Shown piece by piece: positions 1 to 64,000 of a stretch of DNA of 64,000 bases. The notes under the pieces are model-generated. The model searched no databases and was not told the DNA's origin. It saw only the letters and a program-made list of their open reading frames with translations. Positions within the stretch are counted from its first letter, which is position 1; each line of letters begins with the position of its first letter. The DNA is from Branchiostoma floridae (taxonomy: Eukaryota > Chordata > Leptocardii > Amphioxiformes > Branchiostomatidae): assembly GCF_000003815.2 (NCBI RefSeq), contig NC_049992.1, positions 19,114,589 to 19,178,588 of the forward strand, given 5' to 3'. The position numbers and the translations under genes are program-made.

Positions 1-1133
1 GTTAGACAGATAGAGATAGAACTGTTATAGATATACAAGCGTACAGTTGAACTTATTTTGAAAGTGGGTGGGTCTGATAGTGGGGGGAAGGCGCTGAAGC
101 TGTAGTGTGTCCAGGAAAGCCATACTTCGGCGGGTTCTACCGGGTAGCGGGAAAATCCGGGCACATGAAGGCCGGCAGCGGTTAGAACATATGGGTTTAC
201 CCCCCGGGATATTAATGTGTAGTTCGTATGATGTTTCCATAGCAGGTCAGGGGTGTCCGGCGTTTCATGTAATTGTCGGAAAGTCTGTATGTTTGTGTTT
301 ATTTGTTGAGGAGATGTTAATGTCGAGAGGTAGAGGCGAGCGAGAGCAGTGGTAGAGAAGAGTTGAGACGTAGGTGAGGTGTCGAGGTTAGGAGACCAGT
401 GTATGTGCGTCAGTGGTTGCTTTGCGTTGTCCTGTCCGACCCCAACCTCTACAGGCGAGACTCCACAGCACGAATCGGCAGACAACGACGCCCCGAGGGC
501 CCGACGTCGTAGAGGAGTCGTCGTCGTGGGAGCATCCAGCCGGGAGGCCTCTGTGGACAAGACAAGCCTCTTCCCGACGGGCAGAGGAGTTCCTGTCGTT
601 TCTCTGTGGTTCCGGGACACACCCGGAAGTGCACAAGCCGGCCGCCGAGGAGGAAGTTGGCGCGGGACACCTGGCAACCATTTGATGAACTTTTGTTGTT
701 GTAAATTGTTATGTTTTTGTTGTTGTTTTGTAAATGTCGGAATGTCGCTGACCTACATTGTAGAAGAATTAGTAGTATTGTATAGAAGTATGTAAAAGAA
801 AAGCGGTGATGATCTTCCTGATAATATGTCCCGGTAATCAATAATTGATAACAGCTGTCAACAATGTGGAAATTGTTTTAAAAAATGTGGGGTGAGGTGT
901 CACGAGGTGACAGCATGACAACACCCGTGGAGTGGGGAGTGTCATCCGGGTAATGGGGAGCAGATGTAGAAGGGTTGGAGAAGTGACACGTATGAGGATA
1001 AGGGATTCGAGCCTGGGACTCCAAGAGAGCAAGGACGTTACATGTTTAGCACAGCTCCGAATAAAGTCTATCTATCCGCAAACATCATGCCTCTGTCCTG
1101 ATTCTACTTGACTCACACCATGCCACCGTGACA
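1..1133 (+). mobile_element. Fossil 3' end of an LTR retrotransposon
   Basis: This stretch has the layout expected at the 3' end of an LTR element: a GC-rich, formerly coding-like stretch (about 100-690), an AT-rich tail, a purine-rich tract just before 898, then a candidate LTR. It runs off the left edge of the window, so only the 3' part is present. It looks like a broken fossil; no intact polyprotein domain could be recognised, so the family is uncertain (Ty3/gypsy-like is a guess). It lies about 440 bp upstream of the PGD start codon. It could instead be an unrelated repeat that happens to contain an AATAAA signal. Confidence 0.4.
898..1133 (+). repeat. Candidate 3' LTR (236 bp)
   Basis: The segment starts TGTCAC and ends GTGACA, the usual TG...CA form with short inverted ends. 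It contains an AATAAA polyadenylation signal near 1061 and is preceded by a polypurine-like stretch (883-897). The 5' partner LTR would lie outside the window, so this rests on structure alone. Confidence 0.42.
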
Positions 1134-1401
1134 TTTTTTACTCTTATTAGAACCAACAGGGTAAAATGTATACATATATCATTATTGGTCCTGAAGAAAG
1201 CAAATTTGATCTGTGTGCACCTTTTAATTACTACCTTTTAATAGTGTCAGAAGAAAGTTTAGAATTGTTCTACATATACATTACCATGTTTAATTTTAAT
1301 TTCTAATATGTAATTTGCTTGATTTAAGAACTGATTTACGCCTGAAATTCAGCAAATGATATTTTACCAAATGTCATTTGGTGTGTCCTTAGAGTACCTG
1401 C

Positions 1402-1411
1402 TATTTATAAG
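1402..1411 (+). promoter_or_regulatory. TATA-like box of the PGD promoter
   Basis: The sequence TATTTATAAG lies about 165 bp upstream of the PGD start codon, in the 440 bp between the fossil LTR and the gene. The rest of that stretch (1134-1576) is AT-rich up to about 1400, then more GC-rich, and shows no ORF. A transcription start near 1430-1440 would give a 5' UTR of about 140 bases. No other core promoter element is clear. Confidence 0.3.
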
Positions 1412-1576
1412 CATCTCGCTAGGTGCGCTGTTGTGCACGTGCGGTGCATGACTTGCAGGCTGCTCAGAACAGCTGCGCACTGGTCACCCTTCAGTCCAGC
1501 TGACACACACAGTGGCACGCACACGCCCCTGTCTTCTTTCTCCGGACTTTCTGGACATTCTAGTCAACGTTTCGCC

Positions 1577-4500
1577 ATGGCACCCGAACCACAGTAAGTA
1601 GACACATTTAGCAAGGGGTCTAGTATCCGGTAAATGTCTGTTTCTTCCGCTGGGGGTGTAGAATTCGGTGAAAAGGAGTTACTTCCGCGTTGGGCCAGGC
1701 CAGGAGACATACCTGTTGTATGCAAATGTGTTACATACAACTATCTAGGTATTAAAACAAGCGTGATCTAACTAGAACAGAAGTGTGTAGGGATTGTGGA
1801 TAAACAGTGTTGATTTTGCTTTTGTATTGGGTCATCTGAAGTCATTTGAGGCTATTTTTCTTCTACAAATTTCATTGTAACGTTACTAATACTAGTAAAC
1901 CGTTAAATCTTTCTTACATGCGATTTGACCTGCTTAATAAATTGTCATTGCAAGGTCCTTGGTCAGACTCCTTGGTCAGACCCATAGGTAAATAGAATTT
2001 AGAGTTATTGCTTAATGTCGTGTCAGCATTTAATTATTCAAGCGCTGTACGTAGAAAAAAAATCCTTCCTTCCCTCTCCGATCTATTCTTACCAACCCAG
2101 TATTTAGCGTTGTCATGGTTTGTAAGTCCTCAGTGTTTAACATTATGGGCGGGACTAGGGTCAACAGGTACACAAAGCTCATTGTAAGCGAACAGTGGCC
2201 CTCTAAGTAAACAGATGAACCTGTCGAACAACTCTAAGGTACTCTGCATTTTCTGTAAGGCCCCGAGGGCTCTCAATGCCAGGGTGAGATTTTAGAGCAG
2301 TCCACATTTCTTGGTAGTGAGGAAGTAAGGTGCAGGAAGTCAGGGTTCCCAGAAACTACTGTATCAGCTTTCAGAATCAGAGGCACAATCACTTAAGTAT
2401 TTGATACATCACTAGTTTACAACAGTCTTATCTTTCACCTGCCTGGCAAAAGTATGTGTGTAGGCAAACTGAAGACACTTGCAAGTTGCCACGGTGACTG
2501 TCTTATTGAGGTCACCTGAGTTGTGCTGAATGACAGCTTGCTCCAGACCCAGGGCTGGCCCTCCTATCATAACATAAGCTCCTCACACTTCAGCCCCTGG
2601 CTGCCAAGAGAGTGTAGTCAGCTCACTGAATACCAATACCAATAGAATAAGGGCAAATCAAAATAGGCTAAAAGCAATGTTCAGAAAGTATGAAGACCCT
2701 TATCGTGATGAGTCAGCAAAATGATCATCCTTTTATTTGTCATTAAAAACAAGGAGGAAATGGAGGTAACATCAATCAACCAATTAACCAATCAGTCAAT
2801 TGATCAACTGATAAAGAATTTTAAATTTTGACTGACAGCAATGTTCAGCAAAAGAAAAATTAATACGCAATGATACTAATATTTAAGAAACTGTCATCCC
2901 AATAGACAACCTTTGTCAGTTCAAGGACGTTATATACTAGTAACTTATATAATGTCCTTGATTAATTATAGGAATGACTGAGCTTGTCATGAACACCCTG
3001 CAGTGCCCATCATAATGTTTCGCCCTGCAAAGTCCCGCTGCGTTTCTTTGTCCGCAACCCGGCATGACTAATATACATGTATAAGTTATAACGTCCTTGA
3101 GCATTCAAAAGTCAAGCTTTCAGCTGAATATAAGCTCTGTCCAAATATCAGCAACCATATGGCTTCTCAAATCTCCTTTTACACCCTGCCCTCCATTTAC
3201 TTAACTTATGTAACTAAGTTTCTATGATTCAGAATGACAAGCACATTTATAGTCAACATTACTATCAGGGCTAAGTACAAAGACAAACACTCAAGTCAAG
3301 TTGAGGGCTCGATGAAGCTATTTCTTTCATTTGCCACTGCTAACAGCATGACTCTTGACAAACAATTTGCTCTCCAATTTTTTTAGTATTAGAATAGTAG
3401 AGTTTTCTTTTACCCAACCAGTTACAGTGTTAGTATTACCTCCTAACATTTTGATGCCTATCAGACATCTGCTAACCAGCTGCTGCCGCGCCGCGTGCCT
3501 GCAAAGCTGGTGTGTTACGCCGAACGGCGGTTATACCGGCTATATACAGACATCTTGCTCAGAGCTTCTAACTGGAGTTCTGTTTCTCGCCACTATATCA
3601 GTATATGTTGCTGATGTATGTAGTGCTTTTGTGGTGAGAACACAATCCCAAACGTGGCTAAGTTTACCACCGACCCCCCATCACGGTTCATGACTTTTTA
3701 GCATTAAATTTTTAACTGAACATATTAAGTTGTTGTTTTACCTTGCCTGGTTTATTGAATATTTCTCTATTGTTATTTCAGAGCTGACATTGCCCTGATT
3801 GGTCTGGCTGTGATGGTAAGTAACCTCAACAACAGGTCATAAATTAATTCATATTTAAAAATTTACAGTTATGAAGAATTTGAGTGAGACTTTGCAGAGT
3901 TTGGTAGATTATGAAATGGCTTCACAAGCAGAGGCAAGTAGTACCTCAAAGACATGATTATGTCAAGGAAGTATATTTTTAGTACAAACAAATGAACTTC
4001 ATTCATCTTATTATTTGTAATGAGTTTTGCTGTTCAAGCAACACTTTTTAAATAATTGCAGTTCTTTTTAATCTACTGTTAAATTTTCTTCTCTTTACGT
4101 TTTTTTCCAGGGCCAGAACCTGATCTTGAACATGAATGACCATGGCTTTGTGGTGAGTCCTGACTTTCAGATGGCTTCACCTTTGTCTTGATTTACGAAT
4201 GAATGTTTCATTTGATAAATTCACAACCAAATCATATCCAATACTATACTATGATATTGATAGCCATGCCTGAATTCTGGACCTGGACATTCTAATACTA
4301 GGCAATGTCCCTTTGTTGGTTTCAGGCACTGAAGGAATCAAGTCATGACTATAATGGTATTAAGTACTTTTTGAAATGAAAATTGGTATTCAAACCATAT
4401 ATTTGTACTTCATTGCACCAAAGGAGCAAAGATTAGAACTACAGGCATGTTGAACTCTTTTAAGAAATCTCAAGTGAACAACACCAGCCGAAAAAATAGA

Positions 4501-7500
4501 TAGTGAGTGAGTTTTTTTTGTTCAAAATAGTAGCTTCAATATCTTTTACAAACGTTCTTTACCAGGTCTGCGCCTTCAACCGTACTGTCTCCAAAGTGGA
4601 CGACTTCCTGGCAAAGGAGGCAAAGGGTACGAAGGTCGTCGGAGCCCGCTCCATGGAGGAGATGGTTGGGATGCTGAAGAAGCCGAGGCGAGTCATGATG
4701 CTGGTCAAGGCTGGCTCAGCTGTGGACGCCTTCATCGACAAACTGGTGGGGAATGTTTCTCAGATGTAGTTGTCAACAGAAAGTTAACTTAAAGTGAACG
4801 TCCATGCTGCAGTGAGATATTTAGGTGAATCTATCACTACCAATTTAGTCTAATTTCTAGTACAGTACAAGCCTTATAGTTATACTTATGACCCCCTCCT
4901 GCAAAAGTGGTGTGTATCTGATCACATAACTGCAGGAGATACTAGCTAGTAGATTAGGGTCATTCATTCTGTGAACAAGGTCAACGAAGTTCGTTCGAAA
5001 ATTCAGAGGGGTCCCTATAGTGTTAATTCTAGTATTGGATGTCAAGTGTTCGCATTTTCTGTACAGTCAAAGCCATTTAATTGCACACCCTGTTTGACAA
5101 TGTATTTTGTGCAATTATTCACCTCACCTCATTCAGGTGGTGCAATAATGCAAAGTTATCTAGCTGCACCGCACAACTACAGCGTTTGGGAATTCATTGC
5201 AATTAACTGGCTTCTACTGTACTATGCAGAGACCTTGCCCTGTTGAACACAGGGTTTGGGCATTTTATATAATTTACTATCTTCTACTATACTATACAGA
5301 CACCCTGCCTATAATAATGCCAAGGACATTATCAACAAACAAACTCACCTAACACAAAGGGCTTTAGGTACATCACTGGTTTTCTGTTTAGTTAAAAATT
5401 TGATCACGACTTTCTAATTCATTATTGATGGTTGTCCTCAGGTGCCCCTGCTGGAGAAGGGTGACATCATCATCGATGGTGGAAACTCAGAGTACACAGA
5501 CTCAAGGGTATGTCTGGAGTTTTATAAGGATTAAAACCTCATTATGAAAAATCAAAGTCAACGGTCCTCTATTGCAAACCTTGGACTTATGAACAACTTG
5601 CGTTGGTAGTCCTCTTTTCACCCACAGTAAGTCCAATGGTCTGAAAATGGGCTTACTCAGGGAGGACTGAAGATGGACTTACTGCCATAATTGGTGTGAA
5701 GGACTTACTCTGGATAATAGTCCACCAAAACTAAAACAAACAGTCTTCAGACGTAGCAAAATGGGGTGGACTTACTCTCCCTCTGGCTCAAGTAAGTCCA
5801 TGTTCAGTCTACAAAATGTACATTCATCCTCTTTTAGGTCCCAGGTTTGAAGTAATACTAAGGTAGCTGTATAGCGCCACTATTGTTTCAAGGATTCTGA
5901 GGATAGCTTTCATTCACCCTACTTTTTGTAGTATAAGACTAGAAACCCTTTATTTAACTCTAACTCCTTGAGAATATAACCATTTCCTCCACGCCTACAG
6001 AGAAGGTGTGCAGCTCTGAAGGAGAAGGGTCTTCACTTTGTGGGCAGTGGTGTGAGCGGGGGTGAGGAGGGGGCGAGGTATGGCCCGTCCCTCATGCCGG
6101 GGGGATCTCCTGAAGCCTGGTGAGTAGGAGAGGGGGATGAGTATAGGTNNNNNNNNNNNNNNNNNNNNNNNNNNNNNNNNNNNNNNNNNNNNNNNNNNNN
6201 NNNNNNNNNNNNNNNNNNNNNNNNNNNNNNNNNNNNNNNNNNNNNNNNNNNNNNNNNNNNNNNNNNNNNNNNNNNNNNNNNNNNNNNNNNNNNNNNNNNN
6301 NNNNNNNNNNNNNNNNNNNNNNNNNNNNNNNNNNNNNNNNNNNNNNNNNNNNNNNNNNNNNNNNNNNNNNNNNNNNNNNNNNNNNNNNNNNNNNNNNNNN
6401 NNNNNNNNNNNNNNNNNNNNNNNNNNNNNNNNNNNNNNNNNNNNNNNNNNNNNNNNNNNNNNNNNNNNNNNNNNNNNNNNNNNNNNNNNNNNNNNNNNNN
6501 NNNNNNNNNNNNGCCCTTCCCTCATGCCGGGAGGATCTCCTGAAGCCTGGTGAGTAGGGGAGGGGGATGAGGAGAGGTGTGAGTAGCTGTGTGACCGGGG
6601 GTGAGGAGGGGGTGAGGCAAGGCCCTTCCCTCGTGCCGGGAGGATCTCCTGAAGCCTGGTGAGTAGGGGAGGGGGATGGTATTGGTAAGGTGTTGGGGGA
6701 AGAACAACAGAGATTGTAAATGATTAAGAAAAGAGTTTTTGTAGCTATTGATTACTTTTGTTTGATTGGTTTGATTTTACTTATTAAGATTGCAAACAGT
6801 ACAATTGTGGGTCACAGACAGATACATGTATATTGCTAGTGTTGTGACCCACACATAACATAATTGTACACTGACATACAAACTGTCCATTCTCTTATTC
6901 CTCATGTAGGCCACACATCAAACCAATCTTCCAGAGTGTTGCAGCCAAGGTTGGCGACGAGCCTTGCTGTGATTGGGTAGGTATCCACGTCAATCTTAGA
7001 AATATTAGTATTTGACACAAGAATCATTCTTCCATGTCTAAACTGTTATATATGTATATATATAGATAAAATAGTACCATTTTGGCCTAAAATCAAGATC
7101 ATGGTTGATATTGTTTCCTCCATTTTCTTGATGCACTATTGAATATGGTGCTTATAGTGATAGATGTTTGATATTGATAGTGAGGTCATGTGGCATAATC
7201 AGCAGCACTTTGGGCTCAGGCCCAAGAGGTCTTGAGATCAAAACCTGCCCTGTCACCAATCTTGTGCTCTTGGGAAAGGCACTTCACACGACTTCCCTCA
7301 CCTCATTTCACATGCCTGTAGCCAGGGGGGGGGTTCGGAAGAAGGGCCTACATGCTCAAAAGGTCCGCTTTTTCAGACTCGAAGGTCTACTTTTTTATGT
7401 TCAAGATTTTTTTTTCAAAGGCATGACTGATTTGCATTTTTCCCTGATAGACATTTCAGCCAATCGTAGTGAGTCTATCAGCAAAATTTGCCCCAGAAAG

Positions 7501-10500
7501 TGCAGGAAATGGCTTTTCAGAGGGTCCAGATTTCAAAATTTCCCCGGACCTCCATTGCGACGCCTCGCGCCTTTGGTGTCGGACATGGAAAAAAATATGT
7601 CGAGGGAGTTGGCCTCAAAGACTTACGCAAAAGCCTTGTCTTTTAATAGGAATTCCATTAGACTTCGCAAGCGATTTTCACCCGTCAAAATGCAGGAAAT
7701 GGCGTTTCAGAGGGTGAAAATTTCAATTTTTCCGGGGGAGCATGCCCCCAGACCCCCCCAGGTAGACTGTGGCGCTCGATGGTCCTACAATTACTAAAAA
7801 GAACCCCCCCCCAACCAAAATCCTGGCTACGGGAATGTTTCACTCAGGTGAAAAATGAATATCTGCATTATTTTGTATAGCTTTGGCTAGATGGTGATTG
7901 TGGGCACTGACAGAAGAAAGAAAAAAAAGAAAATATTGCTCTTTCTGCCTTACTTGAAACCCCTTAAGAATACAAGGCAGTCACGGCAGGGGTAAGATAA
8001 AGAAGTTGAGATTGAGAATGTTTCACTCCCCCAGGTAGGAGAAGACGGTGCGGGCCACTTTGTTAAGATGGTTCACAACGGGATTGAGTACGGAGATATG
8101 CAGCTGATCTGTGAGGCGTATCATCTCATGAAGGATGTGCTGAAGATGGACAACGATGAGATGAGCGCGGTTTGTTTATTTGTTTGTTTATTTGTATAGG
8201 ATATCCATTAGAAACATGTTACATAGTAGTTACTATTCTTTCTGGAGTCATATACTCTAAAAACATCCTGATTGAATAATTCATGTAGGTTAAGGTTGAC
8301 ATTTATCTAACTTTGAAATGTTGCAATATAGACTTTTTGATATTTATCATCTATGTTACAATACAGACTATGAAAATAAGATCACATTTTGCATCTGATG
8401 GTGTGTCTTTCAATAATATTTGTCAATGTTCCTCCTTTTTCATTTGCATATATCACATGTTTGAAAAGTCCTTTTATGGTACAAATTGGATTTATGAGTT
8501 GTCTTCATTGATTAGTCATGTGACTCCATTTGACCAATCAGGTTTATGAACACATGATCACCTGACTCCATCTGACCAATCAGGTTTGAATTCATCATCA
8601 CATGACTCCATTTGACCAATCAGTCTTCCTGTTTTGCAGGTGTTCACTGAATGGAATAAGAGTGAGTTGGACTCCTTCCTGATTGAGATCTCAGCCAACA
8701 TCCTGAAGTTCCGTGATGATGATGGGAAACACCTGCTGGACAAGATCAGGGATGCCGCTGGACAGGTCAGGGGTCACATTGTCTTGTCTCTCTTATCTCT
8801 TTCTTGTAGTATATGACATGTAATTATTTCTTAATCCTATTTCTTTTTTGCTACAGATAACATGGCATGCATATCTATTTTCTTTTATTATCCTCATGAA
8901 TTTTGTTTCTTTGATGTTTTTTTTCAAGCATACGTTTTGATGACCTGTCAATTTGTATATAGTTTGTAGTTTCAATATTTGCGGTTGCTTATCACGATCC
9001 ATCACTGATAATCATGATGTTTGCTTTCCATATTTTGATGCTTTAAATTCTTGCTAGTAGTCTGATGCTGTTAGATTTATAAGGCTTCTTGAATACTGTT
9101 TTCTAATGAATCAGATATATAGATTAGGTACAAGATAACATTTTTCATTGTGTACAAGATTTATTACTAGCTCTCAAAAACAGTTACTTATTACAAGCAA
9201 TTGAATATGATTTTCTATCTTTGTCAGTGACACCGACGAAGGGTACCAAATGGTTGTCTAAAACGTCTGACCGTTCCCAATATCATATCCAGTTGTTTGA
9301 GTAACAACTGCCTTTTGGCGTATCTTATTACCTGGATGTCTAACCTTCATTGATGTATTCCTCAACTCTGATATTTCATCACAGAAAGGAACAGGGAAAT
9401 GGACGGCTATCTCTGCACTGGACTATGGCATGCCGGTCACTCTGATTGGTCAGTTACCCGTGTTGTCATCATAGCCACCCAATCTATGCACTTAGCTAAA
9501 ATACTCAACGAAGAACATCATGTTGAGGGTTATGCCAGTTGCTGTAAAATGTTCAACCTGTTTTGCTCAGTTCCTGCCAGTCACCATGCTTCCAGTTATG
9601 TTGTCATCATATTAAGCAGCTCCATTCCCTTTATTTAAAGATAAAGTTTGATCTATTTTGGAATGAAAGGTCATCTGTGTACAAGGAACACAAGGACCTG
9701 CCAGCCTGCTGTCTGCTAAATACAATATTCTCCCCTCCTAGCAGTAGAGTGATTACCATCAAACTCATGAGAAACACATAAGAATCACAGTCTGTAGTTT
9801 GGGGTAAGGACATCTGCCAGATATATCCTCTAAAGCAAACATTAGGAACCCTCTGGGTAGGGAAAAGGGGGAAGATACACCCAGGAGATATCTCCTCTTG
9901 TGCTGGGTGTGTTTCCCCTGAGTTTTGACTATTGAACTGAGTTTTGAATGGTTAATCTAATTGTACATGTCTCCCCAGGTGAGGCTGTGTTTGCCCGTTG
10001 CCTGTCCTCCCTACAACAGGAGCGTGTGGACGCCAGCAAACAGCTACCAGCACCTGAGGGGCCCAAGTTCAAAATAGACAAGCCTGCCTTTGTGGAACAG
10101 ATCAGAAAGGTACGGAGACCTAGTCTTGGCTTTTGAAACAATCTATTTCTGAACTGTACATAGATAGATCAGTTGATATGTAAAGGCAATAAGATAAATG
10201 TTGTTTAGTCAAACCTGTCTAAGAAGACCACCCAAGGGACCTATAGAATGATTCCCCGCCTGTTATCATGAAAATTGATGTCACCTCACCCTTGAAAATG
10301 ACTCATAATTTTGGTTGAAAATGATAAAACATTTTGGTCACATACGGACCTGACTTGGGGTGGTCTTAGCACATAAGCATATGATAAGGCAAGCAGTTGG
10401 CTTCAACGAAAATGCTTAATGCTTGTGAATGTGGGAAAAAAAGGTGGGACATAGTATTCATCTTGGAGTAATTGTCATCTTCTGGGTGTGGTCATTAGGC

Positions 10501-13290
10501 CAAGTTTGATTGCACGTATTATACACCAGTGTTGATATTTCCCATCACTAAAAGGTGTTAGAGTCTGTGACAAGCAACAACTTGAAACCATAAGTGATGT
10601 ATTTGGCATCTCTTTTTCAAAGTTTGGTCCTGGGACTGGGAAAAGATCTGTAACCATTGATGAAGATGTTCAGCAACAATACCTCACAAATTTTCCAGGC
10701 CCTGTACGCCTCCAAGATTGTTTCCTACGCGCAGGGCTTTATGCTTCTCCGAGAGGCAGCGCGTCAGTTCAACTGGAACCTGAACTACGGAGGTATCGCA
10801 CTGATGTGGAGGGGTGGATGTATCATCAGGAGGTCAGAGCCTATGTACTAAACTTTGATAGACTTATATCTATGGGATGGTGTACGTAGCTCAGTGGTTA
10901 GTAGCCCTGCCTTTGGAACTAGAAGCTGTTAGTTTTATTTTGACTGTGTCACTCATACCTGACATGCACTCTAACGCAATGGCTCGCAGTCCTAAGGACA
11001 GGGTGTTAAACTGTGTTTCATTTTCATGGTGTTTGTCAAGAAGAGCTAGGGGGGCTTTCTTTTGTACAATGAACCTGTAAATGTATTAGACCTTATGTCT
11101 CATCTGGTATAACTAGTGGAAGAAAAGCTCTTTATGGAGACAGACTGAATTGATATAACTTTGAAATTTACTTTTCACATTAATAATGCTATCCCTGTCC
11201 TTGGTGCTGAACACATCCACCATAGTACAACTGTCAGTGTCCTTGATGCTAAACATGTCTACACTTACACTGTAGGCACCTGTCCTTGGTGCTGAACATG
11301 CCCACACTAACACTGCTGTCCCCTTCCTTGGTTCTGAATATGTCCACACTAATACTGATGTCCCTGTCCTTGGTGCTGAACATGCCCACACTAACACTGC
11401 TGTCCCCTTCCTTGGTTCTGAACATGTCCACACTAATACTGAGGTCCCTGTCCTTGGTGCTGAACATGCCCACACTAACACTGCTGTCCCCTTCCTTGGT
11501 TCTGAATATGTCCACACTAATACTGATGTCCCTGTCCTTGGTGCTGAAGATGCTCACAGTAAAATTGCTGTCCCAGTCTTTGGTACTGAACATGTCCACA
11601 TTAATACTGCTGCCCCTGTCCTTGGTGCTGAACATGTCCACACTAGTACTACTGTCCATGTCCTTGGTACTGACCATGCCCACACTAATACTGCTGTCCC
11701 TGTTCTTGGTGCTGAACATGTCCACACTAATTCTGCTGCCCCTGTCCTTGGTGCTGAACATGTCCACACTAATTCTGCTGTCCCTGTCCTTGGTGCTGAA
11801 CATGTCCACACTAATACTGCTGTCCCTGTCCTTGGTGCTGACTATGCCCACACTAATACTGCTGTCCCTGTCCTTGGTGCTGAACATGCTCACACTTATG
11901 CTGATGTATGTAAGAAGACAGTCATTTGATGATGTGCCTGTACACTGTGGCATACATGTAATTTTAAGTGAGGTTTTGTAATAGCATGGTGTCACATCTT
12001 TTACAGCCGTTTCCTTGGAAACATCAAGGAAGCTTTCGTAAAGAACCCCAACCTGAACAACCTGCTGCTGGATGACTTCTTTAAGGCAGAGATTGCCAAG
12101 TGCCAGGTTGGTTAGATTCATTGTGGTCCCTTCCGTTCAGGTTAGATTCTTTCCAGGTCCTTCTGTTTAACCTGGGTAATACAATCTTTATCTTTAAGAA
12201 GGCAAGGTGGTTGTGTCGTGTGGCATAATTGCAGGGTGTTTGGCCCAGAACCCAGAGGTCCCTGGTTCAAATCCTGCCATGCTACTGATCTTGTGTCCAT
12301 GGGAAAGGCACTTGACACAAATTTCTTCCGTTTACCCAGGCGTAGAAATGGAAACCTGACTTTGGTTGGAGATTTGCAGAAGGAATGGGTTGGGCTCCGA
12401 TCCACCTACCAATATCGTACTCTAGACGCAGTGGATAAAAACCCACTGCCCTTATGGCTATGTGACTACTTTTAGCTTTACACAATCTTCCACTGTCATT
12501 TCAGCCTAGAAACTTCAAAGAAATTTCCTTATAAGACTTACCAAGTCTTATTATAAAGAATTTTTGTTTTGCCTGTTCAGGAGTCCTGGAGGCAAGTGGT
12601 GTCCATGGCGGTGACTGCAGGAGTGCCTGTCCCAGCGTTCAGCACAGCACTGGCTTTCTATGATGGCTACAGGGCTGCCCGTCTGCCTGCCAACCTTATC
12701 CAGGTAACTCAATCATTACTGGTCATCATGGTAATTTCCTTGTTTCTGTCACATTATTCTAGTTATTATTCTAGTTTGTAGTTAAAGTAAAACAAAACTG
12801 TAGAACTGCAAATAGTTGGAGAATATGCAAGTATGTGTGTCTTCAATAAGGACATTTTCTAAGGAAATCATAATCGCGTCTTAAGAATATTCAAGTTACT
12901 AGTACTAGAGAAAGATTCTTCGACTTGTGACAGGTAAATGAATCGCCACCCAACAACTTTTATATTATGACCACAGTCCTTCAGATTTTTAGTTTAGGAT
13001 ACATGTATTAGAGACATTTGTAGTCCCTGTTAACAAGTACATTGTATGTAATGTCCTTGCCACTACATGTACATGTAGATATGACACCACCACTAATATG
13101 TGCCCCCCTCCCCCAGGAAGACAAGACAAACAAATGAGGTGCATGGTTATACATTAAATTTGTGTTCCAGGCCCAGCGAGACTACTTTGGAGCCCACACC
13201 TATGAACTGTTGGACTCCCCAGGCAAGTTTCAACACACCAACTGGACAGGCACTGGAGGAGATGTGTCAGCGGGCACCTATAATGCTTAG
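1577..13290 (+). CDS. PGD: 6-phosphogluconate dehydrogenase, decarboxylating (15 exons)
   Basis: This cytosolic enzyme is the third step of the oxidative pentose phosphate pathway: 6-phosphogluconate plus NADP+ gives ribulose 5-phosphate, CO2 and NADPH. Exons are 1577-1593, 3782-3815, 4111-4152, 4566-4745, 5442-5507, 6001-6119, 6910-6976, 8035-8169, 8640-8765, 9385-9448, 9979-10109, 10699-10832, 12007-12106, 12581-12703 and 13171-13290. All introns are GT-AG and all phases agree. The product is 485 residues, close to the usual 480-490. The NADP-binding loop GLAVMG is at 13-18 and NRT at 36-38. The substrate motif VSGGEEGA is near 131-138, and the catalytic Lys186 and Glu193 lie in KMVHNGIE. 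The helical C-terminal dimerisation domain ends in the conserved tail with HTNWTG. The start is the only ATG that gives the family N-terminus. Intron 6 begins with a tandem repeat made from exon 6 and contains an assembly gap. Confidence 0.97.
6049..6685 (+). repeat. Exon-derived tandem repeat (~109 bp unit) in PGD
   Basis: The 3' half of PGD exon 6 plus its splice donor is repeated downstream inside intron 6. Two further copies follow the gap (from 6513 and from about 6580), 109 bp apart. The spacing from the real exon to the first copy after the gap is 430 bp, close to four units, so about five copies are likely. Each visible copy keeps the GGATCTCCTGAAGCCTG end and a GTGAGTAG donor. The last copy still reads in frame through a variant of the GGEEG...GPSL...GGSPEAW segment. 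The gap is probably a collapsed or unsequenced part of this repeat. Confidence 0.85.
6149..6512. other. Assembly gap in PGD intron 6
   Basis: There are 364 N bases here, within the exon-derived tandem repeat. Copy number and any extra splice donors in the gap are unknown. Confidence 0.99.
7175..7317 (+). repeat. tRNA-derived SINE fragment in PGD intron 7
   Basis: A box-A-like TGGCATAATCAGC near 7190 is followed by a box-B-like AGATCAAAACCTG near 7236 and by a 'gggaaaggcacttcacac' stretch. The same order occurs in the copy at 12209-12480. It abuts the fold-back element that starts at 7318. Confidence 0.5.
7318..7830. mobile_element. Non-autonomous DNA transposon with GTAGCCAGG ends
   Basis: The left end GTAGCCAGG (7318-7326) is matched by CCTGGCTAC at the right end (7822-7830), each followed inward by a G-run or C-run. 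It holds an internally repeated sequence: two 'aaaatgcaggaaatggc'-like stretches about 200 bp apart. A 209-codon open frame crosses it but has no protein-like features. It sits in PGD intron 7. Confidence 0.55.
8518..8628. repeat. Short tandem repeat upstream of PGD exon 9
   Basis: Three imperfect copies of a roughly 45-bp unit built on TGACTCCATTTGACCAATCAG lie just before the exon 9 acceptor. Each copy carries a CCAAT motif. I infer no function. Confidence 0.55.
10877..10965 (+). repeat. tRNA-like SINE remnant in PGD intron 12
   Basis: The stretch contains TAGCTCAGTGGTTAGTAG, close to a pol III box A of tRNA D-arm type. The box B is weak. Only a short 5' piece is recognisable. Confidence 0.3.
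11191..11905. repeat. 42-bp minisatellite in PGD intron 12
   Basis: About 17 imperfect copies of a 42-bp unit containing CTTGGTGCTGAACATGTCC run head to tail. The period is a multiple of three, so long open frames (up to 290 codons on the minus strand, 231 on the plus) appear in several frames. They are by-products of the repeat. Higher-order pairs (an 84-bp period) are visible between 11280 and 11540. Confidence 0.92.
12209..12480 (+). repeat. tRNA-derived SINE in PGD intron 13
   Basis: A box-A-like TGGCATAATTGCAGGG is followed about 45 bp later by a good box B, GGTTCAAATCC. The body contains 'gggaaaggcacttgacac', shared with the copy at 7175. The downstream part 'gatccacctaccaatatcg' probably belongs to the same element. 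Confidence 0.6.
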
Positions 13291-13541
13291 CCAAGTCATC
13301 AGGCACTTCATAAGGACACTGCAAAGGACACCAGTATATTAGCAGTACACATAAATGTGAACACGAAATTCATTATGTCAAAAACTATTTTTGAGTCTAT
13401 CCAGTATTAGAAAGAAAAATTATATAATATAGAAGAAAAGGATTAATAGCATTGATTGATAGAAATAGTATATAAACAGAAATAATTGGGTGCTATTTTA
13501 AGCCAATGTAGACTTTTGGTGGATTGTATCATGTACCTATA

Positions 13542-13737
13542 NNNNNNNNNNNNNNNNNNNNNNNNNNNNNNNNNNNNNNNNNNNNNNNNNNNNNNNNNNN
13601 NNNNNNNNNNNNNNNNNNNNNNNNNNNNNNNNNNNNNNNNNNNNNNNNNNNNNNNNNNNNNNNNNNNNNNNNNNNNNNNNNNNNNNNNNNNNNNNNNNNN
13701 NNNNNNNNNNNNNNNNNNNNNNNNNNNNNNNNNNNNN
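13542..13737. other. Assembly gap between PGD and MRPL20
   Basis: There are 196 N bases here. The flanking 13291-13541 is AT-rich PGD 3' UTR or intergenic DNA with no gene seen. Confidence 0.99.
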
Positions 13738-13784
13738 AGTGCCAGGTATATCAAAACATTGACAGAATATGACTTGATTGTTGC

Positions 13785-13945
13785 GGGAAAAAGGACTTTT
13801 CGCGGTGGATTAAAGTTCGCGGTTACACCATAGACTGCAGTCTAATACTATAATAGAAAAATGTTTCCAGTGGTTTTAAGTTCGCGGTGAAGTGGTCATC
13901 GCGAAAACCGCAAACATTAATCCACCGCGAACATTTCTGCATTTA
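13785..13945. mobile_element. Palindromic MITE overlapping the MRPL20 3' end
   Basis: A perfect 13-bp inverted pair, CGCGGTGGATTAA at 13801 and its complement at 13917-13929, frames a fold-back of about 160 bp. Repeated TTCGCGGT motifs lie inside. The 3' end of the MRPL20 reading frame runs into its right arm, so roughly the last 20 codons are element-derived. No target-site duplication is certain. Confidence 0.6.
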
Positions 13946-16788
13946 CAGTAACTCCATAGATCCCCCTTAAAAGACCCCCTAGTCCCAGTGCACGACCCTA
14001 GTGACACCCCCTCAGGCTGTTTCCCCGTGGCTGCCATCAGCCCCTCTCCGTACGATATTCTGGCGATCTCCACGATGGACTTGAAAGTCTTGGGTTCATA
14101 GATGGCCAGGTGAGACAACACCTTTCTGTCTAGCTGCACCTGAGCCTGAAAACACAGGTAAAGGTAAGGTGGTTATCGGGTGGTTACCATATAGTGATAG
14201 AATCTGATGGTAGTGTTTTCACCAGGACTTTTTCCACAGGGTAGGGGCATCTTAGTATTCTTAGTGCAGCAAAACCATGTGCATTGTAGTGAGCCTTGGT
14301 AAATCCTCCCCAAAAAATTGTTGATGGCAAAATTGAGTGAAATGAAGTCAACATTTTTTTGCCTTTGTTATAAAACAACAGAAAAGTCAACTTTGCTGGT
14401 TGTAACCAAGGACTGAAAGATAGCCTAGGGACCCAAATCACAGCATAGGTGATCCAAATCACAGCGTAGGTGATCCAAATCACAGCGTAGGTGATCCAAA
14501 TCACAGCGTAGGTGATCCAAATCACAGCGTAGGTGATCCAAATCACAGCGTAGGTGATCCAAATCACAGCGTAGGAGTCCCCTGTTCTTAAAATAAGGCC
14601 TGGCGAGAACACTGATGGTACCTTGTTCAAATAGGACAACTCTGCACTTCGACAACTTGGCACCTAGCAAAGAAGGACATCTTGGCACTTTGCCCAGGAG
14701 GACTTGGGTAATGGTTATGGATATGGTTAGAATCAGGGTTAGGGTTTAGGATAGTCAGGGCTCAAAATACCACCTGCATATGCAGGTTAGTGCAGGTAAA
14801 ATTGGAGCTGTGCAGGTATTTCTGGTGTCTACCTGCACCTAACCTGCACTGGTCTGTGTACTGGGTTTTATACATAAATGTCATATCATGTAGGCATATA
14901 TGGATTGTTATTAGCTGCATCACCTATAAAGAGAAAAGAAAAAGTAGCAATTGTTCCTGAACAATTTTAGTAGGATCCACACTTTGTAAATATAGAGTGG
15001 TGCAGGTAAAATTTGTCTGGTGCAGGTAATTTTCAATGTTTGAGAAAGTATCTGAAACTTGGTAAAAGATATACCAAAAGTATGCTGAGTTGCCACTGAA
15101 TCGGAGGCAGTACTCACCATGTCTAGTCCCACCACCAGATGTTGGTATGACAGACCGTGTTCTTCTGATGCTGCACGGAGTCGCTCTATCCACAGCTGTC
15201 AGGGACACACAGTAACAACACATTAGCCTCACCTACATATTCATAATTCCTGTCACTCATCATCCACAATGGTATTTTTTTTGTTTTCCAAGGTTTAGAC
15301 ATTCTTCCATTACATAGAGAAGTTAAACTTGTATTGCATGATATATATACATATACATATATATATAATGACTTACATTTGTAACTTTCAGTCAATGTTG
15401 TATACTTGTACAGAGAATGAGTACAATCATAGGCTTCCTTTTGCTTCTTATTCAAAACTATTGTGATCAGTGACACGTGTGTCTCATAGAGGCTTTCCAT
15501 TATAATGTCATAATGATTATAAATGGATTGCTAGAGAACATGCATATGGTAACAAGCAATTGGATTACAGTAGCAGCATGTCTACATGGTAGCTGCAGAT
15601 AGCGACTGTTGGATTACGCTCCCACTTACAGCTCCCGCTACCAACAGTCCCCACTACTAGCATTTTCATATCGTCAATCAACCCGCCATTGTTGTTGTGG
15701 GTCTCGTTCCCAGGGTAGTTCTACTGTTACTGTTAGTGATTGCAATATGTTATTGCTATGGGCACGAGAGGAGCTCTCCTACCCCGGATAAACAACAATT
15801 GTGGGTTGATCGATGATATGAAAATAGTGGGGACAGGCCACAAACAGTGCCGGCACGGGTAGAGCAGGGAATTTTTGACCCAAAAACCCAGTGGCACGCT
15901 AGGAAGTGAGGGACATCTAGAGTTCCGAGAATTAGTGCAGCTGCACGGTTACTCAGCGATTTGTTCATTTGCCTCAACGTCCCGACTGTTGGTAGTGGGA
16001 GCTATAAGCGGGAGCGTACTTCAACTGTCGCTATCTGCGGCAAGTCTACATGCTTACCTGCCTAACAGACATGTGTAGTAGTAATGTAATCCAACATGGC
16101 ACAACTGACACCATACGAAAAGCCTGTATACATTAACTATTGTGTGAAAACTCTCACCCCTCGCACGAATCTCTTCTTCTCCCTGCGTCCCCTTTTGGCA
16201 GCTCGCCACGCGTGCTGCATGGACTGGATGGCGATCTTGTAACAGTTCCTGTGTCGACCCCAGAACCTCTGAGGGAGAGAAACAACACAGAGTTTATAAA
16301 TTTAGTTCAGCTGGGATTATGTAAAGGTGCGGCCTGGTAACCAATCACGATGGGTTGGTTAGACAGCGTACCTTTCTTGCCGTATGCAGGTAACAAGGTA
16401 ATTGAAACACCTAGATGAGAGCAGTACCTCGAATCCACAGCGGGTTAGGGAAGAAATAGACGTTAAACAAGGACAACAACAACAACATTGAATCCAACCC
16501 CATTAAAATTTCTTAAATGGTGTCATGGTGGCCTTGAATTTAGGTTCCTTAACTCAGAATCTAAAGGTTCTTGGTTTGAATCTGATCCGCAAAAAATAAC
16601 ATGTGCCCTTGGAAAAAACAACATGCCCCCCTCCCCACATCACGAATCCTCGTATCCACATGAGCTTTCAAACTAGCGTTATTTCTAACCCATGCACCAC
16701 ATACCCATGTGTTGTTGTAGACATATCTCCTTTTCCACCACTTATCAGGAGGCGGACTCCTCGCGTAGCGCGCTAAAGTCAGAAACAT
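13876..16788 (-). CDS. MRPL20: Mitochondrial ribosomal protein L20 (bL20m), 4 exons
   Basis: This is a component of the mitochondrial large ribosomal subunit. Exons (minus strand) are 16788-16705, 16268-16158, 15195-15118 and 14145-13876, all phase 0 with GT-AG introns. The product is 180 residues; human MRPL20 has 149. Recognisable bL20 blocks are WGRHRNCYKIA in exon 2, LWIERLRAASEEHGL in exon 3 and LDRKVLSHLAIYEPKTFKS in exon 4. The start is chosen because MFLTLARY matches the family N-terminus; an upstream in-frame ATG at 16839 is less likely. After KQPEG, where vertebrate proteins end about ten residues later, the frame runs on for some 45 codons into a MITE. The gene shares a 129-bp upstream region with CDA. 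The exon 4 end could differ if a spliced 3' form exists. Confidence 0.92.
14431..14576. repeat. 21-bp tandem repeat in MRPL20 intron 3
   Basis: Seven nearly identical copies of GATCCAAATCACAGCGTAGGT lie head to tail. The period is a multiple of three, so it creates spurious open frames on the minus strand. Confidence 0.95.
15594..16040. mobile_element. Fold-back element in MRPL20 intron 2
   Basis: The left arm (15594-15683) contains GATAGCGACTGTTGGATTAC, a CTCCCGCTACCAACAGTCC stretch and ATTTTCATATCGTCAATC. The right arm (about 15802-16040) repeats these in inverse order: TTGATCGATGATATGAAAAT, GACTGTTGGTAGTGGGAG and ACTGTCGCTATCTGC. No coding sequence is present, so this is a non-autonomous snap-back transposon. 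Confidence 0.65.
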
Positions 16789-16917
16789 GATGTTTTTCTG
16801 GACTTTCCAGGCGAAATGGTGGTAGAACAGAGAGGTCACTACATGTGGAGCGATGCGCAGCGCCCCCTATTGATTATTGATGGTATAACATTGGGGGCAA
16901 AGGTCACATTGAACAAA
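16789..16917. promoter_or_regulatory. Shared bidirectional promoter of MRPL20 and CDA
   Basis: Only 129 bp separate the MRPL20 start codon (minus strand, 16788) from the CDA start codon (plus strand, 16918). Both promoters and both 5' UTRs must fit here or overlap the first exons. No TATA box is seen, which is usual for divergent housekeeping promoters. An AAGGTCA half-site lies near 16900. Confidence 0.65.
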
Positions 16918-20173
<3,256 letters not shown>

Positions 20174-21259
20174 ACTTCAAGAAACAAACCGTCCTTACAA
20201 AAATGCAGACAGCAGGAAATGATAGGATACAGATGATGAAGTCCTCTTATTAATTATTCAATGCTCCACAGAAAATATTTCTGTAAGATGAAAAGTCCAC
20301 TCAAGACAATGTAAATTAATTAACAAATTTTATTTCAGTAGCGAGATGATTCGATATGAAATTCATCATCTCTAGACTTCATTTTCCTCTGTCACTGCAC
20401 AACAAGTGCCTTGGTTGTACAAACTGCAATTTGAATATTTTGACAGGGATGAAACATAAAAGGTAATATTCAGGTATAATCTCAGGTAATTTCCTGAATG
20501 GAACATTTTGCCTAGCTGCCTAATATTTTGACACACTAATATATTGCGTCAAATATTTAAGATAATTGCGATCAAAAGAGCTGTGTCTGTGACAATCTAT
20601 GAACTAAGATTTTCATTTTTACTCAGTATACATGTACGTACATTGATTGTGTCTTTTATCTATTAGTTCAGAAAGTTTTAGGGAATCCGATGTTGTTATA
20701 TTGATGTTGATGTAACATCCTATTTGAACCAGAAAGGCACCTCTCTCCTTATATGGTTGACGAAGTAACACCATGTTTGATTAAAAAAGGCACCTCTCTC
20801 CTTATTTGCTTAATAATGTATCATCATACTTGATAAAAAAATGGTACCTCCCTCCTTATTTGGTTGATGACGTAACATGATGTTTCATCCAATCCCTGCA
20901 CAGTTTGAATGTACACATGTATTTGCAAACATGGTTTGCATGTCATTAAAAATCATTAGTTGTTTAGTTAAATCTGGAATATGACCACAATGTTGTTAGG
21001 CAGTCTTCAGATGGCTGCATTGCTCAGTATTAGCCAATGGCTGAGCATACTCTTACTTAAATATGTTATCAGGAAAATGTGTTTGATGGCTAATCAATGT
21101 GATGTGATTGGTCTATGTAAGAGTAAGAACAACTTGGATTTTGTCTTACATTTTGATGGTGCTATTTTAGCATATATTGGTCACATTGATACAGATATTT
21201 TTTGCAATAATACTTGTTGATTTGAACAAATCAAAGTTGAATGATATAGTCTTAAAAAG
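20174..21259 (+). other. CDA 3' UTR and downstream AT-rich DNA
   Basis: No gene is seen. A 60-bp degenerate unit containing 'aaggcacctctctccttat' occurs three times between 20730 and 20860. From about 21120 the sequence is shared with 25590 onward, part of the segmental duplication. Confidence 0.6.
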
Positions 21260-21267
21260 GGACCAAT

Positions 21268-21741
21268 ATAGCCTCTACCAGGCTCCAAATGTCGCTGGAA
21301 AATAGTAGAAAGTGGCCAAATAGACATATTACACCAGTTGAGTAAGCTGTCCCAAAATCCCTATTTCGGAAACTGTAGTGTTTGGGCTGTTTAATTCCTC
21401 TAGTGTGTTATCCGTCTATTTTAATCTCCAAGCAGATCCTACGGTGCCATAAGATAGTATCAAAGCTGGCCAAGGAGTATAGCCAGCCAAAGGGATTCAA
21501 ACGCGCACCGGAGTTTGATACTATATTAGGCCACCGTGGATCTGCTTGGAGATTCTATTAGGCCACCGTGGATCTGCTTGGAGATTATATCAGGCCACCG
21601 TGGATCTGCTTGGAGATTCTATTAGGCCACCGTGGATCTGCTTGGAGATTATATTAGGCCACCGTGGATCTGCTTGGAGATTACGTCTATTTGGCCAATT
21701 TCTACTATTTTTTGGTGACATGTGGAGCCTGGTAGAGGCTA
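21268..21741. mobile_element. hAT-like non-autonomous transposon with nested MITE
   Basis: Ends TAGCCTCTACCAGGCTCC and its complement GGAGCCTGGTAGAGGCTA are flanked by an 8-bp direct repeat GGACCAAT (21260-21267 and 21742-21749). An 8-bp duplication fits the hAT superfamily. Nested inside (about 21425-21680) is another fold-back family, here MITE family A (TCTCCAAGCAGATCC...GGATCTGCTTGGAGA), whose right end is repeated five times with a 31-32 bp period. The whole element is duplicated at 25737. Confidence 0.75.
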
Positions 21742-22883
21742 GGACCAATGTGTTGTTGTTTAAAAATTACTGGTAAGTCATTGAATCACTGTAAGTTGCA
21801 ATGAAGTATTTTAGTTCCTTCAACTTTCTCACAAAGAGCCGTTTGTCGAAAATTAGTTGATGTAAGCATTTTTGAAGGAATACATTATGCAGTGTCTAAT
21901 GCAAGTATGATTAAAACGAAGATGACCAAAAGAATTGTTCTCATTACTTTTTTTTAAATAAGATTCAAACATAAGGGTTTCATGCAGATGTATGTTTTTG
22001 TTGAATTAATTTTGTGTGCTTTGGATGGAAATTAAAATACAGGGTTTCATTTACATATAATGATTCATGCACACATACATACATACAATGTACATACATA
22101 CATACATACATACATATGTAGATACACACATACGCACTTGAGCGCACACATACAAAACGAAAAAAATTACGTTATTTAGAAGCTTGAAACATTGTATTGT
22201 TTTGAAGCTACCCAAGAACTAAATTTTATCTCGTTGGAAATTTCACAACATTTTTGAAAAAGCCAAAATGTTGCTCAATCCAGATCTTGTTTTGTTTTGA
22301 CGATACAATCAAAGATTTTGTAGTGACAATGCCGTAAAGTATGCCGATTTCCGTGTTTTTGAGATGCGAAAATTGGGGGAAATGGCCAGAAAACTTTGTT
22401 GGCTCGTTACCATGGCAACAAGGAGTTTTGATCTAAAAGAAAGCTATTTTGAGGGGTTGTGGGCCAAGTACTATCACTTCACAATATGAGCCAAATCGAT
22501 TTTTTTTACCCCTGTCACCAGTTTGATCCTTGCGGACAAACCTTGGCATTGACCTAGGCAGCATATTCCGCTTTTGTTTTGCAACTTTCATCAATTTTGT
22601 AGCAGCTTTGTACGATTAACAGAATGGTCGAAAACTTTCTTTTGGAAACAGGGAGAAAATTGATGTGCGCAAGAATGTCATCCATATAATCAAATCAACA
22701 TGGACTCTTACGTAGTGATTTGGTGGCAAAGATGTCAAGAGATACCTCCACGCCAGGGGTCGCTTTTAAGCTATACAACGAAACACATTTTCAAGTTAGA
22801 GAGAGGTTAAATGTCGTGTGACAAAGTTCGAAGTTCATGTCCTTCCGTGTTTCGTTCCTTCACAATGCTTTATGGTCTCATAA

Positions 22884-23180
22884 TTCCGCCCTAAAAAAGA
22901 CAAACCCTCAACCCCAATCAGTCAGAACGGTAGAATGTGGTCTGGCAAGCTACTTATAACAGAAAAAGTCAACCAGAATATCAAGTTTGTTGAGATATTG
23001 AGACCAATTAGCGGCCCCTCAGATAGTCCTTGTACAGTGCCGACACCTGTGCTAGGCGCCAAAGTGCAAAGTTGGCCATATCTCAGGAACCATTTGGATT
23101 TCTGCTCTAAAATTTGGTACGGTTTTGTATCTTGACTAGTTTTATTATATGAACGTAAAGAAATCCAAGGTCAAGTTGGC
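22884..23180 (+). repeat. 297-bp direct repeat, copy 1
   Basis: Nearly identical to 23385-23681, with a period of 501 bp and a 204-bp spacer. The pair lies inside the left end of the 22874-24159 insertion. It could be LTR-like or a tandem duplication with a unit of 501 bp. A 66-codon open frame is repeated with it and is not protein-like. Confidence 0.85.
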
Positions 23181-23384
23181 CCACAGCGTGAATTCCCCAG
23201 GGACGGACAAGCACATTAAATTTGACCGATATGTTGGTAATTGACCTCGGCTGACTTGAACTGTAACATTTTCGTTACCGTCTGACCCGCCGTTACCATG
23301 GCAACGGCCGCCTAGACCGTTCCCTATGCTTAAGTATAGGACTTAGTGCGGTCTAAAGCCCGCTCGACTCCCCCCCCCCCCTTT

Positions 23385-23681
23385 TTCCGCCCTAAAAAAG
23401 ACAAACCCTCAACCCCAATCAGTCAGAACGGTAGAATGTGGTCTGGCAAGCTACTTATAACAGAAAAAGTCAACCAGAATATCAAGTTTGTTGAGATATT
23501 GAGACCAATTAGCGGCCCCTCAGATAGTCCTTGTACAGTGCCGACACCTGTGCTAGGCGCCAAAGTGCAAAGTTGGCCATATCTCAGGAACCATTTGGAT
23601 TTCTGCTCTAAAATTTGGTACGGTTTTGTATCTTGACTAGTTTTATTGTATGAACATAAAGAAATCCAAGGTCAAGTTGGC
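23385..23681 (+). repeat. 297-bp direct repeat, copy 2
   Basis: Second copy, differing from 22884-23180 at only a few positions near its 3' end. The spacer before it contains a palindromic CCGTTACCATGGCAACGG stretch and a C-run at about 23370-23381. Confidence 0.85.
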
Positions 23682-24306
23682 TTAAGGTCTCATAACACAG
23701 TAATTATCCGCGACCCCCGTCCCCAAAAGTAGTTCGGGTTAAAATAGTGCATCGCGGTACTTGCAAAGGCCGTATTTATTCTTCCGTGCACGACAGCGAG
23801 ATGGAATCTGTGGTGAATAGTAGAGGAATACATCGGCGTTCATACTGTATAAGTTGGATTACGTCGCTTTTTCGGCCGGCGGGAATTTGCGCCTTGATAT
23901 ATTACCGGCACTTCCTGTTCGCCGCCTGCAGTTCCATGACCTCCGCTGGGGTCAAATCAAAGTGTCTGTTATAGAAAAACGAGCCGGCAAATCTATGCTC
24001 ATCTTCAGATATTTTGTAGCTTGTACCCTCAACTTCAACATACTAAATTCTTGTGAATTGTATCTGCACCCTACTATAGGTTTTGAGTCGTCGAACCACC
24101 TCACTTTGGGGTCCTTAACCATGTAAATCCCCATACCCGAAAAACTGTGTTCTGAGACCTTATGGTATACCGTACTCAAGCCACGAGCAGTTTACCCAAG
24201 AAGTTAAGCAAATTTGGCTTTTCTACCCTTGCGGATATACCTGTGGATCAAGACTTTCAGTTGCCGGATACAAATATTTCAAAAGATTGCTTGAACATTC
24301 GTCGAC

Positions 24307-24705
24307 ATGGTATGGGATATATCTCGATGGAAGCTCTTCGACCGAAGATTTGATACACGCACGGGTTTGACCATAACAGGCTGCGCACTTGGAATCTACG
24401 GACTATATCGCTTTGTGAAAAATAGAGTCATCGTTTGCGAAAACGTTTTGATACTTCTGCGTGCTGTGAATGGAACAGTTTGCCGTCCCAAGGAATGCAA
24501 GCAAAGTCGACTGATTGTTCATACGGCGAAGTTATGCGGTGTTATGTTCATCATATACATCGTCTGCAAACGTTTTGGTGGACAGGCCTACACTACAAAG
24601 ACGTTTGTTGCTTTTAGCACGCTCGTTCTGATATTGTTGGTGCCGATTTCATATGGAGTTTTGACTTCTACCCCGAAAGACTCAAGTGAAAGACCAGCCT
24701 TCAAG
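24307..24705 (+). CDS. Membrane-anchor first exon A (133 codons)
   Basis: The open frame from ATG 24307 ends in phase 0 at AAG|GTAAGT. It begins MVWDISRW, then FDRRFDTRTGLTI, with hydrophobic segments at about residues 20-39, 75-95 and 100-118. It is a paralogue of the exon at 27580 but has 42 extra codons in the middle. The extra piece is bounded by an 8-bp direct repeat ACGTTTTG (24443 and 24570), which fits an in-frame transposon-type insertion that supplies a hydrophobic stretch. I do not recognise the family. It may splice to 33283, or be the first exon of its own eroded gene. Confidence 0.5.
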
Positions 24706-24990
24706 GTAAGTTATCAAAACATTCAGGTCGTTCCCTTGTACGTTTTTTTTAATCAAGCACTTGCCCTTAATTGAAAACTTAAATATCTTTGTGAAGCATC
24801 TTATATTGTGAAAAAATTTTCTGATATTTTGAATAAATCTTGAATTTTTTTTAAAAATCTCGAGATGCTTTTCACATTTATTTAATGAAAGTTTAAACAA
24901 CCAACAAAGACAAAAGGGAGTAGTATTACAAGAGATCATCAGGTGATAGTGCTATGCTTTGGGATGTTTTTTTTGCCCTTAAGTTTTTAG

Positions 24991-25152
<162 letters not shown>

Positions 25153-25736
25153 TAGGAAACAATGGTCTTTGGTCTGATCAAAATAATCACTGTAAATATC
25201 ACAAAAGTACTAAAGGTTTGAAGGTTGAACTTGATGTGTTTTTAATTTTTTTGTATGATAAATCTAATTCAAATACGGTTGAAGCTTCTTGTGTTTGTGC
25301 ATAGTATCCCCCTGATGTCTGTGGAAAAATGTAATGATCATTTTAAAATACTTATTACAAGTTTATTTCCAGGACATAATAACTGATATTTTCAATAATT
25401 CTATATTAAGAACATCATCCCTCTGAAAAGAGGTGATGTAAGGAAGATTTTGATGGAAAAACTTACAATATTCTAGACTACAAACTAAGGCTTAATTTAT
25501 TTAAAACTACCTTTAAGCATATTTTCATCATAATCTTGTGTTTGAGAACAAACCAAAAGGTCACAAAGAAAAGTACAAGACCCTGATGTTTCCTAAGAAC
25601 ATTTTGGATTTTTTTTTACATTTTGATGGTGCTGTTTTAGCATATATTGGTCACATTGATGCATATGTTTTTTGCAAAAATACTTGTTGATTTGAACAAA
25701 CTGAAGTTGAATAATATAGTCTTAAAAGGGACCAAT

Positions 25737-26153
25737 ATAGTCTCTACCAGGCTCCAAATGTGGCTGGAAAATAGTAGAAAGTGGCCAAATAGACATATTA
25801 CACCAGTTGAGTATACGTAAGCTGTCCCAAAATCCCTATTTCGGAAACTGTAGTGTTTGGGCTGTTTAATTCCTCTAGTGTGTTATCCGTCTATTTTAAT
25901 CTCCAATTAGATCCTACGGTGCCATAAGATAGTATCAAAGCTGGCCAAGGAGTATAGCCAGCCAAAGGGATTCAAACGTGCACCGGAGTTTGATACTATA
26001 TTAGGCCACCGTGGATCTGCTTGGAGATTCTATTAGGCCACCGTGGATCTGTTTGGAGATTATATTAGGCCACCGTGGATCTGCTTGGAGATTACGTCTA
26101 TTTGGCCAATTTTCTACTATTTTCCGGTGACATGTAGAGCCTGGTAGAGGCTA
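25737..26153. mobile_element. Duplicated copy of the hAT-like element
   Basis: Same ends and same 8-bp GGACCAAT flanks as 21268-21741, duplicated with its surroundings rather than inserted independently. The nested family A MITE has only three copies of its right end here, against five in the first copy. Confidence 0.75.
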
Positions 26154-26459
26154 GGACCAATGTGTTATTGTTTGAAAATGACTGGTAAGTCATTGAATCA
26201 CTGTTAGTTGCAATGAAATATTTTTAGTTCCTTCAACTTTCTCACAAAGAGCCGTTTGTCGAAAATTAGTTGATGTAAGCATTTTTGAAGGAATACATTA
26301 TGCAGTGTCTAATGCAAGTATGATTAAAACGAAGATAACCAAAAGAATTGTCCTCATTTCTTTTAAATAAGATTTCAAACATGCTTGTTACATGCACACG
26401 TATGTCTTTGTTAAATGAATTTTGTGTACTTTGTGTGATTTGGATAGAAAGTAACATAC

Positions 26460-27240
26460 AGTATCATTTTTAGAACATAATTAATCAGGTATATTATGCA
26501 CATACCTACATTTTTTTACATTCATACACACATACGTACATGCAACACATACACACCTAAGTACACACATACATGTACATTACCCCACACACGTGTACAC
26601 CCACCAGCGCACAAAAATCATACAAACACTCAAACAGCGCATTAAAACTGGAAGCTCTATCATTTTGCACAATCTTTATTTCACAGTAGTTTCTTTCCAA
26701 AAGTTGAAATATTCACTCATTTTCGGCATGTTTCTACATTCCAGCGTAACTCATCTGACCATATAGTGCTCGACGGAAATTAAACTATATTAAAAAATGA
26801 TATAAGCTTTCCCCATACAACATCGGGCTCTCAACTGGTCTGAATCAATACAAATGTAACTAAACTAGTCTGAGTGCATTTGATATTAATATCAATCTTA
26901 GAACTTTCAACATTTCTTTCAAGATTGCAATACGGTATACATCTTGAGACGTTTTGCATCTTGAGATTGTTTGCAGAAGCATCTCTTGAGGTAATTTGAA
27001 AGTATCTTGAGATGCTTTGAAAGGGTCTTGAAAAAATCTTAAGATCTTTTAAAGAATCTTGAGTCTTTATAAAAAAAAACCTCCATATTCTCATGAAAAA
27101 TCTCAATATTGGCTCGAAACATTCAAGACTTACCAATAGATCACAAGATTTTTGGAAAAAAATCTCTAGACTTTTTCACGTTCAGTGAAGACGTCTGCGC
27201 TTTGCACTATCTGTAGTATGAACGAAAACGTTTTTTTAGG
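26460..27240. other. AT-rich spacer with (ACAT)n microsatellite
   Basis: No gene is seen. A degenerate acata/cacaca microsatellite (about 26490-26620) matches the one at 22075-22140 of copy 1. Around 26930-27080 a loose repeat of 'atcttgagat' resembles the sequence flanking CDA exon 3b. Confidence 0.6.
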
Positions 27241-27579
27241 ACGAAAATTGAATGCCATCCATATAATCGAACCAACAAGGTCTTACGAAGTGATTTGGCG
27301 ACATAGATGTCAAGAAGCACTCTACGCCAGGGGGCGCTTTTAAGCTGTACAGCGAAACAGTTTTACAAGTTTGACAGAGGTTAAATGTCGTGTGACAAAG
27401 TTCGAAGTTCATATCGGTATCCTTCCGTGTTTCGCTCCTTCTCGACGCTTTATACTGTACTCAAGCTGCCAGAAGTTCACCCAAGAAGTTAGGCAAATTA
27501 AGCTTTTCTACACCTGTGGATGTACGTTCAGTTGATCATGATACATCTATTTCAAAATATTGCTTGAACATTCATCGAC

Positions 27580-27846
27580 ATGGCATGGGATATATCACGA
27601 TGGAACCCCTTCGACCGAAGATTTGATACACGTACGGGCTTGACCATAGCAGCCGGATGTGCACTTGGAGTCGCCGGCTACGGACTCTGTCGCTTGGTGA
27701 AAAATAGAGCCATCGTTTGGGACAACGTTTTTGGTGGACAGGCCTACACTACAAAACTACTGATTGCCTTTGGCGCGGTCGGTCTGATTTCATATGGAGT
27801 TTGGACTTCTACCCCGAAAGACTCAAGTAAAAGACCAGCCTTCAAG
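27580..27846 (+). CDS. Membrane-anchor first exon A' (89 codons)
   Basis: The open frame from ATG 27580 ends in phase 0 at AAG|GTAAGT. It begins MAWDISRWNPFDRRFDTRTG and has two hydrophobic segments, about residues 20-39 (alanine- and glycine-rich) and 59-75. A polar C-terminal part (TSTPKDSSKRPAFK) follows. It is the uninterrupted paralogue of the exon at 24307. No downstream partner exon is seen before 29 kb, so it either uses the shared exons at 33283 or is an orphan. Family not recognised. Confidence 0.52.
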
Positions 27847-28143
27847 GTAAGTTATCAAAACATTCAGATCGTTCCCTTGTACGTTTTTTTAATCAAGCAC
27901 TTCATATCAAGTGTATGAATTAAAGTATAGTTTTATGGCAACATTTATTGACAAGACATGAAAACTAGCTCAAGCCTTTAGCCTATTTTTATGCATGCCA
28001 CCAACAACACAAAGCTAAGACAATACATGAGTACATGAATATAAAATACAAAAACAAGCAAAGCGAATTTACAAACATCAGTTGATAAATACATATTAAG
28101 TGACCAAAGGTTTCAAGTTCCTTAAGAGACTCACTAAATGATA

Positions 28144-29051
28144 CAGTCAAACCTGTATCAGCGGCCACCTTTGCATAACGGCCACCTGCCCATAGTGGCC
28201 ACTTTTTGTCGGTCCCTTGGATTCGTAATGATTAAGAAATAGGCTTAGCGGCCACCTGTCCAACGCGGCCACGGCCACACGATTTCCGGTCCCGCAGGTA
28301 CAAAAACACTGCCGATTACGGCCACGCGGACCGCTGATCTATGTTTCGGCACGCGTTCGGCCATATACAGCGGCCGTATCGTCACCCTACGCCGGATTTA
28401 AAACCTCTTTGACTTTTCAAAACAAAACTTCGTGAACTGGCGCTACCCATACCCGCTGACAAACGAGGTCATATAAGGTCAATAGACGACACCAATATTA
28501 CGGAGGTAAATTGTGTTAAACTTAAAGTTACGTTCTAATACACTATCGCTTAGGTTAATTCACATCACAAAAATTTCTAAATTAATTGTTACAAAGACAA
28601 AATGATATGAGCTTCAGACTATGATGGATTCCATTCCTACATTTATTAAGAGATAAGTCTAAAATGACGTGACTTTTCTTGTGAGTACCACATTAGCATA
28701 ATGGGCGAATCTGACGTGTGAACGACAGCGGGAACACACGGACGGCGAAGTATCAAAGGATACAAGACGAAAGATCAAATAAATATGACGATACCGGTCT
28801 CTTCAGACAATATCAACTGTAGAACATTTAAAACTTTTTATAGCTTTTGTTTTCTTAATGCATATAGTGTAAAAATCATTGCAGTACATGCACAGTACTG
28901 TATTATGTGAATAAAGATCAGTGGGTACTAAAACCATGTGTAACTTATTGCTTGTGGTCAATTAATTAGCATATTCTCTATAGTGGCCACCTCTCTATAG
29001 TGGCCAATTTTGACCAGTCCCTTGAGTGGCCGCTATAGACAGGTTTGACTG
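28144..29051. mobile_element. DNA transposon with CAGTCAAACCTGT ends, TA target
   Basis: The inverted ends CAGTCAAACCTGT and ACAGGTTTGACTG are flanked by TA dinucleotides (28142-28143 and 29052-29053). Inside each end lie repeated GGCCAC / GTGGCC motifs ('gcggccacc', 'agtggccac'). The TA target suggests the Tc1/mariner or a related superfamily. At about 908 bp with no open frame, it is non-autonomous. Confidence 0.75.
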
Positions 29052-29255
29052 TATTTAGTTAGGCGTGCATGGCCTAAAAATTATATCTCGAAATGTCAAA
29101 TAAATGACCTGAAACTCGTCGTTATACAACAATGCACACCTGGGTGAACCTCAACCCAAGTCAGGTGGATTGTGGGATAGCTCCATTTCCTTTTCCGTTA
29201 CATCCAGTCACATGCAGTTGCAAACTTCAAACGTTTGTCCCTATATTTGAACAAC

Positions 29256-29627
29256 ATGGAAGAAGGAAACTTTAACGCCATCGAGGAGGAAATGATAAAA
29301 AACGGAGGAAACCAGTCTCTGTTTGCATGGTTGAAGCAACATGCCCACTATATTCTCTTTGTTGGTCCGGTAGTCATGTTCATGGTAGTTTTCAAGACTG
29401 TGTTATTTTGGCTGGCTCGTCAAATCAGGAATACGTCGTGGCAACTCCTGGCAAAATTACAATCAGTGACTCCGACCTTTGTCAAGGTATGGGTTGGAAA
29501 AACTTACAGAATCGCGACGGAAATACTATCTGTAGTGGTTCGTCAAATACGGAGTGAGGGAATCAGAGGGATTGCATCGCGGCCATTTTTGACCGAAATA
29601 CGGGCAGTGCTATCGACTCAACTTAAG
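29256..29627 (+). CDS. Membrane-anchor first exon B (124 codons)
   Basis: ATG at 29256; the frame ends in phase 0 at AAG|GTGAGG. The product starts MEEGNFNAIEEEMIK, has one strong hydrophobic segment at about residues 32-54 (ILFVGPVVMFMVVFKTVLFW), then a long basic amphipathic stretch with repeated RQIR motifs. It is not similar to exons A and A' but shares the plan of N-terminal membrane segment, polar tail and phase-0 donor. A terminal exon may exist near 31458 (a TCTTAG acceptor with a short frame to 31531), or it may join 33283. Confidence 0.48.
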
Positions 29628-29799
29628 GTGAGGATAGTGTTTGTTCAAAATTAACCATACATGATAGTCGCCCATGTGTGTTTATATAAAGCATACGTAC
29701 TTGGTAAATTCTAATGTTACACTGAGCCAAAGTCTAAAAAATATGGCTTTGGGACAGGCGTGGGCAATGTGATCTCTTTTTATTCTTATACAGTGCCAC

Positions 29800-29996
29800 A
29801 TACAAAGTACAGGAAGTATTTTACCTCCCTGACCGAAGCCGACTAGTCAGGTACCCATGTTTACACCTGCTGTGAAGTGAGAAGGTCGTGTTAAGTGCCT
29901 TTCTCAAGGGCACGACGTCGGGGGTACGGCGGGGATCGAACTCAGGACCTCTAGATTGCGAGCTGAGCCATTTCTTCTACTAGTTATGCCACAGAA
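29800..29996 (-). repeat. tRNA-derived SINE (minus strand)
   Basis: Read on the minus strand, a box-A-like part near 29980 and a box-B-like GAGTTCGATCCC near 29935 precede a body with 'gagaaaggcacttaacac', as in the intronic SINEs of PGD. The 3' tail is near 29800. Confidence 0.6.
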
Positions 29997-30368
29997 GATG
30001 CCACGAAAGTTGTTCATAGTTTAGAAAAACATAACGTTATATAAATGGGTAATGCCTTCACTGATCGATATCATGAATTTCGGGTATGGGTATACTTGAA
30101 AACGAACGCAATCACTGCAGTAAATCGAACATCGAGCGGCGGTACTGACTTCGATGTTAATCAACATGTACAGGTTCTTCAGCTACATTTTTTTCCTTAA
30201 ATTAACCCCAGGACATGAGACAGCTTCGGGTATTAATTGATAAAACAATGTGAATACATCCAGCTCCGTTCAGGGTGAGAGATGGTATACCATGGACAGC
30301 TTATACACAGACAATGATTATTTCTTTGCTGATTGCTAGGTTAGCCAGGCGATAATTACGTTGAGTGT

Positions 30369-31190
30369 TTTTTTTAACAATCTTTATTCAAGATTCAAAT
30401 ACACAGTACATGAAAAGTCTGATATACATAAACATACACCAAAACAACGAATGAGTACACACACACACTTATAGTATACATATATAACATGCTAATAAAA
30501 GTATTAACTGTATACCTTTTCTAGTTCTTTCCACTTTGTACAGTGAATGGCTAACTTATTTTGTCTTTTTGCAACATTTTCTTCTACTGATCTAAAATAA
30601 ATGACAAAAGAGACAAAACCGTGCAATGATATAGCTGAAGAATAGCGATTTTTGAATATGTAGACTTTACCCAATGAAACAATGAGGTTACAAATGACGG
30701 GTGCTTCTTCCCTTAGATCCCCTAACAAAATATTTAATGGATCGTTCACATTTAAATAGAACCCTGTATTGTGATTAAACCACTTTTGTACACTTTTCCA
30801 AAATAGGGATACTTTCGTACAATTCCAAAAGAGGTGTTTTGCTGTTTCTTCTTCTTCTCCACACAGGGAGCATATTGGAGAGGCTTTTATTTTCCAAATA
30901 TGTAGCATTTTGTTTGTTGCTAGAAATTTGTGTAGCAATTTTAATTGAAAACTTCTTGTAGGGTGGTTTTATCTATGGTGATTTTGTAAATTAAGAGGAA
31001 CACCTTCTTCCATGGTATTATTGCATTTAGATCATCTTCCCAATATGACATTGCATTTCTTGGATAATCATTTGCATTTTTTCCATGAAAAAAATGTATA
31101 CCTTTTTATTGATTTTGGTTCCTCTTAACCATTCATAATTTCGTGACGTAGGTCTACATTTCTGTATCCTGATTTGCAGAACTGGGAAAC
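30369..31190 (-). mobile_element. 5'-truncated LINE, L1/Tx1-like 3' end
   Basis: The minus-strand frame 30938-30504 encodes the C-terminal zinc-binding segment of a LINE reverse transcriptase (C-SLCGEEEET-KHLFWNC), preceded by KFLATNKMLHIWKIK. Upstream, to about 31190, the same protein continues (KKVFLLIYKITIDKTTLQ) but is interrupted by an in-frame stop and a probable shift near 30940. An A-rich tail follows AATAAAGATTG at the 3' end. It is a dead, 5'-truncated copy. Confidence 0.8.
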
Positions 31191-32428
31191 TACTGATATC
31201 CATCTGTTATAAACAAATTCTGATATAATTATATCAAAAGTTGAGTGTTAGATCTATTTTCAGAACTGCTACTTTTGAATGCAATAAATTACGTACACAG
31301 TTGTTGTCGACAATAATGTAGATTTCAAAAATGACCTGCCGCTATATATGTGCAGAAAAACATTGCCGCAGTCGATCAAAAGTTTATTTAAGTGTGATGT
31401 ATAGGCTTACGAGATGTCTTAATCTCAACCCTGCAGTATTTATTTCTGTCTTAGAAATGGCAAGAGAAAGCTTGGCCGGAGAGAATGGAATCATTCGACT
31501 ATTTGTGAGCTTCTTGAACGATCTCTACTGATCGTGTGCAACAGTTCAAGGGAGTGAAATGTTTTAATTTTTGGAAGTTATTATCTTACCAGTACACTTG
31601 TTTTATGGCATCTTGCTCATTTTACGCACTGGTCTTTAAATAGTGCACACTTCAGCTTTCGTATCTAAGGAGGGGGGAATAGTATTTGATGAGACTTTGT
31701 GGAAAATTCCACCAAAGTTATTTGTGATGAGGACGAGTGATATTTTTTAACATTTCATGGCAATTTTGGACGATGTAACGCATCGTAAATAATCAGCAGA
31801 ATATATGGATGCACAAATTATACAATGTACTAGTACAACAGTCTTGATTCATTTTGTCATGATGGTTTTGTAGTGTTTACTGGTACTGTAAAATACAATG
31901 ACTAATATATCATTTTTGTCATGTTGTTCTGCCTTGTTTTAAACATGTAAATCACAGGACTGCCTAAAACAGGTCAATATTGACGTGAGTTGTATATAAC
32001 AGGGTTAATTTGAAACAAAAGTGAAGGAAAGACTGAGTTAAATCTCAATGAAAGAATCCAAAATATTTTGGTTGGAACAAAAGCTTCAGTCTGCCGACCA
32101 TGAGCCTCCGATCATGAGACTTCCTTTTTTTATTATTGCGCAAAAAGAACATAGTACACAGTGGTGCCGTGCTCAAGCATGAAGCTTATGTTAGCGACAC
32201 CACGGACAAAACTACAGCCAAAAACGTAAAAACGGGTACGGTTCTCTGAACAAAGACTTGTTTTGAACAAGGATATTGGCCACAATACAGCCTCAGGTAA
32301 CGTGACGCGCAGGACCTGTCAGTCAAGACGCTAACAGGTCAAAGGTGTGTCCAATGGCTGTTAAGCAGCTACGTCACCGCCAACGAACCTGATCACAAAC
32401 GCCCAGTGTTAGTGGCACACGGCGATAC
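31191..32428. other. Spacer with few features
   Basis: Mostly AT-rich DNA. A possible short terminal exon (acceptor near 31456, stop at 31531) is the only coding hint. The last 250 bp become GC-richer and contain a CCAATGG motif near 32350, compatible with a promoter for the ATG at 32429. Confidence 0.45.
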
Positions 32429-34163
32429 ATGGCCAATCTGACACTTCCACGTTATATCTCCGGTGTGCTCGCCTGTATCGTTTGTGTCTTTATATTCATG
32501 ACCATGGACGTCGGTTTAACCGCCGGGATTGTTGTTCTTGTTCTGATAGTCCTTGGTATTTTATCTGTAGCTGCATATTACTTCTTGTTCCGTCACTATT
32601 GCAACAGAAAGCCTGAAAATGCAAGTCTTCTCGAAGCAGGAACTCAGGTGTGTTTTTGTCTGTGGTTGTTTGAGTTGTCTTTGATACTGACATGGCGGGC
32701 TGTTTTGGCAAAAATTACAGTTTGAGCTGCATGCTGGGTTACATATTAGTTGTGGTCATTTAAAAAACGAGTGTGGAATATTAAGGCCATGAAGAAAATT
32801 CGTTTTAATGTCTATTCATGTGTATAACATGCACAGTGTAACAACCTGTTGTCGTAACTACACATTGCACATAACATTACCGACTGGTCAAATCTAAGAT
32901 CTGTATAACTATACTATACGAAGAATCCATACAATATATAAAATCCTATTCAGTTGACAATAAGAAGTTGTACATGTACTGTTGCTGTTAATGTTACCAT
33001 CTCAAATCAAATGCCTTTCTCTGTTGGAGTAAAAGTTGTGATATTTAAAAATGTCCCTAAGGTCTTGTCTCTAATTTACAACAAAACCCAGACATGTGTT
33101 CTATTTAAAACGCTTTTACACGTTTTAGGTTCCCATGCACCCAGAATGTACAATCATTGCATCAGCGATGAAAAGCGTAAACTGTTGAATTCTGTGTTAT
33201 ACTGAGTTACCATGCAAGAGTATGATTGATAAGTTTACTTCATCTATATTCATGCTAAGATTGAATTTCGTTTTTTTGTCAGCCACGGGAGGAACTGTGC
33301 GTAGTGGCCGCTGACCAGCACACACTGTCCACCATCGCGGAGGAGGTCCGAGAGGCAACCGCAGGCATACCGCAGGCATACCCGGTTAGAGAACACCGTG
33401 TGAGCAACAGAAGGGACGTGGCTGACTTGCCTCTCTACCGCCGCTCCGTCTGCTGCGTTCGCAACGCAGAAAGGAACATCTCCTTCAACAAGCATGGAGA
33501 ACCAGAACCGGACGCAGACCTGGGATTTCGCGCCTTTCACAAGATGGAAGAGTCTACAGGTCGTAGTGGTAAGGACGGTTTCAGTTTTTCATGGTGGCGG
33601 TTATGAAGAATTTCGATGTAACTTAGTTAAAATCAAACATGTAGCCCGTCTTCATAACTTTGTCTTTTCTCCGTATGTAATTGTAAAGCAGCTGCTGATT
33701 TTCTATTTTAATTGATTTCTCTTTATTCCATTTATAATTGTAAAGGAGCTTAGTTTGCTTTTTTAGTTCAAATATGATTCAGATATACATGTAAATGCAA
33801 TTGCCCTCATGTGATGGCAACATGCTGATTGTTTATTCGCTTTACAATTCATGTACGTGCATAATATCTGCAACTCTTAAAACCTTGAGGATTCTATTAA
33901 CTTAAGCATGCAAAAATATCACTTTGTGATGTTTCCCTTAGTCTTATTTCTTCTCTTGCCTCTTATGTATTTCAGGAGTGATACTCGTTCTTTTCGATCA
34001 CGGCCAAAGCCAGGGCATTTCCGACCTGTACAGTATGGAAGGCATCAATCCGTCACAGCGGCTACTCGACGCGGCTAAAGGCCCGCCTTGCCGTTTCCTA
34101 ACTGTTTCTAGAAAACTTAATATAGAACAAAAAGGATTTATCAGTAGGTGGGCCAAACCCTGA
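32429..34163 (+). CDS. Uncharacterised two-TM N-terminal protein, 3 exons
   Basis: Exons are 32429-32647, 33283-33568 and 33976-34163 with GT-AG introns and matching phases, giving 230 residues. The N-terminus has two adjacent hydrophobic segments (about 8-27 and 29-53) and then HYCNRKPENASLLE, so it is probably membrane anchored with a cytosolic C-terminal part. The shared C-terminal part starts PREELCVVAADQHTL, contains LGFRAFHKMEESTG and VILVLFDHG, and ends in ISRWAKP. The alternating hydrophobic strand (VILVLF) suggests a small alpha/beta fold. I do not recognise the family. The two 3' exons may also be used by the upstream anchor exons at 24307, 27580 and 29256. Confidence 0.65.
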
Positions 34164-34862
34164 AAATGTTATAACTAACGTAAGGTTTTTTAGTTTCTTC
34201 ACGGAACAGAGCAAACTAAACTAGTAGCTGATTTCAATCGGGAATCATGATAGGCATTTTCGAATCAAGTTGTTAATATTTCTGAGTGTACTACTTGTTT
34301 ATGATGATTATGATGCAAAAGCACGTAGCTTAGAATGTAAATTATCATAGACACTAAGTTTCATATATCTGAATTGAATGCTTGCTTGATTCTTTGTCAA
34401 TACGTAACGTTTTCGCGTAAAACGATCGTATGTCTGGAGCAATATACAGTGTGTATAAGCTTACCGAAAGTGAAAGTTCATGATGAGATGGCTACAACAA
34501 TGTTTTGTTATGTATTTGTTTGTAGAAACCATTAAACTACAGGTCATGTCAAACTTAAATTTGTTTCTTATTGCAACTGCTGTGTGCTTATTAATGTCTC
34601 ACAATAGCATAGAGCCAACTTGTTAAAAAAAATTACAATGACAACGAATTTTACTGCATATTCGTGCCCAACATGGACTAAATGCAGTACATTAGAATAT
34701 CAGAACAGGAAAAGCTATGAATATCTCATTTATGGCTACAGAGTCTCTTCTAATTTATCAAAATATAAGATACTTTTTTTTTTTGCTGCTGGGCTCCAGG
34801 AATTTGTTGCTATGTGCCTCTCGTGCACAAAATGGCAGACCGGTTATCGGCAGAGTAGGGAC
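34164..34862. other. 3' UTR and spacer before the inverted-repeat block
   Basis: AT-rich with no gene seen. The 3' UTR of the preceding gene probably ends within the first few hundred bases. The 3' edge is the GGAC at 34859-34862 that flanks the large inverted-repeat block. Confidence 0.5.
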
Positions 34863-35090
34863 AACAGAATCCAAAATAATAAAGGAAAATCCATTTTATT
34901 CCTTTTTTTTCGACTTGATAATCAGAAAACGCAGTGCGAAATGTTTTGAAAATCAAGCCATATTGGATTAGAATGCAACTTTTCAAGACACTCAAGTCCT
35001 GGGAATAGTTACTTGTGGGGGCGATTGCCCCGTACAAAGTCTGAATTGTCCAGTCGTGTCGTCTTGATTTCACAAAAGTGAAGGATACTT

Positions 35091-35330
35091 GGGGGCGATC
35101 GCCCTGCCTGTAGTCCCGGGCGATCGCCCTGTTGGTAGCTTTGGGTGGTCGCCCTGCCTGTAGTTGGGGGCGATCGCCCTGTCAGTACTTGGGGGCGATC
35201 GCCCTGCTGATAGTTGGGGGCGATCGCCCTGCTAGTAGTTGGGGGCGATCGCCCTGACGGTATACGTAGCTCGGGGCGATCGCCCTTTCAGTACTTGGGG
35301 GCGATCGCCCTCCCTGTGGCTGGGGCATGC
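35091..35330. repeat. GGGCGATCGCCC palindrome cluster, left arm
   Basis: Eight copies of the 12-bp palindrome GGGCGATCGCCC and one variant occur every 26-40 bp, separated by related spacers of the type TGCTAGTAGTTGG. The spacing and a self-complementary core would let single strands form many small hairpins. Confidence 0.9.
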
Positions 35331-37216
35331 CAGTAGGTTTGCTCGATCGACCTGCCAGTAGCTGGGATAAATTTTAAATATAAGTATGCAAATATAATGA
35401 GCATGCAATCACACTCACACATACATACGCAAATTACGCACTCTTAGTCCATGCAATTAGGTGTATTGATTGGCAAGGAAAAAGGGAAAACTATACAACT
35501 GAAGACGTAAAACTACTGGTTACAATATAAATGATGCAATGTATAGAGCTAGAGGGATGGACCCTTTACAGTTCATATTTAGCTTGATTATACTTGTCAT
35601 GGCTAATCATCGGTTGTATTTTCAGCAATGCCATGCCCTTGTTGAGCATTCGTCAGCAATGTAATTCAAGCTATTCGTTTGTTACTGATAGCTCTAATTA
35701 CAAGTTTTAAATCCACATGGCCCTTATCAAACGATTCAAGTTCAGCTTGTGCTCGATACAATTCGATGTGTAAACGTTTGCGGTATAAACTCAGTAGTGA
35801 AGCAAAAACACGAAAGAAAGAACAATCAGAGACTACTGGCAACATATGTGGCATCACAACTTCCCGACATTTGGGATCACACATTGTATTACAAATTACA
35901 AGTTACAAATATCATATGGCAGGACCCTAGCGCAATATGAATAAGCAATTGAATCTATTGTTCGTGGACGAATGTAGTCAAACCGCAGTCACATGTACTT
36001 GTCGTAATATAAAGGTTGCAATGGGGACGGTTTTGGACAGTGCTCGAGAAAGGAGCATCTGTCGCAGTGGGGAAGATTCAAGCGTGCAGGTGACGTGTTG
36101 GAGAATCTTGCTGCGCGGGCCGGGGTCTCGGTCCATGCAAACGGTTCCAATTCCTTTTGAACGGCACTCAAGACGGCACATCGTCAGCGAACGCACGTTT
36201 TGATTAAATGGCATCTTTGATGCGACCCACTGGAAGATCACAGTTCTCCTCTTTGTTTGACGTGGGAGTGTGACAGTTGCAAGCGCCTCCGCAGTCACAT
36301 GTCTCCTCGCCATGAACAGTCGAATCACCAGTTCCTTGTCTGGAATGGGCGTTGTTCTGAAAATTGAAGGGAAAAAATGCATCTTTTGTAACTGACAATG
36401 AATTCGAATTATCTGACTTAAGCTTCGTAAGGCTAGTTTCAAAGGATGTGTGAAACTGAGCGGCTGAATTTCGACACAACAACGATCTGTTGAGGAACGT
36501 GGGCGCTGAGACATCGGGACCATTATTGTTATGAATACATAATCACAATCCCCTAGACGTTAAATGTGCTAATATGGTGAACTAAATGCCAATATCACGT
36601 AAAAAAAATTATCCAGTTTTAATTCTCTGACAATGCTTAGGTTGTCTTTAGGTACTAGTGTCATTGTTTATGATTCTGATGCGGAGACAATGATCCCATG
36701 AATTAGTGCGCAGTAAGTGAAGTGAAGTACTTGGTGAAAGTGAGCCGTTTTTAATGCGCGCTAATGGGGGGGGGGGGGGGCGTGAGGCACGCGCCAACAC
36801 CACGGGGTCCGCACTTCAGTACAGCCAAGGAAATTATCGTCATTTATCTGCTACGGGTTACTCTTACGTGAAAACTGACTGGGATGATAGTTTTACAACC
36901 TTTCCGAGCCAGAATCTGGGACAAACGCGGCGAGCCGCGCCAGTTCACAGCGGGGGCTTTCCCCAGAGATCGCTGGAATAGACGAAGACAACGTATCGAC
37001 TAGGTCGGTAGGTGAGTTGTGCACAAATAACGCTTTATATTGTCTAGTTGTTATGTATATGTATATTTCGCAATAAAAAGTGTGCTTAACTAAACACTTC
37101 TTGTGTCAGGTTTTCTTGTTTGCAACTTGGAATCTTTACCGATCGTATTGCCTTGGATTCTTCGCGGTGGCCAATGAAACTCCTCTACCAGCTAAACTCC
37201 GTCCCCAATCTTACCT

Positions 37217-37373
37217 AGTCTCCAATCAGACCCTACGGTGCCTTAGAAATAGAATCAAGGCTGGCAAGGGACTTAGTATAACGGCACCAGGTGCCCGTTT
37301 GACTCCCTTTGGCCGGCTATACTCCTTTGCCAGCTTTGATACTGTCTCTTTTGACTTTAGGCTTGGAGACTAA
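37217..37373. mobile_element. MITE family A copy in the left arm
   Basis: Ends TAGTCTCCAATCAGACCCTACGG and its inverse near 37373 (GGCTTGGAGACTA) frame a fold-back with the family's typical TTTGATACT and GGCCGGCTATACTCC motifs. The same family is nested at 21425 and 25910 and occurs at 43230, 43970, 48020 and 48872. Confidence 0.7.
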
Positions 37374-37922
37374 ATCTTACCCACGCTTGCGCTTGTCACT
37401 TTAGACGGACAGAAATCGGCGTATAAAAATGTAGACAGAACTTGAACTTCGCGGTGGCCAATGAAACTCCTCTTCCGACTAAACTTCTTCCCCAAGCTTG
37501 TGATATTATCTGAAACCACCATAAGATCGGCTTGGAAATTAGCGCTGTCTATCGTTCTGGCATGACAGGCGTGACGGCACGCACCAACACCAAGGTTTCC
37601 GCACTTCACTACTCTCTAAGCAGAGGTTTCTTAAACTTTTTTTAAGTCGTTTTTATGGGGCTCTCTATTTCGTATTGAGTATCTTGTTTTGATTAAAAAT
37701 CAATAGAGGTTTATGGTTAACAATTGTCAGTCATTCTAGTCAATTGTACATGTGTACAAAAATAAAGCTTGACTGATTGATTGAAAGGTATCAGTGCGGG
37801 ATGTGGTAATGAGGTATTTGACCCTGTGTCATAGAAACAAAAATTCATCCAACTATTGATGGGGATGAAAATGAAAGCCACGATTGAAGTATATAATGCC
37901 ACTCTCTAGTATAAAGATATTG

Positions 37923-38113
37923 TCAGGTGTGCGGAAAATACCTCTTTTGACGCTCAAATCCGTCCCCGCTGTCGACGTCACTGTTGATGGATTTGGAAGC
38001 CGTCGGTGTTGACTTGGATCGGACCGAGGTGGACTTGGGAGCCTTCGGTGTTGACTTGGAGGTGGTAGCGGTGGACGTTGAAGCAACCAAAGATGTTGCC
38101 GCCCCAACATTAC
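37923..38113 (-). CDS. Ser/Thr/Lys-rich terminal exon
   Basis: Read on the minus strand, an AATAG acceptor (38114-38115) opens a phase-1 frame encoding a low-complexity stretch (STATTSKSTPKAPKSTS and similar) that ends FPHT and a stop at 37923. A phase-0 frame through the same DNA is also open and proline/arginine-rich, so the frame is not certain. It may be the last exon of the minus-strand gene at 41022-41625. No domain is recognised. Confidence 0.3.
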
Positions 38114-38460
38114 CTATTGCGTATAATAGAACGGATTATTAGTCACTGTTAAAGCACAAAAGGTAATATATGATGTTGTATCTAATACCACGATATATAG
38201 CCAGACGACGTCGACCAATCAGAAGACCCGTTTTCATATTGGTTATGACGCCATAACACATGAAATCAAGGGGTGAGAAGACTGAAGAAATTATTAAGTA
38301 GACGGAAATGTTATGGCGTGAGCCTTTACTTTGGTCTCAAGGGGCATTCCACTCCAGAAGAGAGTGTTATAGTTCCTCAGAGAATAAATTATTTACCTTG
38401 AATCAAATTTGTTTGGTCAAATTTACCACTACTTGAAGCTTTTTAAAGGGGGGACATTGT

Positions 38461-38720
38461 ACGAGGGGCGTGCAATAAGTAATGGTCCTGACCCACTTCC
38501 AGTTGTCTGATCTAAATGAAATTTTGTATGTGTAATAATACAGGTAATGTTTTAGGATGACTTTTTGAGTAGATTGTGTACAAACGTCATCACAACTGCC
38601 GGCCAACACGTTTCCATAATTAATTGTGGTTCATTCTTTAGTAATTTGCCCATGTACAAAAGTAGCTATTTTAGATAAAAGAATGGTCCATAAAAAGTGA
38701 TCAACAGTCTGTATTCAAGG
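38461..38720 (+). mobile_element. Mariner-like element, 5' end fragment
   Basis: CGAGGGGCGTGCAATAAGTA follows a TA dinucleotide, the typical start of a mariner-type terminal repeat. The matching right end is not seen, so this is a decayed fragment of uncertain 3' limit. Confidence 0.5.
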
Positions 38721-40290
38721 GGTCGCAAGGCTTCAAACATTTGGTGTACCTTCCTAAATGTCACTTTGCCACTTTCGTTAGCTTAGGGACCCTACCCTTA
38801 CTGGGTCTTACTGGCCTTTATTGTGAAATTGTGTCCGACGTCGGTCACAAAACCTGTTTTGGCGACGCCATTTTACGTTGGTCTTCTGTTAACATCTTAT
38901 ACTTTAGTGCCCATATTTCCCTATCACCTGGACGGCAATATAACCCCTTATCCGGTATGACAGATAAAACCGTGTCCTGTATTAACCACGCAGCCTCTTT
39001 ATACATAGATACGTAGATAAGATCTACACAACAGGGGTGAGGACCAGGACCACTTGCGGCTATCAGGAGGATGACCTTTTTAAGGGTCAATAGCTTTGCA
39101 CAGCTTGCGTTTCCTCAAGGGCTTGCCTTATGAAAAATCACTTAGCTTCTTCTCAGTCATCTATGTATGGGTATCTGTCTCTGTACCTGTAAAGTCTTTA
39201 AGGTTTGTTCACAGTTATGCCCATATTCAAGTCCATATATATGAGTTACATATTTGTAAGAGGGGAAAGGTCCCCAATTTGCTATTAGGAATTGCTACCG
39301 AGAGTCTACAAAAATGTATGATGGAGGAAAAAGGAGTGTAGACACGGCCCATCTCCCGCACACATATAGACTGCATGCTTGCTGGAGAGCCACAGACACG
39401 TGTCCGCTCTCTGCCATGACACATGACTCACACAGTCACAAAACTGATTTCTCACCACTCCCCTACTAGCAAGCCCGTCCCTACTATGTACCAGACGCAC
39501 TATGTATCCAATTCCATAAGCATCACAAGTGATATTCTATAAACTGAAAAAACAACTTTTTCCCTTAAACATCAAAGGTTATCAAATATGCATGGATATT
39601 GGTGCGAACCAACTTACTAGTCAAAGGGGGTATTTTACATCCGTCTCTCCAAATGTAACACTTACACGGTGATTTAGACACAGTTCTCTATACAATCATT
39701 ATGTAAATGAACAGTGACAGGCGATTTGAAAACAGTTACCTCGCCCTAACGAAAACAACACATCAAAACTAGAAAAAAAGTGATGTAAAACAATTTGGTA
39801 ATTTCGCCCTTCCTACATATATACATTTTTTTTCTTCTATTTTTGTCTTGCTTGCGTACGACTTATTTTGTCAGATAACAAGTCTTCGAATTCACAACGG
39901 TGGATCAAAGTTTAAAAACAACGTTTTTCCCGCACAAGTTTAAATGTACCCTAAGGGTGAGGGGTCAATGTTCCTAGTAAGCACAGTCTAACTGACCGAT
40001 GAGCGATGAATGACTTTTAATCATGCTCTTTTTCCTTGATTCTACAATATTCTAATCACTCAGATGTCGGATCGAAAGTTATGTCCCTTGCCAGCGGCAG
40101 CAGATGACAAAGAAAGGCTAGGGTAGGCAGCTGTTTTATGCTAGGGTATGTCATCTGATGTAGCCTGAGTTAATTTATCGGGGTGAATTATCTGTCCGTA
40201 TTTTGGCCTGGCAAGCTGAATGGCACCCTCTGTTTGAACGCCTGTGGTGTAGCCATATCAGCAGGATCATCGATCCCAGAAATAGTTACT
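38721..40290. other. Spacer inside the inverted-repeat block
   Basis: AT-rich DNA without a convincing gene. Open frames of 60-90 codons near 38741-39500 overlap each other on both strands and have no protein-like features. Confidence 0.5.
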
Positions 40291-40291
40291 C

Positions 40292-40452
40292 TCAAAGCAG
40301 AGGTTAGGTTCCGGCTGTTTTGTTTTTGTAGTCGTTTTTATTGGGGTTGTTAGGTTTTGACAAAGAAGATACCATACAAAATAGAAAGCCCGATAAAAAA
40401 GACTAAAAAAAACGTTTAAAAAACAGTCGGAGCCTAACCTCTGCTTGGAGGG
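40292..40452. mobile_element. MITE family B (fold-back)
   Basis: Left end CAAAGCAGAGGTTAGGTTCCGGCTGTTTT and right end with AAAACAGTCGGAGCCTAACC then TCTGCTTGGAG form a hairpin of about 160 bp around 'agaaagcccgataaaaa'. Partial copies of the family lie near 37610, 41942, 46047, 46560 and 47915. Confidence 0.75.
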
Positions 40453-41021
40453 CAAGAAATGGCTACGCTTGAGTATTCTTCAAGCAGATGTTCGGCCCCA
40501 TCTGTTTTTGACTAGCCTGGATTCCTGTACACCCCAACTCCTGAGCTCTAGGGCCAACATGCCCACACGGAAATTCTACAGCCGGCCCCGAGCTACACCC
40601 TCATACTGAAGTCGGGCCTGGGTCTGGTATCCAGGCTGTTTTTTGAGTGTTTAGGCGTTTTGTCGAGCTTTCCATTTTGTTAAGTTTTCTTTATGTCCAA
40701 TCAAATATTTTTGAGATCGGGCTGGGGTGTGGTATATCCAGGCTAATTTTTTAGGGGTAGCGAGTGTAAGGAGCCCCGGTAGAATACGGATGGTACCCAG
40801 GCTATTCTGCGCCGTCTTTAATGGCTCAATTTACGAAATATTGATATAGATGCGTTTAATGCATGTAATGCGTTTTAATACAACATGACTTACATGATAT
40901 TGCTAAGGTTGCCTTTAATGGTTCATATATAGCAGCTCACCTTCACGACGATCGTGAGCTCCAGTGTTTTTCCTTTTCGCGGGTGTATCTTGCTGAATGG
41001 TCCAAACGCGTCCAGATCATA

Positions 41022-41625
41022 TTACTTGTCACAAAACTGATCAGCCGTCACACATCCACGAAACTTGTGGCAGAAAAGGTTCTCATCCACATGGGATCTC
41101 TTGACTTTGACGAAGTACACGTCCGCATCCTGGTCATGATGGCGTTTTCCAGCCTGTGAAAATAACACTTCGTCAATATCTACTCCAGAGGTTAACTGGA
41201 GTTCACCAACTAACTCTACGTAATAGAACCCATCGTAAGGATGGCTTTTTCTACAGAATAATTTTACATCACATACAGAAAGACATTCTTACAACAAATA
41301 CATACAAGTAATTACGAAGCACGATTTGAAAAAAAAAAATAGCTTAAAAACGCATACTTACTTGTATTGCGACTGTATCGTCTTTGGTCCACTTGTCTAC
41401 TTGCACAACAACTATACGATAGTCAATGACAATGCCAGCAATGTTAGCGTAAACCTCGCCATCTTCAACTTCAAACCACCAATGTTGATCTGTGCAGTTG
41501 TGTAGGCGCGGCTTCGCCATCGAAGTTGGTGCACCCTGACCAAAGGGTATGAAACTTCGAACGAAAACTGTCTGGTATGTATTGACGAGCACTAGGCAGC
41601 ACGCATCTGGATATGCGGACCGCAA
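41022..41625 (-). CDS. Uncharacterised minus-strand gene, two exons seen
   Basis: An exon ending at 41362 with a GTAAGT donor joins in phase 0 to 41153-41022, which has a TTCACAG acceptor. The upstream exon stays open to about 41655; its true 5' boundary, probably an acceptor near 41600-41640, is uncertain. The product contains HNCTDQHWWFEVEDGEVYANI, a beta-rich VIDYRIVVVQVDKWTKDD, then HHDQDADVYFVKVKRSHVDE and CHKFRGCVTADQFCDK. Codon usage and frame retention across the intron look real. The same frame stays open past the TAA to a GTGAGC at about 40935, so the 3' end could be longer or alternatively spliced. Family not recognised. Confidence 0.5.
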
Positions 41626-42291
41626 ACGCAGCTCCGCTTGCAGTGAGTCATGGCCTTATCTCTCCCATCGGTCCGTCGGGTCCTTGTGTACCGGCTGGTG
41701 ATATCATTGTGCCAGACTGCATTGTGCGGAGACACGGCTAATTAACACGAGGGCGATATCCGTCATACACGAGTTTCCGAGAAGCTGTTATTACTACAGC
41801 GACATTCTATAAGGCTATAAATCCTTTATCGGTTCTTTTTGTTCTTTTGTTGTAAAAAAAAAACCCTTTCCGCTCTTCACTCGCGGAAAACTAGCCAAAA
41901 AGAACTGCCCTGTACGGCAGACATGATAATTTGCATCAAAGAATACTCTCCAAGCAGAGATTAGGCTTCGGTTGTTTTTTGATGTCTTTGCTACTTGAAG
42001 GTATTGCTATTTCTTGTCCTTGTCTGAGATGACTCAGTTAGGAGTGGGACTACCTCCATTTTGTACATCAAGTCCGGATTTTTTCCCACTGTCTTCAAGT
42101 TAAGTGACATCCACTGCACTGTTTTCATTTTGGTGATAGAACTCTAGTGGCGGATAGTATTTCGAAAACCCCCAAGTTCAAATGCTAATAAATGGGCTTC
42201 TGTGTTGTTTCACATGTTAAAATACGGAAATAATGAAATGTTTTTCTTCGAGTTTTTGCTACTATCAGCAGGTAATTACGTGCAAGCTGGC

Positions 42292-42445
42292 CAAGCCTGG
42301 ATGCCGGATAGGGCCGGGGCCTATACAGACTAGTTCCTCGGCTCTAATACCAAAATGTCCCCACGGTATTCTACAAGAGGCCCCTTCATTTACCGTGCAC
42401 GATATACATTATTGTGTGCGGGCGGGGTCTGGCATCCAGGCTCCG
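42292..42445. mobile_element. MITE family E (GCCTGGATNCC fold-back)
   Basis: Inverted ends AGCCTGGATGCCGGATAGGGCC and GGGTCTGGCATCCAGGCT frame about 150 bp. Related pieces with TCTGGTATCCAGGCT lie at 40510-40640 and 43390-43525. Confidence 0.6.
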
Positions 42446-42947
42446 TGAAATCGGCCGGCGCCACGGAGTCATGTGTCATGTGTAGTGACTCAGTCCGCCT
42501 TCCCATCACGCAGGCGAGTTGATTTTGACAGCCCGAGATTCATTAGATTGATTCACGCGCGATGTATTTTCTGTCGTTCTACCTATTTGTGTTTGCTAGT
42601 GCTCTTATCAAGCTAAGTCAAAGAACATAATCACGTCACTGCAAACGGGGTGAACGTTACAACTTTCCTCCCAGTACCACCGTCTGCGTCGTTCTACACT
42701 TCACTTCAGGAGGCCATCATGACCCGCCGGATTATCCGAACACAGGACTACCCCGTGGACTTTTCTTGTACGGAGCCGGAGATAAGCGCATTGTCGTAGC
42801 ATTCTACACTGTTTACGATCTCACACGGACCATCATTCACCTAATGGACATGTTTTGGGAGTTGTTGCTGTCTGCCTGGCGTTTATCTTCCGTTGTACTG
42901 TCATACTTTTCTACTTGATTCTACCAGTTGAAGTTCCCCTTGCCACC

Positions 42948-43121
42948 ATGCTAAAACTTCAAGCACAAGAAGGGCCGCTCATGATCGATGTATTTCCAAC
43001 CAGGAGACGGGCGTTTCAAATCAAGGCTACTGAACTAGACTCGACAAAATTTATGAAAAAAATATCGGATGTCACAGGAATGCCGAAGACTTCGTTCAAA
43101 ATATTCACGGCCGGCAAAAAG
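42948..43121 (+). CDS. First exon of a ubiquitin-like domain protein
   Basis: A strong Kozak start (GCCACCATG) at 42948 opens 58 codons ending in phase 0 at AAG|GTACGT. The residues follow the ubiquitin-like beta-grasp pattern: MLKLQAQEGPLMIDVFP as the first hairpin, then a helix FMKKISDVTGMPKTSFKI and FTAGKK at the place of ubiquitin's IFAGK. A possible next exon is the 41-nt segment after TTTTCAG at about 46227 (ending GTAAGT), but its product does not look ubiquitin-like. The rest of the gene is not found, so this may be a truncated copy. Confidence 0.55.
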
Positions 43122-45563
43122 GTACGTTTGCTGTTTACTGTTAATTTTCGTTGTAATGTGAATGAAATATAATTCGAGAAGATGGAGTGAGAAAACCCTA
43201 ATTTGGATGTGTGATATTTCGATATATATACGATGACATAAGGTAGCATCAAAACTGGCCAAGGAGTTAAGTCTGCCAAGGGGTGTACCTGCGTGGCAAA
43301 TGCACGCCCTTTTTGCAGGCTAAACTCACTGGTCAGTTTTGATACTATATTATGCCACCGTAGGATCTGCTTGGAGATTACGATATTACTGAGATCAGGT
43401 GAGGGTCTGGTATCCAGGCTAGCCGTGTTATATAGCTCCCGAGTTGTCTTCTGTCCTCAACAGTATTTATCTAAGCACAAAGAGGGCAATTAATACGCAA
43501 TAATAAGGGTGGATGCCAGGCTATGGTTTCTTGAGAAACAAATGAGAAAATGGTTTGTCCCACTCCGAGAGTTGGCACACTAGCCGCGCGCTGAGCTTTT
43601 CAGCCCTCGTCTAATGGACGGGCGATACCAGACCGGCGGGGGGTTACCGCAGGGGGTTAAGATTTTCTGATGGGGCATGTTGGCCCTGGAGCCAAGAAGC
43701 AGGCCTGTGTAGGCCCTGGAAACAGTCTGGCATCCATCCGAAAGAAATTGTGAGTTGATAGATGAATAATTCAGTGGGAAAATACATGTATAATGAACAC
43801 AATAGTGTCATTCCCGATCATTGAATGTCCAAGGGGGACAGAAATAGGGTTTGAACTGAGTTATTTCCTGGCGAAGTGGTTCAATCCCTATGTTCCGAAA
43901 TCCCAGGAAACTCAATGTGAATGGTTCCTGTATTAAATGCATGTTCCAACACAACAAGGCAGCGGGGAGGTATAGCGATGGTTGGCAAATGCACACCCTT
44001 TGGCCGGCTATACTTCCTGGCCAGTTTTGCACCGTAGGATCTGCTTGGAGATAACCATTTACATTGGGTTTCCTGGGACTTCGTATAAACACGGGGACTT
44101 CCCTTCGGAACATAAGGCGGTCAAATTCAGGATGTGACTCACTACGCAAGGTTGTGCCTTCTCAAAACTCTGTTTTTAAACTATTTGCGCATGCAACAGT
44201 GTGAATAAAATAAATGTTATTTCAATGGCATGATTTAAAATATTTTTACTTAGTATTAGTATTATTAAAATCAAACTATACTTCAAACTACGAACAAAAT
44301 CTTCATTCTAAAATTCTGAGTTTTCTCATGACAGATTTTTGAATACATTATCGGTGTCAACTTACAGATTTTCGTGCCCCGGGTATTCTAAGTATGCACA
44401 TAACGAATAAATGAGATTCGTTGTATGCAGAATTCCGGCACCCCTTTATTGTGTTTTATTTTATTTATTCATTCAAGGTATTATTGTGTTAGATTTTACA
44501 CAAATCTAAAAATTTGGTTACGATTATCGGGAAACGAAAGAACGCTTTCAGAAGACACATAATACTTTTGAACGTTGGATTTCTGTAGACTAGTCTGTGT
44601 AACGCAAACTCCGCTATCCGGAGCTTGTAGCCTCCTCCGCGCGGCAATGTACGACGGGCCTGAGAAGGGCGATTAAATCAGGCTAACCGCAGACTTGCAG
44701 CGGCTCCCAAAATAGATGCCACGGGGGTCCTTTCTCTATAGACTACTAGTATTGTGTTGTGACTACCTCCTTGTTTTTTCAATCAAACTTTTAAAGTGAA
44801 TCTTATTTCGGGCCTCAATTTGAGGCTGCACAGTCAAATCCAGTAGGATTGAGTCGCACGACCCTCTCTTCCAAGAAAGTCTTTGTAAAGCAAACTCCGC
44901 CGTCTGTGGGTATAACGGGCATTGGCATGCAGGTTGGGCGTCGCGAATATTTAGGAACACTGCATATTTTGGCGTGAAGGACATCGCTCTACTATGAAAC
45001 TCGGTTTTCCACGAACCCATAGGCCCTCTCCCTTAGTACATCAAATCGCAGAACAAAGGACAACACCTCATTGATATTTGTCGCACAACAATAACAGACT
45101 AATTACGGCTGCACGTCTGGGGCTGTCTGAGTCTACTAACATATAAGTGACAGGACGATTATCATAACAGCTTGCGTACAATCGGAAACGTATTGAATGG
45201 ACACGCACTAGTTCTAGTAGTTGTCGTCGCAAGGTCTCATGACGTTTGCGACACGTCCTGCGTCTACTTATTTGCCGCACAGCTTGGAATGGTTAGGGCG
45301 TCTCCACGAAAAAATGCAAAATTTGACATTCGTAAGCCTATTTTTGAAATTGAATATGCCATATCTAACTTAAGTAAGCTTACTAAAATGCAGTTTCATG
45401 TCACGAAATTCATCTTGCTTTGGACGGAGCGGGGGAATTTTTCCCGTCCCAGCAAGTAAATTTCCGTTCCTCCTGGGACGGAGGGACGGGTCCTGGAGAC
45501 AGCCCTGCGCCACCCTGTCTTATTCCCTCTCGCAGCGGAATTCCAAAAGAAACAGGGAGTCAA
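43122..45563. other. Spacer with MITE fragments
   Basis: It contains partial family A MITEs (about 43230-43380 and 43970-44055) and family E pieces (43390-43525). The remainder (44056-45563) has no convincing gene; frames of 60-110 codons are not protein-like. Two similar 'gcaaactccgc' segments at 44605 and 44887 may be ends of another decayed fold-back. Confidence 0.5.
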
Positions 45564-45731
45564 CTAGCCTCCATAGCAGGCTCTCTATGGCCTTTTTTGG
45601 CACTTTTGCTTTTGTACTGGGTCGCTGATTGCTGGCCTCTCTGATAGCCGGCCATTTTTTTTTTAAGTACAAAAAGAAATGGCCAGCAAAAATGCCAAAA
45701 AAGGCCATAGAGAGACTGCTATGGAGGCTAG
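45564..45731. mobile_element. MITE family D with AGTCAA target duplication
   Basis: Ends CTAGCCTCCATAGCAGGCTC and GACTGCTATGGAGGCTAG, inner TCTCTATGGCC and GGCCATAGAGA, flanked by AGTCAA on both sides (45558-45563, 45732-45737). It is a 168-bp fold-back without coding capacity. Confidence 0.82.
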
Positions 45732-47047
45732 AGTCAACATCCTACCTATTTTTCCAACAGTGACTGACCAAACCGTGATGAGGGATGCTTCACAAATAGT
45801 TTGACCAAAAACTGATCGAAAGTAACCAGTCAGTAATAAGTTAGTACCAATAAACAACGAGTAGCGCCTGTCTTTGTTTAGAAACGAACGCAGTAGATCT
45901 AATCCTTCGGCTTGACATAATTTATCATAGAGAACACGCCGCAGAGCCCAACTTATTCTGACGGTGCTGGGGCATTCCAGAACGACCTACAGTGCCCCCG
46001 TAGCAGATCGATAATTGACGATAATTTCCTTTGTTGCAGTGAAGTGTACTCTCCAAGTAGAGGTTAGACTTGTATTGTCACAACACAGTAAAACATAGAA
46101 AGCCCGATAGAAACGACTAAAAAATCATTAAAAAAAAACAGCCGGTTTTGGGGTGATGTTAAGGCTAATTTTTCTCACTATCTTCTCCTATTCCCATAGT
46201 TTTGCCACACGTTTACCGGGTTTTCAGGTGCATCTAGGCGGGATAGCACTAGTGTCGAGGTTGGCACCGTAAGTTTCCCCGGATATTTACCGGCGTGTAC
46301 ACGGCATCCCGTCCTGTCTGTATGTACACTGTCCCCGTGGAGACCCGGGTTGGGCTACCGCAGAACCACAGGGGACCGCAGGAGCTAACCACATCGTGAA
46401 ATCCTCATTACTACAGCCCGCACTGACACCTCCCAATCAGTCAATTATTCAGGCTTTATTTTTGTACACATGACGTACAATTGACTAGACTGACTGACTG
46501 ACTGACTGACAATTGTTAACCATTAACCCGTATTGATTTTTAATCAATACAAGACGCATTACAAAATAGAAAGCCCCATAACAACGACTAAAAAACTTAA
46601 AACAAGAAATCTTTTTAAAAAAGCTGTGCCTTGCCGCGTGGTAGGAATATCGTCAGGAAAAGGTAGGTCGGCACTTCAAGCCCGGCAAGGCAAAATGCTG
46701 TGCCTTGGCGTGCAGTAAGGAGAATTTTGAGCAAAAATACCGCAGAATTATGGTTAGAAAACCCAAGGAGCTTTTATCCTTGGAAAACCCCACATTTTAT
46801 TATTTCAGGGGTCCCTGGTCCAATTTAAAAGAAATAATAAGTGTACCGTCCAAAATAAGAACGTAGCGGGTGGATTCTGCGGCTGAAAAAAATAAACGTA
46901 ACTGTTACCTAAACATGCACTCTTGAAAATGCAGACCAAAAAGTCCCAAAGGTGGGTTTTCATGGTTCTGGTCGCATGACGAAAATATTCTTATATCAAA
47001 TGGATGTTATAAAAAGGTAAAAGGACAATTGAAAAAAAAAAAAAAAA

Positions 47048-47120
47048 CTTTCACTAGGCGGGTTCGAACCGGGGTCGGCAGTGTGGCGACTAATCACGCT
47101 AACCACTATGCCATGCTAAC
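47048..47120 (-). ncRNA. tRNA-like pol III sequence
   Basis: Read on the minus strand, TGGCATAGTGG matches the tRNA box A consensus, GGTTCGAACCC matches box B about 45 bp later, and a T-run terminator follows. The T stem and acceptor stem do not pair properly, so it is not a functional tRNA. It is more likely a SINE head or tRNA pseudogene. Confidence 0.5.
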
Positions 47121-48641
47121 ATTCACAGTACCAACTTGTATTAACAGGTATCCAAATCTAAGGCATAACTTGAATACGTCCGTTCATTCCAAGATTCAAA
47201 GATTCTAATGTCTAATCCTCCGAAAAATGTCTAAACAACTGTTACTTATGTGAAAAGTTTGTAATGAGACGAGAGCCTGGCAAAATAATGTCGGGAAAGG
47301 CATGTTACAAGCTCTGATTGGCTGGCTGGAATCTCAGTGTGTCAATAGCCTGTTTAGGCTATAGGCACACTCAGTGTGTCAATAGCCACAGCGATATAAC
47401 AAAATGATCCTAAATATTATCTATTGCGACTTCTCGTGTGACGTTTTGAGCTGGCGCTCTCCTAAACTCACGTTAGCGTTTTGCTGCGGTCTCGGAAGGC
47501 CTCTCCAACGTTTTGATGACGTCATGGCTACTTATATATTCACATACAATTTATTAGCCTGATTTGGAAATTGTTTCATCTTTATGAATAGCTAATGCAA
47601 TTCTTGTTGCGAGATAATGCACTTGATTTTATGTCACTCCAAATGAATTTGGAATTTTACCATACAAACGCTTCATTTATTCAATGTAACCAAATATTAA
47701 ATGCTTTTAGAACCGACCGCAAACAGAAACAAATACGTAAAATGGACGGTTTAAAATTCAACAGGGATGTACCATTGTCTGCCTGAGCCGTCAAACTTGT
47801 CCATGAGAAGGCGATTTGGAAGGGCCTTATGGAAGAGCAAGGTTAACAGGTCCGTCCGTCCGTCCAAGGAAGAAAGTTGGCGTAAAGCCTTGCCTGGCGG
47901 CAAGGCAAAAAACAACAACAACCGGAGCCTAACCTGTGCTTAGAGAGTAGTGAAGTGCGGATACCCTGGTGTTGGCGCGTGCTGTCACGCCCAGCATGCC
48001 AGAACGATAGACAGCGCTAATCTCCAAGCAGATCTTATGGGGGCATAAGATAGCATCATAAGGCTGGGGAAGAAGTTTAGTCGGCAGAGGAGTTTTATTG
48101 GCCACCGCGAAGTTCAAAAACCCAAGTGAATACGATCAGTAAAGATGCCAAGTTGCAAACAAGAAAACCTGACACAGGAGGTGTTTAGTTAAGCACACTT
48201 TTTATTGCAAAATATACATATACACAACAACCAGACAATATAAAGCGTTGTGTGTGTACAACGCACCTACTGACCTAGTCGATACTTGTCTTCGTCTATT
48301 CCAGCGATCTCTGGGGAAAGCCCCCGCTGTGAACTGGCGCGGCTCGCCGCGTTTGTCCCAGATTCTGGCTCGGAAAGGTTGTAAAACTATCATCCCAGTC
48401 AGTTTTCACGTAAGAGTAACCCGTAGCAGATAAATGACGATAATTTCCTTGGCTGTACTGAAGTGCGGACCCCGTGGTGTTGGCGCGTGCCTCACGCCCC
48501 CCCCCCCCCCATTAGCGCGCATTAAAAACGGCTCACTTTCACCAAGTACTTCACTTCACTTACTGCGCACTAATTCATGGGATCATTGTCTCCGCATCAG
48601 AATCATAAACAATGACACTAGCTCGGAAAGGTTGTAAAACT

Positions 48642-48855
48642 TAGCCTCCTTCACAGGCCTCTCTGGGAAGCTTGGCAATTTTTTTTGGGGGGGGGGGCGT
48701 TAGGTCCATTCCCGATTTTTAACCCGGAATATGCCGGGAAAGGAATATATGCCGGGAAAGGAATATACACCGGAAAGCTTGTACGGGCTAGGCGAAATCG
48801 GCTTCCCCCCAAAAAAATTTGCCAAGCTTCCCAGAAAGGCCGGTGAAGGAGGCTA
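48642..48855. mobile_element. MITE family C with AACT target duplication
   Basis: Ends TAGCCTCCTTCACAGGCC and CCGGTGAAGGAGGCTA, with long inner arms built on GGGAAGCTTGGCAA and its inverse. AACT lies on both sides (48638-48641, 48856-48859). The undisturbed sequence GTAAAACTATCATCC at 48390 and in the left arm is the empty site. Confidence 0.85.
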
Positions 48856-48871
48856 AACTATCATCCCAGCT

Positions 48872-49017
48872 AGTCTCCAAGCAGAGATTGTATCAAAGCT
48901 GCCAAAGGAGTATAGCCGGCCAAAGGGAGATAGCCGGCTAAGGGAGTCAAACGGGCACCGGTGACTTGCCAGCTTTGATACTATTTCTAAGGCACCGTAG
49001 GGTCTGCTTGGAGACTA
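48872..49017. mobile_element. MITE family A copy in the right arm
   Basis: Ends TAGTCTCCAAGCAGA and TCTGCTTGGAGACTA, with inner TTTGATACTATTTCTAAGGC. It interrupts the second copy of the local duplication; the uninterrupted sequence 'catcccagtcag' is at 48393. Confidence 0.78.
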
Positions 49018-50695
49018 CATCCCAGTCAGTTTTCACGTAGGAGTAACCCGTAGCAGATAATTGACCATAATTTCCTTGGCTGTACTGAAGTGCGGACCCC
49101 GTGGTGTTGGCGCGTGCCCTCACGCCCCCCTCATTAGCACGCATTGAAAACGGCTCACTTTCACCAAGTACTTCATTTCACTTACTGCGAACTAATTCAT
49201 GGGGTTATTGTTTCCGCATCAGGATCATAAACAATTACTCAAGTACCTAAAGACAACCTAAGCATTGTCAGAGAATTAAAACTGGATAATGTATTTTGCG
49301 TGATATTGGCATTGTCCCGATATCTTAGTCCCACAAACTAGCGCCCACGTTCCTCAACAGATCGTTGTTGTGCCAAAGTTCAGCCGCTCAGTTTCGAACA
49401 TCCTTTGAAACTAGCTATAGCCTTACACAGCCTAAGTCGGATAGTTCAAATTTATTGTCAGTTACAAAATATACCTTTCATTCCTTTTCCATACATAATA
49501 TCGCCTACCTGATTCCTTATATCCACTTTAATTTATAATGCATTATGTTGCAATGGCTTTGTGCACATAATCTACGTATATGTGTGTAATTGAGTGATCA
49601 TTGCAACTGTTTCCAAAGTTTTCAGTCGTACGTAGCTAGTGTATAAGCGCTAAACCCTAAATCCGTTCTTCAATTTTCAAAACAACAGGTGATTCGACTC
49701 TTCATGGCGAGGAGACATGTGACTGCGGAGGCGCTTGCAACTGTCACACTTTCACGTCAAACAAAGAGGAGAACTGATATTCCAGTAGGTCGCATCAAAG
49801 ATGCTATTCGATCAAAACGTGCGTTCGCTGACGATGTGCCGTCTTGAGTGCCGTTCAAAAGGAATTGAAACCTTTTTCATGGACCGAGACCCCGTGCAGC
49901 AAGATTCTCCAACACGTCACTTACACGCTTTGAATCCTCCCCACTACCACCGATGCCCCGTTCTCGCACACTGTCTAACCGTCCACATTGCAACCTGTAT
50001 ATTACGTCAAGTACATGTGATTTCGGTTTGACTACATTTTTCCACGAACAATACATTCAATGGCTTAATCATATTGTGCTAGGGTACTGCCATATGATAT
50101 TTGTAACACTATAATTCTTGAAATGTGTAATCCAAGATGTAGTGAAGTTGTGATGTCACATGTTGCCAGTAGTCTCTGATTGTTCTTTCTCTCGTGTCCA
50201 TGTTTGACCACTGAGTTTATACCGCAAACGTTTACACATCGAATTGTATCGAACACAAGCTGAACTTGAATCGTTTGATAAGGGCCATGTAGGTTTAGAA
50301 CTTGTGATTAGAGCTATCAGTAACAAACGAATAGCTTGAAATACTTTGCTGACAAATGTGCAACAAGGCATTGCTAAAATACAACCGATGATTAGCCATA
50401 TGATATATACAAGTATAATCAAGCTAAATATAAACTATAAAGGGTCCATCCCTCTGTACATTGCACCATTTGTATTGTAACCAGTAGTTTTACGTCTTCA
50501 GTTGTATAGTTTTGCCTTTTTCCTTGCCAATCAATACACCTAATTGCAATGGACTAAGAGTGCGTAATTTGCGTATGTATGTGTGTGTGATTGCTGATTA
50601 TATTTGCATATTTATATTTATAAAAGATATTAAAGATTTATCCCAGCTACTGACAGGTCGACCGAGCAAACCTTTTGGCTTACCCCAACTACTAG

Positions 50696-51022
50696 CTGGG
50701 CGATCGCCCCCCAACTACTAGCAGGGCGATCGCCCCCAACTACTAGCAGGTCGATCGCCCCCCCAACTACTAGCAGGGCGATCGCCCCCAAGTACTGACA
50801 GGGCGATCGCCCCCAAGTACTGACAGGGCGATTGCCCCCAACTACAGGCAGGGCGACCACCCAAAGCTACCAACAGGGCGATCGCCCCCAACTACCAGCA
50901 GGGCGATCGCCCCCAAGTACTGACAGGGCGATCGCCCCCAACTACAGGCAGGGCGACCACCCAAAGCTACCAACAGGGCGATCGCCCTGGACTACAGGCA
51001 GGGCGATCGCCCCCAAGTATCC
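50696..51022. repeat. GGGCGATCGCCC palindrome cluster, right arm
   Basis: About 13 units, most with a perfect palindrome and four variants (GATTGC, GACCAC, GTCGATCG), spaced 24-30 bp with ACTACTAGCAG or AGTACTGACAG spacers. It is the inverse of the left-arm cluster but has more units, so the array has expanded or contracted since the arms separated. Confidence 0.9.
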
Positions 51023-51539
51023 TTCACTTTTGTGAAATCAAGACGACACGACTGGACAATTCAGACTTTGTACGGGGCAATCGCCCCCACAAGTCACTAT
51101 TCCCAGGATTTGGGTGTCTTGAAAAGTTTCATTCTAATCCAATATGGCTTGATTTTCAAAAAATTTCGCACTGCGTTTTCTGATTTTCAAGTCGAAAAAA
51201 AAGGAATAAAATGGATTTTCCTTTATTATTTTGGATTCTGTTGGACATTTTTGTCGGGCGGGAGGGTGTTGTCTTCCGCGCGCGGCCGGTCGAACTTACG
51301 GTGGTCAAATGCACCAGCAAAATCATCCGCATCCTGTGACTCCAATATTACACATAAACCCTTTCAGTGCTTTAGACTTATATTCTATATTTACCCATTG
51401 AAACAACGCTAATATGATAACGCTGTACTTTTGTATGCAAAACTTGTGAAACACAATCTTCAATACAATGTAATATATAGAACATAGGTGGTATTTTCTT
51501 GAAAAAAAAAACAGTCATGACGATTAAAACACACATTGT

Positions 51540-53044
51540 TAACACGAAAATGCAGCAACTTTATTCAGAAAAAGTGAAGAGTGAATTGTATAGTGTTATG
51601 CGTCAGACCAAAGATATTATGTGGTGGTTCCAGAACACATTATTGTATGGGCTAGATCCGTATGGCATACTCGACATAGCAGAAACAAAATGGCCGAAAG
51701 TAGCCATTCAAAGATTAACAATGGAGTTAAGTCAGCGTGTTGTCAATATGTGTTGCTTACTCAGTCTATGGTATAAACAGAAAAAGAAAAACCTGATAAC
51801 ACCACACAAGGCAGGCAAATCATATAAAGACATCCTCTAATCAAGAAAGTTACAGGAAAATCCCTATAACCTATACACTTTACAATTCCCTAAAATAGCA
51901 ACAACTTTTTTTGTTATGCCTTCATTTTGGAGAGACCATCAAACTAAAGCCTTATTTAAAGCTAGTTGTAATATAGTATGGTATATTAGATATAGAATAG
52001 AAACAAAACCTCCAAAAGACCATAGGTATGAAAAACATCTGATGATTAACAAAACAGTTAAATCGGTGTGCTACACATGAACCTTATCATTAAACCTGAC
52101 TCAGTCTATACGTGACACACGAACAAAGAATCACCACTTTATCCCAATCTCTAGAATTTTTAGTGCCTATGTGGGTGGTAAACGTAGTTTGCAAGATAGA
52201 AATATTGCGAAAAATGGTATATCTGTTGCCCCTGTCCAAATCCAATACATTACCACCCAAGAGAAGGCGATATGCCGAAAGTGAAAGCACTAAGGATACT
52301 CTGTAAACTCTGTTCACTAAGATATCAACAATTCTTCTTATTATGCTTCCATTAGGAGACCATCAAACTAAAGCCTTATATACAGGTGATTGTAATATAC
52401 TATGGTATATTTGATATAGAATAGAAACAAAACCTCCAAAATGACCATAAGTATGACAAAAAAGCTACGATTAACAATGCTGTTAATTCAGTGTGTTACA
52501 CATGTATCATTAAACCTTACTCAGTCTACGTAACAATTACCAGTATACAAAGCAATTACCAGTATACAAAGCAATTACCAGTATACAAAGATATGCTCCA
52601 ATATACCATGTGACATTGGGTTTGTTAGGAAACTGCCTATCAGTGACAAAAAATCTGAATTATTACGAGATAAGTTTTTCTTTAAGCCACCGGGTGACAG
52701 CACCGTGTGGAAGGACACAAGCGGGCGGGCTACGGTGGCCTTGTTACCGGGCAGTCACGCTCAACAGGTGGCAAAAATGGAAACCTCGTTTATCCAATAC
52801 CCATTTACCTCAAATATACCGGAAATTCCACTATCAGGACAGAATGAAGAAAAAAAAATTCTCTATTTCTATGCCTCTTCGCCCTCACAGGCCTATAGAA
52901 GTGGGCTATAATCTACAGTAGTAGTAGTTCTTTCTCGAAAGTGCCGAGTGCAGTATGAACAATTTTCGAAACCCTATCGCAAAGGTAACACAAACAGCAT
53001 ACCCATTCAGATGCTATTCATGGAAGCTCTTGTAAAATCCTTCT
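51540..53044. repeat. 3' flank of GTPase unit 1
   Basis: This flank resembles 56340-56810 and 58565-60418, the same position in the other units. It includes a GC-rich piece at 52690-52770 (GACAGCACCGTG...GTGGCCTTG) repeated at 56700 and 59993. Two direct repeats of about 210 bp lie at 51905-52110 and 52328-52535. A 113-codon frame at 51499-51840 is not conserved in the other units. Confidence 0.65.
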
Positions 53045-54368
53045 TTACGAGGTAGTGCACCACGACTCAGGTGCAGGTGGAGCCGGTTTGGCTTTGATAT
53101 TCGGGTCTGTCAGATTCATCCAAATGTTCAGTAACTTTCTGTCGATTTCTGCATTTGGCTTCATGACACGGTAGTCGTCTGGATCAGGCCACGGAGTAAC
53201 GTCCTCGCAGTACAGCGAAGAGATCTTGAATCGCCCCTGGTGGCCTATGAGGTTAAAGGCGGCTTGGGCACCCAGCACGCGTTGCTGAAGATCGTGGGGG
53301 TTGGGGCATTTGTCGACCTTGGTCACCAACACAATGAATGGCACATCTATAGACGTTTAGATGGAAAACAAATTTAAAGACAGTTAAAATCCATACTACC
53401 AACACACTGTCGTTTGAAAGGCAAGAAATTTTGAACTTTTTCAGTATCGATACAGCAATTTATGACCACATTAGTTGCCGTCGCATCTAGCGTTGTATCC
53501 AGTCATAATTTGACGGGCAGAAATTATTTTATACAAATTACAGATGAATGAACATATGAGCTAAGAAAATAAAATGAGTTTTTTTACCGTGCCCTTTCTC
53601 TGCTCCCGACCTGATAGCTTCCACTAGATTGTAGGGAACCATTTTGTCTGCTGACAAGACGAAAACGATCCGGTCAAACGTCATTTGGCGATCTACTCGT
53701 CTAAATTTACTTCTGAGCTGATCCGGGGTTTGATCCATGCATTCGATGACGTTGGTGCCAGATGGTATACGGCCGTCCAGTGTCAGCGAGACGATTGTAG
53801 AGTACACTTCTTCGGTGGCATCTGGAAACCCTGCACAGTCCCAGAAGACGATGTTCTTGTTGTAATCAGGCATTGGATGTGATTCGCCCACCTCATGGCA
53901 ACTGCATGAGGAAAATATGATCTTAATGTTAATTCCTTACACTTCCGGATTAATGCTTGAAAGAAATGAGGAAAGTACAACTGAGGAGAAACCACTTTCA
54001 ATGGAAATTTGCTGATAGAGCATTGCTTCTTAAAAAATGACGGTAACGTGAAACAGCACTGCAACAAAAACGACTTACTTATCATCAAACATGACGAAGC
54101 TTTCCAGGCAACTGGTCACCCGACTTTCGCCGACGAGTCTCTGTGCCATTTCGTGGGTAGAGGCTGTCCGACCGTAGCGCGCGATTTCGTGCCAAGTCCC
54201 AGTGACGGCCATAATCATCGAGTTGATATAGGATGATTTGCCTGAGCCGGGCATACCGACCACAAGGACATTTAACTTTTTTCCAGGCTGGTCGTGGAGT
54301 GTGTGGGTTAGGCGACTTTTTACTCTGTCGCGCAGTTCGTTCAACGACATCCCCTGTGCCTCCGCCAT
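53045..54368 (-). CDS. P-loop GTPase, IFI44-like, copy 1
   Basis: Exons (minus strand) are 54368-54079, 53901-53588 and 53346-53045, giving 301 residues with GT-AG introns. The Walker A/G1 loop GMPGSGKS is at 38-45, G3 DCAG at 118-121 and G4 TKVD at 210-213. The body then includes SSLYCED and LTDPNIKAKPAPPAP, and the C-terminus is WCTTS. The order and spacing fit a TRAFAC-type GTPase. The GSGKSSYINSM start is reminiscent of interferon-induced IFI44 proteins, but that link is tentative. The start MAEAQ is conserved in the other copy, although the frame is open further upstream. A TATATATA motif lies about 40 bp upstream. The C-terminal CTTS has CaaX form but weak aliphatic character. A role in innate defence is only a guess. 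Confidence 0.85.
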
Positions 54369-55303
54369 TTTAACGGAACAAAATTTGCCTAGGTGCAATG
54401 CAATATATATACCGTGAGTTGCTGTGCTCTGAATGCCGAGCGTAGGTGAGCTTAGGAAAGGTGTCGACACCTCATGACCAATAAGCAGACGGCATTGAGT
54501 TCAGCTTCACATGTCAACAGAGTAAACCAATAGCAGACCGGCATAGTTGGTCATACCTCTATTATGTTAATTAGGTACCTTTTCAAGGGATCTATTGAAC
54601 TGCCATACTAATGTATAGGATATCTGCACCAAGCGAAAAATGTAACTATGGTAACGTAGCATTTAACGTAACATTAACGTAACATAACGTACTTTTTCGT
54701 TCAATTGTATTCAGGGTGCAAGTCGTTAGGTAACCCCACTGATTAGCCATCTTGATCAAAGTCTGTGGATCAGCGGGCTCGAACTCAATTGCAATTCTTG
54801 CAATGTCTAAGGTTGGACTGAGTCTCTAGGCAGATTTACCGCTGGCAGTATAAAGTAAAAAGCGGGGCCAAGCAGTGCCCCACCACCACCGGTCGGCCTC
54901 AGCTCGGACATGCTGTAAGGGATTGTATTTGTCATCTCGAATTGTGACGTAAAGCAGGCGGCCCCGTGTAGGAGGGAACTTCAAGTCTTAGCCTCTATCC
55001 TCAAAATATTCACCTGTCAGCAAGTATGCAACGGTAGTTACTCCACTGCTTGCAGACAGTTGATCTCTGGTGTTGTTATGTTAAAAGTCGTGCTCGGCAT
55101 GCAAGCCTATCAGGTGACGGTAGCGTTATAAATTGGTCTTGGATACTAGTATACAAAATAAAAAGAGAAAAGTGTCAGATAGAATCTATATAGTCTTTCG
55201 TCAGGGATCTTTTCCAACAACTGTCCCGAAATGGCACCTGAAAAATCTGGAAAACAGTCTTATTGAAACCCTCAATTGACTGATATGTTGCTACCATGTT
55301 TAA

Positions 55304-56243
55304 CCCTCATCCGACCGTATGGGGTCATTTTTGACCCCAGGCGTATATCTTAATCTGTCATAGCAACATTTTTCATCGGAGAAAAATTTCCTTCCATGAA
55401 TTTGTTTGTATACATGTCTTACAACATCTACCAATTTTTCACCGAGTTTTGTCCATTATTGTAAAAGCTATACCTGAAAGTTTGTGTCTGGTTCGGTGGG
55501 GTCAAAAATGACCCCAGCCAATTATGAATCATTAATTACATAAATATCAAGACATGTCAATGAAATAACAGGCATTCCTCATCATTGCTATTACAGCAAT
55601 ACGTTATAGTTGCTTAGATGATTAAACACCGAATATTTTGAAAGAAATTTAGTATTTTAGTGTAAAACACAGTTTTTCGACATTCTGCATAAATTATGAT
55701 AATACGCACTAATTACCTTTGCTAATGAAAGTGAAAATGTTTCTAATTAATTAAGAAACAATATATGGACATAATGTGCAGAAGGAACTTATAAGAAAGA
55801 TCTCTGCGGGAAAATAGACAAGAGTTATTTTATGTGTGTGTTTCGATGGCGGAATATGGTGCATAATTAAGTAATAAATTCGTTACTTTTCACAAATATT
55901 GTATTTTTTCTTGTTAAATAGCATTATTATGCTATAAGTATTATTGCAGCATCAAAACCTTTGTTTAGAAATCTATAATTCAAAACATTGTTTAAGTAAG
56001 TTTAGTATGGTAGATTTTCAGAGCAAATGTGGTTTCTCCTCATATTCTGCATAAATTATGATAATGAGTAATAACTACTGACACCAAAACTTGTTAAAAT
56101 ATTTTTCATAGATTAGTGAAACAGTAAATACATAGAAATGACAAAATAAGCCAGCAGAAATATGTCTATGAGCAAAAAAAATGGGGTCAAAAATGACCCC
56201 ATACGGTCAGATTCGTCGTAAAAATGTAACGGTCGGATGAGGG
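55304..56243. mobile_element. piggyBac-like non-autonomous transposon
   Basis: Perfect 14-bp inverted ends CCCTCATCCGACCG and CGGTCGGATGAGGG sit between TTAA sites (55300-55303, 56244-56247), the piggyBac signature. The palindrome GGGGTCAAAAATGACCCC (or its inverse form) occurs near each end and once internally at about 55499. The interior is very AT-rich with no open frame. Unit 2 near 58095 shows the empty site ('accatgttgaccatccc'). Confidence 0.88.
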
Positions 56244-56814
56244 TTAACATCCCTGTATTATGTCTTCAGTAGCACTGAATTACAAGGTATTAGACATTGT
56301 TAATTTATCGTGTTACACTATGTAGTATTTATCACACTTTCACCTTGTGGTATGGTACACTTCACATGAAATACGGAAACTAGAAACCTACACAATTACA
56401 AAAAGTAGCCATTCAAATGTTAGCAATGCAGTTGATTCATCTTGGCGTTCAAGCTAGGTTTACATGTTGTAGGCCAGGATCCGTCCAATAACACTAACGT
56501 TATCTAAATTTTAGTATTAAGCTAGTAGTTCAGAGTATGTATTAGATACATAGGGTGCGTACTTCGTTATTTGTTAAAACGTCAACACATCTCAACGTGC
56601 AGCAGATAGGCAAAGTAATGTGTATACTTATTTTTTAATGACTGACCATACGATTATTCAGAAAAGCTCGAGAGTTGACGTGGCGCACAGGCCAAGCGAC
56701 AGCACCGTGCAGAGGGACACAAGCCGGCGGACCGCGGTGGCCTTGCGACCGGGCGCTCATAATTGACAGTTTGCTCATATTTAGAAACCTTGTTCTGTTT
56801 ACGAAAGCCTACAC

Positions 56815-56975
56815 AACGGCCCGTCCTCTGCCTTGATATTCCGGTCAGTCAGACTCATTCAAATATGCAGTTTTTGTCTGTGTCCTTATGCGGCGTCATA
56901 ACACTGGAGTCGTTTTGATCAGGCCACGAAGCAAGCTCCTCACAGTGCAAGCCGGTTTTATTGAACTGGTGGCCC
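56815..56975 (-). pseudogene. Eroded exon 3 of a GTPase (unit 2)
   Basis: The DNA matches exon 3 of the intact copies: 'cagtcagactcattcaaat', a TCATAACAC piece and 'gatcaggccacgaagcaagctcctcacag'. It has many substitutions and small indels and no open frame. Exons 1 and 2 are absent: the sequence passes within about 300 bp to the 5'-flank type seen upstream of the other copies. This is the dead middle member of the array. Confidence 0.75.
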
Positions 56976-56999
56976 CAGGAAACCACTTTTGAACATTGA

Positions 57000-58738
57000 A
57001 CTAAACAGAACTGAAGCAGCATTTCAACTTTTTAGTCAGAAACATCATGACTGAGACCACTGAACTCACTGAGAATGAGGGCGAATTGATCCAATGAGAC
57101 AAGCAGGGGCTACGAAAACTCTAAATCCCCTCACACCGGGAAGTATCGTGAAACGTGCTCAAAGTGCGTCGCTCCTTAAATGGCTTAAAGACGGGACCAC
57201 ATTTTCAAGCTCTATTCGAGTGACGTCCCTAACCGATGATAGACACACATTTTCACTTGAGTAGAGTGAGAAAGTTGGTGTAATGTGAATTTCTTGAGAG
57301 AAGATAGACTCCCTCAACTTCGGGTGAAACACTGCCCAGAGTAGGCCACGTCCAAGCTAAATGTGTCGGTTGATTGGGTTCCAACAAAAACATAACAGAT
57401 TAGTTTTTGCCGTCTGGCTTCATGTTTGCGTGATTGCGTTGAACCCCGTAATTGATGTAGTTTTGACAGATGAACTTTCAATATCAGATGGCGGGGAAGG
57501 TGAACAGAAGGCTCTGATGTCATGGTAGGTCACGTTCCAGCTACATGGGTCAGTGGTCCTCAAAATAATCACCTGGCAATCAGTACATGCAAGGGCGGTT
57601 ACTCCACCGCTTTTGAATAATTGATCTCTGGTGTTGTTTATGTTAAACGTCGTGCTCGTCATGCAAACTTTTACATGGATGTCTCTAACCCCCTATGCCG
57701 TAACCCCTCTAATTCTTAACATCATATAAAAATATAGGACTAAAATAAAAGTCAACAGTATCTGACATAATGGGATTGGTACAACGTTGTTTTAGACATC
57801 TAGAATTATATCACAGTCTGTTGCTGGTGTCGAGTGATTGAATACACGCGTATTTCAAAGTTCTTTTTGTTTGTTATTGATATATATAGTGCCTCAGGCC
57901 CCATTTTACCCATGACCAAAGAACATTGTTTAACTGATATATATGCAAGAAGTGTCATATAAAAGCATTGTTGTATAGCAGGTGAAGCCTACTTGTCTTT
58001 ACTTTATAATGGGGCACTGTCACTAAATAGTACCTGTAAAATCTTAAAAGCAGTCTTTAATGATGCTCTCATTTGACTGATATATTACAACCATGTTGAC
58101 CATCCCTAGATGAGTTGTGTGTTATGGCGTCAGTGGTACTAAATTACTTAGATATTGTTGACGTACATATCATTTGTTTGTCAAGGACGTGAAAGGCAGT
58201 GCCATGAATAACATCTAGCGGTACATGACCAGGGCTTTCAATGGTCAAAAACAGACCTGGAGAAGTATGTACATTTGTACTTAGTAAACTTGGCCGTCTG
58301 AACTTTCTGGCGTTACCACTTGGGAAGTTTTTGCTGAAATATGGTCTACACCAGAGAGGCAAGGTAGGCCATAAAAAGTTCATCCATGCAGCCACATCTG
58401 ATCGCGAACTTGAGCAACTGCACAAAAAAAGCCAACAGCAAAACATGTCACTCGTACTTATAAGGTTATGCTTTTGAAATACGCTCTCCAATACAATAAA
58501 CGGTGGTACAAAATGTATCTGCTTTCAAAACAGACCTGACGACAAAAAACAACAACATGCACAATGGTAACACTAAATTTCATCAACTTTATTCATAACA
58601 AGAAGGGACAATTGGAGTGAATTGCACTAACGCGTTATGCACTATGCCAAATGTCGATAATATAGTATAATGTATAGCTAGATTTTTCATATAGCCAGGT
58701 GGCGTGGACCAATCCGAAGTCCCAATCTACATCTGTTA
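57000..58738. other. Remaining flank of GTPase unit 2
   Basis: 5'-flank-type sequence shared with 54700-55300 and 62100-62890, for example 'ctcaaaataatcacctg' at 57556 and 'gttgatctctggtgttgtt'-like at 57620. An open frame of 78 codons at 58241-58477 has no counterpart in the other units and is not called. Confidence 0.55.
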
Positions 58739-59627
58739 TACCCCTGTCACATTTGGTGAAAATCGATCGGACGGCGATTTTGCGAGCTTACATTTTCGTG
58801 AGTAAGACGTCCGATGTTCTCAATCATCCCGCGATTTTTGGGGATCGCCGGCGATTTTCAGGGATCGTACGATGGTCGCGGTCATCGGATGGCGAACGTC
58901 TGCCCGAATTACGTTTGTTTGCAAATATTGAATTTCTTTAAATGTGAGGGTAGTTCTGACATTGTGGCCCCTGTGGCAGTATGTAGGCTGGTTTTGTGAC
59001 ACACTTTCTTTTCTTGTGTCATTTTTATTATGCCCGCGCATTCCATTCATCCGTTAAAAAGATTCCGACAACGAAATAAGCAACATTAATTGATCTCTTG
59101 CCTTTCTGTGAGGAACGTTTTGTGTTACCTTTTCCGCGTGCAAGCTAGAGGTCATGGGAGGTTCATTATCATAGATTTATTCACCGGCAATCGCACGAGC
59201 CTCGCTTAAATGTGACAGGGACATTTTTTGGGCGACAAAGACTCTCTGAAGATATTAAATTTCATTTCCAAATGTTCATTCAACGAAACCGAAAGAATCA
59301 CTCTGTTTAGAGAAGTCACAAAGTATTACTCCAACTTCCCCACATTGACAGACGAACAGAAAGCTACTTTTCTCTTGAAATCGCAGAACCCACAAATTTT
59401 TGAAAATGTGGGGCTTTTCGTCTCCCTCTGCTTCCAAAAAAGAAGTCAAACCCAACCTGTTTAGAAATAGCCAACACTAGTATTAGATTAGAATATTGTT
59501 TATGACTGTCCATTGTCACTATGTGTATACCATGTACTTGCAATTAGCCCTCGGGCACGAACTTGCAAATAAACTTCTCTATTTAAATAATTAAAATTGG
59601 CCGACCGTATATAATGTGACAGGGGTA
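58739..59627. mobile_element. DNA transposon with TACCCCTGTCACAT ends
   Basis: Inverted ends TACCCCTGTCACAT (58739) and ATGTGACAGGGGTA (59627) delimit 889 bp. A second right-end-like sequence, AAATGTGACAGGGA, at about 59210 suggests the original element was about 480 bp. It has GATCG-rich subterminal repeats, and further DNA with a LINE-like fragment follows. No transposase is present. Confidence 0.65.
59240..59464 (+). mobile_element. LINE-like C-terminal fragment
   Basis: An open frame encodes a short helical sequence (KILNFISKCSFNETERIT...SQNPQIFENVG) and ends FVSLCFQKRSQTQPV with a stop at 59464. The pattern of a conserved FLLKSQNP...VG-F-SLCFQKR tail is like the extreme C-terminus of LINE polyproteins. 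It is nested in the DNA transposon at 58739-59627 and lacks any reverse transcriptase part. Confidence 0.4.
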
Positions 59628-60418
59628 TTTTGACACAGTAACGCCGGGCTGGTACCTCGAGTGTGATACGGGATACATGTACACCGTGTTGTATTTATCA
59701 CACTTTCACATTATGGTATGGTACAGTTCACAAAAAATATAGAAACAAAAACCTACAGAATAACCAAAGAAGCCCTTCAATGGTTAACAATGCAGTTGGT
59801 TCTGCTTGCCGTTCAAGGTTTATGTGTTGTACGTTAGGATTTGTACAAAGACACTAAGTCTTAAACGTTAGTTTTAAACCGCCTCACTTCGAGCAGTTGT
59901 CCAGGGTAGTAAAGAACATAAAACGCGTACTTCGGTATGTATTTATACAAGATAACAGACCATACGACTAGCTCGAGAACTGACGACAAGCGACAGCACC
60001 GTGCAGAGGTACACAAGCGGGCGGGCCGCGGTGGCCTTGCGACCGGGCGGTCACACTTGATCGACAGTTGGCTAACTTAGAAACCTCGTTCTATCTGGTA
60101 CCCAAGTATAAAGAATATTCCAATATAAGGAGGAAATGAAAACAAATATCCGTTTCTACACCCCTTTGGTCACACAGGCAACATAGTAGCGGTTAGTCAA
60201 CTGGTAGTAGAGTGTCTCTAAAAAGTGCTGCAGTATGTAAAATATTTCAAACATTTGGTATGGCCAAGGTTTGAAGCCTCGCACTTCTGAATGCAAGACG
60301 TACAGTCATTAATACCCAGTGAGTAGCTGTGTGGTTGTTAACAGTCTTATTCACAGAAATGCCAAATACATGCATGAAAGCTGTTCTTGACTTCTTGCAA
60401 AATCCCTTCTTTCTTTAT

Positions 60419-62007
60419 TTACGAGAGAACGCACGATGACTTAGGTTGAGGTTGAGGTGTTGGCGGAGGTGGAGCCGGTTTCGCCTTTATATTCGGATCA
60501 GTCAGACTCATCCAAATGGTCAGTAAGTTTTTGTCGATATCTGCATTTGGCTTCATGACACGGTAGTCGTTTCGATCAGGCCACGGAGTAAGCTCCTCAC
60601 AGTACAGCGAAGTGATCTTGAATCGCACTTGGTTTCCGGTGAGTTTGAAGGCGGCAAGGGCTTCTTCAATACGTTTCTGTAGATGGAGGCGATTGGGACA
60701 CTTGTCCTCCTTGGTCACCACCACCATGATCGGTACATCTACAGATGTTTAAATGAAAATCAAAGACAGTCAAAATCGGCATAAACTACAACCGGTCAGC
60801 ACTCCAGGCTGAGGCTGAGACAATTTTTGGCACGCCTGGTATCATAGCATTACATGGCCTACCTTTGGAGGATATGGAAGTGTTGAAGTCTCTCCTTATC
60901 AATATTTCTATTACTGGTCTTTTGTGCACCCTGTCAAATTGCTATTTTCTAGACTAAAATATTTTGCCAATTGTTGGAGGATGAATTGATTTCCTGGCAA
61001 ATAAACAAGGCCTTCTTATGCTCATCTTATACATTTCCCGGATTCTTGTTTCAAATGCATTATCGGTCACTTGTGTCTCCCTCCCGGTAGACCACACTGG
61101 AGTGCAGTCTACAGAGCAGAGAGTCATTTTGTATGGAGAACCTGGACCATGTTGGGCACTTGAGCCAAAAACAACGCAACGAAAATGCGGCTGCACTTAA
61201 AAGGTCTGCGAGGGCATATGGCATTGAGTGATAGTGTTGCTAAGAAAATATAAGAGTTTTACCGTGGCCTTGCTGTGCTCCTGACTTGATAGCTTCCACC
61301 AGATTGTTGGGAACGACCTTGTCTGCTGACAAGATGAAGACAACCCGGTCAAACGTCATTTGGTGATCTACTCGACTTCTGAATTTACTTCTGAGCTCAT
61401 CTGGGGTTTGATCCATGCAATCGATGATATTGGTGCCTGATGGGATACGTCCGTCAAGTGTCAGGTAGACGATTGTAGAGTACGCTTCTTCGGTGGCATC
61501 AGGAAAACCGGCACAATCCCAAAAGATGATATTATTGTTGTAGTCTGGAATTGGGTGTGGTTCGTGTACCTCATGGCAGCTGCATAAGGAAAATATCATC
61601 ACGTATGGTGTTATTGTCGCACATTCCTTGACTACTGCGCAAATGAGTTGAGAAAATACAACTAAACCGAAACCACTTTAATAGACATTTAAATGATAGA
61701 CTTTATTAGAAACAGGCTGGTAACTTTTTGAGGACAACCGAAACAAATGAAAGACGACTCACTTTTCATCAAACATGATATATCTCTCCAGACACTTTGT
61801 CACACTACTGTCGCTTTGGCTGTAGTGTGCGATTTCGTGCCAAGTCCCAGTGACGGCCATACTCATCGAGTTGATGAAGGATGATTTTCCTGAGCCGGGC
61901 ATGCCGACTATAAGGACGTTAAACTTCTTTCCAGGCTTTTTGCGGAAAATGTTGGCTAGGCGACGTTTCAGTTTGTCACGCAGTGACGGCTCCTGCGCCT
62001 CCGCCAT
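60419..62007 (-). CDS. P-loop GTPase, IFI44-like, copy 3 (CaaX-ended)
   Basis: Exons (minus strand) are 62007-61763, 61579-61263 and 60738-60419, giving 293 residues. GMPGSGKS is at 35-42, DCAG at 103-106 and TKED at 196-199. The middle exon is highly similar to copy 1 (FWDCAGFPDATEE, LTLDGRIPSGTN). Exon 1 is 15 codons shorter than in copy 1, in the stretch just before exon 2. The C-terminus is a proline-rich linker (KAKPAPPPPTPQPQPKSS) followed by CVLS, a classic farnesylation CaaX box identical to that of H-Ras. The likely location is therefore a cytoplasmic membrane face. It lies in the third unit of a tandem array; function is unknown beyond GTP binding. Confidence 0.87.
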
Positions 62008-62289
62008 TTTGCTGAAAAAAAATTGTCCATAGTACAACGTATACCGTTAGTTGCCGCTCGAATGCGCTTGCATGGGTGAAGTGCGAAAATCAGTTTAAAG
62101 TGCCTCTTCCAATGGAACCTAGAAGCTCTCAATTTCAAGTCAAACACTCTACCGGAGTAGGCCAAGTACAAGCTTCGTGTTGGTCTATGTAGTTACTTGG
62201 GTTTCAACAAGAAAAAAATCGGCATTGTTTACACTAGGTCTGGCTTCTCCGTAGTATATTTACATTGAAACCATAACCTTGGTTTTGGA

Positions 62290-62890
62290 AGATGAATTTC
62301 AATGGTAGATGACAGGGAAGACAATACCAAGTCCCTATTATCAGGGTAGGTCAGGTACAAGCTACATGGGTCAGTGGTCCTCAAAATATTCACCTGTCAA
62401 TCAGTACACAAAAGAGCACTTACTCTACCCTTTCTTTCTCTCTCCTTCTTTCTATACATATCTGAGGAAAATATTAGTTGCTGTCTAAAACGTCAGATAC
62501 TTTGCCATACTTTCTCCAGTTGTTTGTAAACGATTATACTTTTGTATACTGTATCTTATCTTGATGTCTCTTACCTTCGTTGCCGTAACCCATCTAATTG
62601 TTAACATTGATTAGGACTAAAAGTCAAGAGAATCTGACATTAACTTATTACAAGGATACATCCTTATTTTTGATATCCAGAATTGATGCCATTTCATTGT
62701 TTTGTTGATAGAAATCAGTTGGAGAATTGCACGTTTCAAAGTTCTTCTTTTGTGCTAATGTAAATACCTGGCACTGTTTTTCCCATGAGCAAAGACCATT
62801 TTCTGTTGATGTGACTGAGGTGGCACTTTGAAGGCATTAATTGTCTGGAATGAGAAAGTGAAACCCACTTTGGCAATTATGACTCAAAAA
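62290..62890 (-). repeat. 5' flank of GTPase unit 3, duplicated downstream
   Basis: The blocks 'gatgaatttcaatggtagatgacaggg', 'taaaagtcaagagaatctgac' and 'gagaaagtgaaacccactttgg' recur in order at 63490-64000. No gene is seen on either strand. Confidence 0.75.
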
Positions 62891-62939
62891 CTGGACCAAA
62901 ATAACATTTGTAACAACTTAGTACATGTTTACTTAATAA

Positions 62940-63157
62940 GTACATTGTATCTGAGCACCTTGCTTAGACGGCACTGTGGAAGGGGGGTGATGCCGTGGGC
63001 GTCAGAGGAAAACTGGCAAGAAAACATCAGAGATTGGACATCCCTCAACCTGCAGGAGAGACTGGCTGTAGCAGAAGACAAAAGGGCCTGGAGACAACTC
63101 TCCATCTTCATGGCTACCTTGTCCCCCAAACGACCTGGAGGTCAAGGGACTAGGTAG
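62940..63157 (+). mobile_element. LINE 3'-end fragment (RTE/CR1-like tail)
   Basis: The open frame ends with NWQENIRDWTSLNLQERL, VAEDKRAWRQLS and SPKRPGGQG before a stop at 63157. This is the typical C-terminal sequence of a LINE reverse transcriptase protein (x-W-x-NI-x-W-T-x-L...A-D-x-x-W-R). A TAGGTAGGTAGG microsatellite follows directly, as at the 3' ends of such elements. Only about 220 bp is kept. Confidence 0.7.
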
Positions 63158-63489
63158 GTAGGTAGGTATCTTAGCATATCATCATGATACCTGGCATAAA
63201 TTTGGTACTGTATAGATCATAAGACCCTCTTGAGCAGATGTTTGGAGGCCCTGGTAATGCATACATCACTGGCTAGTATTCATGGCACTGTCTTTAAATC
63301 ACGTACACAATGACACGTCAACAATGTCTACCTATGTTATCAGGATTAAAATCCCGATAACACATCACTTTATGGTCTTTATGGCACTATTGTCACACAT
63401 ACATCATCTATTTGTTCATAATTTAGTAGGTGTCATAGAATAGTCGACACTACGGAACCCAAACAACACTTAGCATTCTTTCAAAGGGC

Positions 63490-64000
63490 ACAAGGTTTTG
63501 GGAGATGGACTTCAATGGTAGGTGACAGGGACCGTAATAACAAGGCCCAGTTGTCAGGTAGCAGCCACACGGGTCAGTGCTCCTCAAAATTGGATATCGC
63601 TAACCTTCGTTGCTGTATAACCCATCTATTTCTTAACACCAATTAGGGCTAAAAGTTAAGAGAATCTGATATTAACTTATTACATGGATACAACCTTCTT
63701 AAGTTACTTTTGATAGTAGTAGTAGTATCCGTTGTTTGATTACACTGCTGCTGAGATCCCTGACGCAGGGATAGGCAGCAGTCGGCCAGAATTAATGTGA
63801 TTTCATTGTTTTGTTGATAGAAAGCAGTTGGAGAAATGCACGTTTCAAACTTCTCCTTTTGTGTTATGCATATAAAGTTAATTGGCACTTTTTCCCATAT
63901 GCAAAGAACATATATCTGTTGATATGACTGAGGTGTCACTTTGAAGGCATTATTGGCTGGAAGGAGAAAGTGAAACCTACTTTGGCAATTATGACTCATA
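63490..64000 (-). repeat. Second copy of the GTPase 5' flank
   Basis: Repeats 62290-62890 with about 10-15% difference, judged by eye, and runs off the window edge. A further GTPase unit may follow outside the window. A 116-codon minus-strand frame across it is not preserved in the first copy. Confidence 0.7.

What the first reader, a model, noticed from the sequence alone, without database searches (positions are those of the whole stretch)
34859..51246. 16.4-kb unit with 3-5 kb inverted arms and a GGAC flank
The outer ends AACAGAATCC...GGATTCTGTT are exact inverses, and both are bordered by GGAC. The arms are far longer than those of ordinary DNA transposons, the spacer carries spliced coding segments, and no known transposition protein is recognisable. 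This could be an undescribed class of large cargo-carrying inverted-repeat element, or an inverted segmental duplication that has captured genes. The 4-bp flank match could arise by chance.
Basis: partly seen in the sequence, partly recalled or inferred. Interest (0 to 1): 0.72.

Follow-up and report, generated by a model that had tools for sequence, protein, structure and literature searches.

The report
Giant foldback transposon family with relics
The 16-kb stretch is one copy of a repeated family of unusually large jumping-DNA elements with long mirror-image arms, found at many unrelated places in the same animal genome and probably moved by an enzyme made elsewhere, because no gene for such an enzyme was recognised in this copy.

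Summary
The unit (34863-51242) has inverted arms of about 3.0 and 4.9 kb, exact AACAGAATCC ends and direct GGAC flanks. The same genome holds 68 such ends with at most 1 mismatch (reversed-pattern control 0). By position they form 25 inward-facing pairs (one left end, damaged, comes); 18 of 25 are 12.5-19.1 kb. Exactly 4 bp are duplicated in 9 of 15 pairs whose flanks I read, against a mean of 0.6 and maximum of 7 in 20,000 shuffled pairings. Flanks of different copies are unrelated but for one 35-bp match. So it is a transposon, not an inverted segmental duplication.

All 28 arms examined carry 8-15 palindromes near GGGCGATCGCCC close to the tip, as foldback elements carry tandem repeats. Two subfamilies share these ends but not their interiors. 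No transposase domain was recognised. The "spliced coding segments" are relics broken in other copies. One relic, a last exon in both arms, matches at 60% two long open frames inside 29- and 34-kb elements with the same ends: candidate helpers, unread. Best reading: a giant non-autonomous foldback-like DNA transposon with 4-bp target duplication, superfamily unassigned.

The parts
34859..34862 (.). left copy of the 4-bp target duplication GGAC
   Evidence: family-wide test
51243..51246 (.). right copy of the 4-bp target duplication GGAC
   Evidence: family-wide test
34863..51242 (.). whole element, 16,380 bp
   Evidence: 24 further end pairs in the genome
34863..37828 (+). left inverted arm
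46390..51242 (-). right inverted arm, with nested insertions and a partial duplication
35019..35325 (+). subterminal palindrome array, left: first site 157 bp from the tip, then a 25-bp tandem array (10 sites with <=2 mismatches)
50683..51086 (-). subterminal palindrome array, right (14 sites with <=2 mismatches)
36168..36356 (-). relic of a last coding exon (acceptor-like ttttcag, 62 codons and stop) in the left arm, with an in-frame stop here
   Evidence: relatives
49689..49847 (+). the same relic exon in the right arm, here shortened at its 5' side and frameshifted
41344..41655 (-). exon-like relic 1 in the spacer, donor-like end; frameshifted or stopped in other copies
41021..41249 (-). 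exon-like relic 2 in the spacer
42951..43121 (+). exon-like relic resembling a ubiquitin-like fold by eye (no Pfam or PDB match); broken in other copies
45565..45730 (.). nested 166-bp MITE-like insertion with 8-bp duplication GAGTCAAC; site empty in copy C14b
46610..47907 (.). nested ~1.3-kb insertion; absent or nearly absent from the six other fully fetched A-type copies
48641..49017 (.). two nested MITE-like pieces (48641-48856, 48871-49017) in the right arm

Best explanation
The unit is one copy of a multi-copy family of giant, non-autonomous, foldback-like DNA transposons. A transposase made elsewhere in the genome recognises the terminal AACAGAATCC sequence and, I infer, the array of GGGCGATCGCCC palindromes about 160-570 bp inside each tip, cuts at both ends and inserts the whole 12-19 kb unit, duplicating 4 bp of target. 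Shown: common ends, unrelated flanks, 4-bp duplications, conserved arrays, two subfamilies sharing only the ends. Inferred: action in trans, array as binding site, cut-and-paste. The coding-like pieces are relics. The last-exon relic carried by both arms probably comes from an ancestral autonomous element, whose descendants may be the 29-kb (C19) and 34-kb (C8) elements that hold long open frames with a related C-terminus.
For: 68 ends with <=1 mismatch, 0 for the reversed pattern, 25 pairs by position, 18 of 25 at 12.5-19.1 kb (the left end of one pair). Exact 4-bp duplication in 9 of 15 pairs against shuffled mean 0.6, maximum 7. Between 14 copies, flanks share only one 35-bp match. Palindrome arrays: 8-15 sites in 28 of 28 arms, and in the window 24 of 24 sites lie in the two arrays. 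Subfamily A: six fetched copies cover most of the window element at about 84-99%; subfamily B: four copies share ~92% of the outer 500 bp at 83-84% and otherwise little but short repeats. A 1,066-bp copy keeping the ends has duplication ATAT. No Pfam domain in six frames of most of the window element or of the left 7 kb of a B copy. Last-exon peptide: 32 matches, 30 at A-type arms, 2 at 60% identity in open frames of 616 and 452 aa within paired elements C19 and C8.
Against: No transposase read and no transposition or excision event seen; no allelic empty site. Six of 15 pairs lack an exact 4-bp duplication (C11 and C166 match 3 of 4, C2 is shifted by 3 nt, C4b has a damaged left end, C3 and C5b fit nothing). 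19 of 68 ends are unpaired. The Pfam control rang weakly. 'Open frame' lengths in the genome search may be inflated by runs of N: a 602-aa frame at C14:4533824 proved identical to window DNA that is not open beyond 128 aa.
Confidence: 0.8

Rival explanations
1. Inverted segmental duplication, or an assembly artefact joining two inverted copies, that happens to end at matching bases.
For: Arms are long and diverged like old duplicates, and the assembly has gaps: 7 of 10 fetched copies contain N, and a fragment identical to the window sits at C14:4533990.
Against: 25 end pairs, unrelated flanks, 9 of 15 exact 4-bp duplications; two subfamilies with the same ends and different interiors.
Confidence: 0.03
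2. The A-type copies are themselves autonomous: the transposase is encoded, split over exons, in the spacer or arms and is too diverged for Pfam.
For: Exon-like pieces with splice-like borders occur in the spacer and arms and, at E<=0.001, were found only in the element family. The Pfam scan of spliced genes is weak.
Against: In other copies the pieces carry differing frameshifts and stops. Changes against the window, summed over six copies and not independent, are 108 nonsynonymous and 23 synonymous codons over three pieces. No codon-position bias in the last-exon relic: variable columns 14, 11, 11.
Confidence: 0.12
3. Host-gene-carrying (Pack-MULE-like) transposon: the exon-like pieces were captured from host genes.
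For: Pieces keep intron-exon borders, so any capture was at DNA level; gene capture is common in large DNA transposons (PMC6431247, passages).
Against: No parent gene outside element copies, unpaired ends or one identical fragment at E<=0.001. The last-exon relic has relatives inside elements with the same ends, which points to an element gene.
Confidence: 0.15

Closest known systems
Tetris, foldback element of Drosophila virilis (PMC4079207, passages read)
   Same: Terminal inverted repeats made of an outer part, internal tandem repeats and an inner part, separated by a variable middle without coding capacity; no autonomous copy in hand.
   Different: Tetris duplicates 8-10 bp and has ~220-bp repeats; this family duplicates 4 bp, has 25-bp palindrome units and is mostly 12-19 kb long.
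Galileo, P superfamily, Drosophila (PMC3688188, outline and abstract read)
   Same: [quoted passage not shown] there the tandem repeats contain binding sites of the transposase's THAP domain, the model for my reading of the palindrome array.
   Different: Galileo encodes a known transposase type; its 7-bp duplication is recalled, not read. No such domain was recognised here.
Foldback elements at large (FB of Drosophila, TU of sea urchin)
   Same: Long inverted arms with tandem repeats near the tips.
   Different: Target duplications of about 8-9 bp (recalled) against 4 bp here.
Polinton/Maverick (recalled)
   Same: Size of 15-20 kb and inverted ends.
   Different: Known ones duplicate 6 bp and carry polymerase, integrase and capsid genes; none was recognised here.

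Membership tests
DNA transposon (cut-and-paste type) | terminal inverted repeats shared by dispersed copies | tested here: met
DNA transposon (cut-and-paste type) | fixed-length target site duplication | tested here: met
   4 bp in 9 of 15 pairs; no match of 5-8 bp in any
DNA transposon (cut-and-paste type) | transposase, own or in trans | tested here: inconclusive
   none recognised; candidate frames in C8 and C19 not read
Foldback architecture | long arms with internal tandem repeats near the tips | tested here: met
Foldback architecture | middle domain variable and without coding capacity | tested here: met
   within the limits of the Pfam scans
Tetris / Mutator superfamily | 8-10 bp target duplication | tested here: not met
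   Tetris values from PMC4079207 passages
Mutator superfamily | MULE transposase domain PF10551 in an element with these ends | tested here: not met
   27 matches listed from 71 candidates scored, 0 of them inside the 25 pairs
KDZ, P and hAT superfamilies | PF18758, PF21787, PF05699 domain in an element with these ends | not tested
   requests unanswered
Superfamilies with 4-bp duplications such as Sola1, Sola2, Ginger1, Chapaev (lengths recalled) | their transposases, and same first 11 terminal bases (Repbase rule, PMC4455052 passages) | not testable with these tools
   Repbase not held; no transposase read
Polinton/Maverick | 6-bp duplication; polymerase B, integrase and capsid genes (recalled) | tested here: not met
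   4 bp; no such domain in the frames scanned
Pack-MULE-like gene capture | parent host gene elsewhere in the genome | tested here: inconclusive
   none found at E<=0.001 for two spacer pieces

The most novel reading that the evidence does not exclude
A DNA transposon superfamily not yet described: 4-bp target duplications, AACAGAATCC ends, palindrome arrays as transposase docking platforms, and a transposase whose last exon is related to the relic in these arms, encoded by 29-34 kb autonomous elements (C8, C19); its non-autonomous relatives are the 12-19 kb foldbacks, and some pairs span up to 59 kb.
Probability: 0.25. Interest if true: 0.75.

Novelty: new variant of a known kind. Interest (0 to 1): 0.52.

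Why it matters
Foldback elements are usually studied as few, rearranged copies whose helper is hard to find. Here is a family with at least 25 end pairs in one animal genome, most of 12-19 kb, with a clean 4-bp duplication and a conserved array near the tips, plus two candidate helper loci named by coordinates. It makes two questions testable: what palindrome arrays at transposon ends do, and how units of this size are moved. Long inverted arms of this kind are also a likely source of rearrangement and assembly error.

Tried and rejected
Tried and empty: Pfam scans of ten ORFs (two matches below cut-off, Herpes_UL1 E 0.14 and DUF7039 E 0.18), of the element, of three forward frames of copy C11's left half and of six frames of copy C3's left half; Rfam on the window; exact outer end in viral contigs; PDB by sequence for two relics (best E 0.75). 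Paper searches found no description of this family; Repbase itself was not searchable.

Rejected: a spliced retrocopy of the ubiquitin-like relic at C14:4533824, because the adjoining 195 bases are identical to window 43117-43311 including intron-like and nested-repeat DNA: an identical fragment or assembly duplicate. Rejected: MULE transposase inside any pair. Rejected: autonomous gene in L051 or L052 next to unpaired ends, where only the outer 253-299 bp belong to the family. Not pursued: whether the 59-kb C16 pair is one element; its duplication matches (ATTG) and A-type relics lie 8-10 kb from its left end, but a 7-kb sample from the middle (L053) shows no A-type sequence beyond a 78-bp match, and no Pfam domain.

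Arm homogenisation was considered: in 6 of 13 pairs compared the two arms are closer to each other than to any other arm, in 7 of 13 they are not (C9 dropped because its left arm extract was short). The 13 include the window, whose arms are 91.5% alike and each about 98% like an arm of another copy. So it happens in some lineages at most.
Full report
Observation. The inverted arms, the exact ends and the GGAC flanks are all there. The arms match over 34863-37828 and 51242-46390, in main blocks of 79-95% identity; the outermost 56 bases are identical and similarity ends at the tips. No other copy lies in the window.

It is a transposon. The window lies in a 513-Mb assembly, position C14:19114589-19178588. 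The outer 228 bp of the left arm gave 40 scored matches at 88-100% identity out of 85 candidates. A 20-base pattern of the tip gave 68 ends with at most one mismatch (33 forward, 35 reverse), and the reversed control gave 0. Paired by position and orientation, with one damaged left end taken, they make 25 pairs: 1.07 and 3.7 kb (2), 12.5-19.1 kb (18), and 27.4, 29.2, 33.6, 47.4 and 59.0 kb (5); 19 of 68 ends stay unpaired. These counts are lower bounds. I read both flanks of 15 pairs: exact 4-bp duplications in 9 (GGAC, ACAG, AAAG, CCAT, ATGT, TAAC, ACTT, ATTG, ATAT), no shared target motif by eye. The other six: C11 and C166 match 3 of 4, C2 is shifted by 3 nt, C4b has a damaged left end, C3 and C5b do not fit. 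Shuffling left and right flanks gave a mean of 0.6 and a maximum of 7 in 20,000 trials, and no pair matched over 5-8 bp. Flanks of 14 copies, 900 bp or less each side, share one 35-bp match between copies, besides two matches within one copy. These are independent insertions.

Anatomy. I fetched ten paired copies in halves (seven contain N). Six are of the window's type A and cover most of its length, arms and spacer, at about 84-99% identity where aligned; four are of type B and share about 92% of the outer 500 bp (83-84%) but otherwise little beyond short repeats. B copies have arms of about 4-7 kb at 93-99.7% identity in their main blocks, with a small loop. In 28 of 28 arms, 8-15 sites within 2 mismatches of GGGCGATCGCCC lie from 156-158 to 381-570 bp from the tip, mostly at 25-bp steps; in the 64-kb window 24 of 24 such sites are in the two arrays. 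Types A and B thus keep the tip and the array while the rest differs, which suggests that tip and array are what the transposase needs. That last step is inference, by analogy with Galileo, where tandem repeats in the arms hold transposase binding sites (PMC3688188, abstract).

Coding content. Scans against Pfam found no transposase: 36301-46301 in six frames, 0 at E<=1; 46301-49686 in six frames and 34860-37503 in three forward frames, only UFC1 at E 0.088; a B copy's left 7 kb, 0. The control region with GTPase genes gave only weak matches, so the test is of limited power for split genes. Exon-like pieces stand at 41344-41655 and 41021-41249 (minus) and 42951-43121 (plus). In the window they are open, but other copies carry differing frameshifts and stops, and the changes over six copies sum to 108 nonsynonymous against 23 synonymous codons (copies not independent, indels included). 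At E<=0.001 all 35 matches of the first two and all 17 of the third lie in A-type copies, near A-type ends, or in one fragment identical to the window at C14:4531919-4534184. I call them relics without selection on the protein; their source is unknown.

A lead to the helper. Both arms carry a relic last exon reading outward (36168-36356 minus; 49689-49847 plus), with an acceptor-like border in many arms and variable columns spread evenly over codon positions, 14, 11, 11. Its peptide has 32 matches: 30 at A-type arms, and two at 60% identity with no stop, in open frames of 616 aa (C19:16407700-16407882) and 452 aa (C8:22799506-22799688). These lie inside the 29.2-kb and 33.6-kb pairs with the same tips, about 10 and 11 kb from the end they read towards. 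They are the best candidates for autonomous elements. I could not read them, their flanks were not checked for duplications, and the frame lengths may be inflated by N. MULE domains (27 matches from 71 candidates) fall in none of the 25 pairs; KDZ, P and hAT requests did not complete.

History. Nested insertions date the copy: a 166-bp MITE-like element with an 8-bp duplication sits at 45565-45730 where copy C14b has the empty site, and a ~1.3-kb insertion at 46610-47907 is missing from the other A copies except for a 16% trace in one bin of C5. The window's two arms are 91.5% alike in their inner part, but each is about 98% like an arm of copy C166, so two arm types travelled together and the family moved fairly recently. 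In 6 of 13 pairs the two arms are closest to each other, in 7 they are not (C9 dropped).

Comparison. The plan is that of foldback elements; Tetris (PMC4079207, passages) is the nearest in structure and likewise lacks a known helper, but duplicates 8-10 bp. Size, 4-bp duplication and palindrome array set this family apart. Under the Repbase rule for non-autonomous elements (PMC4455052, passages) it would be filed by its 4-bp duplication and first 11 bases, which I could not compare. Paper searches found no description, which does not show that no database entry exists.

Verdict. Real, ordinary in principle as a transposon, unusual in size, target duplication and end structure; new variant of a known kind, with a minority chance of a new superfamily.

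Noticed in passing
window 53000-62100: A tandem set of GTPase-like gene pieces on the minus strand (P-loop matches, weak in Pfam), next to the element.
   Followed up: no
window 30504-30968: LINE-type reverse-transcriptase zinc-binding end (zf-RVT, E 3.5e-9).
   Followed up: no
window 11176-11907: A 42-bp tandem repeat of 17 copies, open over up to 295 codons on the minus strand.
   Followed up: no
window 21522-21683 and 25997-26094: A 32-bp tandem repeat related to MITE-like pieces nested in the element at 37216, 43308 and 48964.
   Followed up: partly
L053 432-1040 (C16:3544431-3545039), minus: A 202-codon open frame in the middle of the 59-kb C16 pair without Pfam match at E<=10.
   Followed up: partly
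L054 (C14:4533990-4534184): 195 bases identical to window 43117-43311 about 14.6 Mb away on the same chromosome: recent copy fragment or assembly duplicate.
   Followed up: partly
C3:3314003-3318290 of the genome: Two ends of the family facing outward about 4 kb apart, the reverse of a normal pair.
   Followed up: no
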